From Comamonas sp. BIGb0124 (GTDB lineage Bacteria > Pseudomonadota > Gammaproteobacteria > Burkholderiales > Burkholderiaceae_C), in assembly GCF_003752175.1 (NCBI RefSeq), contig NZ_RJVF01000016.1:62001-126000 (forward strand): DNA of 64,000 nucleotides, given 5' to 3'. This document shows, in pieces, positions 1 through 64,000 of the stretch. Below the pieces are notes generated by a model. It did not search any database and was not told where the DNA came from. It saw only the letters and a program-made list of their open reading frames with translations. The position numbers and the translations under genes were made by a program. How positions within the stretch are numbered: position 1 is the stretch's first letter; each line of letters starts with the position of its first letter.

Positions 1-546
1 TGGCCGAGCGCGGCCTTCAGCCCGGTGGCGGTCACGCCGGACGAACTGGGCGAGGCCTGGAAGGGCGGCCGTGCGCACCTGACCCTGCAGGTCAACTGGA
101 ACGGCCGCAAGGTGGGTTTGCTGGAGGCCGGCGTGGACATGGGCCATCATTTTGGACAGGTCATCGCGCAGGCGGTGCAAACGCGTCATCTGCGTGCCGG
201 CACGGTGGTCTGCAGCGGCGTGGTGAGCAATCGCGGCGTCGAGAAGAAAAGCCGCATGGACTGGCCCAAGGGGTATGCCAGCATCGCCGATAAGCGGGGC
301 ATGGAGGTGGCGCAGGACGGCGTGGCCAAGACCGGATTCCTGGTTTTCGGCGATACCGTGCGCATCGAGATGAAGGGCCGGGATGGCCAGAGTGTCTTCG
401 GTGCGATCGAGCAGGAGGTGGTGTCCTGGCAGGCCCATGCGGTGCGTGTGCGCGCCGGCGAGGCCGCCGAGGCGCGCCGGCTGGCGGGCGTGGGCGAATC
501 GGATGCGCCGCGCGAGGCGGACGACGAGGGTGTCGAGGCGGATTGA
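1..546 (+). CDS. Fumarylacetoacetate hydrolase (FAH)-family protein, 5'-truncated by window edge
   Basis: The reading frame is open from base 1 to the TGA at 544-546, so only the C-terminal 181 residues are present and the start lies outside the window. The fragment carries FAH-fold features: a GxxVxxGxVSNRG-type strand, followed by a motif reading KGYASIADKRGMEVAQDG that is typical of the larger fumarylacetoacetase-like hydrolases of Burkholderiales, and a late FGDTVRIEM strand. FAH-family enzymes cleave carbon-carbon bonds of acylpyruvates or related oxo-acids using a divalent metal; the metal-binding Glu/Asp residues should lie in the missing part, so activity and substrate cannot be judged. 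The last residues are charged and probably unstructured. The next gene is convergent, 14 bp away. Confidence 0.75.
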   Translation, partial: WPSAAFSPVAVTPDELGEAWKGGRAHLTLQVNWNGRKVGLLEAGVDMGHHFGQVIAQAVQTRHLRAGTVVCSGVVSNRGVEKKSRMDWPKGYASIADKRGMEVAQDGVAKTGFLVFGDTVRIEMKGRDGQSVFGAIEQEVVSWQAHAVRVRAGEAAEARRLAGVGESDAPREADDEGVEAD

Positions 547-560
547 GCGCGTTAGGCGTG

Positions 561-1487
561 CTAACGCACGCACCAGGCCTGCGCCTGCATGTGCCGACCC
601 AGAAAATCCAGAAAACACGCGATCCGTGCGGCCAGTTGGCTGTTGCGGTAGAACACCGCGTGGATGGGCTGCAGGACCTCGACCGCATGGGCCGAGAGCA
701 GCTCGACCAGATGGCCGTGGGTGCGGTCGGCCTGCGTCATGAAATCGGACAGGCAGGCGATGCCGGCATCGCCGAGTGCCAATGCCCGCAGGGTTTCGCC
801 GCTGGAGGCCAGCAGCGCCGGCTGGATGACGAGGCGGTCGCCATGGGCCCCGCGCAGCGGCCAGCGGTTGAGTGACTCGGGCTGGTTGAAGCCCAGCATG
901 CGGTGGTGGGTGGCCAGTTCCTCGACCGAGGCGGGTGTACCGTGGCGCGCCAGGTAGCCCGGACTGGCCAGCACGCGCAGCCGTGTCGAACCGAGGGGGC
1001 GCGCGCGCAGCGTGGAGTCGCGCAGCGGGCCGATGCGGATGGCCACATCGGTGCTGCCCGGTCCGGCCGGGTCCTGGGCCAGCAGGTCGATGGGGAGTTC
1101 ATCGGTGTCGAACTGCAGGTCGATGAGCGGAAAGGCCTGCTGGAAAGTGTCGGCGATCGGTGCCAGCACGTGCAGCATGAACGGCATGGCCGCGTTGACC
1201 CGCAGCCGGCCGGCCGGGCTGCTGCGGCGCGCGCGCGCCTGCTCCTCGGCTTCGTCGACGGCGCTCAGGATCCGGCGTGCCTGGGCCAGAAAGGCCTGTC
1301 CTTCGTCGGTCAGGGAGAGCCGGCGTGTCGTCCGGTGCAGCAGGCTGGTGTCGAGCTTGGTTTCCAGGCGGCTGAGTGCGCGGCTGATGCCCGACGGCGT
1401 CTGGCCCATCTGCTCGGCGGCGGCGCTGATCGAGCCGGTGTCGACCACCTGGCGCAAGGCCAGCATTTCATCGAGCGTGACCGTCAT
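561..1487 (-). CDS. LysR-family transcriptional regulator
   Basis: A 308-residue LysR-type regulator. The N-terminal winged helix-turn-helix occupies about residues 1-60, with the usual A/S-rich recognition region (SISAAAEQMGQTPSGISRAL) and a RRLSLTDEG wing. The rest is a periplasmic-binding-protein-like effector domain. Family members bind DNA as tetramers and respond to small molecules; the ligand here is unknown. The ATG at 1487 is chosen because it overlaps the stop codon of the upstream hydrolase gene in an ATGA arrangement, which suggests translational coupling, and because the HTH then begins at the usual distance from the N-terminus. An upstream start would place extra residues over the hydrolase gene with no family counterpart. 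Being co-transcribed with a hydrolase rather than divergent is somewhat unusual for LysR genes. Confidence 0.85.
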   Translation of the reverse strand: MTVTLDEMLALRQVVDTGSISAAAEQMGQTPSGISRALSRLETKLDTSLLHRTTRRLSLTDEGQAFLAQARRILSAVDEAEEQARARRSSPAGRLRVNAAMPFMLHVLAPIADTFQQAFPLIDLQFDTDELPIDLLAQDPAGPGSTDVAIRIGPLRDSTLRARPLGSTRLRVLASPGYLARHGTPASVEELATHHRMLGFNQPESLNRWPLRGAHGDRLVIQPALLASSGETLRALALGDAGIACLSDFMTQADRTHGHLVELLSAHAVEVLQPIHAVFYRNSQLAARIACFLDFLGRHMQAQAWCVR

Positions 1488-2788
1488 GGTGCAGCCTGGG
1501 GCGCGGTGGCCTGCATGACCTGCGCCATCAGCCCGGCCTGCCAGTCGAAATACGGATTGAAGGTGAGCCGGGCGTGCGCCTTGCCCGTCTCCTGGTAGCC
1601 CCAGTCCGAGTACCACACCGTTTCGTTGGCGAGGCAACTCGCCATGGCCGTGGCCGATTGCCCGTTCCAGCACATGCGCAGGCTGCCCTGCTCGCCGTAG
1701 ACGGGATTGCCCGGCGAAAACAGCACGCCCATGTGCGAGAACTGGCTGATGCGGTATTCGGGCAGGCGGTCGGGCCGTTGCTGGATGCGGCTGTCGGTGG
1801 CGGCAGGGCCGGGCGGCAGGGTGCCGTACCAGACCAGGCGGCTGTCCGGGTGCCGGAACCGCCGATGGAACACGTCGAGCAGACCGGGCGCATCCAGCAC
1901 CGAGTCATGTTGCGCGACGACCATGAAGACGGGCTTGTCGTAGTAGCCGACGCTGATCTGGCGCTGAACGGTCTGGCTGCTGCGGTAGAACTGGGCGAAG
2001 CCATTGGTGGGCACCGTGAGGTAACGCACGGCATTCTGCTGCGGCCGTTGCCGGCTGTCGGTCGGGGTCAGCCAGGGTTTGGCCCAGGCGATCAGGGGGG
2101 TGAGCCAGACTTGGCCATTGCCGACACGGAAGGCCGGGGAAAACAGCAGCAACCCGGCGATGGCGGGGTGGTCGTAGGCGTAGTCGGTGACCAGATTGGC
2201 GCCCGTGGAGAACCCCCCCAGCCAGACCGGGGCCGCCGGTCCGGCATGTCGGCGGACATCGTCCTGGAGGATGCGGGCCTGCTCGCCGACCACACGCTGC
2301 CAGTCGGCCAGCCTGGCGTACAGCATGTCGGCGGGCCGGGTGCCATGGCCGGGCAGCAGCACGGTGCGGGCCAGGTAGCCCTGCCGGGCCAGTTGTTCGC
2401 CGATATCGGTGAACGACCAGGGCGAGTCGCCCAGGCCATGGACCAGCAGCACACCGCCCTGCGGCGTACCGGCCGGGCGCCATTCCCGGGGGCTGTTCCA
2501 GTCGGTCTCGGCCTGCCGGGCCGCGTCGTCCTGCGCCACGTACTGGCGGTGCGTGGCGACCCAGTCCGAGGTTTCACGCTGGTAGTCGGCAAAACCGGAC
2601 TGGCCCAGGGGAACACGCTGGCCGACGGTCGGCGTGCAGGCACCCAGCACAAGAGCCAGCGGCACGAGGACTTGGGCCAGAAGCCGCGGACTGGCGGTGA
2701 CGGGGCAGGCGAATGGGTTGGCGAATGGGTTGGCGAATGGGTTGGCGGACGGGTTGGCGGACGGGTTGGCGGATGGGTCTGCGGGCAT
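1484..2788 (-). CDS. Alpha/beta hydrolase, predicted lipoprotein with N-terminal tetrapeptide repeats
   Basis: A 434-residue serine hydrolase. The core has the alpha/beta-hydrolase oxyanion motif LLVHGLGDS, a PGHGTRP loop and a nucleophile elbow GFSTG with Ser at about residue 194; HDSVLD and SHMG segments near the C-terminus fit the acid and the histidine. A hydrophobic segment ending in LVLGAC resembles a lipobox with Cys at about 51, which suggests export and lipid anchoring. Before it lies an unusual stretch of six Ala-Asn-Pro-Ser/Phe repeats encoded by a 12-bp tandem repeat. It puts the signal-like helix 30 residues from the annotated start, so the true start may be internal and non-ATG, although no alternative has a clear ribosome-binding site. 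The substrate is unknown; monoglyceride-lipase-like esters are possible. It is translationally coupled to the LysR gene. Confidence 0.75.
   Translation of the reverse strand: MPADPSANPSANPSANPFANPFANPFACPVTASPRLLAQVLVPLALVLGACTPTVGQRVPLGQSGFADYQRETSDWVATHRQYVAQDDAARQAETDWNSPREWRPAGTPQGGVLLVHGLGDSPWSFTDIGEQLARQGYLARTVLLPGHGTRPADMLYARLADWQRVVGEQARILQDDVRRHAGPAAPVWLGGFSTGANLVTDYAYDHPAIAGLLLFSPAFRVGNGQVWLTPLIAWAKPWLTPTDSRQRPQQNAVRYLTVPTNGFAQFYRSSQTVQRQISVGYYDKPVFMVVAQHDSVLDAPGLLDVFHRRFRHPDSRLVWYGTLPPGPAATDSRIQQRPDRLPEYRISQFSHMGVLFSPGNPVYGEQGSLRMCWNGQSATAMASCLANETVWYSDWGYQETGKAHARLTFNPYFDWQAGLMAQVMQATAPQAAP
2710..2781. repeat. Six tandem 12-bp repeats at the 5' end of the hydrolase gene
   Basis: Three units of CGAATGGGTTGG are followed by two of CGGACGGGTTGG and one diverged unit, CGGATGGGTCTG. 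On the minus strand they encode ANPF or ANPS tetrapeptides. The unit length is a multiple of three, so copy-number changes would lengthen or shorten the N-terminus without a frameshift. Confidence 0.9.
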
Positions 2789-3009
2789 GGGGGGCGCTTG
2801 AACGTGACGATGGGGCAGAGAGGGAGGGGAGCGCGCATGCTCCGCTTGGTGTCTGCCCGGTGTGGGATGGAAAATCGAAGTCTGCTCGATTATTGATATT
2901 TAATCAAAATTCATGTGTGCGAGCACGGCTTTTTCAGCAAGAGACGGCGGTTCAAACTTCGGGTCTTTCCGCGTGGCACGAGGTCACGCGGCTTCTTCTG
3001 GAGTCCATC

Positions 3010-4215
3010 ATGCCCATCGCCTTGCTGGCGCTCACGCTGAGCGCCTTTGCCATCGGGACAACCGAGTTTGTCATCGTCGGCCTCATACCCACTGTCGCGG
3101 CCGATCTGGGCGTCGATGTGCCGTCGGCCGGATTGCTGGTGAGCCTCTATGCGCTCGGCGTGGCGATCGGGGCCCCGGTGCTCACCGCCCTGACGGCGCG
3201 CCTGCCGCGCAAAGCGCTGCTGCTGGGCCTGATGGCCTTGTTCACAGCGGGCAATCTGGTGGCCTGGCAGGCACCCGATTACCACTCGCTGGTGGTGGCC
3301 CGGGTGCTGACGGGACTGGCCCACGGGGTGTTCTTCTCGATCGGCTCGACCATCGCGACCGGCCTGGTGCCCAAGGAGAAGGCGGCCAGTGCCATCGCGA
3401 TCATGTTCACCGGCTTGACGGTGGCGCTGGTCACCGGCGTGCCGCTGGGCACCTTCATCGGCCAGCATTTCGGCTGGCGCGAGACCTTCCTCGCAGTGTC
3501 GGCGCTGGGCCTGATCGCCATGGTAGGCAGCGCACGGTTCGTGCCGCGCGGCATTCCGCATGCGCCGCCGGCCACGCTGGGCCAGCAGGCGCGTGTGCTG
3601 GCCCAGCCGCGCCTGCTGCTGGTCTATGCAACGACGGCCATCGGTTACGGCGGCACTTTCATTCCCTTTACCTACCTGGCCTCCATCCTGCAGGAGCAGG
3701 CGGGTTTCTCCGCCTCTTCCGTGGGCTGGGTGATGCTGGTGTACGGCGTGTCGGTGGCGGCCGGCAATCTGTGGGGGGGACGACTGGCCGATCGGCTGGG
3801 CCCGATCGCCGCGCTGAAGCTCATTTTTGGACTGCTGGCGGGGGTGCTGCTGATCCTGACCTTCACCATGCACTCGCCCTGGCTGGCCGTGCTGACGGTG
3901 CTGGCCTGGGGGGCCGTGGCGTTCGGCAATGTGCCGGGCCTGCAGGTCTATGTGGTGGCGCAGGCCCAGCGCCAAGTGCCGCATGCCGTCGACGTCGCCT
4001 CGGGACTGAACATCGCGGCGTTCAATCTGGGCATTGCCGGAGCGGCCTGGGCCGGCGGCCTGATCGTCAAGCACCTCGGCCTGGTGCATACGGCCTGGAT
4101 CGGCGCGGCCGTGGTGCTCGTTTCGCTGGCCCTCACGTTCTGGAGCGGGGCGCTGGACCGGCGAGCCGGCATTCCGCCGAGACCCGAGGGGGCCGTGGTA
4201 CTGGCCGGACACTGA
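3010..4215 (+). CDS. MFS transporter, AraJ/YdhP-type drug or sugar efflux carrier
   Basis: A 401-residue major facilitator protein with about 12 hydrophobic segments. It opens with a first helix containing GTTEFVIVGLIP, the signature of the DHA1 AraJ/YdhP/NepI group, followed by RxxRKALL-type basic residues in the loop after the second helix and an ARVLTGLAHGVFFSI fourth helix. These proteins use the proton gradient to export arabinose-like sugars, purine ribonucleosides or drugs from the inner membrane; the substrate cannot be told from sequence. The ATG at 3010 is preferred because the first transmembrane helix then begins about five residues in; longer in-frame starts would add a polar leader lying over the divergent hydrolase gene and its repeats. 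About 220 bp separates the two divergent genes, and it contains an A/T-rich stretch near 2890-2910 suited to promoters. Confidence 0.85.
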   Translation: MPIALLALTLSAFAIGTTEFVIVGLIPTVAADLGVDVPSAGLLVSLYALGVAIGAPVLTALTARLPRKALLLGLMALFTAGNLVAWQAPDYHSLVVARVLTGLAHGVFFSIGSTIATGLVPKEKAASAIAIMFTGLTVALVTGVPLGTFIGQHFGWRETFLAVSALGLIAMVGSARFVPRGIPHAPPATLGQQARVLAQPRLLLVYATTAIGYGGTFIPFTYLASILQEQAGFSASSVGWVMLVYGVSVAAGNLWGGRLADRLGPIAALKLIFGLLAGVLLILTFTMHSPWLAVLTVLAWGAVAFGNVPGLQVYVVAQAQRQVPHAVDVASGLNIAAFNLGIAGAAWAGGLIVKHLGLVHTAWIGAAVVLVSLALTFWSGALDRRAGIPPRPEGAVVLAGH

Positions 4216-4350
4216 TCCGCCGGACGGCCGGCCTGCAAACCAGTGGGCGGTCGTCGTCTTCTCCGACGCCTGTTTCTCGCCCGGAGGGCTAGGGTGGTAT
4301 GCAGGCGCCGAGCGTTCTATTCATCTTTCCCATCCACAAGGACTTCCAAC

Positions 4351-5169
4351 ATGACACACCCCATCGTTCCCCTGTTCGGCCTGGGCACCTTCCGGCTCAA
4401 GGAGCAAGCCGTGATCGACTCCGTGAGCACCGCGCTGTCGCTGGGCTACCGGGCCATCGACACGGCGCAGATCTACGGCAACGAAGCCGAAGTGGGCCAG
4501 GCCGTGGCCGGCAGCGGCGTGGCGCGCAGCGAGCTGTTCCTCACCACCAAGATCTGGACCGACAACCTGGCACAAGACCGGCTGATCCCCAGCCTGAAGG
4601 AGAGCCTGCTCAAGCTGCGCACCGACGATGTCGACCTCACGCTCATCCACTGGCCTTCGCCCGGCCAGGCGGTGCCGGTGGCCGAGTTCATGGGCGCGCT
4701 GGCCGAAGCCCGCCGTCAAGGCCTGACGCGCCACATCGGCGTGTCGAACTTCACGGTGGCACTGATGCAGGAGGCCATCGACGCCGTCGGCGCCGGCCAG
4801 ATCGCGACCAACCAGATCGAGTTGCACCCCTATCTGCAGAACCGCTTCGTTGCCGACTTCGCGTCCGGCCAGGGCATCCAGATCACTTCTTACATGACGC
4901 TGGGTTACGGCAAGGTCCTGAAAGACGAGGTGGTGCAGGAGATCGCCGCCGAGCACGGTGTCGAGCCGGCGCAGATCGCGCTGGCCTGGGCCATGCAACT
5001 GGGCTACGCGGTGATTCCGTCGTCGACGCAGCGCAAGAACCTCGAGAGCAATCTGGCGGCGCAGTCGCTGCGCCTGACCTCGACCGACATGGAACGCCTG
5101 GCCGCGCTGGATGCCGGCGCCGCCGGCCGGCTGGTCGACCCCGAAGGACTGGCACCCCGCTGGGACTGA
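4351..5169 (+). CDS. dkgB: Aldo/keto reductase, 2,5-diketo-D-gluconate reductase B type
   Basis: A 272-residue NADPH-dependent aldo/keto reductase close to DkgB. The catalytic tetrad is visible: Asp and Tyr in DTAQIYGNE, Lys in TTKIW, and His in LIHWPSP. The cofactor-binding C-terminus includes [13 protein letters not shown]. Such enzymes reduce 2,5-diketo-D-gluconate, methylglyoxal and other small aldehydes in the cytoplasm. The length matches the family (about 267). The ATG at 4351 is chosen because it begins directly before the first beta strand ([12 protein letters not shown]); an upstream start would add a basic, non-homologous leader. It lies 135 bp downstream of the MFS gene on the same strand, possibly with its own promoter. 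Confidence 0.9.
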
Positions 5170-5286
5170 CGCCGGGGCCGGCTGCGGCCGGCCCGTTCGC
5201 AGGACACGTGCAGAAGTGTTCTCATTCAGTGCGCGTCGGCCGACCTTTGTGCCGGATCTTCCGGGCAGTGGGACAATCGGGGGCTT

Positions 5287-5898
5287 ATGCCTCAATTTCC
5301 ACCGCCCGACCGTTCGATACCGCCTTCGCTCGTGCCCGACGGACCGCCTGCCGATCTGGCGCCGGTCGCCGTGAGGCTGGCCACCGAGCGCTGGTTGGAG
5401 CGCGCCGTGATCGGGCTCAACCTGTGCCCCTTCGCCAAGGCCGAGCATGTGCACGGCCGCATCCGTTATGTGGTGAGCGAAGCGCTGTCGCCGCAAGACC
5501 TGCTCGAGGATCTGCGGCGCGAGCTGGATTTCCTGCAGGCGCAGGACCCGGTGCAGGTCGAAACGACCCTGCTCATCCATCCGCGCGTGCTCGGCGATTT
5601 CATCGACTACAACACCTTCCTGGGCGACGCCGACGATCTGCTGGTGGAGATGGAACTCGACGGTCTTTTGCAGATCGCAAGCTTTCACCCGCACTACCAG
5701 TTCGCCGGTACGCGCGAGGACGACATCACCAATTACACCAACCGGTCGCCCTTTCCCACGCTGCACCTGCTGCGCGAGGCCAGCATCGACCGGGCGGTCG
5801 ACGCCTTCCCCGAGGCCGAGCAGATCTACGAACGCAACATGCAGACGATGGAACGGCTCGGCCTGGCCGGCTGGCGCAAGCTTTTCGAACCCCAATGA
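5287..5898 (+). CDS. DUF1415 family protein
   Basis: A 203-residue member of DUF1415, a cytoplasmic family of unknown function common in proteobacteria. Recognisable elements are an early NLCPFAKAE segment with a conserved Cys, TLLIHP, a central FxDYNxFL, SFHPHYQFAG and TNRSPFPTLHLLRE. The conserved Cys and His residues suggest a catalytic or metal-binding site, but nothing has been assigned. The N-terminal 30 residues are proline-rich and probably disordered. A GACAAT hexamer lies 9 bp upstream of the ATG, so the transcript may have almost no leader. The methyltransferase gene follows after 37 bp and may be co-transcribed. Confidence 0.8.
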   Translation: MPQFPPPDRSIPPSLVPDGPPADLAPVAVRLATERWLERAVIGLNLCPFAKAEHVHGRIRYVVSEALSPQDLLEDLRRELDFLQAQDPVQVETTLLIHPRVLGDFIDYNTFLGDADDLLVEMELDGLLQIASFHPHYQFAGTREDDITNYTNRSPFPTLHLLREASIDRAVDAFPEAEQIYERNMQTMERLGLAGWRKLFEPQ

Positions 5899-5935
5899 CG
5901 ATCCCCCGCACCGCGCGTCCCCGATACGGCCATCC

Positions 5936-6892
5936 ATGACATCCAAAGCCAGAAACAAGCCCGGCGCCCCGGCGGCGTCCGTGCCGGCATCCAAACACGA
6001 GATCCGGCCGGGACAGTCCATCGAACTGCTCAAGGAACTGCACATCCTCACGCGGGACGGCCAGCTCAACCAGGACAGCCGCCGCAAGCTCAAGCAGGTC
6101 TACCATCTGTTCCAGTTCATCGAGCCCTTGCTGCGCGAGGTGCTGGCCGAACACGGGCAAGTGCGCCTGGTCGACCATGGCGCAGGCAAGTCCTACCTCG
6201 GTTTCATCCTGTACGACCTGTTCTTCAAGTCGCAGGCCCCGGGTGCCGCCGGCCACATCTACGGCGTCGAGACCCGCGACGAACTGGTGACGCGTTCGCG
6301 CGAGCTCGCGCAGCGTCTGGGCTTTGCGCCCGGCATGAGTTTTCTGAATGCCAGCGTGGCCGAGTCCATGCAGTCCGATGCCCTGCCCGAGCGGCTGGAC
6401 ATCGTCACCGCGCTGCACGCCTGCGATACGGCAACGGACGACGCCATCCGCTTTGGCCTGGCCCGCGGCGCGCAGCACATGGTGCTGGTGCCTTGCTGCC
6501 AGGCCGAAGTCGCCGCGCACCTGCGTGCGGGCAAGGGCGCGGCGATCCAGCGCAACCCCATGGCCGAACTGTGGCGCCATCCCTTGCACACCCGTGAATT
6601 CGGCAGCCAGCTCACCAATGTGCTGCGCTGCCTGCAGCTCGAGTCGCATGGCTATCAGGTCAGCGTGACCGAACTGGTGGGTTGGGAGCATTCGATGAAG
6701 AACGAGCTGATCGTGGCCACGCGCAAGCCCGGCGTGGCACGCCGCCGCGCCGGCCAGCGGCTCGAGGAGATGCTGGCCACCGTCGGACTGAACGACATGC
6801 GGCCCCGGTTCTTCACGCCGCTGCTCGACGGCACGGCGGGCGATGCCGACGAAGCGGTCGCCGATCTGAAAGGTGCCGCACAGCATGGGTGA
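5936..6892 (+). CDS. SAM-dependent methyltransferase (Methyltransf_32-like)
   Basis: A 318-residue class I methyltransferase. After a basic, low-complexity N-terminus and a helical region, it has a motif I variant LVDHGAGKSYLGF (SAM binding), an acidic post-I strand YGVETRDEL, and a THALHACDTATD-type region followed by LVPCCQ. The HACDTAT...PCC arrangement is shared with eukaryotic GSTCD-like and Trm13-like methyltransferases, which hints at RNA or protein modification; the bacterial substrate is unknown. The gene overlaps the following flavoprotein gene by 8 bp, so the two are very probably translated from one message and may act together. I can name the fold with confidence but not the function. 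Confidence 0.75.
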   Translation: MTSKARNKPGAPAASVPASKHEIRPGQSIELLKELHILTRDGQLNQDSRRKLKQVYHLFQFIEPLLREVLAEHGQVRLVDHGAGKSYLGFILYDLFFKSQAPGAAGHIYGVETRDELVTRSRELAQRLGFAPGMSFLNASVAESMQSDALPERLDIVTALHACDTATDDAIRFGLARGAQHMVLVPCCQAEVAAHLRAGKGAAIQRNPMAELWRHPLHTREFGSQLTNVLRCLQLESHGYQVSVTELVGWEHSMKNELIVATRKPGVARRRAGQRLEEMLATVGLNDMRPRFFTPLLDGTAGDADEAVADLKGAAQHG

Positions 6893-8222
6893 GCGCATTG
6901 GAGCAAGGCGTGTCGCCATCGTGGGCGCAGGCCCGGCCGGACTCATGGTGGCCGAGGTGCTGGCGCGCGCCATGCAGCACGAGCCGCTGGCGGTGGATGT
7001 GTACGACGCCATGCCGTCGGCCGGGCGCAAGTTTCTGCTGGCCGGCATCGGCGGGCTGAACCTCACGCACAGCGAGCCGTTCGACGACTTCGTGCGGCGC
7101 TTTGGTCCGCGCCAACGGGCCTTGAGCGACTGGCTGGGCCATTTCGGCCCGGACGAAGTGCAACTGTGGGCCTCCGATCTCGGCGTCGAGACCTTTGTCG
7201 GCAGTTCGGGCCGGATCTTTCCGCGCGACATGAAAGCAGCGCCGTTGCTGCGGGCCTGGCTGGCTCGCCTGCGCGCGGCCGGCGTCCGTTTCCATCACCG
7301 CCACCGCTGGCTGGGCTGGCCCGATGCGCAGCCGGTCGAAGGGGCGGCGCCCGGCGACTCCGGCCGGCCCCTGCGTTTTGCCACCCCCGAGGGCGAGCGC
7401 GAGATTCAGGCCGACGTCGTGGTGCTGGCCTTGGGCGGCGGCAGCTGGGCCCGATTGGGCTCGGACGGCGCCTGGGTGGACATACTCCGCCGCCGGCAAG
7501 TGGATGTGGCCCCGCTGGCCCCGGCCAATTGCGGGTTCGACGTGCAGACCCGCACGCCGGAAGGCACGGCCCGCGTCGGCTGGAGCGACCATCTGCGCCA
7601 GCGGTTTGCGGGTCATCCGCTCAAGGCGGTTGCCCTGCGCGTGGACGGACTGCGCCAGCCGCGCTTCGAGCGCCGCGGAGAGTTCGTCATCACGCAGTCG
7701 GGCATCGAGGGCAGTCTGGTGTATGCGGCCTCGTCGTGGCTGCGCGACGACATCGAGAAGCATGGGCTGGCCAGCCTGACGCTGGATCTGCTGCCCGACC
7801 ACAGCCCCGAACGGATCATGACCGAACTGCGCCATCCCCGCGGGGCGCGCTCGTTCTCCAGCCACCTCAAGACCCGGCTGGGCCTGCATGGCGCCAAGGC
7901 GGCGCTGCTGTACGAGATGCTCAGCCGCGAACAACTGGCCGATCCGGTCTGGCTGGGGGCGGCGATCAAGGCCTTGCCGCTGAACCTGGTGGCGCCACGT
8001 CCGCTGGACGAGGCCATCAGCACCGCCGGCGGCGTGCGCCTCGAAGCCATGACGCCCGGCCTGATGCTCAAGCGTGCCCCGGGCGTGTTCTGCGCCGGCG
8101 AGATGCTGGATTGGGAAGCGCCGACCGGCGGTTATCTGCTCACGGCCTGCCTGAGCAGCGGCCGCGTGGTGGGCGGCTCCGTGCTCGACTGGCTGCACGG
8201 GCAGCCGGCGCGCCAGGATTGA
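6885..8222 (+). CDS. TIGR03862-type flavoprotein (HI0933/YhiN family)
   Basis: A 445-residue FAD protein with an N-terminal dinucleotide-binding motif VAIVGAGPAGLMVAEVLA, then the family signature SAGRKFLLAGIGGLNLTHSE and a C-terminal FAD-contacting segment GVFCAGEMLDWEAPTGGYLL. It belongs to the HI0933-like flavoproteins and most resembles the PP_4765/TIGR03862 subgroup, whose role is unknown. The ATG at 6885 is preferred; a GTG 12 bp upstream is also open. The start overlaps the end of the methyltransferase gene, so the proteins are likely made together. A flavin-dependent step on the same substrate as the methyltransferase is conceivable (inference only). Confidence 0.85.
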   Translation: MGERIGARRVAIVGAGPAGLMVAEVLARAMQHEPLAVDVYDAMPSAGRKFLLAGIGGLNLTHSEPFDDFVRRFGPRQRALSDWLGHFGPDEVQLWASDLGVETFVGSSGRIFPRDMKAAPLLRAWLARLRAAGVRFHHRHRWLGWPDAQPVEGAAPGDSGRPLRFATPEGEREIQADVVVLALGGGSWARLGSDGAWVDILRRRQVDVAPLAPANCGFDVQTRTPEGTARVGWSDHLRQRFAGHPLKAVALRVDGLRQPRFERRGEFVITQSGIEGSLVYAASSWLRDDIEKHGLASLTLDLLPDHSPERIMTELRHPRGARSFSSHLKTRLGLHGAKAALLYEMLSREQLADPVWLGAAIKALPLNLVAPRPLDEAISTAGGVRLEAMTPGLMLKRAPGVFCAGEMLDWEAPTGGYLLTACLSSGRVVGGSVLDWLHGQPARQD

Positions 8223-8240
8223 GCGGGCCGGCTGCCGGGC

Positions 8241-10088
8241 TCAGGGCGACGGTGTGGCCGGCTGCCCGCCTGTCGCGGCCCCGTCGACCGCAGCCGGCAT
8301 GCCGATCACCTGGCCCTCCTGGCGGGGCTTGGTCAGCGGCTGCGGCTTGACGATGTTGCCGCGCATCAGGTTGCGTCCGGCTTTCATGTCGCCGTTGGCG
8401 CACTGCAACTCGAACCGCTCGATGTCCTTGCGGCGCACGTCTTCCGTGATGTCGGCGGCTTCATCCGCAGGCACATCCAGGGCGCGCAGTGCCGCTTCGC
8501 CGAACAGCAGGGCCGATTCCAGCGTCTCGCGGATCTGATAGTCCACGTCCAGCTCCACGAGCTTGAGCGCATGGCCGCGGTCGAAGGCCCGCACCAGCAG
8601 CTTGGCCTGGGGGAATTCGTGGTGCACGAGTTCGGCGGCCCGCAGGGTGTCCTCGGGCTTGTCGGTGCACACCAGGATGGCCTGGGCCGTGGCGGCGCCG
8701 CTGGCGTGCAGCACGTCGAGCCGGGTGCCGTCGCCGTAGTACACCTTGAAGCCGAATCCGGCCGCAGCCTCGATCATGCCGGTGTCGTTGTCGATGATGC
8801 TGACCTCCACGCCGCGCGCGAGCAGGGATTGGCAGGCGACCTGGCCGAAGCGGCCGAAGCCGATGATGAGCACCGTGCCGGTGAGGCCGCTGGCTGCCTC
8901 GATGCCCTCGAGGGCCGGCTTGGGCCGGGGCGCCAGCCGGCGCACGGCAATCACGGCCAGCGGCGTGAACGCCATCGACAGCACCACGATGGCCGTCAGG
9001 TTGGCGGCGGTCTGCGCGTCGATCACGCGGGCCGACAAGGCTGCGGCGAACAGCACGAAGGCAAATTCACCGCCCTGCGCCATCAGCACGGCGCGGTCGA
9101 GCGCATCGGCCGCGCTGGCCCGGGTGAGCCGCGCCACGGCATAGATGCCGGCGGCCTTGGCCGCCATGAAGACCAGCACGCCCGCCAGCACCGTGGGCCA
9201 GGCTGCGGCCACCACCGGCAGATCCAGGGCCATGCCCACGCCGAGGAAGAACAGGCCCAGCAAGATGCCGCGGAAGGGTTCGATGTCGGCCTCGATCTGG
9301 TGCCGGAAGGTCGAGCCCGACAGCAGCACGCCGGCCAGGAAGGCCCCCATGGCCATGGACAGCCCGCCCCATTGCATCAGCAGCGCCGAGCCCAGAACCA
9401 CCAGCAGCGCGGCCGCCGTCATCACCTCGCGGGCCTTGGCTTGCGCCAGCACCCTGAACATGGGGTTGAGCAGCCACAGGCCGGCAGCCACCAGGGCGGC
9501 GAGCGAGCCGATGGCGATCAGCACGCCCTGCCAGGCCGGCTGCTCGGAATGCGACAACTCGGGCGACATGAAGGCCACCAAGGCCAGCAGGGGCACGATC
9601 AGCAGGTCCTCGAACAGCAGGATGGCGACGATGCGCTGGCCGCGCGGCAGATTGATGTCGCCGCGTTCGCCCAGCAGTTGCATGACGATGGCCGTCGAGG
9701 TGAGCACGAAGCCGCAGGCCCCGATGAAAGCCGCCGCCGGCGGCCAGCCCAGCAGCCAGGCCGCCGCGGTGAGCAGGGCGGTGCAGACCGCGATCTGCAG
9801 GGTGCCCAGTCCAAAGATCGCGCGCCGCAGGTTCCACAGGTGAGCGGGCCGCATCTCCAGTCCGATGACGAACAGGAACATCACCACGCCCAGATCGGCG
9901 ATGTGCAGGACCGACTGGGAGTCGGAAAAGATGCCGATCCCGAACGGGCCGATGAGCAGCCCGGCGCACAGGTAGCCCAGCACGGAGCCGAGGCCCAGCC
10001 GCCTGAAGAGCGGCACGGCGACGACGGCTGCGGCCAGCAGGGTCACGGCCTGGACAAGGTGGTGGGCGGTTTGGCCTTCGATCGCCAT
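8241..10088 (-). CDS. KefB/KefC-type cation:proton antiporter with RCK domain
   Basis: A 615-residue CPA2 monovalent cation:proton antiporter. Residues 1 to about 380 form 12-13 membrane helices with the motifs GYLCAGLLIGP, FLFVIGLEM, a short LLFEDLLIVPLLA that carries the transport-site acidic residue, and AQGGEFAFVLF. From about residue 406 there is an RCK_N/TrkA-N Rossmann domain (IIGFGRFGQ) that in KefB/C binds nucleotide and glutathione adducts to gate potassium efflux. The C-terminal 60 residues are polar. The ATG at 10088 is taken because it directly precedes the first helix; longer starts would run into the divergent transglycosylase promoter. No KefF/KefG-type ancillary oxidoreductase gene is adjacent, so glutathione control is inferred only from the family. 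Confidence 0.88.
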   Translation of the reverse strand: MAIEGQTAHHLVQAVTLLAAAVVAVPLFRRLGLGSVLGYLCAGLLIGPFGIGIFSDSQSVLHIADLGVVMFLFVIGLEMRPAHLWNLRRAIFGLGTLQIAVCTALLTAAAWLLGWPPAAAFIGACGFVLTSTAIVMQLLGERGDINLPRGQRIVAILLFEDLLIVPLLALVAFMSPELSHSEQPAWQGVLIAIGSLAALVAAGLWLLNPMFRVLAQAKAREVMTAAALLVVLGSALLMQWGGLSMAMGAFLAGVLLSGSTFRHQIEADIEPFRGILLGLFFLGVGMALDLPVVAAAWPTVLAGVLVFMAAKAAGIYAVARLTRASAADALDRAVLMAQGGEFAFVLFAAALSARVIDAQTAANLTAIVVLSMAFTPLAVIAVRRLAPRPKPALEGIEAASGLTGTVLIIGFGRFGQVACQSLLARGVEVSIIDNDTGMIEAAAGFGFKVYYGDGTRLDVLHASGAATAQAILVCTDKPEDTLRAAELVHHEFPQAKLLVRAFDRGHALKLVELDVDYQIRETLESALLFGEAALRALDVPADEAADITEDVRRKDIERFELQCANGDMKAGRNLMRGNIVKPQPLTKPRQEGQVIGMPAAVDGAATGGQPATPSP

Positions 10089-10238
10089 GGGAAACTCCGG
10101 TGGGTTGCGGGACAGGGACGCACCGGGGTGCGCAGCGCGTGCATCATGCCAGCACTCGGCAGGCCGGGGGCCGATTTCCGGGCTGTGATGCGGATGCCGT
10201 CCTACCGGGCACCCGGGGCGTGCATGCACAATGCAGGC

Positions 10239-11558
10239 ATGCTTTCAGCCTCCATCTCCCCGTCCTTCGAACACGTGAAACCTGCCGAGTCCGTCCTTCG
10301 TGGGCCGGGTCGCCGCCGAGGCGTCCGGGGCTTTCTGCTGGCGCGGGCCTGCGCCGCTGCGGCCGCCGGTCTGCTGGGCCTGGGCGCCCAGGCCCAGACG
10401 GCCACGGCTCCTGCCGCGGCCCCGGTGCTGGATGCCGGCGCCTATCAGGCATGCCTGGCCCGCCTGGCGGCGCAAGCGCCCGACAAGGGCGTCGCGCGCG
10501 ATGTGTTCCGGTCGGCGCTCGAAGGGGTCCAGCCCGACCCCAGCATCCTGCCCCTGCTCGATGCGCAGCCGGAGTTCAAGACGCCGATCTGGGACTATCT
10601 GGCTGCCCTGGTCGACGACGAACGGGTGGCGGACGGGCAGCGCATGCTGGTCCAGTGGCGCGACGTCCTGACGCGTGTGCAGCAGCAATACGGCGTGGAT
10701 CCGGCCACGGTGGTGGCGGTCTGGGGTGTCGAGAGCAACTACGGCCAGAACTTCGGCGGGCGTCCGCTGCTGTCCTCGCTGTCGACGTTGTCGTGTTTCG
10801 GGCGGCGGCAGGCCTATTTCCAGGGCGAGTTGTACGCCACCGTCAAGATCATCCAGGACGAGCATGTGGCGCCCGAGCGGCTGGTCGGCTCGTGGGCGGG
10901 GGCTTTCGGCCACACGCAGTTCATGCCCTCGACCTACCTGCGTCTGGCGGTCGACTTCGATGGCGACGGCCGGCGCGACCTGGTCGACAGCGTGCCGGAT
11001 GCGCTGGCCTCCACGGCCAACTTCCTGGCCAAGGCCGGCTGGCACGACGATCTGGCCTGGGGTTACGAGGTCAGGCTGCCGGCCGGCTTCGATGCCGGCG
11101 TGGCCGGCCGCCGCAACAAGCAGCCGATGAGCCGCTGGACGGCGCTGGGCGTGCTGCGCGTCGACGGCTCGACCCTGCCGGCCGGCTCGGCTCCGGCGGC
11201 CTTGCTGCTGCCTGCGGGCGCCCAGGGTCCGGCCTTTGTGGTGACGCGCAATTTCGACGCGATCTTTTCGTACAACGCGGCCGAAAGCTACGGCCTGGCC
11301 ATTGCCCATCTGTCGGACCGGCTGCGCGGCGGAAGCCGTTTCGTGACGCCCTGGCCCACCGACGACGCCGGTCTTTCGCGCGCCGAGCGCCGGGAACTGC
11401 AAGGTCTGCTCATCATGCGCGGACACGACATCGGTTCGCCCGACGGCATCATCGGCGCCAAGACACGGGAGGCCATCGGTGCCGAACAGACGCGGCTGGG
11501 GCTGACCGCCAATGGCCGGGCGGGCCAGAAGATTCTGCAGGCGTTGCGTCCGTCCTGA
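10239..11558 (+). CDS. Lytic murein transglycosylase, MltB family with peptidoglycan-binding domain
   Basis: A 439-residue periplasmic enzyme predicted to cleave the beta-1,4 MurNAc-GlcNAc bond with 1,6-anhydro product formation. It starts with a long twin-arginine-like basic segment and a hydrophobic stretch ending GLGAQAQ (signal peptide). The SLT/MltB catalytic domain (about 65-355) contains the catalytic Glu at about 165 in GVESNYG, then AGAFGHTQFMPSTY and the FDGDGRRDL loop. The C-terminus is a PG_binding_1 domain with SPDGIIGAKTREAI. This architecture is the TIGR02283 subgroup rather than the lipid-anchored E. coli MltB, since no lipobox is seen. Start choice is between ATG 10239 and ATG 10224; neither has a strong Shine-Dalgarno. 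A CACAAT hexamer ends 6 bp before 10239. Confidence 0.85.
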   Translation: MLSASISPSFEHVKPAESVLRGPGRRRGVRGFLLARACAAAAAGLLGLGAQAQTATAPAAAPVLDAGAYQACLARLAAQAPDKGVARDVFRSALEGVQPDPSILPLLDAQPEFKTPIWDYLAALVDDERVADGQRMLVQWRDVLTRVQQQYGVDPATVVAVWGVESNYGQNFGGRPLLSSLSTLSCFGRRQAYFQGELYATVKIIQDEHVAPERLVGSWAGAFGHTQFMPSTYLRLAVDFDGDGRRDLVDSVPDALASTANFLAKAGWHDDLAWGYEVRLPAGFDAGVAGRRNKQPMSRWTALGVLRVDGSTLPAGSAPAALLLPAGAQGPAFVVTRNFDAIFSYNAAESYGLAIAHLSDRLRGGSRFVTPWPTDDAGLSRAERRELQGLLIMRGHDIGSPDGIIGAKTREAIGAEQTRLGLTANGRAGQKILQALRPS

Positions 11559-11599
11559 GCCGCGTCGGATCCCCTGCCGCATGCAGGGCCCGAGAAGGA

Positions 11600-12175
11600 T
11601 CAGCGGGCGGCCGCCGCCACGGGCCGCGCGGCGACCAGTTCGGCCAGCCGGAACAGCGCGTGCTGCACCGTGGCCAGGCGCACGGCCTGACGGTCACCGG
11701 GAAACCGGCGGCTTTCGGCCAGCACCCGTTTGCCCACGGCATAACCAAAACACACCAGGCCGACCGGCTTGTCCGGCGTGGCGCCGCCCGGTCCGGCAAT
11801 CCCGCTGACGGCGACTGCGACCTGCGCATGCGAGCGCCGCACGGCTGCGGAAGCCATGTCGAGCACCACCGCTTCGCTCACCGCGCCGTGCTGGTCCAGG
11901 GTTTCGTAGGGCACGCCCAGCACTTCGGCCTTGGCGGCGTTGGAGTAGGTGACGAATCCGCGCTCGAACCACTGGCTGGAACCGGCCAGCTCGGTGCAGG
12001 CGCCTGCGATCAGGCCGCCGGTGCAGCTTTCGGCCGTGGCCATCATCCAGCCGCGCGCCAGCAGCAGCTCGGACAGCGCAGCGGCCAGCGCGGGAATGGC
12101 GATGCCGGTCTCGGGCAACACGGGGTCGTGTCCGGCGGCCGGCGAGGCGGGATCGGGTGAGGCTTCGGGATTCAT
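11600..12175 (-). CDS. pncC: Nicotinamide-nucleotide amidohydrolase PncC (CinA C-terminal family)
   Basis: A 191-residue CinA C-terminal domain protein. The hallmark TAESCTGGLIA with the nucleophilic Ser, and GIAGPGGATPDKPVG, are intact. PncC hydrolyses NMN to nicotinate mononucleotide (NaMN) plus ammonia in the cytoplasm, recycling the NMN released by NAD-dependent DNA ligase. The ATG at 12175 gives a short disordered leader of about 25 residues before the domain; an ATG at 12217 would extend it by a basic, non-homologous segment. It lies downstream of pgpA on the same strand with a gap of about 130 bp, the usual order in Burkholderiales, so it counts as backbone rather than part of the pyridine island. 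Confidence 0.88.
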   Translation of the reverse strand: MNPEASPDPASPAAGHDPVLPETGIAIPALAAALSELLLARGWMMATAESCTGGLIAGACTELAGSSQWFERGFVTYSNAAKAEVLGVPYETLDQHGAVSEAVVLDMASAAVRRSHAQVAVAVSGIAGPGGATPDKPVGLVCFGYAVGKRVLAESRRFPGDRQAVRLATVQHALFRLAELVAARPVAAAAR

Positions 12176-12307
12176 GGCAATGGCGCGCTTTCGGCAGATG
12201 ACGCGAGGACGGTCCATTCTCGCGCAAAGCGTGACCGGCCACTGACGCGGGGCTGACGCACGGCCGGGCCCGGTTTGCCATGACCGGGAAAAACGGCGGG
12301 GACGAGT

Positions 12308-12883
12308 TCAGGACACCGCAAAACGCCAGGCGGCAATCACCAGCAAGGTGCAGAAGGCGGCCACCAGATCGTCGAACATGATGCCGAAGCCGCCGCGTGC
12401 GCCCGCTCCCTTGAAGGTCTGGTCGGCCCAGCGCACGGGCTGCGGTTTGGCTGCATCGAAGAACCGGAACAGCACGAAGGCGCAAAGCTGTGCCAGCCAG
12501 CCGGCCGGGGTGATGAGCCAGAGCACCAGCCAGAAGGCGACGACCTCGTCCCAGACGATGGCGCCCGGGTCGTCGCGCTTGAGGTGGCGCGCCGTGGCCG
12601 TGCAGGCCACCCAGCCCACCGGCAGCGAGACCAGGATGAGCCAGCCCATCTGCGCCTCGTTGAGCAGCAGATTGAGCAGCTCGAACACGCCCCAGGCCCA
12701 CAGCGTGCCGACGGTGCCGGGGGCGATGGGCGAGAGGCCGGCGCCGAAGGCCAATGCCACCAGGTGGGCCGGGTGGGCGCACAGGAAACGGCCGTCGAGT
12801 TTCGGCCCCTGAGGTGCGGGGGGCGACTCGGGTCGGGTCGGGTCGGGCGAGGTGGCGGAGGCGCGCGGCTTGAACAGTGACAT
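12308..12883 (-). CDS. pgpA: Phosphatidylglycerophosphatase A
   Basis: A 191-residue membrane protein of the PgpA family, which dephosphorylates phosphatidylglycerol phosphate in the inner membrane during phospholipid synthesis. The conserved motifs are GAGLSPIAPGTVGTL near residue 50, DPGAIVWDEVVAFWL, and FRFFDAAKPQPVRWAD followed by GFGIMFDDLVA, with the acidic residues expected for Mg-dependent catalysis. Four hydrophobic helices are visible. The first 30 residues are proline-rich and contain a pentanucleotide repeat. It is transcribed divergently from ptsN with a 95-bp shared promoter region, and leads into pncC. Confidence 0.9.
   Translation of the reverse strand: MSLFKPRASATSPDPTRPESPPAPQGPKLDGRFLCAHPAHLVALAFGAGLSPIAPGTVGTLWAWGVFELLNLLLNEAQMGWLILVSLPVGWVACTATARHLKRDDPGAIVWDEVVAFWLVLWLITPAGWLAQLCAFVLFRFFDAAKPQPVRWADQTFKGAGARGGFGIMFDDLVAAFCTLLVIAAWRFAVS
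12828..12847. repeat. Pentanucleotide repeat (about 4 x TCGGG) inside the 5' end of pgpA
   Basis: Four near-perfect copies of a 5-bp unit lie in the first 20 codons of pgpA. A 5-bp unit is not a multiple of three, so gain or loss of one copy would shift the frame. Four copies is short for an active phase-variation tract. Confidence 0.7.
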
Positions 12884-12978
12884 GCCGATATTGTCGCGAC
12901 AAAACACGGGGCCGCTCCAGCGGCATGCGATGCTTGCCATGGATCCGGTCACTGGGTGCATAATCGCGGCACAAGCTT

Positions 12979-13449
12979 ATGAACAGACTTTCTGCCATCC
13001 TGCCCTTGGCCCAGGTCCTCGTCGACGTGGATGCCACCAGTAAAAAGCGCGCTTTCGAGGAAGCGGGCCTGCTGTTCGAGAGCCAGCACGGGCTGAGCCG
13101 CGCGCTGGTGACCGACAGCCTGTTCGCGCGAGAGCGATTGGGGTCGACCGGGCTGGGCCACGGCGTGGCCATTCCGCATGGCCGCATCAAGGGGCTGAAG
13201 TCGCCCATGGCCGCGGTTCTGCGCCTCGAGAAACCCATCGGATTCGACGCCCCCGACGAGCAGCCGGTCAACCTGCTGATCTTCCTGCTCGTGCCCGAGG
13301 CCGCCACGCAGAAGCACCTGGAGATCCTCTCGGAGATCGCCGAACTGCTCAGCGACAGCGTGCTGCGCGAAAAGATCCGCAGCGCCTGCGATGTGGCCAC
13401 TCTCTACGGTCTGATTGCCAATTGGCAGCCGACGGTTACCGCGGCCTGA
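12979..13449 (+). CDS. ptsN: PTS IIA-like nitrogen regulatory protein
   Basis: A 156-residue EIIA-Ntr protein of the fructose/mannitol IIA fold. The phosphorylated histidine is in GVAIPHGRI at about residue 67, within the typical [12 protein letters not shown] segment. In the nitrogen PTS it accepts phosphate from PtsO/HPr and regulates potassium transport, nitrogen metabolism and stress responses; in betaproteobacteria it usually precedes hprK, as here. A CATAAT hexamer at 12959-12964 gives a possible -10 with a leader of only a few bases. hprK starts 22 bp after the stop codon, so the two are very probably co-transcribed. Confidence 0.92.
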
Positions 13450-13471
13450 TTTTTTTGTCGACGGTGTATCC

Positions 13472-14422
13472 ATGAAACCCACGGCCGTCAGTGCCGATGC
13501 GCTGTTCGAGGATCACCGGGCTTCGCTGCAGTGGCAGTGGCTGGCGGGTCAAGGCGCCAGCGAGCGCCGTTTCGACGAAGTCGCGGTGCGCGAAGCGACG
13601 TCGGGCGCCGATCTCGTCGGTTACCTCAACTACATCCATCCCTACCGGCTGCAGATCCTGGGCGGTCGCGAGCTGGCGCACATCACGGCCGATACGCCCG
13701 AGGATACGGCGCGCCGCATCTCGCGCATCCTGACACTCGAGCCGCCCGCGCTGATCCTGGCCGATGGCCAGTCCGCGCCGGACATCCTGCTGGCCATGTG
13801 CGAACGGGCGCAGATCCCGCTGTTCGCCACGCCGGAATCCGCCGCTTTCGTGATCGATGTGCTGCGGGCCTATCTCTCCAAGCACTTCGCCGACCGCACC
13901 ACCATGCACGGCGTGTTCATGGACATTCTGGGCCTGGGCGTGCTGATCACCGGCGAGTCCGGCCTGGGCAAGAGCGAACTGGGGCTGGAGCTCATTTCTC
14001 GCGGCAACGGGCTGGTGGCCGACGATGCCGTCGACCTCTACCGCATCAACCAGACCACGATCGAAGGCCGCTGTCCGGATCTGCTGCAGAACCTGCTCGA
14101 GGTGCGCGGCATCGGCCTGCTCGACATCCAGGCCATCTTCGGCGAGACCGCGGTGCGCCGCAAGATGCGGCTCAAGATGATCGTGCACCTGGTGCGGCGC
14201 GAAACGCTGGAGCGTGAGTACGACCGCCTGCCGCACGAGCCGCTGACCCAGAACGTGCTCGGTGTGCCCGTGCGCAAGGTGGTGATCCAGGTCGTGGCCG
14301 GGCGCAACATCGCCGTGCTGGTCGAGGCTGCCGTGCGCAACGCCATCCTGCAGCTGCGCGGCATCAATACCTATGACCAGTTCGTCGAGCGCCACCGCAA
14401 GGCCATGGAACGCGGCGATTAG
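13472..14422 (+). CDS. hprK: HPr kinase/phosphorylase
   Basis: A 316-residue HprK. The N-terminal regulatory domain (1 to about 130) is followed by the kinase domain with Walker [10 protein letters not shown] at about 161-169, the general base in ADDAVDLY, and the HprK/P signature [18 protein letters not shown]. It phosphorylates or dephosphorylates HPr on a serine; in proteobacteria with incomplete PTS this links metabolism to nitrogen-PTS signalling. The ATG at 13472 is preferred over an upstream start that would overlap ptsN. There is no obvious terminator between ptsN and hprK. Confidence 0.92.
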
Positions 14423-14478
14423 CCCGGCGCGAACGCCAGGGCAGACGCCATGGCATCCGAGGGCCATCGGGCCCGGAC

Positions 14479-14503
14479 AAAAAAAACGGCGCCCTGAGCG
14501 CCG
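14479..14503 (-). terminator. Intrinsic terminator downstream of fur
   Basis: Read on the minus strand, the hairpin CGGCGCTCAGGGCGCCG (about a 7-bp G+C stem) is followed immediately by a run of eight T residues (plus-strand A-run 14479-14486). It lies 31 bp after the fur stop and also separates fur from the convergent hprK. Confidence 0.85.
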
Positions 14504-14533
14504 CTTTGCCGTCGAGGCCGATGCCTGAGGGGA

Positions 14534-14983
14534 TCAGCCCTTGGCCTTGCCCTTGAGGTCGACCTTGCCCTGGTTGTAGTCGGGGGCCAGGCCGTACAGG
14601 ACGATGGTGTGGTCCTGCAGCGTCCAGCCGCGTTCCTTGGCGATGGCCTGCAGGCGCTTTTCGATCTCGGCGTCGTAGAACTCTTCCACATGGCCGGTTG
14701 CGGTGCACACCAGGTGGTCGTGCGGCTGGCCTTCGTTGAGTTCGTAGACGGCTTTGCCGCTTTCGAAATTGCGGCGGCTCAGGATGCCGGCCTGTTCGAA
14801 CTGCGTGAGCACGCGGTAGACGGTGGCCAGGCCGATGTCGGAGCGGTCGTCCAGCAGCAGGCGGAAGACGTCTTCGGCCGTCATGTGGCGCTGCGGGCCC
14901 TTCTGGAAGATCTCGAGGATCTTCAAGCGTGGCAGCGTGGCCTTCAGGCCGGTGCTCTTGAGTTCTTCGATGTTGTTGCTCAT
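14534..14983 (-). CDS. fur: Ferric uptake regulator
   Basis: A 149-residue Fur protein: N-terminal winged helix (LKSTGLKATLPRLKILEIF; recognition helix region IGLATVYRVLTQFE) and dimerisation/metal domain with the HDHLVC motif. Fur represses iron-uptake genes when loaded with Fe(II). This copy keeps HxHLVC but has no CxxC pair after it (LVCTATGHVEEF), so the structural Cys4 zinc site of E. coli Fur is absent, as in several other proteobacterial Fur proteins. It is divergent from bamE, a widely conserved arrangement, and is followed by a strong intrinsic terminator. Confidence 0.93.
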   Translation of the reverse strand: MSNNIEELKSTGLKATLPRLKILEIFQKGPQRHMTAEDVFRLLLDDRSDIGLATVYRVLTQFEQAGILSRRNFESGKAVYELNEGQPHDHLVCTATGHVEEFYDAEIEKRLQAIAKERGWTLQDHTIVLYGLAPDYNQGKVDLKGKAKG

Positions 14984-15165
14984 GGATGTGCCCTAGTCGG
15001 GGGATATCTTGTGGTCTGGATCAGGTCTGGATGCAGCGGGGCGGTGCAGGCCCGCCGCCCGATGTTCGGGGTGTGAAACCTCTTGAAACCACGCGGAACC
15101 ACGGGCTCGAAGAGGCTTTACAAGCTGCCGCTACAATGGGTCGATCATATCGTCACATTGAGGCT

Positions 15166-15714
15166 ATGTCTTTTTTTCTCCTCCGCAAAGCCCGTGTCAT
15201 CCTGCCTCTGGGCTTGTGTGTGCTGCTCGCAGCCTGCTCCACCGCCGACCGCGCCAGCCATCGGCTGGTGGATTGGGTGACGCCTTACAAGGCCGACGTC
15301 ATCCAGGGCAACGTCGTGACGGCCGAGCAAGCCAAACAGCTGCAGCCCGGCATGACCCGCAACCAGGTCCGCGGCCTGCTGGGCACGCCGCTGCTGGCCA
15401 GCGTCTTCCACCAGGACCGCTGGGATTACGTCTTCACCATCCGGCGCCAGGGCATCGAGCCCCTGGAACGCAAGTTCACGGTGTTTTTCGACGGCGATCG
15501 CCTGACCCGCTTCGAGGGCGATTCGCTGCCCAGCGAGACCGAGTTCGCGACGCTGGTCCAGCCGCCGCTTGAAAAGGTCAAGGTGCCCGAGCTGTCGGCG
15601 ACGCCCGGCCAGCTCAAGTCGTTCGAGCCCAAGGCCGGCCAGCCCGCCGCCAATGCGCCGGCACCCGGCACCACCGGTCCGGCGCGCCAGAGCTACCCCC
15701 CGCTCGAGCCCTGA
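15166..15714 (+). CDS. bamE: Outer membrane protein assembly factor BamE (OmlA/SmpA)
   Basis: A 182-residue lipoprotein. The N-terminus is a short basic segment and a hydrophobic stretch ending in LLAAC, with the lipid-modified Cys at 24. The SmpA/OmlA fold follows, with [19 protein letters not shown] and a WDYVFTIRR strand. It is a nonessential component of the BAM complex that inserts beta-barrel proteins into the outer membrane. The C-terminal 40 residues are proline/alanine-rich and longer than in E. coli BamE. The ATG at 15166 is chosen so that the lipobox sits at the normal distance; earlier in-frame starts lack support. A TACAAT hexamer at about 15132-15137 may be the -10 element. dapB begins 73 bp downstream. 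Confidence 0.92.
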
Positions 15715-15787
15715 GGGCGGACGGGCGACCTGTACGCCCGTGTCCGCGCCTTCGGTTTTCCATCATCGACAACGAACAGAGATAAGC

Positions 15788-16585
15788 ATGCACAAGATCG
15801 CCATTGCCGGCGTGAGCGGCCGCATGGGTCGCACCCTGATCGAAGCCGTCAGCGCCGCCGATGACTGCGCGCTGAGCGGCGCCCTGAGCCTGCAGGCCGC
15901 CTCGGCCGGCGGCGACGCCACGGCCTTCCTGGGCCGCAACAGCGGCGTGGCGGTCACGGCCGATCTGCGTGCCGGTCTGGCGGGTGCCGACGCGATCATC
16001 GATTTCACGCGGCCCGAGGGCACGCTGGCCTTTCTGCCGCTGTGCCGCGAGCTGGGCGTGAACATGGTGATCGGCACCACCGGCTTCACCGACGAGCAGA
16101 AGGCGCTGATCGCCGAAGCCTCGCGCGACATCGCCATCGTGCTGTCGCCCAACATGAGCGTGGGCGTGAACGTGACCTTCAAGCTGCTCGAGATGGCGGC
16201 CAAGGCGCTGTCGACCGGCTACGACATCGAGATCGTCGAGGCGCATCACCGTCACAAGGTCGATGCGCCTTCGGGCACCGCGCTCAAGATGGGCGAGGTC
16301 ATCGCCGAGGCGCTGGGCCGGGATCTCAAGGACTGCGCGGTCTACGACCGGCATGGCGTGACCGGCGAGCGCGACCCGTCCAGCATCGGCTTCGCCACCG
16401 TGCGCGGCGGCGACATCGTGGGCGACCACACCGTGCTGTTTGCCGGCACGGGCGAGCGCATCGAGGTCACCCACAAGTCGTCGAGCCGGGCCACCTATGC
16501 CCAGGGCAGCCTGCGCGCGGTGCGTTTCCTGGCGGGGCGCAACAGCGGCCTGTACGACATGTTCGACGTGCTGGGCCTGCGCTGA
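15788..16585 (+). CDS. dapB: 4-hydroxy-tetrahydrodipicolinate reductase
   Basis: A 265-residue DapB. The NAD(P)-binding motif GVSGRMGR is at the N-terminus, and the substrate/catalytic signature [15 protein letters not shown] includes His153-His154, His156 and Lys157. The enzyme reduces hydroxy-tetrahydrodipicolinate in the diaminopimelate/lysine pathway in the cytoplasm. The length is typical (about 265-270). It follows bamE on the same strand, an order common in Bordetella-type genomes. Confidence 0.95.
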
Positions 16586-16778
16586 CGCGCCCGTGCCCGC
16601 CCCGGCAGCCGGGCTGCCCCTGCCGTGCCTTCGCCCCTTGCCGGGTGAAGGCATTCTTTTTTGAGAGGACGCCTCAATTCGGCGTTCGCGCGCGCACAGC
16701 CTAAAATCGCCCCACGGAATTCCCAGGGCCCGTACACCGGCCCGGCTTCGCACCGGCGAAGCGACCTCCATCACGATC

Positions 16779-19445
16779 ATGCAAGACACCTTCAATCCAC
16801 AAGACATCGAGCGCGCCGCCCACGCCGACTGGACCGCCCGCGACGCCTACCGCGTGACGGAAGACGCCGGCAAGGACAAGTTCTACGCCTGCTCCATGCT
16901 GCCGTACCCCAGCGGCAAGCTGCACATGGGCCATGTGCGCAACTACACCATCAACGACATGCTGACGCGGCAGTTGCGCATGAAGGGCTACAACGTGCTC
17001 ATGCCCATGGGCTGGGACGCCTTCGGCCTGCCGGCCGAGAACGCCGCGCTCAAGAACGGCGTGCCGCCGGCGCAGTGGACGTACGACAACATCGCCTACA
17101 TGAAGAAGCAGATGCAGGCGATGGGGCTGGCCATCGACTGGTCGCGCGAAGTGGCGACCTGCGATCCTTCCTATTACAAGTGGAACCAGTGGCTGTTCCT
17201 GAAGATGCTGGAGAAAGGCATTGCCTACCGCAAGACGCAGGTCGTGAACTGGGATCCGGTGGACCAGACCGTGCTGGCCAACGAGCAGGTCATCGACGGC
17301 AAGGGCTGGCGCACCGGCGCGGTGGTGGAGAAACGGGAGATCCCGGGCTACTACCTCAAGATCACGGACTACGCCGAGGAACTGCTGGACCACGTGCAGA
17401 ACCGGCTGCCGGGCTGGCCCGAGCGCGTGCGCCTGATGCAGGAAAACTGGATCGGCAAGAGCGAAGGCGTGCGTTTTGCGTTCCCGCACGAGATCCTGGG
17501 CGACGACGGCCAACCGATCCAGGATGGCCGCCTCTATGTCTTCACCACGCGTGCCGACACCGTCATGGGCGTGACGTTCTGCGCCGTGGCCCCCGAGCAC
17601 CCGCTGGCCCAGCACGCCGCGCGTGACAACGCCGAGCTCGCGCGCTTCATCGAGGAGTGCAAGAAGGGCGGCACCACCGAGGCCGAACTGGCGCTGCGCG
17701 ACAAGGAAGGCCAGCCTACGGGCCTGTTCGTGACGCACCCGCTGACGGGCGATCGCATCGAGGTCTGGGTCGGCAACTACGTGCTGATGAGCTACGGCGA
17801 CGGCGCGGTCATGGGCGTGCCTGCGCACGACGAGCGTGACTTCGCCTTTGCCAACAAGTACGGCCTGCCGATCCGGCCGGTGGTGGCAGTCGAGGGCGAG
17901 ACCTTCGACAGCACACGCTGGGCCGACTGGTACGGCGACAAGCAGCAGGGCCGCACGGTCAACTCGGGCCGCTTCGACGGTCTGGGCTACAAGGATGCGG
18001 TCAACGACGTGGCCGCCGAGCTGATCAAGCTGGGCCTGGGCGACAAGAAGACCACCTGGCGCCTGCGCGACTGGGGCGTGAGCCGCCAGCGCTACTGGGG
18101 CACGCCCATCCCGATCATCCACTGCGAGGACTGCGGCGCGCAACCCGTGCCCGAGCAGGACTTGCCCGTGGTGCTGCCCACCGACCTGGTGCCCGACGGC
18201 AGCGGCAACCCGCTGCTCAAGTCCGAAGCCTTCCACGCCGGCGTGGTCTGCCCGTGCTGCGGCAAGCCCGCGCGGCGCGAGACCGACACCATGGACACCT
18301 TCGTGGACTCGTCGTGGTATTTCATGCGTTATTGCGATCCCCGCAACGACCAGGCCATGGTGGCCGACGGCGCCGACTACTGGATGCCGATGGACCAGTA
18401 CATCGGTGGCATCGAGCACGCCATCCTGCACCTGCTGTATGCACGTTTCTGGACCAAGGTGATGCGTGACCTGGGCCTGGTGAAGGTCGACGAGCCCTTC
18501 ACCAAGCTGCTGACGCAGGGCATGGTGCTCAACCATATCTACTCGCGCCGTACCGAGAAGGGCGGCAAGGAGTATTTCTGGCCGCACGACATCGAGCACG
18601 TGCTCGACGAAGGCGGCAAGATCGTGGGCGCGCGGCTCAAGAACGCCGTGGGCGCGCTGCCGGTCGGCACGGTCATCGACTACGAGGGCGTGGGCACCAT
18701 GTCCAAGTCCAAGAACAACGGGGTCGATCCGCAGGAGCTCATCGAGCGCTACGGCGCCGACACGGCGCGCCTCTACACGATGTTCACCGCGCCGCCGGAA
18801 GCCACGCTGGAGTGGAACGACTCGGCCGTGGAAGGCAGCTACCGTTTCCTGCGGCGTGTCTGGGGCTACGGCGCCAAGCTGCATGCGGTGCTGCCGGGTG
18901 GCGTGGCTGCGGCGCTCGAGGGCCTGCCGGCCGTGGAAGCCAAGGCCGACAAGGCGCTGCGCCTGGACGTGCACACGGTGCTCAAGCAGATCGACTACGA
19001 CTACCAGCGCATGCAGTACAACACGGTGGTCTCGGGCGCCATGAAGCTGCTCAACGCGCTGGAAGGCCACAAGTCGCCCGAAACGGCCGGTGGCCAGGCC
19101 GCTGCGGCCGAGGGCCTGGGCATCCTGTTGCGCACGCTCTATCCGGTGACGCCGCACATCGCCCATGCGATGTGGCGCGAGCTGGGCTACGAGGCGCGCT
19201 TCGGCGACCTGCTCGACGCGCCCTGGCCCACGGTCGACGAGGCCGCGCTGGTGCAGGACGAGATCGAGCTGATGCTGCAGATCGGCGGCAAGCTGCGCGG
19301 CTCGATCAGCGTGCCCGCCGGTGCCGACAAGGCCGCGATCGAAGCCATGGCGCTGGCCAGCGAGGCCTATGCCAAGTTTGCCGAGGGTGCACAGCCCAAG
19401 AAAGTGATCGTGGTGCCCGGGCGCCTGATCAATATCGTGATTTGA
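16779..19445 (+). CDS. leuS: Leucyl-tRNA synthetase
   Basis: An 888-residue class Ia aminoacyl-tRNA synthetase charging tRNA-Leu. The HIGH-type motif HMGH is at residues 49-52 within [17 protein letters not shown]. The CP1 editing domain (about 225-420) has its [12 protein letters not shown] motif, and the KMSKS loop is present as MSKSK at 641-645. The anticodon-binding and C-terminal domains are complete. A TAAAAT hexamer about 75 bp upstream of the ATG is a plausible -10 element. It heads the leuS-lptE-holA cluster. Confidence 0.97.
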
Positions 19446-19503
19446 GGGACTGCGCATGGCTGTCCGTCTGTCTTTCCGCCTTGCGTCCGCCTGAGGAATG
19501 TCC

Positions 19504-20055
19504 ATGAGTTCTGCTGATTCGCGCCGCCTGCCTGTTCCCGGGCCCCTGACCCGCCGCTCGCTGCTGCGCCTGGCGCTGTTGCCGGCTGCGGCGGCCGGCC
19601 TTTCGGCCTGCGGCTTCCAGCTGCGTGGCGTCATGACGTTCTCGTTCTCGTCGCTGTTTTCGGGCTTTCCCGATACGTCGGATATGGGCGAGTACTTTCT
19701 GCAGTCGATGGCCGTCAGCGCGCCCAGCGTCAGGATCCTGACGCTGCCGCAGGAGCGTGCGCAGGCCCAGGTGATCCTGGATGTGCTGGAAGAGCGGCGA
19801 GCCAAGACCGTGGCCACCTACAACGCGGCAGGCGAGGCGCGCGAGTTCACGCTGCGTTCCACGCTGCGTTTTCAGCTGCGGGCGGCGGACGGCCAGTTGC
19901 TGATCGGACCGACTCCGCTGGGGCAGTCCCGCGACATGAGTTTCACCGAGAGCGCCGCGCTGGCCAAGGAGATGGAAGAACAGGCGCTGTTCCGCGACAT
20001 GGAGGCCGATCTCGTGCAGCAACTCATGCGCCGTCTGGCCGCCGTGAAGCTGTAA
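19504..20055 (+). CDS. lptE: LPS-assembly lipoprotein LptE (RlpB)
   Basis: A 183-residue lipoprotein with a basic TRRSLLRLAL signal segment and a lipobox ending LSACGF (Cys at about 36), followed by FQLRG as in LptE proteins. It partners LptD in the outer membrane to export lipopolysaccharide. An ATG at 19498 is also possible, but the GAGGA at about 19494 is spaced better for 19504. It sits 58 bp after leuS and 12 bp before holA, so the three are probably one transcript. Confidence 0.9.
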   Translation: MSSADSRRLPVPGPLTRRSLLRLALLPAAAAGLSACGFQLRGVMTFSFSSLFSGFPDTSDMGEYFLQSMAVSAPSVRILTLPQERAQAQVILDVLEERRAKTVATYNAAGEAREFTLRSTLRFQLRAADGQLLIGPTPLGQSRDMSFTESAALAKEMEEQALFRDMEADLVQQLMRRLAAVKL

Positions 20056-20067
20056 TGGCGTAGCCCC

Positions 20068-21132
20068 ATGCAGATTCCAGCCCCCCAGCTACCGGCCCAG
20101 TTGCAGCGCGGCCTGCGCTCGCTCTACACCCTGCATGGCGACGAGCCGCTGCTGATTCAAGAAGCCGGCGACGCGATCCGGCAGGCTGCGCGTGCCCAGG
20201 GCTATACCGAACGCACCGTTCACACGGTTTCGGGGGCGCATTTCGACTGGAGCGAGGTGATGGCCGCCTGCGGCTCGCTGTCTCTGTTCGCCGACAAGCA
20301 GATCGTGGAGGTGCGCATTCCGACCGGCAAGCCGGGCAAGGAAGGCAGCGTCGCGATCCAGCAACTGGCCGAACAGGCCCAGGGCAACGACGGCACGCTG
20401 CTGCTGTTCATGCTGCCGCGCCTGGACAAGGCGACCCGCACGGGGGCCTGGTTTTCCGCGCTGGATGCCCATGGCGCCACCGTGCAGGTCGATGCGGTCG
20501 ATCGCCGCGCGCTGCCGCAATGGATCGCGCAGCGCCTGGCGCTGCAGGGCCAGCGTGTGGTGGCCGGCGAGCAGGGGCAGTTCGCGCTGCAGTTCTTTGC
20601 CGATCGGGTGGAGGGCAATCTGCTGGCGGCGCACCAGGAGATCCAGAAGCTGGCGCTGCTGCACGGACCGGGCGAGCTCGGTTTCGAACAGATCGAGGCG
20701 GCCGTGCTCAATGTCGCGCGGTATGACGTGTTCAAGCTGGCCGAGGCCGTGCTCAGCGGCAACCTCGTGCGCACCCAGCGCATGCTCGACGGCCTGCAGG
20801 CCGAGGGCGAGGCCGAGGTGTTGGTGCATTGGGCCCTGGCCGAAGACATCCGCGCGCTCAAGCGTGTGAAGACGGCGCTGGGCGCAGGGCGTCCGCTGCC
20901 CATGGCGCTGCGCGACAACCGCATCTGGGGCGTCAAGGAAAAGCTGTTCGAACGCGCGCTGCCGCGCCTGAGCGAGCAGCAGGTCGACCGCCTGGTGGCG
21001 GCGGCGCAGCGGGTCGACGGCATCGTCAAGGGGCTGAAGTCGCCCGACTGGCCGCTCGACAGCTGGCAGGCGCTGCACCGGCTCGCCGCACTGGTGTGCC
21101 AGGCCGTGGCCGGCCAACGCGCGAGCACCTGA
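20068..21132 (+). CDS. holA: DNA polymerase III subunit delta
   Basis: A 354-residue clamp-loader delta subunit. The AAA+-like fold shows as LYTLHGDEPLLIQEAGDAIR, the LFADKQIVEVRIP strand, LLLFMLPRLDKATR and FFADRVEGNLLAAHQEIQKL. It opens the beta sliding clamp during replication. Length and motifs are normal. In many Burkholderiales proA follows holA directly; here the next 27.6 kb is the pyridine island and proA appears at 48,750. A G+C-rich hairpin lies 15 bp after the stop. Confidence 0.92.
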   Translation: MQIPAPQLPAQLQRGLRSLYTLHGDEPLLIQEAGDAIRQAARAQGYTERTVHTVSGAHFDWSEVMAACGSLSLFADKQIVEVRIPTGKPGKEGSVAIQQLAEQAQGNDGTLLLFMLPRLDKATRTGAWFSALDAHGATVQVDAVDRRALPQWIAQRLALQGQRVVAGEQGQFALQFFADRVEGNLLAAHQEIQKLALLHGPGELGFEQIEAAVLNVARYDVFKLAEAVLSGNLVRTQRMLDGLQAEGEAEVLVHWALAEDIRALKRVKTALGAGRPLPMALRDNRIWGVKEKLFERALPRLSEQQVDRLVAAAQRVDGIVKGLKSPDWPLDSWQALHRLAALVCQAVAGQRAST

Positions 21133-21146
21133 AAGACCCTGACAGA

Positions 21147-21168
21147 GGCCAGCCGCGCACGGCTGGCC
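21147..21168 (+). terminator. Hairpin after holA (possible terminator, no U-tract)
   Basis: Perfect 9-bp inverted repeat GGCCAGCCG/CGGCTGGCC with loop CGCA. No T-run follows, so it is either a weak terminator or a 3'-end-stabilising structure. Confidence 0.5.
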
Positions 21169-21315
21169 GAGGGGGCGGTGCCGACTTCATTTATACTCAT
21201 CTTCAGCATAATTGACGGCTCGGCATTTGCTAGTCCAGACGACCCGCAGGCCTGAGCCGCCGCCGTCATGAAAGGGCGAGCCGCCCGCGCCGCGCCGATC
21301 ACATAGGATGTTTGC

Positions 21316-21792
21316 ATGACTGAAACTGACCCTGCCGCATATGATTTTTCCGCCCAGGTCGGGCATTTGCTGCGCCGTGCCTACCAGCGGCACACGGCGC
21401 TGTTCCAGCAGTTCATTCCCGATTCGCAACTGACGGTGGCGCAGTTCGTCGTGCTGTGTGCGCTGCGCGACCAGGGCGGCAGTTCGATGAGCGACATCGT
21501 CAAGGCCACCGTGATCGACCAGGCGACCATCCGCGGCGTGATCGACCGGCTCAAGGTGCGCAAGCTCGTGCACGTCGGCCACGATCCCTCGGACCGGCGC
21601 AAGGTGGTGGTGGCCCTGACCGACGAGGGCGCCGACATGGTCAGGCAGATGGAGCCGTTTGCGCAGACGATCACCGAACAGACGTTCGGGCCGCTCAACC
21701 CGGCCGAACGGGTGGCGCTGGTGTATCTGCTGCGCCGCATGTGCGAGGCCGAGATCGGCGATGCACCGGCCGCCGATCGATCGGCTAATTAG
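21316..21792 (+). CDS. nicR: MarR-family regulator, NicR/BpsR type
   Basis: A 158-residue MarR regulator with a winged helix (about 40-115): recognition helix region ATVIDQATIRGVIDRL and wing DPSDRRKVVVALTDEG. Sequence and context fit NicR/BpsR, the 6-hydroxynicotinate-responsive repressor of nicotinate catabolism known from Pseudomonas and Bordetella. The nic structural genes lie 20 kb downstream, but four similar palindromes occur in front of the adjacent ABC operon and between nicC and nicE, which supports one regulon. No such palindrome was seen in its own upstream region (21,170-21,315), so autoregulation is not indicated. The function is inferred from similarity and operator pattern; the ligand is not proven here. 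Confidence 0.8.
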   Translation: MTETDPAAYDFSAQVGHLLRRAYQRHTALFQQFIPDSQLTVAQFVVLCALRDQGGSSMSDIVKATVIDQATIRGVIDRLKVRKLVHVGHDPSDRRKVVVALTDEGADMVRQMEPFAQTITEQTFGPLNPAERVALVYLLRRMCEAEIGDAPAADRSAN

Positions 21793-21810
21793 GGTGTTTA
21801 CGCTTGAATT
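21789..21810. promoter_or_regulatory. NicR-type operator-like palindrome, site a
   Basis: Half-sites TTAGGGTGT and ACGCTTGAA flank a TT centre (21798-21799). The site matches the pattern shared with sites b, c and d: TTTARGYGT, two central bases, ACRCTTGAA. It overlaps the nicR stop codon and is centred 189 bp upstream of site b. Confidence 0.55.
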
Positions 21811-21811
21811 G

Positions 21812-21880
21812 TGCAAATGGACGGTTTTTAATTCGAACCGGCAATAAGCACCAGCGTAGTGCATTGAATGCCCATTTGCA
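21812..21880. repeat. Inverted repeat TGCAAATGG ... CCATTTGCA
   Basis: Perfect 9-bp arms at 21812-21820 and 21872-21880, separated by 51 bp, in an A/T-rich region between operator-like sites a and b. It could be a further protein-binding pair; the role is unknown. Confidence 0.5.
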
Positions 21881-21970
21881 TGCATTTTTGTTGTGATAAA
21901 TCAAAGAAAAGCCAAGTCGGTGCTGTTTTTGATTGCTGAAGGTGGGGCAACGCCTGGAATGCTTCTTGCG

Positions 21971-21999
21971 TTGTAGTTTTGAGCGTACACATTGAATAT
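21971..21999 (+). promoter_or_regulatory. Putative promoter of the Liv-type ABC operon
   Basis: TTGTAG (21971-21976) and GAATAT (21994-21999) are separated by 17 bp. Operator-like site b lies across the spacer and the -10 element, an arrangement expected for repression. Both hexamers are imperfect. Confidence 0.4.
21979..21996. promoter_or_regulatory. NicR-type operator-like palindrome, site b
   Basis: Half-sites TTGAGCGT and ACATTGAA flank AC (21987-21988). It resembles sites a, c and d with one base missing in the second arm. It overlaps the predicted promoter of the ABC operon, 72 bp before the first start codon. Confidence 0.55.
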
Positions 22000-22020
22000 T
22001 GGGTGTGTGCATAAGGGGCA

Positions 22021-22040
22021 CGGCATGCGGGGGCATGCCG
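22021..22040 (+). repeat. Stem-loop CGGCATGC/GCATGCCG in the ABC-operon leader
   Basis: A perfect 8-bp inverted repeat with a GGGG loop lies 27 bp before the start codon of the binding-protein gene, just upstream of its TAGGAG ribosome-binding site. It would form a stable hairpin in the mRNA leader or serve as a binding site. Confidence 0.6.
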
Positions 22041-22067
22041 GCGTCGTCAATTTCGCTAGGAGATGTC

Positions 22068-23294
22068 ATGAGCACTCGTCAGAACCCCGTTTTGTCCACC
22101 CGCGCACGTTGGCTCGGAGCCGCCTGCGCCGCCGTCTTCAGCGTGTCCGCCGGGGCGCAAGGCACGATCAAGATCGGTGAGATCAACAGCTACAAGGCCC
22201 AGCCTGTGTTCCTCGATGCGTACAAGCAGGGCATGGCCCTGGCGCTCGAGGAGGCCAATGCGGCCGGTGGCGTCGGCGGCAAGAAGTTCGAACTGGTCAC
22301 GCGCGACGACAACGCCAATCCCGGCGAGGCCGTGCGCCTGGCCGAAGAGCTGATCTCGCGTGAACGCGTCGACCTGCTGGCGGGCACCTTCCTGTCGCAC
22401 GTCGGCCTGGCGATGACCGACTACGCCAAGCAGAAAAAGGTGTTTTTCCTGGCCAGCGAAGCGCTGACCGACAAGGTGACCTGGGGCAGCGGCAACGCGT
22501 ACACCTACCGCCTGCGCACCTCGACCTACATGCTGGCGGCCTCGCTGGTGCCCGAAGCCCTCAAGCTCAAGAAAAAGCGCTGGGCCATCGTCTACCCGAA
22601 CTACGAGTACGGACAGTCCGCAGCCGATACCTTCAAGAAGCTGATGAAGGCCCAGCAGCCCGACATCGAGTTCGTGACCGAACAGGCCCCGCCTTTGGGC
22701 AAGGTCGACGCCGGCAGCGTGGTGCAGGCGATCTCGGATGCCAAGCCCGATGCGGTGTTCAACGCGCTGTTCGGCGCCGACCTGGCCAAGCTGGTGCGCG
22801 AGGGCTCGACCCGCGGCACGTTCAAGGACATTCCCGTCGTCAGCGTGCTGACCGGCGAACCCGAATACCTCGAGCCGCTGCGCGACGAGGCGCCGGTGGG
22901 CTGGATCGTCACGGGTTACCCCTGGTACAGCATCGATACGCCGGAGCACAAGGCGTTCGTGGCGGCTTACCAGAAGAAGTTCGGCAAGGAAGAGCTGCGC
23001 CTGGGTTCGGTCATCGGCTACACGACGATCAAGTCGCTGGTCGAAGGCGTCAAGCGCGCCGGTGGCAAGACCGACAGCGAGTCCATGGCCAAGGCTTTCA
23101 GCGGCCTGAAGGTCGCGACGCCTGACGGCCCGATCGAATTCCGTGCGCTCGACCACCAGTCCACGCTGGGCGTGTACGTGGGCAAGGTCGCGCTCAAGGA
23201 CGGCAAGGGCGTGATGGTGGACTACCACTACGTGCCCGGCGAGAAGCTGCTGCCGTCGGACGACGAAGTGCGCAAGCTGCGCCCGGCGAACTGA
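22068..23294 (+). CDS. Liv-type ABC transporter substrate-binding protein
   Basis: A 408-residue periplasmic binding protein of the leucine/amide family (Peripla_BP_6). A signal peptide ends near AGAQG (residue about 30), followed by IKIGEINSYKAQPVFLDAYKQGM, a first strand unlike canonical LivK (no SG-P-TG motif). ATG 22068 has a good TAGGAGA ribosome-binding site. It heads an apparent operon of binding protein, fused permease and two ATPases, followed by xdhC and mocA. Binding proteins of this family in catabolic islands often recognise aromatic acids. With the NicR-type sites upstream, nicotinate or a hydroxylated derivative is the best guess; the ligand is not shown by the sequence. Confidence 0.85.
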   Translation: MSTRQNPVLSTRARWLGAACAAVFSVSAGAQGTIKIGEINSYKAQPVFLDAYKQGMALALEEANAAGGVGGKKFELVTRDDNANPGEAVRLAEELISRERVDLLAGTFLSHVGLAMTDYAKQKKVFFLASEALTDKVTWGSGNAYTYRLRTSTYMLAASLVPEALKLKKKRWAIVYPNYEYGQSAADTFKKLMKAQQPDIEFVTEQAPPLGKVDAGSVVQAISDAKPDAVFNALFGADLAKLVREGSTRGTFKDIPVVSVLTGEPEYLEPLRDEAPVGWIVTGYPWYSIDTPEHKAFVAAYQKKFGKEELRLGSVIGYTTIKSLVEGVKRAGGKTDSESMAKAFSGLKVATPDGPIEFRALDHQSTLGVYVGKVALKDGKGVMVDYHYVPGEKLLPSDDEVRKLRPAN

Positions 23295-23474
23295 TCGGGT
23301 CGATTCCGGTTCTTTTCCGACCGCATCCGGCTGTGTGCCGGTCCCCGGTGCCTCCCGCACACGGGGCCGGCATCGTATTTGCTCCGCATGGGAATCCTGC
23401 CCGGCAGCCTGAGGTTGCCGGGGCCGGAATAAGGCCCAGGCGGGCCGCCGCATCACTCTGTACAAGAGACTGTC

Positions 23475-25421
23475 ATGGACTTTTCAGGTTTTCTGGCCCA
23501 ACTGCTCAACGGCCTGGCCGAAGCGTCGTCGCTGTTTTTGGTGGCGGCGGGCCTCTCGTTGATCTTCGGGGTCACGCGCATCGTCAACTTCGCGCACGGC
23601 TCCTTCTACATGCTGGGCATCTACATCGCCTACTCGCTGGTCGAGCGGCTGGGCACGGGCCCGGCCGGTGCCGTGGGCTTCTGGTTCAGCCTGGTGCTGG
23701 CCTCGCTGCTCGTGGGCGCCATCGGCGCGCTGGTCGAGGTGGTGCTGCTGCGGCGCATCTACAAGGCCCCGGAGCTGTTCCAGCTGCTGGCCACCTTCGC
23801 CCTGGTCCTGGTCGTCAACGACGCCGTGCTGTGGCTGTGGGGACCGGAAGAACTGCTGGGCCGCCGTGCGCCCGGTCTGGCCGGGTCGATCGACCTGCTG
23901 GGCCGCCAGTACCCGACCTACAACCTGCTGCTGATCGTGGTCGGCCCGCTGGTGCTGGGCTTGCTGTGGCTGTTGCTGACCCGCACCCGCTGGGGTGTGC
24001 TGGTCCGGGCGGCCACTCAGGATCGCGAGATGCTGGGTGCCCTGGGCGTGAACCAGGCCTGGCTGTTCACCGGCGTGTTTGCGCTGGGTGCGATGCTGGC
24101 CGGCCTGGGCGGAGCCATCCAGCTGCCGCGTGAACCGGCCAGCCTGATGCTGGATCTGCGCGCCATCGGCGAGGCTTTTGTGATCGTGGTGGTCGGGGGC
24201 ATGGGCTCCATCCCGGGCGCCTATGTGGCCGCTCTGCTGATCGCCGAGATCAAGGCCATCTGCATCGGACTGGGCACGACCACGCTGTTCGGCATCACGA
24301 TTTCGTTCTCCAAGCTCACGCTGGTGGTGGAGTTCCTGGTGATGGCCCTGGTGCTGGTATTCCGGCCGTGGGGTCTGATGGGCCGGCCGCAAGGCGCCAG
24401 CCGCAATTCCGCGCCCATCGAGGCGCCGCTGCGGCCGGGGTCGCCGCAGTTCAAGCTGCTGGCCATGGGCGTATTCATCCTGCTGGCGGTGCTGCCGCTG
24501 CTGTCGGGCTGGCTGCCCTATGCCACGGTGCTGACGCAGGATGTGCTGGTGGCCGTGCTGTTCGCGGTGAGCCTGCACTTCATCATGGGCCCGGGCGGCA
24601 TGCATTCGTTCGGCCATGCGGCGTATTACGGCCTGGGCGCCTACGGTGCGGCCGTGCTGCTCAAGGCGGCCACCATGCCCATGCCGCTGGCCATGGCGCT
24701 GGCGCCGCTGATCGCGGGTGCCGGTGCGCTGGTCTTCGGCTGGTTCTGCGTGCGGCTGTCGGGGGTCTACCTGGCCATGCTGACGCTGGCGTTCTCGCAG
24801 ATCGTGTGGTCGGTGGTCTTCCAGTGGGACGATTTCACGGGCGGCTCCAACGGCATGATCGGCGTGTGGCCCTCGTCGTGGCTGGATGCCACGAGCTACT
24901 ACTACCTGACGCTGGCGCTGGTGGGCCTGTCGGTGTTCCTGCTGCGCCGCATCCTGTTCGCGCCGTTCGGCTACGCCCTGCGGGCCGGCCGCGACTCGGC
25001 GCTGCGGGCCGATGCGATCGGCATCGACGTCAAGCGCGTGCAGTGGATGGCGTTCGTGGTGGCGGGCGTGTTCGGCGGCTTGGCCGGCGCGCTGTACGTG
25101 TTCTCGAAGGGCAGCATCTCGCCGGACGCCATGGCCGTCGGCAAGTCGGTCGACGGGCTGGTGATGGTGCTGCTGGGCGGCATCCAGACCCTGCTGGGCC
25201 CGATCGTGGGCGCGGCCGCCTTCAACGTGCTGCAGGACTACATCATGCGCGCCACGGATTACTGGCGTGCGCTGTTCGGTGGCGTGATCCTGGTGCTGGT
25301 GCTGGTGTTCCCGCAGGGCATCGCGGGCTTCTGCCGGCAGGTGGGCGATTGGTGGCAGGCGCGCCGGGCTGCGCCCGCAAAGACGGGCGTGGCGATCGCG
25401 CCGGCGGAGAAACAAGCATGA
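23475..25421 (+). CDS. Fused Liv-type ABC permease (LivH-LivM)
   Basis: A 648-residue inner-membrane protein containing both Liv-type permeases in one chain. Residues 1 to about 300 are LivH-like (LIFGVTRIVNFAHGSFYMLG; later GGMGSIPGAYVAALLIAEI). After a polar linker near 310-325, residues about 330-640 are LivM-like (HSFGHAAYYGLGAYGAAVL; GGIQTLLGPIVGAAAF). The conserved EAA-like loops that contact the ATPases are present in both halves. No frameshift is needed, so this is a true fusion rather than a sequencing artefact joining two genes. Its stop overlaps the next start (ATGA), giving tight coupling to the ATPase genes. Confidence 0.88.
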   Translation: MDFSGFLAQLLNGLAEASSLFLVAAGLSLIFGVTRIVNFAHGSFYMLGIYIAYSLVERLGTGPAGAVGFWFSLVLASLLVGAIGALVEVVLLRRIYKAPELFQLLATFALVLVVNDAVLWLWGPEELLGRRAPGLAGSIDLLGRQYPTYNLLLIVVGPLVLGLLWLLLTRTRWGVLVRAATQDREMLGALGVNQAWLFTGVFALGAMLAGLGGAIQLPREPASLMLDLRAIGEAFVIVVVGGMGSIPGAYVAALLIAEIKAICIGLGTTTLFGITISFSKLTLVVEFLVMALVLVFRPWGLMGRPQGASRNSAPIEAPLRPGSPQFKLLAMGVFILLAVLPLLSGWLPYATVLTQDVLVAVLFAVSLHFIMGPGGMHSFGHAAYYGLGAYGAAVLLKAATMPMPLAMALAPLIAGAGALVFGWFCVRLSGVYLAMLTLAFSQIVWSVVFQWDDFTGGSNGMIGVWPSSWLDATSYYYLTLALVGLSVFLLRRILFAPFGYALRAGRDSALRADAIGIDVKRVQWMAFVVAGVFGGLAGALYVFSKGSISPDAMAVGKSVDGLVMVLLGGIQTLLGPIVGAAAFNVLQDYIMRATDYWRALFGGVILVLVLVFPQGIAGFCRQVGDWWQARRAAPAKTGVAIAPAEKQA

Positions 25422-26203
25422 CGACTCTTTTGCAAGTACGCGACCTGAGCAAGTCGTTTGGCGGCGTGCGCGCGGTCGACGGCATCAACTTCGACCTGCA
25501 CGAGGGCGAACTGCTGGCGCTCATCGGGCCCAACGGGGCCGGCAAGTCGACCACCTTCAACATGGTGGGCGGGCAACTGCAGGCCTCGGGCGGTTCGGTC
25601 AAGCTCGGCGGCCAGGAGCTGGTGGGCATGAAGCCACGCGACATCTGGCGCATGGGCGTGGGCCGGACCTTCCAGATCGCGGCCACCTTTGCCTCGCTGA
25701 CGGTGGTGGAAAACGTGCAGATGGCCTTGCTGTCGCATCAGGGCCGCACCTTTGGACTGTGGAAGCCGGCGGCTTCGCAGTTCCGCGACCAGGCGCTGAC
25801 GCTGCTAGAGCAGGTGGGCATGCGCCCGCAGGCCGACCGGCCGTGCAGCGAGCTGGCCTATGGCGACGTCAAGCGGGTGGAACTGGCCATGGGACTGGCC
25901 AACGATCCCAAGCTGCTGCTGATGGACGAGCCCACGGCGGGCATGGCGCCCAAGGAACGCAACGATCTGATGGCGCTGACCAAGCGCCTGGTGATCGAGC
26001 GCAAGATGGCGGTGCTGTTCACGGAGCACAGCATGGACGTGGTGTTCGCTTATGCCGACCGCATGATCGTGCTGGCGCGGGGCCGCCTGATCGCCGAGGG
26101 CAGCGCGCAGGAGATCCGCAACCATCCGAAGGTGCAGGAGGTGTACTTCGGCAGCGGCAAGACATTCGAGAAAGAGCAACAGAAAGCAGAGGCCACGGCA
26201 TGA
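25418..26203 (+). CDS. Liv-type ABC transporter ATPase (LivG-like)
   Basis: A 261-residue ABC ATPase with Walker A GPNGAGKST at 37-45, a LivG-type signature region SELAYGDVKRVELAMGLA in place of the canonical LSGGQ, Walker B LLLMDEPTAGMAP and the switch His in LFTEHSMD. It pairs with the LivF-like ATPase to drive the fused permease. It overlaps the permease stop by 4 bp and is itself overlapped by the next ATPase gene, so the stoichiometry is probably fixed by coupled translation. Confidence 0.9.
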   Translation: MTTLLQVRDLSKSFGGVRAVDGINFDLHEGELLALIGPNGAGKSTTFNMVGGQLQASGGSVKLGGQELVGMKPRDIWRMGVGRTFQIAATFASLTVVENVQMALLSHQGRTFGLWKPAASQFRDQALTLLEQVGMRPQADRPCSELAYGDVKRVELAMGLANDPKLLLMDEPTAGMAPKERNDLMALTKRLVIERKMAVLFTEHSMDVVFAYADRMIVLARGRLIAEGSAQEIRNHPKVQEVYFGSGKTFEKEQQKAEATA

Positions 26204-26985
26204 ACGCAGTGCTCGATCAACAAAGCCGGCCGGCCGTGTTCGGCGCGGCCACGCCGGGCGAGCAGGCCCTGCTCGAGGTCAGCGGCCTCAACGCCTGGTA
26301 CGGTGCGGCGCACATCCTGTTCGACGTGGCGCTGAATGTGCGCCGCGGCGAGGTGGTGGCGCTGATGGGCCGCAACGGCGCGGGCAAGTCGACCACGCTC
26401 AAGGCGGTGATGGGGCTGCTCAGCCGGCGCCAGGGGCAGGTGAGTTTCCTGGGGCAGGACATCACGGCCAAGGCACCGTTCGAGGTCTCGCGCATGGGCC
26501 TGGGCTTCGTGCCCGAGGACCGGCGGGTGTTCACGGACCTGACGGTGACCGAGAACCTGGAAGTGGGTCGCCAGCCCGACCGCCTGTGGCCCGACGGCAG
26601 CGAGGCGTTGAACTGGACGCCTGCGGCGCTCTACGAGCTCTTTCCCAACCTGGGGGCCATGCAGGACCGGCCGGGCGGACAGATGAGCGGTGGCGAGCAG
26701 CAGATGCTGACGGTGGCTCGCACGCTCATGGGCAACCCGTTCCTGGTGCTGCTCGACGAGCCGTCCGAGGGCGTGGCCCCGGTGATCGTCGAACAGATGG
26801 CGCACATGATCCTGGCGCTCAAGGCCAAGGGCGCGAGCATTCTGCTGTCCGAGCAGAACGTGCACTTTGCCGAGCTGGTGTCCGACCGTGCCTATGTGCT
26901 CGAGAAGGGCCAGATCAAGTACGAAGGCAGCATGGCCGAACTCGCCGCGAACGACGAGGTGCGGCGGGCCTACCTGACGGTGTAG
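26200..26985 (+). CDS. Liv-type ABC transporter ATPase (LivF-like)
   Basis: A 261-residue ABC ATPase: Walker A GRNGAGKST at 57-65, signature MSGGEQQMLTVARTLM, Walker B LVLLDEPSEGVAP, and LLSEQN with Gln/Asn at the switch position as is usual in LivF. The N-terminal 20 residues are a non-homologous leader. It is the last transport gene of the operon. xdhC follows after 28 bp on the same strand with no terminator seen, which supports co-transcription of import and molybdenum-enzyme maturation genes. Confidence 0.9.
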   Translation: MNAVLDQQSRPAVFGAATPGEQALLEVSGLNAWYGAAHILFDVALNVRRGEVVALMGRNGAGKSTTLKAVMGLLSRRQGQVSFLGQDITAKAPFEVSRMGLGFVPEDRRVFTDLTVTENLEVGRQPDRLWPDGSEALNWTPAALYELFPNLGAMQDRPGGQMSGGEQQMLTVARTLMGNPFLVLLDEPSEGVAPVIVEQMAHMILALKAKGASILLSEQNVHFAELVSDRAYVLEKGQIKYEGSMAELAANDEVRRAYLTV

Positions 26986-27013
26986 GCACCGGAAACCCGA
27001 CGCGGAACCCGCC

Positions 27014-28054
27014 ATGATGCAAGACCAGAGCCTCGACGTGCTGGCGCAACTGCTGGCCTGGCAACGCGCGGGGTGCCGTGCGGTGCTGGTCACGGTGCTC
27101 GATACCTACGGGACCAGTCCGCGTCCGGCCGGCAGCCTGGCGGCGATCCGCGAAGACGGCGCGGTGGCGGGGTCGGTTTCTGGCGGCTGTGTCGAAGACG
27201 TCCTCACGCGTCATGTGATGGCACGCTGGGCGCAGGCCCCGGATGTGGCGTTGCCGCGCTGCGAACGCCTGTGCTACGGACAGGACGAAGCCGAGCAGGC
27301 CCGTCTGCGGCTGCCCTGCGGCAAGCAGGTGCACCTGAGCGTGGAGTATGGGCTGGAGGACGATGCGCTTGCGCATCTGGTGCAGGCCCTGCGGGCGCGG
27401 CAGACCGTGGTCCGGACGCTGGACTATGCCGACGGCCGGGTCGAGCTGGCGCCGGCCGGCAGCGGCGACCGGCCCGGCCTGGTGAGCGATGCGGGCGGAC
27501 ACAGCCATGTGCTGGGCCCGGCCAGCCGCCTCATTCTCATTGGCGCCAACGACGTGGCGGCCTATCTGGCGCAGATCGCGCTGACGCTGGATTTCGATGT
27601 GACGGTGTGCGAGCCGCGCGCGGCCTATCGTGCCGTGTGGCGGGTGCCCGGCGTGGCGCTCGTGGAGGCCATGCCCGACGACCTGATCCGCGGGTGCGGC
27701 TGCGATGCGCGCACGGCGGTGGTGGCCGTGTCGCACGATCCCAAGCTCGACGATCTTGCGCTCATCGAGGCGCTGGCCCTGCCGTGTTTCTACGTCGGCG
27801 TCGTGGGCTCGCGCGCCAGTGCGCCCAAGCGCCGCGAGCGGTTGTCGATGTTCGATGTGACGGCCGCGCAGATGGCGCGCCTGCACAGTCCGGCGGGATT
27901 GCCCCTGGGATCGCGGACCCCGGCCCAGATCGCGGTGTCGGTGGCCGGTGAACTGCTGGCCTGCCAGCAGGCCTTGCCGACGGCGGGGCCGGTCGGGCGC
28001 CGCAGCGAGCGGCCGATGTCGCCCGCCCTGGCTGGCGGGATCTGCCGGGCCTGA
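27014..28054 (+). CDS. XdhC/CoxI-family molybdenum cofactor insertion protein
   Basis: A 346-residue XdhC-type protein. The N-terminal XdhC_CoxI domain has TYGTSPRPAGSLAAIREDGAVAGSVSGGCVE (split here over residues about 30-62), and the C-terminal XdhC_C Rossmann-like domain carries LILIGANDVAAYLAQIA, AVVAVSHDPKLDD and YVGVVGSRASAPKRRERL. XdhC proteins bind the sulfurated molybdenum cofactor and deliver it to xanthine-oxidase-type hydroxylases. The only such enzyme in the window is nicotinate dehydrogenase (NicA/NicB), so XdhC and the next gene are likely to serve it. The C-terminal 30 residues are variable. Confidence 0.88.
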   Translation: MMQDQSLDVLAQLLAWQRAGCRAVLVTVLDTYGTSPRPAGSLAAIREDGAVAGSVSGGCVEDVLTRHVMARWAQAPDVALPRCERLCYGQDEAEQARLRLPCGKQVHLSVEYGLEDDALAHLVQALRARQTVVRTLDYADGRVELAPAGSGDRPGLVSDAGGHSHVLGPASRLILIGANDVAAYLAQIALTLDFDVTVCEPRAAYRAVWRVPGVALVEAMPDDLIRGCGCDARTAVVAVSHDPKLDDLALIEALALPCFYVGVVGSRASAPKRRERLSMFDVTAAQMARLHSPAGLPLGSRTPAQIAVSVAGELLACQQALPTAGPVGRRSERPMSPALAGGICRA

Positions 28055-28083
28055 ATACGCCCCTGGCAGCGGGCGCGCGCGCC

Positions 28084-28722
28084 ATGCGCGATGATGCCGG
28101 CATGCCCGCCTGTACCTTTTCAGATCCGATACGCGACGAACTCGACTCCCCCGGCCGCCCGGCCGCCGGCGTGGTCGGGGTGTTGCTGGCCGCCGGTCAC
28201 GCACGGCGCTTCGGCCGCGACAAGCGGCAGTTGCCATGGCGCGGCGGCCCGACGTTGATGGAGGCGGCGTTGCGGCCGCTGCTGTCGGTCTGCGAACGGG
28301 TGGTGGTGGTGCTGCCGCCCGGCGATGCCTGGGGCCTGCTGTGCAGCCGGGCCCATGGCGCCGGCGTGGCCTGGTCCTTTGCACGCGGCCAGGGGCTGGC
28401 CGCTTCGCTCTCGTCGGCCCTGCCGCAGGTGGGCGCGGCGCCGGCCATGCTGGTGGCGCTGGCCGACATGGGCGATGTGCAGGTGCAGACGCTGGAGCGG
28501 CTCGTGCAGGCCTGGCGCCGCCATCCCGGGCAGCTGGTGCTGCCGGTGCATGCGGGGCAGCCGGGCAATCCGCGCCTCGTTCCCCAGGTCTTCTACGAGC
28601 GGCTGGTGGGCCTCAGCGGAGACGACGGGGTTCGCCGTGCGCTGGACTGGTCGGCGGCGTTGCGGGTGCCGGTCGACGATGCCGGTGTGCTGCGGGATGT
28701 GGATGTGCCGGCGGACGCCTGA
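28084..28722 (+). CDS. MocA-like molybdenum cofactor cytidylyltransferase
   Basis: A 212-residue nucleotidyltransferase of the MobA-like NTP-transferase family. It has the LLAAGHARRFGRDKRQLPW nucleotide-binding motif at about 34-52 and the metal-binding ALADMGDVQ segment. In MocA-type proteins this domain adds CMP to molybdopterin to make MCD, the form used by xanthine-oxidase-family enzymes. A second ATG at 28102 would remove six residues and is equally possible. It directly follows xdhC (29 bp) and is convergent with the next ABC operon; the 60 bp between them is almost entirely G+C with several short inverted repeats. Confidence 0.82.
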   Translation: MRDDAGMPACTFSDPIRDELDSPGRPAAGVVGVLLAAGHARRFGRDKRQLPWRGGPTLMEAALRPLLSVCERVVVVLPPGDAWGLLCSRAHGAGVAWSFARGQGLAASLSSALPQVGAAPAMLVALADMGDVQVQTLERLVQAWRRHPGQLVLPVHAGQPGNPRLVPQVFYERLVGLSGDDGVRRALDWSAALRVPVDDAGVLRDVDVPADA

Positions 28723-28783
28723 TGCCATCCGCCGGCGCTCGGCGGCCCGGCCGTTGCCGGGCCCCGGGCCCCGGGCCGCGGCC

Positions 28784-29515
28784 TCAGCGATGCGAGAGGC
28801 GCTTGCTGGCCTGCATCAGCGAGCCGTTGCAGGTGAGTGCGAAGACCGTGAGGAACAGCGCCACGGCCATGATGGTGCGGATGTCGCCGAGGTTCATCGC
28901 ATTGGTCAGCACATAACCCAGTCCCCGTTGCGAGGCGAACATCTCGCCGATGAGCACGCCCAGCAGCGTCAGCGAGAACGCCAGGCGCAGGCCCGAGACC
29001 ACATCGGGCAGGATGGCGGGGAGCACCACGTGAAGAATCGACTGCCGCGTGGTCAGCCGCATCGACTGCGAGGCACGCAGAAGGACCGGGCGCATCTGCC
29101 GGATGGCGCTCATGGTGAAGACCATGATGGGGATGATGCCGTGCATCACGCCGAAGGCCACCTTGGCCGACAGGCCCAGTCCGAAGGCCAGCAGGACCAG
29201 CGGGTAGAGGGTGACCTTGGGCACGGCGTAGAGATTGAGCAGGATGGGCTCGGTGACGTCGCGCGCCAGCCGGTTGACGCCGAGGATCAGGCCGAGGACC
29301 AGGCCGCCGGCCAGCCCGATGAGCAGGGCGTAGGCCAGTGCGCGGCCGGTTTCCGCGACGTGCAGCCAGAACTCGGTGGTCTGCAGCATCTCCGCCAGGG
29401 CCAGCACGGTTTCCCAGGGCGAGGCGAGCGAGCCGCCGCCGACCATCCAGTGCAGGATTTGCCAGGCCACGACGAGCGCGGCGGCGAGTCCGCCATATTG
29501 CGTGAGGTTTTTCAT
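28784..29515 (-). CDS. ABC permease, nitrate/sulfonate/taurine type (second permease)
   Basis: A 243-residue permease with about six helices and the BPD_transp_1 EAA loop (SQSMRLTTRQSILHVVLPAILPDVVSGLRL). It resembles SsuC/TauC/ThiX-type inner-membrane subunits. It is the last gene of the operon running leftwards: binding protein, ATPase, permease and this permease. Having two non-identical permeases suggests a heterodimeric channel, seen in some aromatic or pyrimidine-precursor importers. The start is 21 bp after the preceding gene. Confidence 0.87.
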   Translation of the reverse strand: MKNLTQYGGLAAALVVAWQILHWMVGGGSLASPWETVLALAEMLQTTEFWLHVAETGRALAYALLIGLAGGLVLGLILGVNRLARDVTEPILLNLYAVPKVTLYPLVLLAFGLGLSAKVAFGVMHGIIPIMVFTMSAIRQMRPVLLRASQSMRLTTRQSILHVVLPAILPDVVSGLRLAFSLTLLGVLIGEMFASQRGLGYVLTNAMNLGDIRTIMAVALFLTVFALTCNGSLMQASKRLSHR

Positions 29516-29536
29516 GCGTTTCCTTCGGGCGGGGAC

Positions 29537-30356
29537 TCAGCGGTGCAGGCGGGACTGCAGCCGCCGGTCGAGGGTGTTGAGCACCATGTTGACGAGCGTG
29601 ACCGTGGTCAGCACGAGGAACATCAGCGCATACATGTCGTCGTTCTCGAAGTTGTTGTAGGCGTAGCCGATGGCATAACCGATGCCCGATCCGGAGAGGA
29701 TGAATTCCGAGGCGATGACGCCGATGAAGGCGTAGGCCACCACCAGCTTGACGCCGGTGAACAGGTGGGGCAGGGCGGCCGGCAGCTTGACGCGCACGGC
29801 CGATTGCCAGGGCGACAGCCGCAGCACCCGCGCCGTCTTGTGCAGGGCGCGCGGGATGCGGTCGAGCCCGTTGAGCGTGGCGGTGATCATGGTGACGATC
29901 GCCAGCAGCACGGCAATGGCGATGATGGGCGCGGCCCCCACGCCCAGCACCACGATGAAGACCGGGTAGAAGATGAAGGTGGGTACGGCGTAGTAGCTGG
30001 CCAGCAGCGGCTCGAGCGCGGCACGCAGCGGCGGCACCGTGTGCACGAACAGGCCGCAGGTGAAGCCCAGCAGCACGGCCAGCACGGTGGCGACGCCGAT
30101 GTTGAAGAGGCTGGAGGCGATGTCGTGGTCGAACTTGCCGTTCTGCAGCAGCGTCCAGGCGTGGCCGGCCATGGCCGAGGGAGGGATCATGGTCGTGGCC
30201 TGGATCACGCCGATGCGGCAGAGCAGTTCGATGCCTGCGATCAGCAGGGCGACCACGATCACGCGCAGCACGTTGTCCTGGAGCAGCCAGCCCGACAGGC
30301 TGCGGCTGCGGCGGCCGGGACTGCGGCGGGCCGTATCGCGGGGCGGGGCGGCGGTC

Positions 30357-30367
<11 letters not shown>
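29537..30367 (-). CDS. ABC permease, nitrate/sulfonate/taurine type (first permease)
   Basis: A 276-residue permease with an N-terminal polar, arginine-rich leader of about 25 residues, then six helices and an EAA loop (TARVLRLSPWQSAVRVKLPAALPHLFTGVKL). It belongs to the SsuC/TauC family and should pair with the adjacent permease. Its start overlaps the end of the ATPase gene by 11 bp, indicating translational coupling. Substrate unknown. Confidence 0.87.
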
Positions 30368-31226
<859 letters not shown>

Positions 31227-31248
31227 GAGGCGTTACTCGGCGCTGGCG

Positions 31249-32244
31249 TTAGAGCTTGCTCTTGGCTTTGACCGAGGGCGGCAACAGGCTGCTGTCGACC
31301 AGCTTGGTCCAGTCCACGCTGTCCTTGAGTTCGCCGATGAGCTTGAGGCCGTCGGTCATGCGGTCGAGTTCGACCTGGTCGAATTCGCCTTCGCTCCACA
31401 TGCGCGACTTGACCATGTTGTCGACGGCTTCGCGTGCGACTTCGGGCGTGAGCTTGAAGCTGGTTTCCAGCAGCTTGGCCGCGGCGGCCGGGTCGCGATA
31501 GGTGGCGCGCACGCCGGCCTGGCGGCCTTCGATGATGGCGCGCAGCTTTTCCGGGTGCTCCTTGGCGAAGGCCCGGGTGGTGATGCCGACCGAGGTGGTC
31601 ATGGGCTGCAGCACGGCGCCGGCGTTGTAGACGGTGCGGTACTTGTCCTTGCGCACGATGGACAGGGGCTCGATCAGCACGGCGCCGGCCACGGCGTTCT
31701 GTTCCAGCATGGTCAGGCCGTTGACGTAGCCGCCCGAAGCGACACGCTGAACCTGCGCGGCGTCGACGCCCTTTTCCTTGAGCACCATCAGCAGCAGCAT
31801 TTCGGAGACGCCCTTGGGCGAGGTGATGGCCACCTTCTTGCCGGCCAGATCGGCGACGTCCTTGACGGGCGAATCCGGCAGGGTGACCAGGGTGGCTTCG
31901 GCCACGCTGCGGGTGCCGGTGTTGACGATGACGACATCGAGGCCCTGGCGTTGCGCGGCCAGCGCGGCCGAGACGGCGACTTCGCCGTACGGCAGCTTGC
32001 TGGCGAGGATGTTGCGCACGGTGGTGCCGCCGCCGCCGGAGGTGAGGATGCCGGTGATGTCGATGCCGGCCTTCTTGAACAGGCCCTGGTCCATCGCCAC
32101 GGCGTAGGGCAGGCCGTAAAGGCTGCTGCCCCACTGGGTGACGGAGATTTCCTCGGCGTTGGCGGCGGAGGGAGCGGCCAGGGCGGCGGACATCACGAAG
32201 GACGCGCACAGGGCGGCCCGGAAGCGCTTGACGAAGGTCTGCAT
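31249..32244 (-). CDS. ABC substrate-binding protein, NMT1/SsuA type
   Basis: A 331-residue periplasmic binding protein of the NMT1/SsuA/TauA family. The signal peptide is clear (basic MQTFVKRFR, hydrophobic core, cleavage after ANA at residue 30), and the mature protein begins EEISVTQWGSSLYGLPYAVA. The family binds sulfonates, nitrate, pyrimidine precursors or aromatic acids. ATG 32244 follows a good GAGGAAA ribosome-binding site. It is the first gene of a four-gene importer operon. A TAGATATCGA element about 120 bp upstream recurs at the FRG gene promoter, which suggests control by the neighbouring MarR protein. Confidence 0.87.
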   Translation of the reverse strand: MQTFVKRFRAALCASFVMSAALAAPSAANAEEISVTQWGSSLYGLPYAVAMDQGLFKKAGIDITGILTSGGGGTTVRNILASKLPYGEVAVSAALAAQRQGLDVVIVNTGTRSVAEATLVTLPDSPVKDVADLAGKKVAITSPKGVSEMLLLMVLKEKGVDAAQVQRVASGGYVNGLTMLEQNAVAGAVLIEPLSIVRKDKYRTVYNAGAVLQPMTTSVGITTRAFAKEHPEKLRAIIEGRQAGVRATYRDPAAAAKLLETSFKLTPEVAREAVDNMVKSRMWSEGEFDQVELDRMTDGLKLIGELKDSVDWTKLVDSSLLPPSVKAKSKL

Positions 32245-32363
32245 GGTTTCCTCGAAACGAAGTGGAAGACAGGTTCCTGTGCCTCCACGCATGCGCCGGC
32301 GTGTGTTCCGATGCAGCGTGTACAGGCGAGTACCGGGGCTGCATGCAAGCCATGTGCCAACAT

Positions 32364-32373
32364 TAGATATCGA
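32364..32373. promoter_or_regulatory. GATATC operator-like element upstream of the NMT1-type ABC operon
   Basis: TAGATATCGA, identical to 33321-33330 in front of the FRG gene. In both places CGAAGATTGT occurs at or just beyond it. A good candidate binding site of the MarR protein encoded at 32628-33206. Confidence 0.45.
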
Positions 32374-32549
32374 TTGAAAAAACGAAGATTGTCGTTTTGT
32401 CGTCAATCCAATCAATAACTTAGATGTCTTATATTATTTTCGAGATGCCTTGAGGGTCGGGATCTTCGAGGTGGACCGGGGTCGGAAAGGTCGGTAGGCC
32501 GCCCGATTGCGGTGTCTTGTGGTGCATGCGCCGCGCTTGTGCGTGCTTT

Positions 32550-32589
32550 CTCGGTGCATGCGGCACGGCTGTGGGGCGCATGCACCGAG
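32550..32589. repeat. 13-bp perfect inverted repeat downstream of marR
   Basis: Arms CTCGGTGCATGCG (32550-32562) and CGCATGCACCGAG (32577-32589) with a 14-base loop, 38 bp beyond the marR stop. No U-tract on either strand. It may stabilise the 3' end or act as a binding site; GGTGCATGCG occurs again just upstream at 32521-32530. Confidence 0.7.
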
Positions 32590-32627
32590 GCAGCCGGAGC
32601 AGCCGGCTCGAGGGCCGTGCAGCGGCC

Positions 32628-33206
32628 TCAGTTGGCTGCTGTCATCAGGCGGCCGAGCTCCTGGGTGGAGGGCATGCGCTGGCCGAGCTCGCCGGAGGCC
32701 TGCTCGTCGCGGGACAGGTTGTAGGCCATGGCGATGAGCACCTTGCGGGTGGTCTCGATCTCGGCCTCGGTGATGCCGGCCATGCTGACGCTGTTGACCT
32801 GTTCGGCCAGGGGGACCAGCTTCTTCTTGAGGGCGCGGCCTTGCTTGGTGAGGAAAACGTGGACCTTCTTGTTGTCGCCGGGCAAGTGGGTGCGTTCGAC
32901 GTAACCCAGGCCTTCGAGCGACTTGACCGCCGTGAAGGTGGTGGGCTCGGTGACGCCGGCCCGTTCGGCCAGGGCGCGCTGGGACAGGCCGTCCTGATCC
33001 CACAGCACGCGCAGAATCGTCCAGTGGCCGTAACTCACGGTATGCGGAACGAGCCGGATCTGCAGGCTGCGGATGAAGGCGCGGGCAGCGTCCTTGACCA
33101 GGTGGGCAACACGTTCGTGGGCCAGCTGGTCGACGGCGGCGGCCAGGGCCTCGGCCTGCTCCGCAGGGTTCGAGAGCCGGGTCTGTTTCTTGGATGGACG
33201 GGCCAT
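32628..33206 (-). CDS. MarR-family transcriptional regulator (second)
   Basis: A 192-residue MarR protein with a lysine/arginine-rich N-terminus and a winged helix: SQRALAERAGVTEPTTFTAVKSLE and wing LPGDNKKVHVFLTKQG. It differs clearly from the NicR-type protein at 21,316. It lies between the NMT1-type ABC operon (same strand, downstream) and a divergent FRG gene. GATATC-centred elements in front of all three genes suggest local control by this protein. MarR regulators of this kind usually respond to aromatic acids; the ligand is unknown. Confidence 0.85.
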   Translation of the reverse strand: MARPSKKQTRLSNPAEQAEALAAAVDQLAHERVAHLVKDAARAFIRSLQIRLVPHTVSYGHWTILRVLWDQDGLSQRALAERAGVTEPTTFTAVKSLEGLGYVERTHLPGDNKKVHVFLTKQGRALKKKLVPLAEQVNSVSMAGITEAEIETTRKVLIAMAYNLSRDEQASGELGQRMPSTQELGRLMTAAN

Positions 33207-33240
33207 GGGTTGCTGTTGCTCAGTAATCTAAGGATGTCGG

Positions 33241-33252
33241 AGATGATATCTT
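33241..33252. promoter_or_regulatory. GATATC element in the marR promoter region
   Basis: AGATGATATCTT, an imperfect palindrome 35 bp upstream of the marR start. It shares the GATATC core with 32364-32373 and 33321-33330. Possible autoregulatory site. Confidence 0.35.
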
Positions 33253-33320
33253 GTCCGCTTCGTATCGGGGTGGCATTGCAGCCCGAAACGGAAAACCTGC
33301 TGGCTTGCTTTTTGCATGTG

Positions 33321-33330
33321 TAGATATCGA
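33321..33330. promoter_or_regulatory. GATATC operator-like element upstream of the FRG gene
   Basis: TAGATATCGA, 20 bp before the FRG start codon and immediately before its ribosome-binding site; it overlaps a CGAAGATTGT element. Identical to 32364-32373. Confidence 0.45.
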
Positions 33331-33350
33331 AGATTGTGAGAAGGTTTCGT

Positions 33351-34172
33351 ATGCTTTCCGACCAGACCATTCAACACGTGAAGCTCTCGAGCTGGGCCGA
33401 TTTCGCCCAGGCCGCCGACCAGCTCGAAGGCTGGGTTTTCCGTGGCCAGCCCAACGAGGACTGGCCGCTCGTGAGTTCGCTCACCCGCCATCTGGCACGT
33501 TACTGCCCGGACACCACGCTGTGGCCGCTGCGCGAGGAACGTGCGATCCGGGTGTTCCGGCGCAAGGCCCATGTGTACCTGCAGGATGGCTCGGTGCTGG
33601 AAGACGATCTGCGCTGCCTGGCGCTGATGCAGCATCACGGCGCGCCCACGCGGCTGGTCGATTTCACCAAGTCGCCGTTCGTGGCGGCCTTCTTCGCGCT
33701 CTGGCATCTGCAGGGCGATGCAGCGGTCTTCGCGCTCAATACACCGGCGCTTTGGAAAGCCGCGCCACGCTTCGATCCGTCGCTGCACCGCGATGTCATC
33801 GACCTGCGCAAGCCGGGGAACTATCAGCGTTATTTCGCCAACAACAACCATGGCCTGGTCTGGTTTGGCGAGCCCAATCAGATGGATGCCCGGCTGGTCG
33901 CCCAGTCGGGCATTCTGGTGGTTCCGGGCATGCTGGACGTGCCGCTCGAAACGTTGTTGGCAGGCTACGACAGCGACGAACCGCTGTTGCGCAAGTTCAT
34001 CTTGCCGGCGCAGGTCCGCGAGGAGGCGTTGCGTGCGCTCTACCGCATGAATATCACGGCGGCGACGCTGTTTCCCGGGCTCGACGGGCTGGCGCGTTCG
34101 ATCGGCTACGAGCTGGAAATGGTCTGGGAGCAGCTCATCGTGGACTACCGGCAGAGGTTGTCGACAGACTGA
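33351..34172 (+). CDS. FRG domain-containing protein
   Basis: A 273-residue protein with an FRG domain: the defining FRGQ motif at about residues 30-33 (GWVFRGQPNEDWPL) and the second conserved block QHHGAPTRLVDFTKSP followed by VAAFFALW. FRG proteins are widespread, of unknown biochemical function, and often found near mobile or defence genes. ATG 33351 has an AGAAGG ribosome-binding site six bases upstream; a GTG 15 bp earlier is less likely. It is divergent from marR and shares its control region. No membrane segment or signal peptide is seen, so it is likely cytoplasmic. I can identify the domain but not the role. Confidence 0.82.
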   Translation: MLSDQTIQHVKLSSWADFAQAADQLEGWVFRGQPNEDWPLVSSLTRHLARYCPDTTLWPLREERAIRVFRRKAHVYLQDGSVLEDDLRCLALMQHHGAPTRLVDFTKSPFVAAFFALWHLQGDAAVFALNTPALWKAAPRFDPSLHRDVIDLRKPGNYQRYFANNNHGLVWFGEPNQMDARLVAQSGILVVPGMLDVPLETLLAGYDSDEPLLRKFILPAQVREEALRALYRMNITAATLFPGLDGLARSIGYELEMVWEQLIVDYRQRLSTD

Positions 34173-34257
34173 ATCCCGACGCATGCGTGCCGGTCCGCAG
34201 GGGCTGGACGAGAGCGCAAAAAAACGCTTTAAATTTATTCGATCTCTAAGTTAAACT

Positions 34258-34269
34258 GGAACCTGTTCC
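34258..34269. promoter_or_regulatory. Perfect palindrome GGAACCTGTTCC upstream of nadC
   Basis: Perfect 5-bp arms around a CT centre, 35 bp before nadC and just downstream of an A/T-rich tract (34217-34256) likely to hold the promoter. It could be an operator for nadC and the fused gene; it matches neither of the two MarR-type patterns in the window. Confidence 0.4.
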
Positions 34270-34304
34270 TCGTCTCAACGAAAAATCCGCAACGAAAGCA
34301 AACC

Positions 34305-35138
34305 ATGTACGACCGCTACGCAACTGAAAAACTGATCGACCTGTGGCTGACCGAAGACATCGGCGCCTGCGACCTCACGGTGCAGACCATGATCGAGCCC
34401 ACCGAGCAAGGTCATTTCGTGATGAATGCACGCGAGAGCCTGATCGTCGCCGGCATCGACATCGCCGCACGGGTGTTCCAGAAATACGACCCGACGCTGG
34501 CGGTCGAGGTCCATGTGGCGGACGGCGAGCGTGTGGGCAAGGGCAAGGTGCTGATGACGGTCAAGGGCAGCGCACGCAGCGTGCTGACGGCCGAACGCAC
34601 GGCGCTCAACCTCATGCAGCGCCTGAGCGGCATTGCCAACGAGACGGCACGCTATGTGCAGGCCATCGAAGGCACACGCGCCCAGCTGATCGACAGCCGC
34701 AAGACCACGCCCGGCCTGCGCATGCTCGAGAAGCACGCCGTGCTGTGCGGCGGCGGCCTCAACCACCGCCTGGCGCTGGACAACGGCGTGATGGTCAAGG
34801 ACAACCACATCGCCGTCTGCGGCAGCATTGCCGAGGCCGTCGCCCGCGTGCGCCGCAAGCTGCCGGTGCTGACCAAGCTGGAAGTGGAGTGCGATCGCGT
34901 CGACCAGGTGCGCGAGGCGCTGGCGGCCGGCGTGGACGTCATCATGCTCGACAACATGTCGCTGCCCGACATGGCCGAGTCCGTGGCGATCGTGGCCGGA
35001 CGCACCAAGGTGGAAGCTTCGGGCGGCATCCGCCTGGAAACCATCCGTCCCATCGCCGAGACCGGCGTGGACTACATCTCGACCAGCAAGATCACCCAGT
35101 CGGCCCCGGCCGTGGACATCGGCCTGGACGAAGCATGA
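34305..35138 (+). CDS. nadC: Nicotinate-nucleotide pyrophosphorylase (quinolinate phosphoribosyltransferase)
   Basis: A 277-residue NadC. Signatures are [56 protein letters not shown] and [11 protein letters not shown], covering the basic quinolinate/PRPP pocket and the acidic metal site. It converts quinolinate and PRPP to NaMN, CO2 and pyrophosphate in de novo NAD synthesis. No nadA or nadB is nearby. Instead nadC overlaps by 4 bp (ATGA) a gene predicted to make PRPP from ribose 1,5-bisphosphate, so its co-substrate could be supplied locally. Whether it is the organism's only nadC or a specialised copy cannot be told from this window. Confidence 0.9.
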
Positions 35139-37291
35139 GCACCGAGCGGTCCGCCGCCGCAGGGACCTTCTTTTTTGTCGTGGGCCCCAGCGGTGCGGGC
35201 AAGGACACGCTGATCGACGGCGCGCGCCAGGCCCTGGCCGGCCGGCCCTATGTGTTTGCACGCCGGGTCATCACCCGGCCGGCCGGCGCGGCGGGCGAGG
35301 ACCACGAGGCCGAAACGGCCGAAGGTTTCGAGAGGCGCCGGGCCGCGGGCGATTTCCTGATGACCTGGCGTGCCCATGGCCTGGATTACGGCCTGCCGGC
35401 GAGCTTGCTGGGCGTGCTGGCTGCGGGCTCGCACGTGGTGGCCAACGGGTCGCGTGCCATGGTGGCGACGCTTGCCGAACGCCTGCCCGGCCTGGTGGTG
35501 GTCGAGGTCTGCGCGCCGCCCGAAGTGCTGGCCCGGCGCATTGCCGGACGCGGGCGCGAGACGGCCCAGGAGGTACTGGCCCGTCTGGCCCGCCAGGTCG
35601 ATCCCCTGCCGACCGGCCTGCTGCGCCAGCGGGTGGTCAACGACGGCGATCCGGCGCAAGGCATCGCCCGTTTTCTGCAGGTGCTGAGCCAGCCCGTGAC
35701 GAACCGCGTGGTTCGCCGGCTGGGTCTGGACACGGGGGGTGAAAGCCTGGTGCTGGCGCCTTGCGCGAGCTGGCCGGCCGCCAGCCGCCTGCGTCTGCAA
35801 GGGCCGGCCGGTGCGCTGGCCGATGTGCGGGTGCTGGCCCGGATGCATCCGCACGAGCCGGTTCGCATGCGGGCGGCCTTGCAGGCGAATGTGCAGGCAC
35901 GGGTGGCGACCTGCGTGTCGGCAGCGCCGCAGGATGTACTCGCCGAGGTCGCTCCTGCGCTGCAGACGGGCGAGCTGGGCTTGCCTTCCGGCCTGATGCA
36001 GCGTCTGGGGCTGGACGAGGGGCAGACGGTGCGTGTGCTGCCCACGCTGGAGGCCAGCAGCCGGACCTGGCTGGGGCACAAGCTACGCGGCGGGCGGCTG
36101 GCGGCATCCGAATACGAGGCGGTGTTTCTCGATGCGCTGGATGGCCGCTACACCGAAGCCGAGCTCACGGCGTTTCTGGTGGCCACGACGCGGGCGCTGG
36201 ATGCCGACGAGACCCTGGCGTTGGCGCAGGCCCGCACCCGGCTGGCCAAGCCCATGGTGTGGGACGAGGCCATGGTGGTGGACAAGCACTCGCTGGGGGG
36301 CGTGCCGGGCAGCCGCATCACGCTCGTCGTGGTGCCGATCGTGGCGGCGCATGGGCTGGCCATGCCCAAGGCGTCGTCGCGTGCCATTACGTCGGCAGCC
36401 GGCACGGCCGATGCGATGGCCGTGCTGGCCAACGTGGTTTTGTCGCCGCAGGACGTGCGGCGCTGCGTGCGCGAGGCACGGGCCTGCATCGCCTGGAACG
36501 GCCGCATCAGCCATTCGGTGATCGACGACGTGATGAACCGCATCACCCGCCCGATGGGGCTGGAGACCGGGGCCTGGTCGGTCGCCTCCATCCTGTCGAA
36601 GAAGGTGACGGCGGGGGTGACCCATCTGCTGGTGGATGTGCCTTACGGGCCGCACACCAAACAAGCCGACGAAACCCAGGCGCAGGCGCTCTGCACCTTG
36701 TTCGAACAGGTGGGCCGGGGGCTGGGACTGACGGTGCGTGCGCTGGCCACCGACGGCACGCGGCCGATCGGCCGAGGGATCGGTCCGGCGCTGGAAGTGC
36801 GCGACGTGCAGCAGGTGTTGGCGCGCGATCCGGCCGCACCGCACGATCTGCGGGCCAAGGCCTTGCGTTTTGCGGCGCATGTCCTGGCTTGGGATCCGGC
36901 CGTCGGCTCGGTCGAGCGCGGGCTGGAGGTGGCCCGCCATCTGTTGGACAGCGGCGCGGCGCAGACGGCCCTGGCGCGCATCGTGGCGGCCCAGGGGCCG
37001 GCCGCAGCGGTGGCGCCGGCGTCGCATTCGGCCGAGATCGATGCCGGGTGTTCGGGCCGTGTCGTCGAGATCGACGGCTGGACCGTCGCCGGCCTGGCGC
37101 GCTCGGCCGGTGCGCCGCAGCACCCGGGCGCGGGCATCGACCTGTTGTGCGGCGTGGGCGACACGGTGCAGGCCGGACAGGCCCTGTACCGCGTTCACGC
37201 GGCCAGCGAGACGCTGCTGCAGTCGGTGCTGGCCCAGGCGGCTGCGGTGCCAGGCGGCGGTGTTCGCGTGGCCGGCGGCGACATGGCGTGA
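35135..37291 (+). CDS. Fusion: PhnN ribose-1,5-bisphosphate phosphokinase + type-2 thymidine/AMP phosphorylase
   Basis: One 718-residue open frame with two enzymes. Residues 1 to about 186 are PhnN: P-loop GPSGAGKDT at 17-25, RRVITRP, and a guanylate-kinase-like fold; PhnN phosphorylates ribose 1,5-bisphosphate to PRPP. From about residue 187 ([10 protein letters not shown]) begins a complete type-2 thymidine phosphorylase-like protein with its own N-terminal domain, the phosphate/nucleoside motif VDKHSLGG (Lys384, His385, Ser386), [13 protein letters not shown] near 413 and ILSKKVTAG with Lys489-Lys490. Archaeal relatives are AMP/NMP phosphorylases yielding a base and ribose 1,5-bisphosphate, the substrate of PhnN. 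The fusion therefore joins consecutive steps. The start overlaps the nadC stop (ATGA). No other phosphonate (phn) genes are present. The function is inferred; substrate preference is unknown. Confidence 0.8.
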
Positions 37292-37298
37292 AGTGACG

Positions 37299-37327
37299 CG
37301 ATGCGGGCGCCCGGTGCGCCCGCATCG
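37299..37327 (+). terminator. Strong hairpin after the phosphorylase fusion gene
   Basis: A perfect 12-bp inverted repeat (CGATGCGGGCGC and its complement) around a CCGGT loop, 7 bp after the stop codon. It has no U-tract; it is followed 70 bp later by a canonical terminator. Confidence 0.55.
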
Positions 37328-37398
37328 CCAACCATGCGGCTTTCCCCCGAAAGGCCGGCATGCAGTCCCGCCTGTCCTCGCGGATCGGCCGGGGCGGG

Positions 37399-37437
37399 AA
37401 ACCCCAGGTGGCTCATGACTGCCTGGGGTTTCTTTTT
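37399..37437 (+). terminator. Intrinsic terminator of the nadC-phnN/phosphorylase operon
   Basis: Arms AAACCCCAGG (37399-37408) and CCTGGGGTTT (37422-37431) with a 13-base loop, followed by TCTTTTT. It ends just 6 bp before the last codon of the convergent nicB cytochrome gene. Confidence 0.85.
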
Positions 37438-37443
37438 GGGTGG

Positions 37444-40400
37444 TCAGGGCGCATGCCCCTGCCGTACCCGGGCCACGGCGGCGGCGCTGTCCGTCCAGGC
37501 CGGTTGGTCCGGTGCGAAGCGGGCCCGCAGGTAACCGAGCAGGTCGGCGATCTGGCTGTCGTCGAGGCTGTCCTGGAAACCGGGCATGTAGCCCAGTTCG
37601 CCGTTGGCCGGGTCCTGGATGCCGTGCAGGATGACCTGGACGAGGTTGTCGGGCTGCGCGCTGTGGACGTTGGTGTTGAGCGCCAGCGAAGGCTTGACGC
37701 CGAACAGCGTCGGCCCCTGGCCCGCTTCGTGGCAGGCGGCGCAGGCGTTCTGGTAGAGGCGTTCGCCGTTGACGTGGGCGGCGTAGACGGGTGTCGCAGT
37801 CGTGCCGGCCGCCGGTGTCCGAGCGGCCGCCGCCGTGTCCGCGGGCAGCGCCGCCAGGGCCTGGGGCGCAAGGGTGGCCGGGGCTGTTGGCGTTGGCGTT
37901 GGCGTTGGCGTCCGGGCGTCTGCCGAAGCCGTCTGTGCAGGCGACTCGGGCGACAGGGCCATCAGGTAGGTCGAGATGGCGCGCACATCCTGCTCCGGCA
38001 GCTCGGCCAGGCCATGGATCACGGGAGCCATGGGGCCGGCCGCGACGCCGTGGCGGGTCGAGAAACCGGTCCGCATGTACTGGTACAGTTCCTCCGCGGT
38101 CCACGGCCGGGGTCCTTCGGCCAGCCGGTTGAGCGCGGGCGCGTTCCAGCCTTCGGCGCTGCCGCCGGCCAGGAAGTTGGCCGTGCCGGTCTTTTCGCCG
38201 CCCAGGCTGTTGCGTGGCGTGTGACAGGCGCCGCAGTGGCCCGCGCCCTGCACCAGGTAGGCGCCGCGGTTCCATTCGAGGCTCTGCGTGGGATCGGGCC
38301 GATAGGGCGTGTTGTCGTGGAACAGCATGTTCCAGCCGGCCAGCGTGGGGCGCAGGTTGTAGGGGAAGGCCAGTTCGGTCCTGGGCGGCTCGGCGCGCAC
38401 GGCGGGCTGCGACATCAGGTAGCCGTAGAGCGCCTGCATGTCGGCATCGCTCATCTTGGCGAAGGCCGTGTAGGGAAAGGCGGGGTAGAGCTGCCGGCCG
38501 TCCTGGTGCACGCCTTCGCGCATGGCCCGCTCGAAAGCGCTGTACGACCAGCGGCCGATGCCGGTGTCGTTGTCGGGCGTGATGTTGGTGCTGTAGATGG
38601 TGCCGAAGGGGGTGTCCAGCCCCAGGCCGCCCGCGTTGGCCTCGCCACCCGCCGCAGTGTGGCAGACGATGCAGTCGCCCGCGGCGGCCACTAGCCGGCC
38701 CCGCTCGATGGCGGCTGCGGAATAGAGCGAGACGTCGGGTCCGGCCGTGGGAGCGATGGGCGCCTTGACCGGCCAGGCCATGGCGGCCAGGCCCGCGGCG
38801 GCGGTTGCCCCGGCGGCCAGCCAGCCCCAGGTCTTCCTGAACCAGGCGGCAGACGAGGCACCCCGGCCGCGCACGGCCGGCGGCGCTTGCAGGGCCAGGC
38901 GCAACTGTTCGGCATCGAAGGGGGCCTGGCGCAGCCGCACGCCGGTGGCGTCGTAAATGGCATTGGCCACGGCGGCGGCGGCGGGCAGCGTGAGCACGCC
39001 GTCGAGCGCCAGGCGGCCCTGATCGACCGCCGGCCGGCTGGCGTCGGGCTCGGCGGTGGGCACGGGCAAGTCGGACGGGGTGACTGCCGGGGCGATGGCG
39101 GTCGAGGCCTGCGCGCTGCCGCCTGCGGTTTCGGGCGGCAGTGCGCCCCAGTCGTCGAAGCGCGCGGGCGCCGCCAGCAACTGGCGGGCCTGTGCCAGCA
39201 GGTGGGCGTCGTCGATCGGTGCGCTGCGTGCGGGTGACAGCGACTGGCTGTCGTGGCCGACGACGACCCGCGTCACATCGATCTGGCCGCTGGCCGGGTC
39301 GATGGCGACTTCGGCCACCCACGCGCTCCAGGCCGTGCCGCCGGCTTCGGGCGCCTGCGCATAGGCGAAGCCCCGGCCGCGCAGTCGGGTGTCGGGCCGG
39401 GTCTGCGTCGACAGCGCCTGCGCGTTGCCGGCGACGCCGCCGGCCGGCTGCCAGTCGGCGCGTGCGGCGACATCGCGGACCAGTCGGCGGGCCGGCTCGC
39501 TGGCCAGGCGCTCCAGGCGGTAGGCCACCGGGTCCTGGCCATGGCGGCGGCTGTACTCGTCGACCAGGCTTTCCTGGGCAAACACCTGTGCGGCCAGCAG
39601 GTGGGTGCCGTCCGCGTGGTTGAGCGGGGCCGCACCGGCGGCTGCCGTGCGGCGGATGGCCACCAGCTCGGCAGGAGCCGCTTCGGCCTGCGGCGTGGCC
39701 TGGGCCGGCTGGCTCAGCAGGCGGGCCAGGCTGGGCCGCACGGCCCACGGCGCTTCGGCCTGCAGGACCGGTGGGCTCGCGCTGGCCGGTGCGGTGCCGG
39801 TGTCGGCGGATTCGGCCTCGCCGTCGTCAGCCGAACCGGGTGGAGCCGACGGTGCGCCCGGCGTGCCGTCGGCGCCGTCCGTGAAGGGCGGGCAGACCGG
39901 CACGGCCAGCTCGAGCCGCACGGGCGGGCGGCTGCCTGCATGCAGGGCAACACGCACCGGACGACCGGTCGCGCGCGACAGCAGGGCCGCGTCGGCGGCG
40001 GCATCCACGGCCGAGAGGACGTCCGCCGCCGCCGTGCCGGCCGGCTCGGTGGACACCACCACGATCTGGTGTTCGTCCCACTGGAGCAGGCGGGCGAGCT
40101 CGCGGCGGCATGGGTCGAGGTGTTCGGGGGCGAGCGGCAGCCACACGGTGGCGGCGCGCTGCAGGCACCAGGCGACGGCCTCGCCCGAGACCGCTGCGCC
40201 GGCCGTACCGGGCGACCAGATGTAGCGCGTGTCGTCTGCGGCGGTGGCCGGGGTGGGGGGGCGCCGGGCCTGCGCTGCCTGCTGCAGCGTGGGGTCGGGC
40301 CTGTGCCAGCGGAGCTGCAGGCTGTCGGCGGCCTGGCGGGCCAGGATGGGCGAGACGGCGGCCAGGCCGACGTAGTGCTGGATGCGCACCGCAGCGATCA

Positions 40401-40581
40401 CGCCGGGCAGCGCCTGGGCGTGGGCCAGATCCATCGATTCGAGCAGATCGCCGCGGTAGCGGCTGCCGTCCCACGCCAGGGTCGGCGGCCGCAGCACGGC
40501 GCCGTGCAGGACCTCGCGCGGCAGCGTGGGCGGGGGGGAGGGCGGGGCCTTGGGGCTGGCCTGCGGATCCGTGAGGTCCAT
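37444..40581 (-). CDS. nicB: Nicotinate dehydrogenase cytochrome subunit with degenerate molybdopterin-type domain (NicB, tri-haem)
   Basis: A 1045-residue protein. Residues about 24-560 align by eye with the hammerhead and second Mo-binding region of the catalytic subunit at 46,317, but key residues are gone: the GAGE with catalytic Glu is replaced by LDGVLTLP just before the shared AxANAxYDATG segment. A membrane helix follows (about 568-588), then three cytochrome c domains with CIVCH (about 635), CGACH (about 782) and CAACH (about 946). Domains two and three are joined by a TPTPTPTPT linker. Electrons from NicA's 2Fe-2S clusters are expected to pass through the haems to the respiratory chain. 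In Pseudomonas NicB the Mo and cytochrome parts are one chain; here they are separate. It is the last gene of nicC-nicA-nicB. Confidence 0.82.
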   Translation of the reverse strand: MDLTDPQASPKAPPSPPPTLPREVLHGAVLRPPTLAWDGSRYRGDLLESMDLAHAQALPGVIAAVRIQHYVGLAAVSPILARQAADSLQLRWHRPDPTLQQAAQARRPPTPATAADDTRYIWSPGTAGAAVSGEAVAWCLQRAATVWLPLAPEHLDPCRRELARLLQWDEHQIVVVSTEPAGTAAADVLSAVDAAADAALLSRATGRPVRVALHAGSRPPVRLELAVPVCPPFTDGADGTPGAPSAPPGSADDGEAESADTGTAPASASPPVLQAEAPWAVRPSLARLLSQPAQATPQAEAAPAELVAIRRTAAAGAAPLNHADGTHLLAAQVFAQESLVDEYSRRHGQDPVAYRLERLASEPARRLVRDVAARADWQPAGGVAGNAQALSTQTRPDTRLRGRGFAYAQAPEAGGTAWSAWVAEVAIDPASGQIDVTRVVVGHDSQSLSPARSAPIDDAHLLAQARQLLAAPARFDDWGALPPETAGGSAQASTAIAPAVTPSDLPVPTAEPDASRPAVDQGRLALDGVLTLPAAAAVANAIYDATGVRLRQAPFDAEQLRLALQAPPAVRGRGASSAAWFRKTWGWLAAGATAAAGLAAMAWPVKAPIAPTAGPDVSLYSAAAIERGRLVAAAGDCIVCHTAAGGEANAGGLGLDTPFGTIYSTNITPDNDTGIGRWSYSAFERAMREGVHQDGRQLYPAFPYTAFAKMSDADMQALYGYLMSQPAVRAEPPRTELAFPYNLRPTLAGWNMLFHDNTPYRPDPTQSLEWNRGAYLVQGAGHCGACHTPRNSLGGEKTGTANFLAGGSAEGWNAPALNRLAEGPRPWTAEELYQYMRTGFSTRHGVAAGPMAPVIHGLAELPEQDVRAISTYLMALSPESPAQTASADARTPTPTPTPTAPATLAPQALAALPADTAAAARTPAAGTTATPVYAAHVNGERLYQNACAACHEAGQGPTLFGVKPSLALNTNVHSAQPDNLVQVILHGIQDPANGELGYMPGFQDSLDDSQIADLLGYLRARFAPDQPAWTDSAAAVARVRQGHAP
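37886..37909. repeat. Four tandem GTTGGC hexamers encoding a Thr-Pro linker
   Basis: In-frame hexanucleotide repeat on the minus strand encoding alternating Pro-Thr between the second and third haem domains of the cytochrome subunit. Copy-number change would alter linker length without a frameshift. Confidence 0.85.
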
Positions 40582-40604
40582 GGGGTTCGGGGGGCTGTGG
40601 GCTG

Positions 40605-41183
40605 TCAATCGGCGCCGGGCGGCATATCGTCCGGAGTGGCCAATGGGCCCAATCGGGCCGATGCGGCTGCATGGAGATCCACGGCCCGGTGGGCGGCCCG
40701 CAGGATCTCGATATGGGTGCCGCAGCGGCACAGGTTGTGGTGCAGTTCCTGGCGGATCTCGTGGTCGGTGGGCTGCGGCTTGCGGCGCAGCAGGGCCTCG
40801 GTGGTCATGATCATGCCGTTGAGGCAGTAACCGCACTGCGCGGCCTGGCAGTCGATGAAGGCCTGCTGCGTGGGGCCGGGCCGGCCGGCGCAGGCCAGTC
40901 CTTCGAGGGTGGTCACGCGGCGTCCGGCCACGCCCTTGACGGGGATCACGCACGAGCGGGCGGCCACACCGTCGACCAGCACGGTGCAGGCCCCGCATTC
41001 ACCCAGACCGCAACCGTACTTGGGGCCGTTGAGTTCGAGGTCGTTGCGCAGCACGTAGAGCAGCGGCGTGCCCGGAGCCGCCGCCACCCGGCAGGCCTGG
41101 CCGTTGACCTCGAGGGTCAGCGGCTCGGACGTGCCGGTCGGGGCGGGCGCGGGGTGGACGTGCGGGGATGGACTGCTGCTCAT
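40605..41183 (-). CDS. nicA: Nicotinate dehydrogenase small subunit, 2Fe-2S ferredoxin type
   Basis: A 192-residue iron-sulfur subunit of the xanthine oxidase family. The plant-ferredoxin-like cluster ligands are in YGCGLGECGACTVLVDG with a fourth Cys in RSCVIP; the second, all-helical cluster domain has CQAAQCGYC and LCRCGTH. It carries electrons from the Mo centre during hydroxylation of nicotinate to 6-hydroxynicotinate. Both ends are longer than usual by about 20 residues of Pro/Ala-rich sequence. It lies 131 bp after nicC and 23 bp before the cytochrome subunit on the same strand. Confidence 0.93.
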   Translation of the reverse strand: MSSSPSPHVHPAPAPTGTSEPLTLEVNGQACRVAAAPGTPLLYVLRNDLELNGPKYGCGLGECGACTVLVDGVAARSCVIPVKGVAGRRVTTLEGLACAGRPGPTQQAFIDCQAAQCGYCLNGMIMTTEALLRRKPQPTDHEIRQELHHNLCRCGTHIEILRAAHRAVDLHAAASARLGPLATPDDMPPGAD

Positions 41184-41314
41184 GATGGGGGTGCTGGAAA
41201 CGACAGGGCAGCGCGGGCCCTGTCCAGGCCCTGCGCTGCCGCATGCAGCGAACCGACGCAAGAAGCGTGCGCGTCCGATCCGCGGGACGCTGCCGGCGCC
41301 GTGTCGCCGGGCGC

Positions 41315-42625
<1,311 letters not shown>

Positions 42626-42643
42626 TCACCTGTCTTTTTTCAT

Positions 42644-42700
42644 GCACCAAATCGATGCTTTTCTATCCGTTTTGGTGAATTGAAGTGGTTGTTTTGGTGC
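42644..42700. repeat. Two direct GTTTTGGTG repeats and one inverted GCACCAAA in the nic promoter region
   Basis: GTTTTGGTG occurs at 42669-42677 and 42691-42699, with starts 22 bp apart (about two helical turns). GCACCAAA, the inverse of the second copy's TTTGGTGC, is at 42644-42651. A possible binding site for a second regulator or an architectural protein. Confidence 0.45.
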
Positions 42701-42725
42701 GGTTTTCCTTGGTGTCGAAATAGGT

Positions 42726-42754
42726 TTGTCAGACGGCGTGCGATCTGTGAGAAT
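42726..42754 (+). promoter_or_regulatory. Putative promoter of the nicE-D-X-F-B operon
   Basis: TTGTCA (42726-42731) and GAGAAT (42749-42754) separated by 17 bp. Operator-like site d begins at the last base of the -10 hexamer, an arrangement suited to repression. Confidence 0.45.
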
Positions 42755-42772
42755 CAAGTGTGTACGCCTAAA
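42754..42772. promoter_or_regulatory. NicR-type operator-like palindrome, site d (nicE side)
   Basis: TCAAGTGT and ACGCCTAAA around GT. In reverse orientation it matches the same pattern as sites a and c. It is 57 bp upstream of the nicE start. Confidence 0.58.
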
Positions 42773-42828
42773 TGTGGGCTCTTTTCAAAGCGCATCCAGA
42801 CCGCTGCGCCACCAACGGGAAAACAACC

Positions 42829-43596
42829 ATGAGCAAGACCTACCGCATCGGCCAGATCGTGCCGAGCTCCAACACCACGATGGAAACCGAAGTGCCGGCC
42901 ATGCTGCTGGCCCACCAGCAGATCCGCCCGCACGACCGCTTCACCTTCCATTCCAGCCGCATGCGCATGAAGACCGTGCAGAAGGACGAACTGGCTGCGA
43001 TGGATGCCGAAAGCGACCGCTGCGCGCTCGAGCTCAGCGATGCGCAGGTCGACGTGCTGGGTTATGCCTGCCTGGTGGCCATCATGGCCATGGGGCACGG
43101 TTACCACCGGGTCTCGCAGGCCCGCCTGACCGAACGCACGGCCAGCAACGGCGCCACGGCGCCGGTGATCACCAGCGCGGGCGCGCTGGTCGATGCGCTG
43201 AAGGTGATGGGTGCCAAGAAGATCGCGCTGGTGGCGCCCTACATGCTGCCGCTCACGCAACTGGTGCGGGACTACATCGCCAACGAAGGCTTCGAGATCG
43301 TCGACTGGCGCGCCCTCGAGATCCCCGACAACCTCGATGTCGGCCGCCACGACCCGGCCAGGCTGCCCGGCATCGTCGCCGGCATGAACGTGGCCGATGC
43401 CGACGTCATCGTGCTGTCGGCCTGCGTGCAGATGCCTTCGCTGCCGGCGGTCGCGCAGGTCGAGGCCCAGACCGGCAAGCCGGTGCTGACGGCGGCCATC
43501 GCCACCACATACGCGATCCTGAAGGAGCTCAAGCTCGATCCGGTGGTGCCGGGCGCGGGGGCCTTGCTGTCGGGCGCCTATCCCTACGCCGACTGA
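42829..43596 (+). CDS. nicE: Maleate cis-trans isomerase
   Basis: A 255-residue Asp/Glu racemase-superfamily isomerase converting maleate to fumarate, the last step of nicotinate degradation. The two catalytic cysteines are at residues 81 (GYACLVAIM) and 199 (SACVQMPS); their spacing of 118 is that expected for maleate isomerase. The N-terminal substrate loop PSSNTTMETE is present. ATG 42829 is chosen because it directly precedes the first strand (TYRIGQIVPSSN); an upstream ATG at 42772 overlaps operator-like site d. First gene of the rightward nic operon. Confidence 0.94.
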   Translation: MSKTYRIGQIVPSSNTTMETEVPAMLLAHQQIRPHDRFTFHSSRMRMKTVQKDELAAMDAESDRCALELSDAQVDVLGYACLVAIMAMGHGYHRVSQARLTERTASNGATAPVITSAGALVDALKVMGAKKIALVAPYMLPLTQLVRDYIANEGFEIVDWRALEIPDNLDVGRHDPARLPGIVAGMNVADADVIVLSACVQMPSLPAVAQVEAQTGKPVLTAAIATTYAILKELKLDPVVPGAGALLSGAYPYAD

Positions 43597-43648
43597 CGAA
43601 GCGCCCGGCGCGTCGTCGTCCTGTCACGGTCCTTGCTTGGAGTTCTGC

Positions 43649-44473
43649 ATGAGCAATTTTCTTTACGGCGCCAACGTGCATGCCAACGGCATCCGCCAGC
43701 ACGTGCTGCGTTACGGCGGCAGCGACGGCGAGCGCGCCAGGCGCGATCCCGTCATCCTGATTCCCGGCATCACCAGCCCGGCGGTGACCTGGGGCTTCGT
43801 GGCCGAACGCTTCGGCCGCCACGTCGACACCTATGTGCTGGACGTGCGGGGCCGCGGCCTGTCGTCGTCCGGCCCGGGGCTGGACTACAGCCTGGACGCC
43901 CAGGCCGCCGACGTCGTCGCCCTGGCGCAGGCGCTGGGCCTGAAACGCTATACGCTGGTCGGCCACTCGATGGGCGGCCGCATCGCGGTGCGTGCGGCGC
44001 GCAGCCAGCCGGCCGGCCTGTCGCAGCTGATCATCGTCGATCCGCCGGTCTCCGGGCCCGGGCGGCGGGCCTATCCGGCCAAGCTGCCCTGGTACGTGGA
44101 TTCCATCCGGCAGGCGACGCGGGGCATGTCGGCCGAAGACATGAAGGCCTTCTGCCCGACCTGGACCGAGGCGCAGCGCCAGTTGCGTGCCCAGTGGCTG
44201 CACACCTGCCACGAGCCCGCCATCGTGCAGAGCTTCGAGGACTTCGGCACCGACGACATCCATGCCGATCTGCCGCATATCAAGCATCCGCTGCGCCTGA
44301 TCACCGCCGAACGCGGCGACGTGGTGCGCGACGACGACGTGGCCGAGTGGCAGCAACTGGCTCCGCAGACCCAGCACCATCGCGTGCCTGCGGCCGGCCA
44401 CATGATTCCCTGGGACAACGAGGAAGGTTTCTACGCCGCCTTCGACGACGTCCTGGGCCACCGGCTGGACTGA
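43649..44473 (+). CDS. nicD: N-formylmaleamate deformylase
   Basis: A 274-residue alpha/beta hydrolase that releases formate from N-formylmaleamate to give maleamate. The nucleophile elbow GHSMGG has Ser107, with Asp131 (IIVDPP) and His251 (AGHMIPW) as partners. This triad is shifted by exactly six residues from Pseudomonas putida NicD (Ser101, Asp125, His245, recalled from the literature), which strongly supports the assignment. It lies 52 bp after nicE. Confidence 0.95.
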   Translation: MSNFLYGANVHANGIRQHVLRYGGSDGERARRDPVILIPGITSPAVTWGFVAERFGRHVDTYVLDVRGRGLSSSGPGLDYSLDAQAADVVALAQALGLKRYTLVGHSMGGRIAVRAARSQPAGLSQLIIVDPPVSGPGRRAYPAKLPWYVDSIRQATRGMSAEDMKAFCPTWTEAQRQLRAQWLHTCHEPAIVQSFEDFGTDDIHADLPHIKHPLRLITAERGDVVRDDDVAEWQQLAPQTQHHRVPAAGHMIPWDNEEGFYAAFDDVLGHRLD

Positions 44474-44537
44474 GGGCCGTCCGCCCCGTTCCGCCGCCCG
44501 ACCGATCCCCTTTCTTCCTTATGCAGGAGAGCACACC

Positions 44538-45611
44538 ATGTCCGTGAGCGACATCGATCTGATGAAGGCCTGGAAACAGGTTCTGACTCTGTCCAAGCTG
44601 CAGGCCGGCCAGACCGTGACCGTGCTGACCAGCGCCGACACCCACCCCCAGACCCTGCGCTGCGCCATTGCCGCAGCCAGCGACATGGGGGCTCTGGTCA
44701 ACCGGCTCGATCTGCCGCCCGTCAATGCCGAGAAGGCCCTCAGCCGCGATTCGCTGGCCTACCTGGGCACGACGCCGCTGACGGGCAACCACGCGGCGAT
44801 CGCCGCGCTCAAGGCCAGCGACCTGGTGCTCGACCTGATGACGCTGCTGTTCTCGCCCGAGCAGCACGAGATCCTGTCGGCCGGCACCAAGATCCTGCTG
44901 GCCGTCGAGCCGCCCGAGGTGCTGTGCCGCCTGGTGCCCACCGAAGGCGACCGCGTCCGCGTGAGCGCCGCTTCGCAGCGCATCGAGGCCGCACGCGAGA
45001 TGCACGTGACCTCGGCCGCCGGCACCGATCTGCGCTGTGCCCTGGGCGAGTTCCCGGCGATCCGCGAGTACGGCTATGTCGACGAGCCGGGACGCTGGGA
45101 TCACTGGCCCAGCGGTTTCGTGCTGACCTGGCCCAACGAAGGGCAGAGCAACGGCGTGGTGGTGCTCGACCGCGGCGACATCCTGCTGCCCATGAAGGAC
45201 TACGTCACCGAGCCCATCCGCCTGGACATCCGCGAAGGCTACGTGCGCGCCATCGAGGGCGGCCTGCAGGCCGATCTGCTCAAGGAATACATGGCCACCT
45301 TCGAGGACCCCGAGGCCTATGCGGTCTCGCACATCGGCTGGGGCCTGCAGCCGCGCGCACAATGGTCGATGCTGGGTCACTACAACAAGGAAACCCATAT
45401 CGGCATGGATGCCCGGGCCTTCGAAGGCAACTTCCTGTGGTCCATGGGCCCCAACAACGAAGCCGGCGGTAGCCGCACCACGGCCTGCCACATCGACATT
45501 CCCATGCGCCGCTGCAGCGTGGCGCTCGACGGCACCCCCACCGTGATCGACGGCGTGGTGCAGGACGACATCGGCCTGGCCTACGCGGCGGCCAGAAAAG
45601 GACTGCTGTGA
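44538..45611 (+). CDS. nicX: 2,5-dihydroxypyridine 5,6-dioxygenase
   Basis: A 357-residue extradiol-type, Fe(II)-dependent ring-cleaving dioxygenase that opens 2,5-dihydroxypyridine to N-formylmaleamate. It belongs to the M29-aminopeptidase-like fold. The three iron ligands reported for P. putida NicX (His265, His318, Asp320) are all present at the same numbers: His265 in SHIGWG, and His318 and Asp320 in CHIDIPM. Its stop codon overlaps the nicF start (GTGA). Confidence 0.96.
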   Translation: MSVSDIDLMKAWKQVLTLSKLQAGQTVTVLTSADTHPQTLRCAIAAASDMGALVNRLDLPPVNAEKALSRDSLAYLGTTPLTGNHAAIAALKASDLVLDLMTLLFSPEQHEILSAGTKILLAVEPPEVLCRLVPTEGDRVRVSAASQRIEAAREMHVTSAAGTDLRCALGEFPAIREYGYVDEPGRWDHWPSGFVLTWPNEGQSNGVVVLDRGDILLPMKDYVTEPIRLDIREGYVRAIEGGLQADLLKEYMATFEDPEAYAVSHIGWGLQPRAQWSMLGHYNKETHIGMDARAFEGNFLWSMGPNNEAGGSRTTACHIDIPMRRCSVALDGTPTVIDGVVQDDIGLAYAAARKGLL

Positions 45612-46270
45612 GCAACGACACCCAGACCCTCCCCATCGCCGGCGTCGAAGGCGACGTCTCGGCCTACGCACGGCAGGGCTTCGGCACGCCGCTGCCGCTC
45701 AAGGCGCCGTTCGGCCTGCTCGTCATCGACTTCGTCAACGGCTTTGCCGATCCGGCGGTGTTCGGCGGCGGCAACATTCCCGAGGCCATCGCGCAGACCA
45801 CGCACCTGCTGGCGCATGCGCGAGCCCAGGGCTGGCCGGTGGCGCACAGCCGCATCGTGTTCTCGGACGACGATGCCGACAGCAACATCTTCTGTCTCAA
45901 GGTGCCGGGCATGCTCACGCTCAAGGAAGACAGCCCGGCCAGCGCCATCGTGCCCGAGCTCGCGCCGGCGGCCGGCGAGTACGTGGTGCGCAAGAGCACG
46001 CCCTCGGCGTTCTTCGGCACCATGCTGGCACCCTGGCTGGCCCAGCGCGGCGTGCAGACGCTGCTGGTGGCCGGCTGCGTGACCAGCGGCTGCGTGCGCG
46101 CCAGCGTGGTCGATGCCATGCAGGCGGGTTTCCGCCCGCTGGTGGTGGCCGATTGCGTGGGCGACCGCGCGCTGGGCCCGCACCATGCCAATCTCTTCGA
46201 CATGGCGCAGAAGTACGCGGCCGTGATGCCCCTGGCGCAGGCGCTGGCCAGCGTCGAGGCACTGGGCTGA
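45608..46270 (+). CDS. nicF: Maleamate amidohydrolase
   Basis: A 220-residue cysteine hydrolase of the isochorismatase/nicotinamidase fold that releases ammonia from maleamate to form maleate. The triad is Asp41 (VIDFVNGF), Lys129 (VRKSTPSAF) and Cys162 in GCVTSGCVRAS, followed by SVVDAM. The GTG start at 45608 overlaps the nicX stop, showing translational coupling. The catalytic Mo subunit of nicotinate dehydrogenase follows after 46 bp. Confidence 0.94.
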   Translation: MSNDTQTLPIAGVEGDVSAYARQGFGTPLPLKAPFGLLVIDFVNGFADPAVFGGGNIPEAIAQTTHLLAHARAQGWPVAHSRIVFSDDDADSNIFCLKVPGMLTLKEDSPASAIVPELAPAAGEYVVRKSTPSAFFGTMLAPWLAQRGVQTLLVAGCVTSGCVRASVVDAMQAGFRPLVVADCVGDRALGPHHANLFDMAQKYAAVMPLAQALASVEALG

Positions 46271-46316
46271 ACCTCACGCCCCGACGCCGACCGCCCCCGA
46301 CCCTCGCTGCCTTGCC

Positions 46317-48647
46317 ATGACCCCGCTACCCCAGCCCCGCCTCCAGCGTCAGGATCTGCTCAGCCGCCAGGGCGCGCTTCTCATCGTGCGCGACCCGGTG
46401 GCGGGTGCCCGGCCGGCGCCGGGCCAGCCGGGTGCGGCATCCGACTATGTGCCGGGCACGCCCGACATCTTTGTCGCCGTGCTCGACGAGGGGGCCGATC
46501 GGCCGGCCCGCGTGATGGCCTTCAACGGCCACGTCGACCTCGGGACCGGCATCCGCACCGCCCTGGCCCAGATCGTGGCCGAGGAGCTGGAGGTGGCCCT
46601 GTCACAGGTCGAGATGGTGCTCGGCCATACCGAGGGCGCGCCCAACCAGGGGCCCACCATCGCGAGTGCGACCATCCAGATCTCGGCCGTGCCGCTGCGG
46701 CGGGCGGCGGCGCAGGCGCGCGAGCACCTGCTGGTGCTGGCGGCATCGGTCTTCGGTGTGCCGGCCGCGCAGGTGCGCGCGGCCGATGGCCATGTGATCT
46801 GCGATGTCGCAAGCGACGGCGGCGGCGACGGTGCCGCGCCGCGGCGCCTTTCTTACGCCGCGCTGCTGTCGGGCCGCCAGGATGTCTTCCGTCTGGCCGA
46901 GAGCGTCAAGCTCAAGCCCGCCGGCGAGTACCGCATCGTGGGGCGCGGTGCGGCGCGGGTCGATATTCCGGCCAAGGCCACCGGCGCGCTCACCTTCGTG
47001 CACGACGTGCGGGTGCCCGGCATGCGCCACGGCCGTGTGCTGCGCCCGCCTTACCACGGGCGCGATGCCGGGCCGTTCATCGGCCGCAGCCTGCTGTCGG
47101 TCGATGCGGCTTCGGTGCAGCATCTGCCGGGCCATGTGGCCGTGGTGGTCGACGGGGATTTCGTCGGTGTGGTCGCCGATCGCGAAGAGCAGGCGGCGGC
47201 GGCCGCGCGTGTGTTGCGGGTGCAGTGGCGCGAGCCGCCGCCCGCGCCGGACCTCTCCGATCTGGCGGCGGCCCTGCGCGGCCATCCGTCCGTCCTGCGC
47301 CCGCTGCTGGCCCAGGGCGATGCCGACGCCGCCCTGGCCGATGCCGCCGTGGCTCTGCAGCGGACCTATGTCTGGCCCTATCAGATGCACGCCTCGATCG
47401 GGCCGTCCTGCGCGGTAGCCGAATGGCGCGGCGAGCAATTGACGGTGTGGTCCGGCACCCAGAACCCGCACATGCTGCGCATCGACCTCGACCGCTTGCT
47501 GGGCGCGGGTGAACAGAACATCGAGATCGTCCGTCTGGAAGCCGCCGGCTGCTACGGACGCAACTGCGCCGACGACGTCTGCGCCGATGCCGCGCTGCTG
47601 GCCCGCGCCGTGGGTTCGCCCGTGCGTGTGCAGCTCACGCGCGAGCAGGAGCATGTCTGGGAGCCCAAGGGCACGGCCCAGCTCATGGAGGTGCAGGGGG
47701 CGCTCGACGAACGCGGCAACCTGTTGGCCTACGATTTTGCGACCCGCTACCCGTCCAACGACGCGCCGCTGCTGGCCCTGCTGCTGACGGGCAAGGTGTC
47801 GGCCGAGCCCCGCACCCTGGAAATGGGCGACCGCACCGCCGTGCCGCCCTACCGGTATCCGCACCTGCGGGTGGTCTGCCACGACATGCCGCCGCTGGTG
47901 CGGTCGTCCTGGCTGCGCGGCGTCTCGGCCTTGCCGAATTCGTTCGCGCACGATTGCCTGCTCGACGAACTGGCCTTCGAGGCCGGCGCCGATCCGGTCG
48001 AGTTCCGCTTGCGCCACCTCGACGACCGTCGCGCCGCCGATCTGGTCGGCGCCGTGGCGCAGCGCGCCGCCTGGCAAGCGGGTGACCGGGGCAGCCGCGG
48101 CGCGCCCGGTCCGGACGGCCTGCTGCGGGGGCGGGGCGTGGCCTACGCGCGGTATGTGCACAGCCGTTTTCCCGGCTTCGGCGCCGCCTGGGCCGCCTGG
48201 GTGGTCGATCTCCAGGTCGAGCCGGCCAGCGGCCGCATCCGCGTGAACCGGATCGTGGTGGCGCAGGACACCGGCATGATGGTCAACCCCGACGGCGTGC
48301 GTCACCAGATCCACGGCAATGTCATCCAGTCGCTGTCGCGCGCGTTGCTCGAGCGGGTCGACTTCAATGCCCAGGGCGTGGCCAGCCGGGAGTGGGGCGC
48401 CTACCCCATCATCGGTTTTGCCGATCTGCCGGAGATCGACGTCCTGCTCATGGACCGGCAGGACGAGCCCCCCATGGGCGCGGGCGAATCGGCCTCGGTG
48501 CCGGGTGCGGCGGCCATCGCCAATGCCCTGTTCGACGCCACCGGCTGCCGTTTCCGCGAGCCGCCGTTCACGCCGCAGCGCATCCGGCAGGCCCTGGCGT
48601 GGCGTGGCGTGCACACGGTGGACGACACGGAAATACAGATTTCGTAG
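46317..48647 (+). CDS. nicB: Nicotinate dehydrogenase catalytic molybdopterin subunit (NicB Mo part, no cytochromes)
   Basis: A 776-residue xanthine-oxidase-family Mo subunit. The N-terminal Mo-binding region (FNGHVDLGTGIRTALAQIV; GPTIASATIQIS) is followed by the a/b hammerhead (about 220-310) and the second Mo-binding region, with the catalytic Glu724 in MGAGESASVPG. It should hydroxylate nicotinate at C6 using water-derived oxygen. Unlike Pseudomonas NicB it ends without cytochrome domains or a membrane helix, so electrons must leave through NicA to the separate tri-haem protein at 37,444. It is the last gene of nicE-D-X-F-B. No signal peptide is seen, so its active site is probably cytoplasmic. 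Confidence 0.88.
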   Translation: MTPLPQPRLQRQDLLSRQGALLIVRDPVAGARPAPGQPGAASDYVPGTPDIFVAVLDEGADRPARVMAFNGHVDLGTGIRTALAQIVAEELEVALSQVEMVLGHTEGAPNQGPTIASATIQISAVPLRRAAAQAREHLLVLAASVFGVPAAQVRAADGHVICDVASDGGGDGAAPRRLSYAALLSGRQDVFRLAESVKLKPAGEYRIVGRGAARVDIPAKATGALTFVHDVRVPGMRHGRVLRPPYHGRDAGPFIGRSLLSVDAASVQHLPGHVAVVVDGDFVGVVADREEQAAAAARVLRVQWREPPPAPDLSDLAAALRGHPSVLRPLLAQGDADAALADAAVALQRTYVWPYQMHASIGPSCAVAEWRGEQLTVWSGTQNPHMLRIDLDRLLGAGEQNIEIVRLEAAGCYGRNCADDVCADAALLARAVGSPVRVQLTREQEHVWEPKGTAQLMEVQGALDERGNLLAYDFATRYPSNDAPLLALLLTGKVSAEPRTLEMGDRTAVPPYRYPHLRVVCHDMPPLVRSSWLRGVSALPNSFAHDCLLDELAFEAGADPVEFRLRHLDDRRAADLVGAVAQRAAWQAGDRGSRGAPGPDGLLRGRGVAYARYVHSRFPGFGAAWAAWVVDLQVEPASGRIRVNRIVVAQDTGMMVNPDGVRHQIHGNVIQSLSRALLERVDFNAQGVASREWGAYPIIGFADLPEIDVLLMDRQDEPPMGAGESASVPGAAAIANALFDATGCRFREPPFTPQRIRQALAWRGVHTVDDTEIQIS

Positions 48648-48749
48648 CAGAAGATTCTTTCTACGCATGGGGTTCCCGGCTTTGGGGGCCGGGGAGGATG
48701 TCTTGACGGCCCCAGCGGACAGGGCGGCAGACGTGAGAAAATGCCGGCC

Positions 48750-50030
48750 ATGAACGCGATCAACACCCATGAACTGATGCAGACGCTGGGCTCGCAGGCC
48801 AAGGCCGCATCCGCCCATATGGCCCGCGCCGGCGCCGCCGTCAAGAATCGGGCCCTGCTGCGCCTGGCCGAGCTGCTGCGCCGTGAAACCGAATCGCTGC
48901 AGGCCGACAACCGTCTCGACCTGCAGCGGGCCGAGGCCGCCGGCCTGACCGGCCCCATGCTCGATCGGCTCAAGCTCACGCCCCGGATCCTCGAGACCGT
49001 GGCGCTGGGCTGCGAGCAACTGGCCGCCATGCCCGACATCATCGGCGAGATCAGCGGACTGCGCGAGCAGCCTTCGGGCATCCGCGTGGGCCAGATGCGT
49101 GTGCCGCTGGGTGTCTTCGGCATGATCTACGAGAGCCGTCCCAACGTCACCATCGAGGCGGCCAGCCTGGCGATCAAGAGCGGCAATGCGGCCATCCTGC
49201 GCGGCGGCTCCGAGGCCATCGATTCGAACAAGGCACTGGCCCGACTGGTGCAGCAGGCCCTGGCCGATGCCGGCCTGCCGCCGGATGCCGTGCAGCTCGT
49301 GCCCACCATCGACCGCGAGGCGGTGGGGCAGCTCATCGCCATGCCCGAGTACGTCGACGTCATCATCCCGCGGGGGGGGCGTTCGCTCATCGAACGCGTG
49401 AGCCGTGACGCGCGTGTGCCCGTGATCAAGCACCTCGACGGCAACTGCCACACCTACGTCGACGACCCCTGCGACCTCGAACTCGCCGTCAAGGTCGCCG
49501 ACAACGCCAAGACCCAGAAGTACAGCCCCTGCAATGCCAGCGAAGGCCTGCTGGTGGCGCGCGGCGTGGCGGCGGCCTTCCTGCCGCTGATCGGCCGTGT
49601 CTTCGCCGACAAGGGCGTGGAGATGCGCGGCTGCCCCGAAAGCCTGGCGCTGCTGCGCGACGTCCCCGGTGCCCGGCTCGAAGCCGCGACCGAGGCCGAC
49701 TGGTCGACCGAGTACCTGGCCCCCATCATCAGCGTCAAGGTGGTGGCCGGCGTCGACGAAGCCATCGCCCACATCAACCGGTATTCCTCGCGTCACACCG
49801 ATGCCATCCTCACGCGCGACCATGTGCATGCACAGCAGTTCCTGCGCGAGGTGGACTCGGCCAGCGTCATGGTGAACACCAGCACCCGTTTTGCCGACGG
49901 TTTCGAATACGGCCTGGGTGCCGAGATCGGCATCAGCACCGACAAGTTCCACGCCCGCGGGCCGGTCGGCATCGAAGGCCTGACCTCGCTCAAGTGGGTG
50001 GTTCTGGGCCAGGGCGAAATCCGCCAGTGA
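48750..50030 (+). CDS. proA: Gamma-glutamyl phosphate reductase
   Basis: A 426-residue glutamate-5-semialdehyde dehydrogenase of proline synthesis. The catalytic Cys261 is in [10 protein letters not shown]; other signatures are [29 protein letters not shown] and [18 protein letters not shown]. An ATG at 48741 is also open, but 48750 is preferred on spacing. proA commonly follows holA in Burkholderiales; here it resumes the backbone after the pyridine island. Confidence 0.95.
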
Positions 50031-50073
50031 CCGCCGACCCGGTCCGCTCCCGCACCCTCACTCGACCCTTCGC

Positions 50074-51540
50074 ATGAAAATCATCATCCTGGGCGCCGGC
50101 CGTGTCGGCGAGAGCGTGGCCGAAAGTCTGGTCTTCGAAGGCAACGACATCACCGTCATCGATACCGATGCGCAGCGCCTGCGTTCGCTCGAAGACCGGT
50201 TCGACCTGCGCGGCGTGGTCGGCAGCGGCATCCAGCCGCGCGTGCTGGCCGAGGCCGGAGCCCACGACGCCGACCTCTTCATCGCCTGCGCGGCGCTGGA
50301 CGAGACCAATCTGGCCGCCTGCAAGATCGCCCACGCCAGCTTCAACGTTCCCACCCGCATCGCGCGGGTGCGTGCGCCCGATTTCCGCGAGGACGCCACG
50401 CTGCTGTCCAAGGAGAACTTTGCCGTCGACTGCGTGATCTGCCCGGAAGAGTCGATCACCCGCTACATCGACAAGCTGGTCGACTACCCCGAGGCCCTGC
50501 AGGTGCGCGAGTTCGCCGGCGGCGCGGCCTGCCTGCTGTCGGTGCGCGCGGTGCTGGGTGCGCCCATGGTGCACCACAGCATCTCCGAACTGGCGGCGCG
50601 GGTGCCCAATGCCGCCATGCGCATCGTGGCCATCTACCGACGCCTGGCCGATCAGCCCGACCGTTTCATCGTCTGCAAGGGCTCGACGCGCATCGAGGCG
50701 GGCGACGAGGTCTTTGTGCTGTCGGCACGCGAACACGTCGAGCCGGTGCTGGCCGCGCTGCACCATGCGCAGCAGCCGGTGCGCCGCATCATGATCGCCG
50801 GCGGCGGCCGGGTCGGCGAAAGCGTGGCGCTGGCGCTGGCCCGCAAGATGCCGCTCAAGATCATCGAGGCCGACAAGGAGCGCTGCGTGCAGCTGGCCTC
50901 GCGCCTGCCCTCCAACGTGCTGGTGCTCAACGGCGACGCCACCGACGAGGATCTGCTCGAGGAAGAGCACATCGAGGGCGTGGACCTGTTCCTGGCCCTG
51001 ACCAGCGACGACGAGGACAACATCATGTCGTGCCTGCTGGCCAAGCGCATGGGGGCCACGCGGGTGCTGTCGCTGCTCTACCGGCGCAGTTATGCCGACC
51101 TGATGCACGGCACGCAGATCGACATCGCGCTGTCGCCTTCGCAGGCCATGCTCGGCGAGTTGCTGGCCTATGTGCGGCGCGGCGACGTCGAGGCCGTGCA
51201 CAGCCTGCGCCGGGGCGTGGCCGAAGCGCTCGAGATCGTGGTGCGCGGCGATGCCAAGAGTTCGCGGGTGGTCGGCGAGCGCATCTGCGACGTGAAGCTG
51301 CCCGAGGGCTGCTCCATCGGCCTGGTGGTGCGCGGCATGCCCGAACCCGCCGGCCACGACGAGGAGGGCAAGCCCAAGCCGGTGCGCAGCGCCATCGGTC
51401 AGGACCGGCCGCGCGTGCTGATCGCCAGCGACGACCTCGTCATCGAGAGCAACGACCACGTGGTGATCTTCCTGCCGCGCAAGCGTCTGGTGCGCGAGAT
51501 CGAAAAGCTGTTCCAGCCGCGCGCCACCTTCTTCGGCTGA
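50074..51540 (+). CDS. trkA: Trk potassium transporter peripheral subunit TrkA
   Basis: A 488-residue TrkA with two tandem RCK modules. Each has an NAD-binding Rossmann motif (ILGAGRVGES near residue 4; IAGGGRVGES near 243) followed by a TrkA_C domain. It binds nucleotides and gates the TrkH channel on the inner face of the membrane. trkH follows after 27 bp. A charged insertion of about 20 residues (PAGHDEEGKPKPVRSAIG) lies in the last TrkA_C domain. Confidence 0.95.
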   Translation: MKIIILGAGRVGESVAESLVFEGNDITVIDTDAQRLRSLEDRFDLRGVVGSGIQPRVLAEAGAHDADLFIACAALDETNLAACKIAHASFNVPTRIARVRAPDFREDATLLSKENFAVDCVICPEESITRYIDKLVDYPEALQVREFAGGAACLLSVRAVLGAPMVHHSISELAARVPNAAMRIVAIYRRLADQPDRFIVCKGSTRIEAGDEVFVLSAREHVEPVLAALHHAQQPVRRIMIAGGGRVGESVALALARKMPLKIIEADKERCVQLASRLPSNVLVLNGDATDEDLLEEEHIEGVDLFLALTSDDEDNIMSCLLAKRMGATRVLSLLYRRSYADLMHGTQIDIALSPSQAMLGELLAYVRRGDVEAVHSLRRGVAEALEIVVRGDAKSSRVVGERICDVKLPEGCSIGLVVRGMPEPAGHDEEGKPKPVRSAIGQDRPRVLIASDDLVIESNDHVVIFLPRKRLVREIEKLFQPRATFFG

Positions 51541-51567
51541 GCGCGGCCCCTTTCTGACTGCACTCCG

Positions 51568-53034
51568 ATGCGCGACCACTTCCCTGTCCTGAGCATGCTG
51601 GGCATGCTGCTGATGATGATGGCCGGCGCCATGGCCGCGCCCCTGGCCGTCTCGCTTCACCTGGGCGACCGCATGGCCGACAGCTACATCGCCGGCATGG
51701 TGCTGACGGCGGTGGCCGGCGGCATGCTGTGGCTGGGACTGCGCCGCCACGGCACCGAGATGCAGCCGCGCCACGGCCTGCTGCTGGTGACGCTGGCCTG
51801 GGTGGTCATGCCCTTGTTCGCGGCCATTCCGCTGCTGCTGGCCTTTCACGAGATGGGCCGGCCGCTGAGTTTTGTCCATGCGTATTTCGAAACCGTCTCG
51901 GGCCTCACCACCTCGGGCGGCACGGTGATTTCCGGGCTCGACAGCCTGCCGGTCTCCGTCAACTTCTGGCGCACCTTCTTGCAGTGGATGGGCGGCATGG
52001 GCCTGCTGGTGCTGGCCGTGGCGGTGCTGCCGCTGCTGGGGGTGGGCGGCAGCCAGCTCTTCAAGGTCGAGGCGGCCGGCCCCATGAAGGACAACAAGCT
52101 CACGCCGCGCATGGCGCAGACCGCCAAGGGCCTGTGGAGCGTCTACGCCGGCATGTCGCTGTTCTGTGCGCTGGGCTACTGGTGGGCCGGCATGCGGCCG
52201 CTCGATGCGCTGATGCACATGTTCACCACCGTCAGCCTGGGCGGCCTGTCGAGCTACGACACCAGCCTCGGGCATTTCAAGTCGCTGCGCGTGGAGCTGG
52301 TCGCCGTCGTCTTCATGCTGGCGGCCAGCTGCAACTTCGCGCTGTATTTCAGCGCCCTGCGGCGCGGCAGCCTGGCCGGTTTCTGGCACGATCCCGAACT
52401 GCGGGGCACGCTGCTGGTGATGCTGGGCAGCGGCCTGTTCGTGAGCCTGCTGCTCTGGTACAAGAACATCTACCCCCTGGCCGAGGCGCTGCGCTACGGC
52501 ATGTTCAACACCATCTCGGTGGCCAGCACGACGGGTTATGCCACCGCCGACTATCTGCACTGGCCGGTCTTTGCACCGGTCATGCTGCTGCTGCTGTCGG
52601 GTGTGGCCACCAGTGCGGGCTCGACCGGCGGCGGCATCAAGATGGTCCGCCTGCTGCTGCTGCTCAAGCAGGCCAAGCGCGAACTGCAGCGGCTGTCGCA
52701 TCCGCGCGCCATCCGTCCGGTCACGCTGGGCGGCAAGGTGGTCGACAACCACGTCATCTTTGCCGTGCTGGCCTTCATCTTCATGTACGGCTGTACCGTG
52801 CTGGTGCTGACGATGGTGCTGCTGCTCACCGACCTCGATCTGGTCACGGCGTTTTCTGCGGTGCTGGCCAGCGTCAACTGCATGGGGCCGGGCCTGGGCG
52901 AGGTCGGGCCGCATTCCAATTTTGCGGTGCTCGACGACTTCCAGATCGCGGTCTGCACCCTGGGCATGCTGCTGGGACGCCTGGAAATGCTCAGTTTCAT
53001 CGCGCTGCTGATGCCCGGTTTCTGGCGAAAATAG
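51568..53034 (+). CDS. trkH: Trk potassium transporter membrane subunit TrkH
   Basis: A 488-residue potassium channel-like membrane protein. Its four pore-loop repeats are visible: SGLTTSGGTV, TVSLGGLSSYD, ISVASTTGYATAD and SVNCMGPGLGEVG. SAGSTGGGIKMVR is the intramembrane loop region that regulates the gate. It takes up K+ with TrkA in the inner membrane. An A/T-poor, G+C-rich inverted-repeat stretch (53040-53095) follows the stop and may terminate the operon. Confidence 0.95.
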   Translation: MRDHFPVLSMLGMLLMMMAGAMAAPLAVSLHLGDRMADSYIAGMVLTAVAGGMLWLGLRRHGTEMQPRHGLLLVTLAWVVMPLFAAIPLLLAFHEMGRPLSFVHAYFETVSGLTTSGGTVISGLDSLPVSVNFWRTFLQWMGGMGLLVLAVAVLPLLGVGGSQLFKVEAAGPMKDNKLTPRMAQTAKGLWSVYAGMSLFCALGYWWAGMRPLDALMHMFTTVSLGGLSSYDTSLGHFKSLRVELVAVVFMLAASCNFALYFSALRRGSLAGFWHDPELRGTLLVMLGSGLFVSLLLWYKNIYPLAEALRYGMFNTISVASTTGYATADYLHWPVFAPVMLLLLSGVATSAGSTGGGIKMVRLLLLLKQAKRELQRLSHPRAIRPVTLGGKVVDNHVIFAVLAFIFMYGCTVLVLTMVLLLTDLDLVTAFSAVLASVNCMGPGLGEVGPHSNFAVLDDFQIAVCTLGMLLGRLEMLSFIALLMPGFWRK

Positions 53035-53159
53035 CCGGGCGGCGGGGCCGGGGCCCCGGCCTGCGATGGCCCCGTCTTGAGAAGCGGGCCCGCCGCCCCA
53101 ACTAGAATGGACTGTTCCCGACCAGGCTATCGTCGTCCGTCTACGTATAAAGCAACTCT

Positions 53160-54473
53160 ATGGTCCCCCATCTCATCACAGCCCTGACGGGGCCCATCAA
53201 CGAACTCGAGCAGCGCATGCTCGATGCCATGCCCGCCATCGAACGCTGGTTCCGGCTCGAGTGGATGGAGCACACGCCGGCCTTCTACAGCGCCGTCGAC
53301 ATCCGCAACGCCGGTTTCAAGCTTGTGCCCGTGGACACCAGCCTGTTTCCGGGGGGCTGGAGCAGCCTCACGCGCGACATGCTGCCGCTGGCCGTGCAGG
53401 CCGCACAGGCGGCGATCGAGAAGATCTGCCCCGAGGCGCGCAACCTGCTCATCGTGCCGGATGTGCGCACCGACAACTCGTTCTACCTGGCCAACCTGCT
53501 GCAGATGCAGCGCATTTTCGAGAATGCCGGACTGAACGTGCGTTTCGGCTCGCTGGATCCGGCGGTCAAGTCGGCCAAGGAGTACAAGCTGCACTCGGGC
53601 GAGACGATTCTGGTCGAGCCGCTGCAGCGTACGCGCAACCGGCTGGGGCTCAAGCACTTCGATCCCTGCACCATCCTGCTCAACAACGACCTGCATGCCG
53701 GCGTCCCGGGCATCCTGGAAGACCTGCACGAGCAGTACGTGCTGCCGCCGCTGCACGCGGGCTGGTCGCAGCGCCGCCGCTCCAACCATCTCAAGGCCTA
53801 TGAAGAGGTGGCCAAGCGCTTCGGCAAGCTGCTGGGCATCGATCCCTGGCTGATCAACCCCATGCACACCCACCTGGGCGAGATCCAGGTCGGCAAGGCC
53901 GCCGACATGGAGCGCCTGCGCACCGAGGTCGACGCCTTGCTGGCGCGGGTCCGGCGCAAATACAAGGAATACGGCATTTCCGAAAAGCCGTTCGTGGTCA
54001 TCAAACCCAACAACGGCGCGGCGCATGGCGATCCGCTGGGCGGCTCGCCGCCGGTGCTGACGGTGCGGGATTCGTCCGAGCTCGAAGCCCTGCTGCGCAA
54101 GCCGCGCGGCAAGGCCGGCAGCGCCAAGGCCGCCAACGCTCCCATCGACCTGTTCCTGCGCGAAGGCGTGCTGACCAACGAACGGGTGCACGACGCCGTG
54201 GCCGAGCCCGTGGTCTACATGCTCGACCGCTACGTGGTGGGCGGTTTCTACCGCATCCATGCCGAGCGCAGCAGCGACGAGAGCACCAATGCGCCCGGTT
54301 CGCGTTATGTGCCGCTGGCTTTCGCCGAAAGCCATCACCTGCCGCAGCCGGGCGAAAAACCCGGCGCCAGCGCGCCCAACCGCTTCTACATGTACGGCGT
54401 GATCGCGCGCCTGGCCATGCTGGCGGCCAGCTACGAGATGGAAGCCACCGATCCCCAGGCCGAGGTCTACTGA
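53160..54473 (+). CDS. gshA: Glutamate-cysteine ligase, proteobacterial GshA type
   Basis: A 437-residue enzyme of the Acidithiobacillus/betaproteobacterial glutamate-cysteine ligase family, which is ATP-grasp-like and unrelated in sequence to E. coli GshA. Characteristic segments are DTSLFPGGWSSLTRDM, VPDVRTDNSFYLANL, LNNDLHAGVPGILE, VVIKPNNGAAHGDPLG and FYRIHAERSSDESTN. It makes gamma-glutamylcysteine for glutathione. The first 125 bp upstream holds a TAGAAT hexamer that may be its -10 element. Its stop codon abuts the stop of the convergent thiL gene (TGATCA, no spacer). Confidence 0.9.
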   Translation: MVPHLITALTGPINELEQRMLDAMPAIERWFRLEWMEHTPAFYSAVDIRNAGFKLVPVDTSLFPGGWSSLTRDMLPLAVQAAQAAIEKICPEARNLLIVPDVRTDNSFYLANLLQMQRIFENAGLNVRFGSLDPAVKSAKEYKLHSGETILVEPLQRTRNRLGLKHFDPCTILLNNDLHAGVPGILEDLHEQYVLPPLHAGWSQRRRSNHLKAYEEVAKRFGKLLGIDPWLINPMHTHLGEIQVGKAADMERLRTEVDALLARVRRKYKEYGISEKPFVVIKPNNGAAHGDPLGGSPPVLTVRDSSELEALLRKPRGKAGSAKAANAPIDLFLREGVLTNERVHDAVAEPVVYMLDRYVVGGFYRIHAERSSDESTNAPGSRYVPLAFAESHHLPQPGEKPGASAPNRFYMYGVIARLAMLAASYEMEATDPQAEVY

Positions 54474-55496
54474 TCAGGCGAAATGATCGAACGCGCTCCA
54501 GCCGGGTGTCGCTGACCGGCCCTGGCTGTCGAGCCAGCGCAGGCCCGGCTCGGCTTCGATGCGGCCGATGCGGGTCACGGCTGTGCCGCCGGCGCTCGCA
54601 GCGGCCGCGACGGCTGCGCGCCGATCGGCCGGGGCGGTGAAGACCAGTTCGTAGTCGTCGCCGCCGGAGGCCGCGTACGCCCAGGCCAGATCGGGCGCCA
54701 GGGCGGCCAGCGCCGGGCTCATGGCCTCGGCCAGCAGCCGCGCATCGAGCAGGGCGCCCACGCGGGATGCCTGGAGGATATGCCCCAGATCGCCCACCAG
54801 GCCGTCGCTCACGTCCGCGCAGGCGCTGGCCGTGCCGCGCAGCGCCAGGCCCAGGGCCACCCGGGGTTCCGGCCGTTCCAGGCGCTGCCGCAGGCGTGCC
54901 AGCGTCGTCTCCGGCAGGTGCACGGCGCTGGGGTCTTCGGCCGGTGACGACGACGAGGCCGGCGACGCCGCCCCGCCCGCTGCTGCATGCTGCGTGCGCA
55001 GGGCCTGCAAGGCCAGGCGGGCGTCTCCCGGCGAGCCGCTCACATACACATCGTCGCCCACGCGGGCGCCGCTGCGCAGCAGGGCCTGCCCACGGGGCAC
55101 CGCGCCCAGTACCGTCACGCACAGGTTGAGCGGCCCGCCGGTGGTGTCGCCGCCGATCAGCTCGCACCCGTGTCGGTCGGCCAGCGCCAGCAGGCCCTGC
55201 GAAAACCCGGCCAGCCAGGCTTCGTCGACACGCGGCAGCGCCAGCGCCAGCGTGAATGCGCGGGGCTCGGCACCGCAGGCCGCCAGGTCGCTGAGGTTGA
55301 CGGCCAGGGTCTTGTGGCCCAGTGCGACCGGATCGGTTCCGGCAAAGAAATGACGCCCCTCGACCAGCATGTCGCTGGAAATGGCCAGGTGCTCGCCGGG
55401 CCCCATCGCCAGCAGGGCGCAGTCGTCGCCCACACCCAGCGCGGCGCGTTGCACGGGGCGCGTGAAGAAACGTGCGATGAGGTCGAATTCACCCAT
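54474..55496 (-). CDS. thiL: Thiamine-monophosphate kinase
   Basis: A 340-residue ThiL of the PurM/AIR synthetase fold. Conserved motifs are GVGDDCALL, SSDMLVEGRHF, GHKTLAVNLSDLAACGA, IGGDTTGGPLN, ADVSDGLVGDL and SGGDDYELVFTA. It phosphorylates thiamine monophosphate to thiamine diphosphate. There is an Ala/Ser-rich insertion near residues 170-190. It is divergent in order from the Gcr-type gene only by 72 bp of shared strand (both run left), so co-transcription with that gene is possible. Confidence 0.93.
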   Translation of the reverse strand: MGEFDLIARFFTRPVQRAALGVGDDCALLAMGPGEHLAISSDMLVEGRHFFAGTDPVALGHKTLAVNLSDLAACGAEPRAFTLALALPRVDEAWLAGFSQGLLALADRHGCELIGGDTTGGPLNLCVTVLGAVPRGQALLRSGARVGDDVYVSGSPGDARLALQALRTQHAAAGGAASPASSSSPAEDPSAVHLPETTLARLRQRLERPEPRVALGLALRGTASACADVSDGLVGDLGHILQASRVGALLDARLLAEAMSPALAALAPDLAWAYAASGGDDYELVFTAPADRRAAVAAAASAGGTAVTRIGRIEAEPGLRWLDSQGRSATPGWSAFDHFA

Positions 55497-55568
55497 GTCG
55501 GCTGGCTCCTGGTGTGGGGTTTCGGATCGGTTCTGATCGGGGCGTCGGCGGCCGGTTCGCCTGCGGCC

Positions 55569-57653
55569 TCAGGTCGGGGTCGGTGGCGTGGACGGCGGTG
55601 CGGGCGGTTGGACCGGGGGCGGTGAAGCCACCGCCTTCGACGGCCACAGGAAACTCCAGGGCTTGCGCCACAGGCGGGCGCGCAGCGCACCGTAGATGCG
55701 GCGGCGCTCGAGGCCGCTGACGTTCTGCGACCGCAGGGCCAGCAGGAAGGCGAGGTAGAAACTGACCATGACGTTGAGCGGCCCCGTGATCAGCACGCCC
55801 ACGATGCACCACCAGAACACCGGCAGGTGCACGATGGACCAGCCCATCGAGGCGGCCGCCGCGGCGACCTGCCCGGTGGACAGCGTGACGTGGCGAACAT
55901 CCAGCCCCAGTCCGAAGAAGTTGGCGAAGGCCGGGATCAGGCCGAGCATGAAGCCCAACGAGATGTTGGAGGTCAGGCCCGTGATGTTGCGCCGCATGAA
56001 ATGGGCCCAGCGGTCGGCACGCGCGATGCCCACGACGCGGGTGATGCGCGGGTTGTAGCGCAGGGCCGAATCCAGCCGGTGCAGCACGAACCAGTTCTCC
56101 ACCCAGCCGCCGATGATGCTGGCTGAAAACAGCAGCACGCCCGTGAAGGCCGCAAAGAGCGCGGTCGGGCCCAGCACCGTGAGGTTCTCGAGCACATGCA
56201 CCGACTGGATGGGGTCGATCAGCGCGCGGCCGGAGCTCAGCAGCATCAGGTAGCTGATCGCCATGACGCAGGGGGCCACGAACAGCACGTTGCCCAGCAC
56301 CGCCGCCGCCTGCGAGCGCACCAGGTGGGTGACTTCGTCGACAAACGATTCCACGCCCTCCTCGCTGTTGATGTCGGCGAGCTTGGTGGCCATGGCCGGT
56401 GCCGTCATCGCGGGCTGCTTGGTGGCGATGGTCCAGTGCAGCAGGTGGATGAACACAAAGCTCAGCGCATAGTTGAGGCTGGCGTAGAAGCCGCCCCAGA
56501 AGGCCGACAGCCCCAGGCCCAGGATCACGAACTTCATGCAGGTCGTGATCGACATCAGCGCGCCGCCCGCGGCGGCCTTGCGGAACATGGCGGCGAACTG
56601 GCGGGGCGTGCGGGTGATGTACTGGCTGCCGGTCTCGGCGCTGCGTTCGGTCACCTTGGCAGCCAGCAGCGAGGAGTTGCTGCCGATCAGCGCACGGATG
56701 CTGCGCCGCTCGCGGCCGACGTGGATGAGGCGCACGAAGAAACGTGCGGCACTGGCGGCCTGCGAGGGCGAGCGCAGGCAATCCAGCAGTTCGCGGATGC
56801 GCAGCAGCCGCTCACGCAATTGCCGCAGGCGAAACACCAGGCCGACCGAGATGCCGTGCTGCTCCAGGTGTTCGTAGACGCTGTTGGCCGCCTGGCGGCA
56901 GGCGTCGAGACGGTCGCGCAGATGCTGCAGGGCCTCGTGCACCCGTGCATCGTCGCGCGGCAGGGCCAGGTAGGCGGCACGGAACGCTTCGGCATCGGCC
57001 GGCAGGGCGTGGAAGGGCCGCGCCAGTCGCGCGGGTTCGTTCATGCGCAGGCGCAGCTCGGGGGCGAAGCCCGTGGCACTGACCTGGCCGGCGCAATAGG
57101 TGATGGCGTCGAGCAGCGCGTGCTGCCAGGCGGTGGCGGCGGGCGGGGCCGCTTCGGCCGTCGCCGGGGGGCTGTAGACGGCGCCGACGCCCGGGTCGGC
57201 TGCGGGCAGCCCCGTGCCGCGCAGGTAGCCCAGCAGACGCTCGAGCAACGCCTCGTCGGCTTGACCCAGCCACTGGGCATCGAAAGCCGTGGGGCGCAGC
57301 AGCATGAACAGTTCGGAGGCGTCGGCCGTCTCGGGCGTGGCCGGCAGCAGCTTGTAGCGCAGGCGTTCACCCAGTTCGCTGAAGAAGGCGCTGCGCGGCG
57401 CAAAGCCGAAATCGGCCAGCAGCGTCGTCGTGTCGACGGTGGTCACCAGCTTTTCCCAGATCGCCGCCAGGCGCCGGGCGGCGTCGGGATGGGAACCGAG
57501 GGCATCGACCAGCATCTGCAGGCGGGCCACGGCGGCCTGCGGAGAGCGGCGGTCGCCGCGCAGCCAGTCCAGCAGTTCGATCAGCATCAGATGCCGGCTG
57601 ACCAGCGGTGCCTGCGGATCGAGCCGCTGCAAGAGAGTAGACAAAGAATTCAT
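55569..57653 (-). CDS. Gcr-type 'site-specific recombinase' membrane protein
   Basis: A 694-residue protein of the family annotated as site-specific recombinase Gcr (Pfam SpecificRecomb). The N-terminal half is helical and soluble. From about residue 360 there are at least six hydrophobic segments, including LSFVFIHLLHWTIATKQPAMTAPAMA, which I cite only as positions about 395-420 of the conserved core. The C-terminus is a basic helix and a proline/threonine tail. The family name comes from one neisserial report; the membrane topology argues against a classical DNA recombinase and no Tyr or Ser recombinase motif is seen. Real role unknown. Confidence 0.8.
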   Translation of the reverse strand: MNSLSTLLQRLDPQAPLVSRHLMLIELLDWLRGDRRSPQAAVARLQMLVDALGSHPDAARRLAAIWEKLVTTVDTTTLLADFGFAPRSAFFSELGERLRYKLLPATPETADASELFMLLRPTAFDAQWLGQADEALLERLLGYLRGTGLPAADPGVGAVYSPPATAEAAPPAATAWQHALLDAITYCAGQVSATGFAPELRLRMNEPARLARPFHALPADAEAFRAAYLALPRDDARVHEALQHLRDRLDACRQAANSVYEHLEQHGISVGLVFRLRQLRERLLRIRELLDCLRSPSQAASAARFFVRLIHVGRERRSIRALIGSNSSLLAAKVTERSAETGSQYITRTPRQFAAMFRKAAAGGALMSITTCMKFVILGLGLSAFWGGFYASLNYALSFVFIHLLHWTIATKQPAMTAPAMATKLADINSEEGVESFVDEVTHLVRSQAAAVLGNVLFVAPCVMAISYLMLLSSGRALIDPIQSVHVLENLTVLGPTALFAAFTGVLLFSASIIGGWVENWFVLHRLDSALRYNPRITRVVGIARADRWAHFMRRNITGLTSNISLGFMLGLIPAFANFFGLGLDVRHVTLSTGQVAAAAASMGWSIVHLPVFWWCIVGVLITGPLNVMVSFYLAFLLALRSQNVSGLERRRIYGALRARLWRKPWSFLWPSKAVASPPPVQPPAPPSTPPTPT

Positions 57654-57753
57654 GGAAAGCGTCCTTGCGGCGCTGGAGTCGGACAGACCGGCGGCCGGAG
57701 GGCCGGGCCAGGGTCGTGGAGGGCTGGGCGGCCGGCAGAGGCGGTGCTGCGGC

Positions 57754-58146
57754 TCAGTGCAGCACGCGCGATGCGCTGGCGTCGTCGCCGGCGTCGAGCA
57801 CGAACAGGGGAATGGCGGACTCGAAGCGCTCGCCGTTCTCGGCCACGCAGAAATAGCTGCCGCGCATGGTGCCGGTGGCCGTGCGCAGGCGGCAACCGCT
57901 GGTGTACTGGAAGGATTCGCCGGGCTGCAGCAGCGGCTGCTGGCCGATCACGCCCAGTCCCTTGACCTCTTCGGTGCGGCCGCTGGTGTCCTGAATATGC
58001 CAGTGGCGGGAGATGAGCTGGGCCGCGATGTCGCCCGTGTTGGTGATCGTGATCGTGTAAGCGAAGCTGTAGATGCCGCGTTCCGGCGCCGACTGGTCGG
58101 GCAGGTAGGCGGGTTCGGTTTCGACCTGGAATTGGTAGAGGGGCAT
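57754..58146 (-). CDS. apaG: ApaG/CorD protein
   Basis: A 130-residue ApaG domain protein with a fibronectin-like fold. Signatures are YSFAYTITITNTGD, LISRHWHIQDTSGRTEEV, GVIGQQPLLQPGESFQYTSG and MRGSYFCV. ApaG is linked to Co2+/Mg2+ resistance and in E. coli sits with diadenosine tetraphosphatase; here it is divergent from rpe, as in many betaproteobacteria. ATG 58146 gives the normal family length; longer starts are not supported. Confidence 0.92.
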   Translation of the reverse strand: MPLYQFQVETEPAYLPDQSAPERGIYSFAYTITITNTGDIAAQLISRHWHIQDTSGRTEEVKGLGVIGQQPLLQPGESFQYTSGCRLRTATGTMRGSYFCVAENGERFESAIPLFVLDAGDDASASRVLH

Positions 58147-58338
58147 GTGCGCAAGTGGCCGCAGGGCGGCCGCTGGGGCTGATCTTGGTCGGGTATTGTG
58201 CAACAGACTGCAGATCGCTGCGAGAAGATGAACGAAAGCGGCGAAAAAACAGCAATAGCCCACCGAGGGTCGGTCCTTGCGCCGCGCCGATGTCGATGCC
58301 GCGGTGTCCGCCTCGCGGGGCTGCGACAATACGGCCCC

Positions 58339-59025
58339 ATGAACCCGACCTACCGCATCGCCCCCTCCATCTTGTCGGCCGACTTCGCCCGTCTGGGCGA
58401 GGAGGTCTCCAACGTCATCGCCGCCGGCGCAGACTGGATCCATTTCGACGTGATGGACAACCATTACGTGCCCAACCTGACCTTCGGCCCGATGATCTGC
58501 CAGGCCATCAAGCCGCATGCCCGGACCCCCGACGGCCAGCCCGTGCCCATGGACGTGCACCTAATGGTCAGCCCCGTCGACGCGCTCGCCGCCGCCTTTG
58601 CCGATGCGGGTGCCGACTACATCAGCTTCCATCCCGATGCCGTCAGCCATGTGCACCGCAGCATCCAGGCCATCCGCTCCAAGGGCGTGAAGGCCGGCCT
58701 GGTGTTCAATCCGGCCGAGCCGCTGGACGTGCTCGACTGGGTCATCGACGACATCGACCTCATCCTCATCATGAGCGTCAACCCGGGCTTCGGCGGCCAG
58801 TCCTTCATCGACAGTGCGCTGCGCAAGATCGAGGACGCCAGAAAGCGCATCCTGGCCAGCGGCAAGGACATCCGCCTGGAGATCGACGGCGGCGTCAAGC
58901 CCGACAACATCGCGGCCATCGCCTCGGCCGGTGCGGACACGTTCGTCGCCGGCAGCGCGATCTTCGGCAAGCCCGACTACAAGGGCGTGATCGACCAGAT
59001 GCGCCTGCAACTGGCCGGCGTGTGA
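58339..59025 (+). CDS. rpe: Ribulose-phosphate 3-epimerase
   Basis: A 228-residue TIM-barrel enzyme interconverting ribulose and xylulose 5-phosphates. Motifs are [52 protein letters not shown] and [10 protein letters not shown], with the metal-binding His/Asp residues present. GACAAT at 58325-58330 lies 8 bp before the ATG, suggesting a nearly leaderless mRNA. gph follows after 14 bp, forming a conserved rpe-gph pair. Confidence 0.95.
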
Positions 59026-59039
59026 GCGGGAAGGGCGCC

Positions 59040-59756
59040 ATGACGACTTCCGTGCCGGCCTTCGACGCGGCGGCGATCCGCGCGGTGGCCTTCGACCTCG
59101 ACGGCACCCTGGCCGATACGCTGGGGGATTTCCATGCCGCGATTTCGGCCATGCTGGTCGAGCTCTCGCTGCCGCCCATCGCCCGCGAGACGGTATCGAA
59201 CTTCGTCGGCAAGGGCACCGAGCACCTGCTGCACAGCGTGCTGGCCTGCGTGGCGTCGTCCGCCCACCGTACCCCCGAAGACACCCAGTCTTTGTATGCC
59301 GCGGCCTGGGGCCACTACATGCGCCACTACGAGGCGCTCAACGGCCAGCACACCGCCCTGTACCCGGGCGTTCTCGAGGGGCTGGCGCGGCTGCGCGCGG
59401 CCGGACTGCCGCTGGCCTGCGTGACCAACAAGCCCGAGGGGTTTGCCCGCACCCTGCTGGCGCGCAAAGACATCGCGGACTGCTTTGCGGTCGTCGCCGG
59501 CGGCGACACCTACGAACGCAAGAAACCCGACCCCATGCCCCTGGTGGGCACTGCGCGTCTGCTCGGCGTGGCGCCGCAGGCGCTGCTCATGGTGGGCGAT
59601 TCGGTCAACGACGCGCAGGCCGCGCGGGCCGCCGGCTGCCCTGTGGTGCTGGTGCCTTACGGCTACAACCATGGCGTGCCGGTCGACGGCATCGATGCCG
59701 ATGGCGTGGTGCCCGATCTGGACACACTGGCGCAGGCGCTGCGCCCGGCCCGCTGA
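59040..59756 (+). CDS. gph: Phosphoglycolate phosphatase
   Basis: A 238-residue HAD-superfamily phosphatase. Motif I FDLDGTLADT carries the nucleophilic Asp, motif II is CVTNKPEG, motif III RKKPDPMP and motif IV MVGDSVNDAQAARAAG. It removes phosphoglycolate formed in DNA repair. It directly follows rpe, as in most proteobacteria. Its end is convergent with the TerB-like gene 30 bp away. Confidence 0.92.
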   Translation: MTTSVPAFDAAAIRAVAFDLDGTLADTLGDFHAAISAMLVELSLPPIARETVSNFVGKGTEHLLHSVLACVASSAHRTPEDTQSLYAAAWGHYMRHYEALNGQHTALYPGVLEGLARLRAAGLPLACVTNKPEGFARTLLARKDIADCFAVVAGGDTYERKKPDPMPLVGTARLLGVAPQALLMVGDSVNDAQAARAAGCPVVLVPYGYNHGVPVDGIDADGVVPDLDTLAQALRPAR

Positions 59757-59786
59757 CGGCCAGGCGGCCGCCCGCCCGGCCGGGGC

Positions 59787-60851
59787 TCAGAGCCCCTTGA
59801 CCAGGCGCATCACGCTGGACGCGTCCAGCGTGCGGGCCTGGTCCTGGATCTGCGGTGCGTACTGGCTCTGCAGCCGTGCGGCCGGTTCTTTCAGGCCGTC
59901 GAACGTCTGCTTGAGTGTGGCCGTCGTCATCTGGCGGCCGCCGGCGTAATACCGCTTGGCCAGGTGGGCCAGCGCATAGGTGGTCGCGAACGAGAAGGCC
60001 ATGCCGGTGGCTGCGCCGCCGGCCTTGCGGCCCAGGCCGCCCGCCACCTTGCCCAGCAGGCCGCCCATGAGCTTGCGGCCGAATTGCTCGAGGTACTGCG
60101 AGGTCAGGCCGACGCCGGCTGCGGTGATGAATTCCTTGATGTGGCCCTGATCGAGGTCGTGGCCATAGGCCTGCCCCACCCGGTAGACCAGCCGGATCTG
60201 CAACGGAATGATGGCCATGGTGGCCCACGATTGCGGCAGCAGTTCGAGCGCACCGGCCAGGATGGCGCCCTTGAGGATGCGGCTGTCGAGTTCGGCCTCG
60301 GGCACCAGCAGGGCACCGGTCTGCGCGGCCACGAGCGGCGGCGCGGTCTCGGCCGCGCCGGGCTGGGGCACCGGGTGGGTCAGGGGGTTTTCCGGCGGCT
60401 GGGCCGCCGGCAGCGGCAGCGCGGCCAGGGCGTCGGCCTGGCGTTCGTTCTCGGCCGCCGCCTCGGCTGCGACCTGCGCGTGGCTCGTATCCAGCCGCAG
60501 GGCATGGTGCAGGCGCTGGAGGAACGCATGTTCCTCGGGTGACTGGCTGCCGTCGGCGTCGCACACGCACACGGCCATCTCGTAAGCCAGCTGGCGCGCG
60601 CCCAGATCGTCGCCCAGCGCCTGGCAGGCCCGATCGAGGTCGACGCGCTTGAGCAGCACATCCTGATACAGGCGCGGAAGGTCGGGAATGGCGCCTTCGC
60701 CCGCCAGCGATTCGGCCAGCGTGCGGATCTGCTCGCGTTCGCCGTCGTGCTTGCGGCCATCGGCGAAAGCCGCCAGCAGGGCCAGCGTGAGGATGGCCCG
60801 GTGCTCGGAGCTGGCCGGGGCGGGAGGAGTCGGGGTGGTGGTCGTGTTCAT
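59787..60851 (-). CDS. TerB-like / DUF697 membrane-associated protein
   Basis: A 354-residue protein with an N-terminal TerB-like helical domain (about 15-135; LLAAFADGRKHDGEREQI and CDADGSQSPEEHAFL, the latter with acidic metal-binding-type residues), a Pro/Ala-rich linker (about 150-185), and a DUF697-like hydrophobic region (about 195-310; WATMAIIPLQIRLVYRVGQ and LEQFGRKLMGGLLGKVAGG). DUF697 is found in bacterial GTPases such as YcjF; no GTPase domain is fused here. The ATG at 60851 is better spaced from a GGAA than the ATG at 60860. Function unknown; envelope stress or tellurite-type responses are guesses from TerB. Confidence 0.72.
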   Translation of the reverse strand: MNTTTTPTPPAPASSEHRAILTLALLAAFADGRKHDGEREQIRTLAESLAGEGAIPDLPRLYQDVLLKRVDLDRACQALGDDLGARQLAYEMAVCVCDADGSQSPEEHAFLQRLHHALRLDTSHAQVAAEAAAENERQADALAALPLPAAQPPENPLTHPVPQPGAAETAPPLVAAQTGALLVPEAELDSRILKGAILAGALELLPQSWATMAIIPLQIRLVYRVGQAYGHDLDQGHIKEFITAAGVGLTSQYLEQFGRKLMGGLLGKVAGGLGRKAGGAATGMAFSFATTYALAHLAKRYYAGGRQMTTATLKQTFDGLKEPAARLQSQYAPQIQDQARTLDASSVMRLVKGL

Positions 60852-61227
60852 GAGTTCCATCTCGGGACGGTTGCCGTGTCATTCAAGCGGGCGGAAAGCC
60901 CGAAGTGCCTGTTGCGACCCTGCCATGCGGGGGGGGGCGATCGTGTGACAGACGACCGGCCGGCTGGCAGGGGGCGGTGGAAATTCGCTCGGGCGAGCCC
61001 CGGTTGTTGTGTGTGTATGGGGGCTGCGAGCCGCGCGCCACGCCGATGTCGAAGCAGCGCTCTTCTCCATTGTGGCGGCAGGCGGCCGCGGCGTGTGCAG
61101 GAAGAGCGGCCGTCGGCGCGACGGCTCCCCTCTAAAATCGCGTATTCGCTCGTCCAGCGTGCCCGCCAGCCGGGCCGCAGGCGGGCACAGGCCGCCGCGC
61201 CTTCTTGCCGAATACCAAAGTCCCACC
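60852..61227. other. Divergent promoter region between the TerB-like gene and metH
   Basis: A 376-bp G+C-rich non-coding stretch. A TAAAAT hexamer at 61133-61138 is a plausible -10 element of metH. I looked for a cobalamin box or an SAH-riboswitch-like core in front of metH and saw neither. Nothing else recognisable. Confidence 0.5.
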
Positions 61228-63990
<2,763 letters not shown>

Positions 63991-64000
63991 GCGGATCGGT

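Follow-up and report, generated by a model that had tools for sequence, protein, structure and literature searches.

A protein of 1045 amino acids, P0003, encoded on the minus strand at 37444-40581 of the window (the whole 64,000-nucleotide stretch of Comamonas sp. BIGb0124 DNA that was analysed), is probably the cytochrome and anchor subunit of a tripartite nicotinate dehydrogenase, in which it would be the NicB2-like partner of NicA and a NicB1-like catalytic subunit and would contribute a pseudo-Mo docking domain. Its N-terminal part would be a Mo-hydroxylase fold that was taken over from a fused NicB and has since lost its catalytic Glu along with the pterin-binding motifs and the cofactor loops at its N-terminus. 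The degenerate form is a conserved variant found across many genomes and not a local accident. It belongs to one branch of proteobacteria, where the cytochrome subunit probably takes electrons from nicotinic-acid breakdown.

Three parts can be recognised in P0003: a degenerate Mo-fold domain (residues ~1-575), a weak hydrophobic helix (~578-600), and a tri-haem cytochrome c (~620-1045). The earlier note on this DNA had the coordinates right, to which the minus strand is to be added; the plus-strand reading of 37444-40581 is interrupted by stops. The degenerate Mo-fold part (38857-40581, minus strand) served as the query for searches and alignments. Residues 26-564 of P0003 align with residues 238-760 of P0001, the intact Mo catalytic subunit of the same window, at 30% identity (BLASTP, E 1e-30), far beyond chance, for a homologous region of ~540 residues. 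The Mo-type homology that had been claimed for the first ~560 residues is thereby upheld, with the correction that the first ~237 residues of the NicB Mo domain, including the GHVDLGTG and NQG loops, are missing from P0003. Nor does the protein have what defined a fused NicB, a catalytic Mo half that is complete and carries GHVDLGTG and GCYGRN. Pfam returned only cytochrome c families above cut-off for P0003, and MoCoBD_1 and MoCoBD_2 for P0001; no Mo family was detected in P0003 by Pfam, and NCBIfam gave just short, weak Mo matches near the end of the domain. In the C-terminal half, residues 589-1040 match the cytochrome chain 8gy3_A in two stretches (E 1.7e-95), and three CxxCH haem-c motifs are present in all 29 degenerate-type proteins collected. 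The hydrophobic segment between the two halves is weak, with no window there above 1.6, and is preceded by basic residues.

The genes around P0003 fit a nicotinate pathway, their Nic names being based on family matches and published gene order. Directly upstream on the minus strand lies a NicA-like [2Fe-2S] subunit (40605-41126, its start codon further upstream), followed by a NicC-like FAD monooxygenase (41315-42610, minus strand), assigned by family match and by its place in the published order. On the plus strand follow an arylmalonate-decarboxylase/EutA-type protein (42772-43596), called NicE-like by its place in that order; an alpha/beta hydrolase (43637-44473), NicD-like by family match and position; a NicX-like gene (44538-45611), named by its place in the published order only, with no Pfam or NCBIfam match; an isochorismatase-family protein (45608-46270), NicF-like by family match and position; and, finally, the NicB1-like P0001 itself (46317-48647). 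The order reported for Delftia acidovorans Cs1-4, as given in the accessible part of PMC4572682, is nicB2-nicA-nicC-nicE-nicD-nicX-nicF-nicB1; the gene order of the window fits it, and nicA, nicB1, and nicB2 are all present in the nic cluster.

Several further genes of the window lie beyond P0003. A MarR regulator, possibly NicR/BpsR-like, is encoded at 32628-33206 (minus strand), and an FRG-domain protein (PF08867; 33336-34172, plus strand) sits between it and a 982-aa frame (34343-37291, plus strand) made of PhnN (ribose 1,5-bisphosphokinase, residues 274-450) and, at 531-967, a domain resembling thymidine/AMP phosphorylase; the two activities would suit conversion of AMP to PRPP through phosphorolysis. 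Adjoining the MarR gene, an ABC transporter (28784-32415, minus strand) with two permeases, an ATPase, and an NMT1/SsuA-type binding protein is a candidate for nicotinate uptake; it is the second of its kind, a branched-chain/urea-type transporter being encoded at 23475-26985. Downstream of the latter come genes for an XdhC-family maturation factor and then a MobA-like transferase (27014-28722, plus strand), which likely serve cofactor maturation of Mo hydroxylases.

The loss of catalytic residues was counted, in P0001 numbering, in three sets of sequences: 27 were standalone, 80 fused, and 28 degenerate. The standalone set includes the Tat-type protein of locus L028, which was left out of the count of shared sites given below; the rows L045, L104, and L136 (cut or broken frames), L085 (equal to L068), and the duplicates L043 and L057 were omitted, here as in the counts of near-invariant positions, of mean identity, and of shared sites below, and L079 was retained although partial. 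The active-site Glu, E724, is present in 27/27 standalone and 80/80 fused proteins and in 0/28 degenerate ones, and exactly the same counts apply to C412, G414, H358, and R534. The conserved Gln Q356 occurs in 25/27 standalone, 76/80 fused, and 1/28 degenerate sequences, R415 in 27/27, 80/80, and 1/28; among the degenerate sequences S537 is kept in none and G535 in one. Single motif residues survive in a few degenerate rows, at most five of the 28. The changes reported earlier at the catalytic Glu and at the pocket Gln of P0003 are thus both confirmed, the substrate-pocket role of Q356 being assigned by family analogy, and the ANAxxDATG motif is indeed common to P0003 and P0001. The Q-loop pattern was found in 82/82 fused frames and 0/29 degenerate stop-to-stop frames, L079 and L082 among the latter being without upstream DNA.

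This loss is not spread evenly over the domain. Specifically, of 166 positions that are near-invariant in the standalone and fused proteins, 57 have been kept in the degenerate proteins and 89 lost, the other 20 being mixed; inside the cofactor-motif windows, 3 were kept and 44 lost, versus 54 kept and 45 lost elsewhere (Fisher p 5e-9, for windows that were drawn from family knowledge once the motif alignment had been inspected). Positions D420, F543, A544, P729, A733, N736, and G743 are invariant in all three sets (27/27, 80/80, and 28/28), and the degenerate proteins also have conserved residues of their own, among them W249, G251, Y254, R483, and S485, each at 28/28. The idea that P0003 is still catalytic and binds the cofactor through other residues draws on the Mo-like fold retained in prediction; set against the complete absence of E724, C412, G414, R534, S537, and the Q-loop pattern and the near absence of Q356, R415, and G535, it is hardly credible. 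The earlier description of a non-catalytic Mo-fold domain agrees with all of these counts.

Two other explanations were rejected. A pseudogene or assembly error is ruled out because the orthologues keep the reading frame. A hidden in-frame N-terminal half upstream is ruled out in the window, where the NicA stop at 40605 lies 24 bp ahead of the P0003 ATG at 40581; in the degenerate rows, of which 13 of 29 had their start sites listed, what precedes the start in translation is an out-of-frame reading of NicA, and it was excluded from the protein.

Structure prediction points in the same direction as the alignments. An AlphaFold2 model of the degenerate part, built with 38 sequences, has a mean pLDDT of 72.9 and a pTM of 0.72; 203 of its 615 residues reach pLDDT 90 or more, and two stretches, 229-266 and 472-526, fall below 50. 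The top VIA-align match of this model is the Mo subunit 8gy3_C (Z 20.9, rmsd 6.3, 433 residues aligned), and the next are other Mo hydroxylases, with Z of 14 or more among the 50 matches listed. The intact P0001 reaches Z 31.2 against 8gy3_C, albeit with an rmsd of 15.8 across 637 residues; against 1sij it has Z 30.9, with an rmsd of 4.2 across 509 residues. The degenerate domain is therefore predicted to retain the Mo-hydroxylase core fold.

Although the dead domain changes rapidly, purifying selection acts on it. Its dN/dS lay between 0.17 and 0.42 in ten pairs, with upper limits of at most 0.53, one of the ten (L091/L093) being saturated (dS 2.97); two of 12 pairs, L068/L087 (0.47) and L069/L089 (0.54), were dropped as badly trimmed (650 codons). 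The cytochrome half gave values of 0.07-0.16, and the catalytic gene values of 0.10-0.20 in the nine scorable pairs. Since the Mo part is faster than either in most pairs (in L066/L067, it is about equal to the catalytic gene), much of the dead domain may be loosely constrained. Catalytic residues have been lost and purifying selection has persisted, the two marks by which a pseudoenzyme was to be recognised.

A rather unlikely reading of these rates is that the domain is a relic of the fused ancestor, persisting solely to give the helix and cytochrome a foldable lead at the N-terminus and making no specific contact with a partner. The higher dN/dS would suit such a relic, as would a mean pairwise identity across 25 genomes of 49% versus 77% for the same region of the catalytic gene, the two low-confidence stretches of the model, and the disappearance of the N-terminal part without replacement. 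On the other side stand some 540 codons kept open across 28 distinct sequences, dN/dS below 1, invariant residues peculiar to the group, such as W249, G251, and Y254, and the fact that none of nine sampled genomes with the catalytic type has a cytochrome-only partner of this kind. The suggestion that the domain is retained as if structural is supported by the number of distinct sequences, by purifying selection, and by near-strict co-occurrence with the catalytic subunit.

That co-occurrence was seen at several levels. A search of 399 genomes of the family with the Mo part of P0003 gave matches at E 1e-15 or better in 74; the degenerate type is found in its own genome and six others, the six at 44-47% identity to the query, and most of the remaining matches are open frames of more than 1200 codons, i.e., the fused type, together with a few shorter standalone Mo frames. 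In all seven degenerate-type genomes of the 399, an intact catalytic gene lies nearby (71-74% identity to P0001 in the six others). Conversely, a P0001-type catalytic gene, at least 73% identical to P0001, occurs in eight of the 399 genomes, and one of these, the same-genus genome G001, lacks a degenerate cytochrome partner for it. In that genome the catalytic gene (L030, 9091-11400) is 76% identical to P0001, and its NicX- and NicF-like neighbours are diverged (43% and 38%); NicA has no match within the 20-kb region, the best match elsewhere being 40% identical with an internal stop. A P0001 search of 369 genomes of the class gave three matches, namely the genome itself, G152 (a 54% form), and G784; the last, which belongs to another family, has a standalone catalytic gene and a degenerate partner that is shortened at its N-terminus and shows none of the three motif patterns looked for. 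The degenerate partner is thus present in eight of nine sampled genomes with a P0001-type catalytic gene.

A scan of named genomes extended this picture: among the best 80 of 563 loci, 22 are degenerate and 58 fused. The 22 include ten from Achromobacter, three from Delftia, and two from Paracidovorax, with one each from Bordetella, Comamonas, Acidovorax, Pusillimonas, Mesopusillimonas, an Alcaligenaceae MAG, and a proteobacterial MAG. Of these 22 loci, 19 also contain an intact Mo gene (62-73% identity to P0001), and the remaining three (L079, L082, and L086) end at contig edges. In all, the degenerate form comprises 28 distinct sequences plus the one from G784. The separate intact catalytic subunit proposed in the earlier note is supported.

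The phylogeny of both Mo domains, a check proposed earlier and now run, recovered each type as one clade. The degenerate proteins are held together with support of 100 for the Mo part (99 in the tree with G784) and 99 for the cytochrome half, and the catalytic genes with 99 (81 once G784 is added). The cytochrome half places the degenerate proteins among fused NicB, with support of 82 at the fork joining them to part of the fused set. Likewise, seven sites are shared by the degenerate and fused forms and lost in the catalytic form, with one shared by the degenerate and catalytic forms alone. Descent of the degenerate subunit from a fused Mo-cytochrome NicB is supported by its cytochrome half, and this part of the proposed duplication and split stands. 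The other part, in which the catalytic subunit would be the second half of the same split, fares less well: trees in which the two Mo clades are forced to group are worse by 4.8 to 5.6 log units (p-AU 0.048 and, with G784, 0.032), and p-AU is 0.148 when C_G784 stays outside the forced group. A simple sister pair is weakly disfavoured (p-AU 0.03-0.05), as is origin of the catalytic gene as a direct duplicate of the degenerate subunit, a possible course but not the favoured one; placements of the Mo clades are unsure because the branches are long. Both clades share a broad branching order, in which G784 splits off first and Pusillimonas with its relatives next separates from the others; this suggests joint inheritance.

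A dead copy that is kept under selection beside a working copy from another gene probably holds the complex together instead of doing chemistry. The fold has been kept without its cofactor site, is joined to a helix, and travels with NicB1, so that the simplest role would be the anchoring of NicB1-NicA beside the haems; a docking role of the pseudo-Mo domain is accordingly likely on comparative grounds. NicB1 would hydroxylate nicotinate and pass electrons through the two [2Fe-2S] clusters of NicA, activities assigned from the family. With the hydrophobic helix as its tether, the pseudo-Mo domain would keep NicB1-NicA on the inner side of the membrane and close to the haems, which would hand the electrons on to the respiratory chain. 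We infer the docking, the topology, and the electron route alike. Against the anchor reading point the catalytic gene without a partner in G001 and the weak hydrophobic segment. Furthermore, haem c is attached outside the cytoplasm, in the periplasm, and a simple Tat motif was found in 0/27 NicB1-type rows (one a duplicate) and 1/82 fused rows; Tat-less Mo subunits beside periplasmic haem c would pose a difficulty for an electron path across the membrane, and this counts against the scheme for the whole group.

A further, more speculative proposal builds on the homodimer that is usual in this Mo enzyme family. The dead domain might replace one Mo subunit of that homodimer, giving a lopsided active/pseudo-active pair in which the dead half carries the haems; we regard this as doubtful, but, if true, a pseudo-metalloenzyme would form the base of a complex for respiratory electron transfer. 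That the domain acts in cofactor insertion or substrate sensing, as a chaperone-like pseudo-Mo subunit in place of a static dock, seems quite improbable: the predicted Mo fold has been kept with its cofactor loops emptied, and an XdhC-like factor and a MobA-like transferase are encoded within the window, but the XdhC-like gene may already serve cofactor insertion, and covalent fusion to a cytochrome better fits a permanent subunit. The cytochrome and anchor subunit with a docking domain is the reading carried forward here.

Pseudoenzymes are well described among kinases and proteases. A conserved pseudoenzyme in the electron chain of a molybdenum hydroxylase, covalently fused to the cytochrome, would show a redox enzyme ceding catalysis to a second gene, with the active-site fold kept as a dock. 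For annotation, the nicB2-type products of Achromobacter, Delftia, Paracidovorax, and the relatives found here should not be read as Mo enzymes. No description of a dead Mo domain was found in the literature searched, outside which most subscription papers fall. In the accessible parts of the relevant papers, NicA/NicB1/NicB2 are named in Delftia acidovorans Cs1-4 (PMC4572682) and the hydroxylase is stated to be tripartite in Burkholderia gladioli and Bordetella (PMC10269826); those parts carry the NicB1 and NicB2 names only and make no mention of a dead Mo domain, and NicB is absent from the accessible part of a nicotinate-dehydrogenase review (PMC10331938). The tripartite naming is, therefore, already in print, and the dead Mo domain is a real, conserved variant of a named enzyme that was not described in the literature searched.

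Among known systems, the tripartite enzyme as named in the accessible text has the same subunits as the window and, in Delftia, the same gene order, and the D. acidovorans loci L081 and L082 are of the degenerate type. Again in the accessible text, nicT adjoins nicB2 in Delftia, whereas no nicT was seen beside nicB2 in the window, where the FRG protein and the PhnN fusion lie instead. The closest solved relative of both P0003 and P0001 is the membrane-bound aldehyde dehydrogenase of Gluconobacter oxydans (8gy3), which has its Mo subunit and tri-haem cytochrome on separate chains; unlike P0003, its cytochrome chain, 8gy3_A, is 444 aa and about cytochrome-sized, and for the Mo-like part of P0003 phmmer returned no match among solved structures. 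A three-gene form in G019 (L028, 8755-12435) likewise combines a NicB-family Mo subunit, a separate cytochrome, and a NicA-like gene, but differs in that its Mo subunit bears a Tat-like motif and its partner, at 440 aa, consists of the cytochrome only; it is apparently a periplasmic version. Finally, the fused NicB of the NicAB nicotinate hydroxylase of the Pseudomonas putida KT2440 type has the same order of Mo domain, hydrophobic helix, and tri-haem cytochrome, and the cytochrome half of P0003 nests among such proteins; the difference is that the Mo domain of P0003 is N-truncated, with its cofactor motifs broken and catalysis placed on a separate gene.
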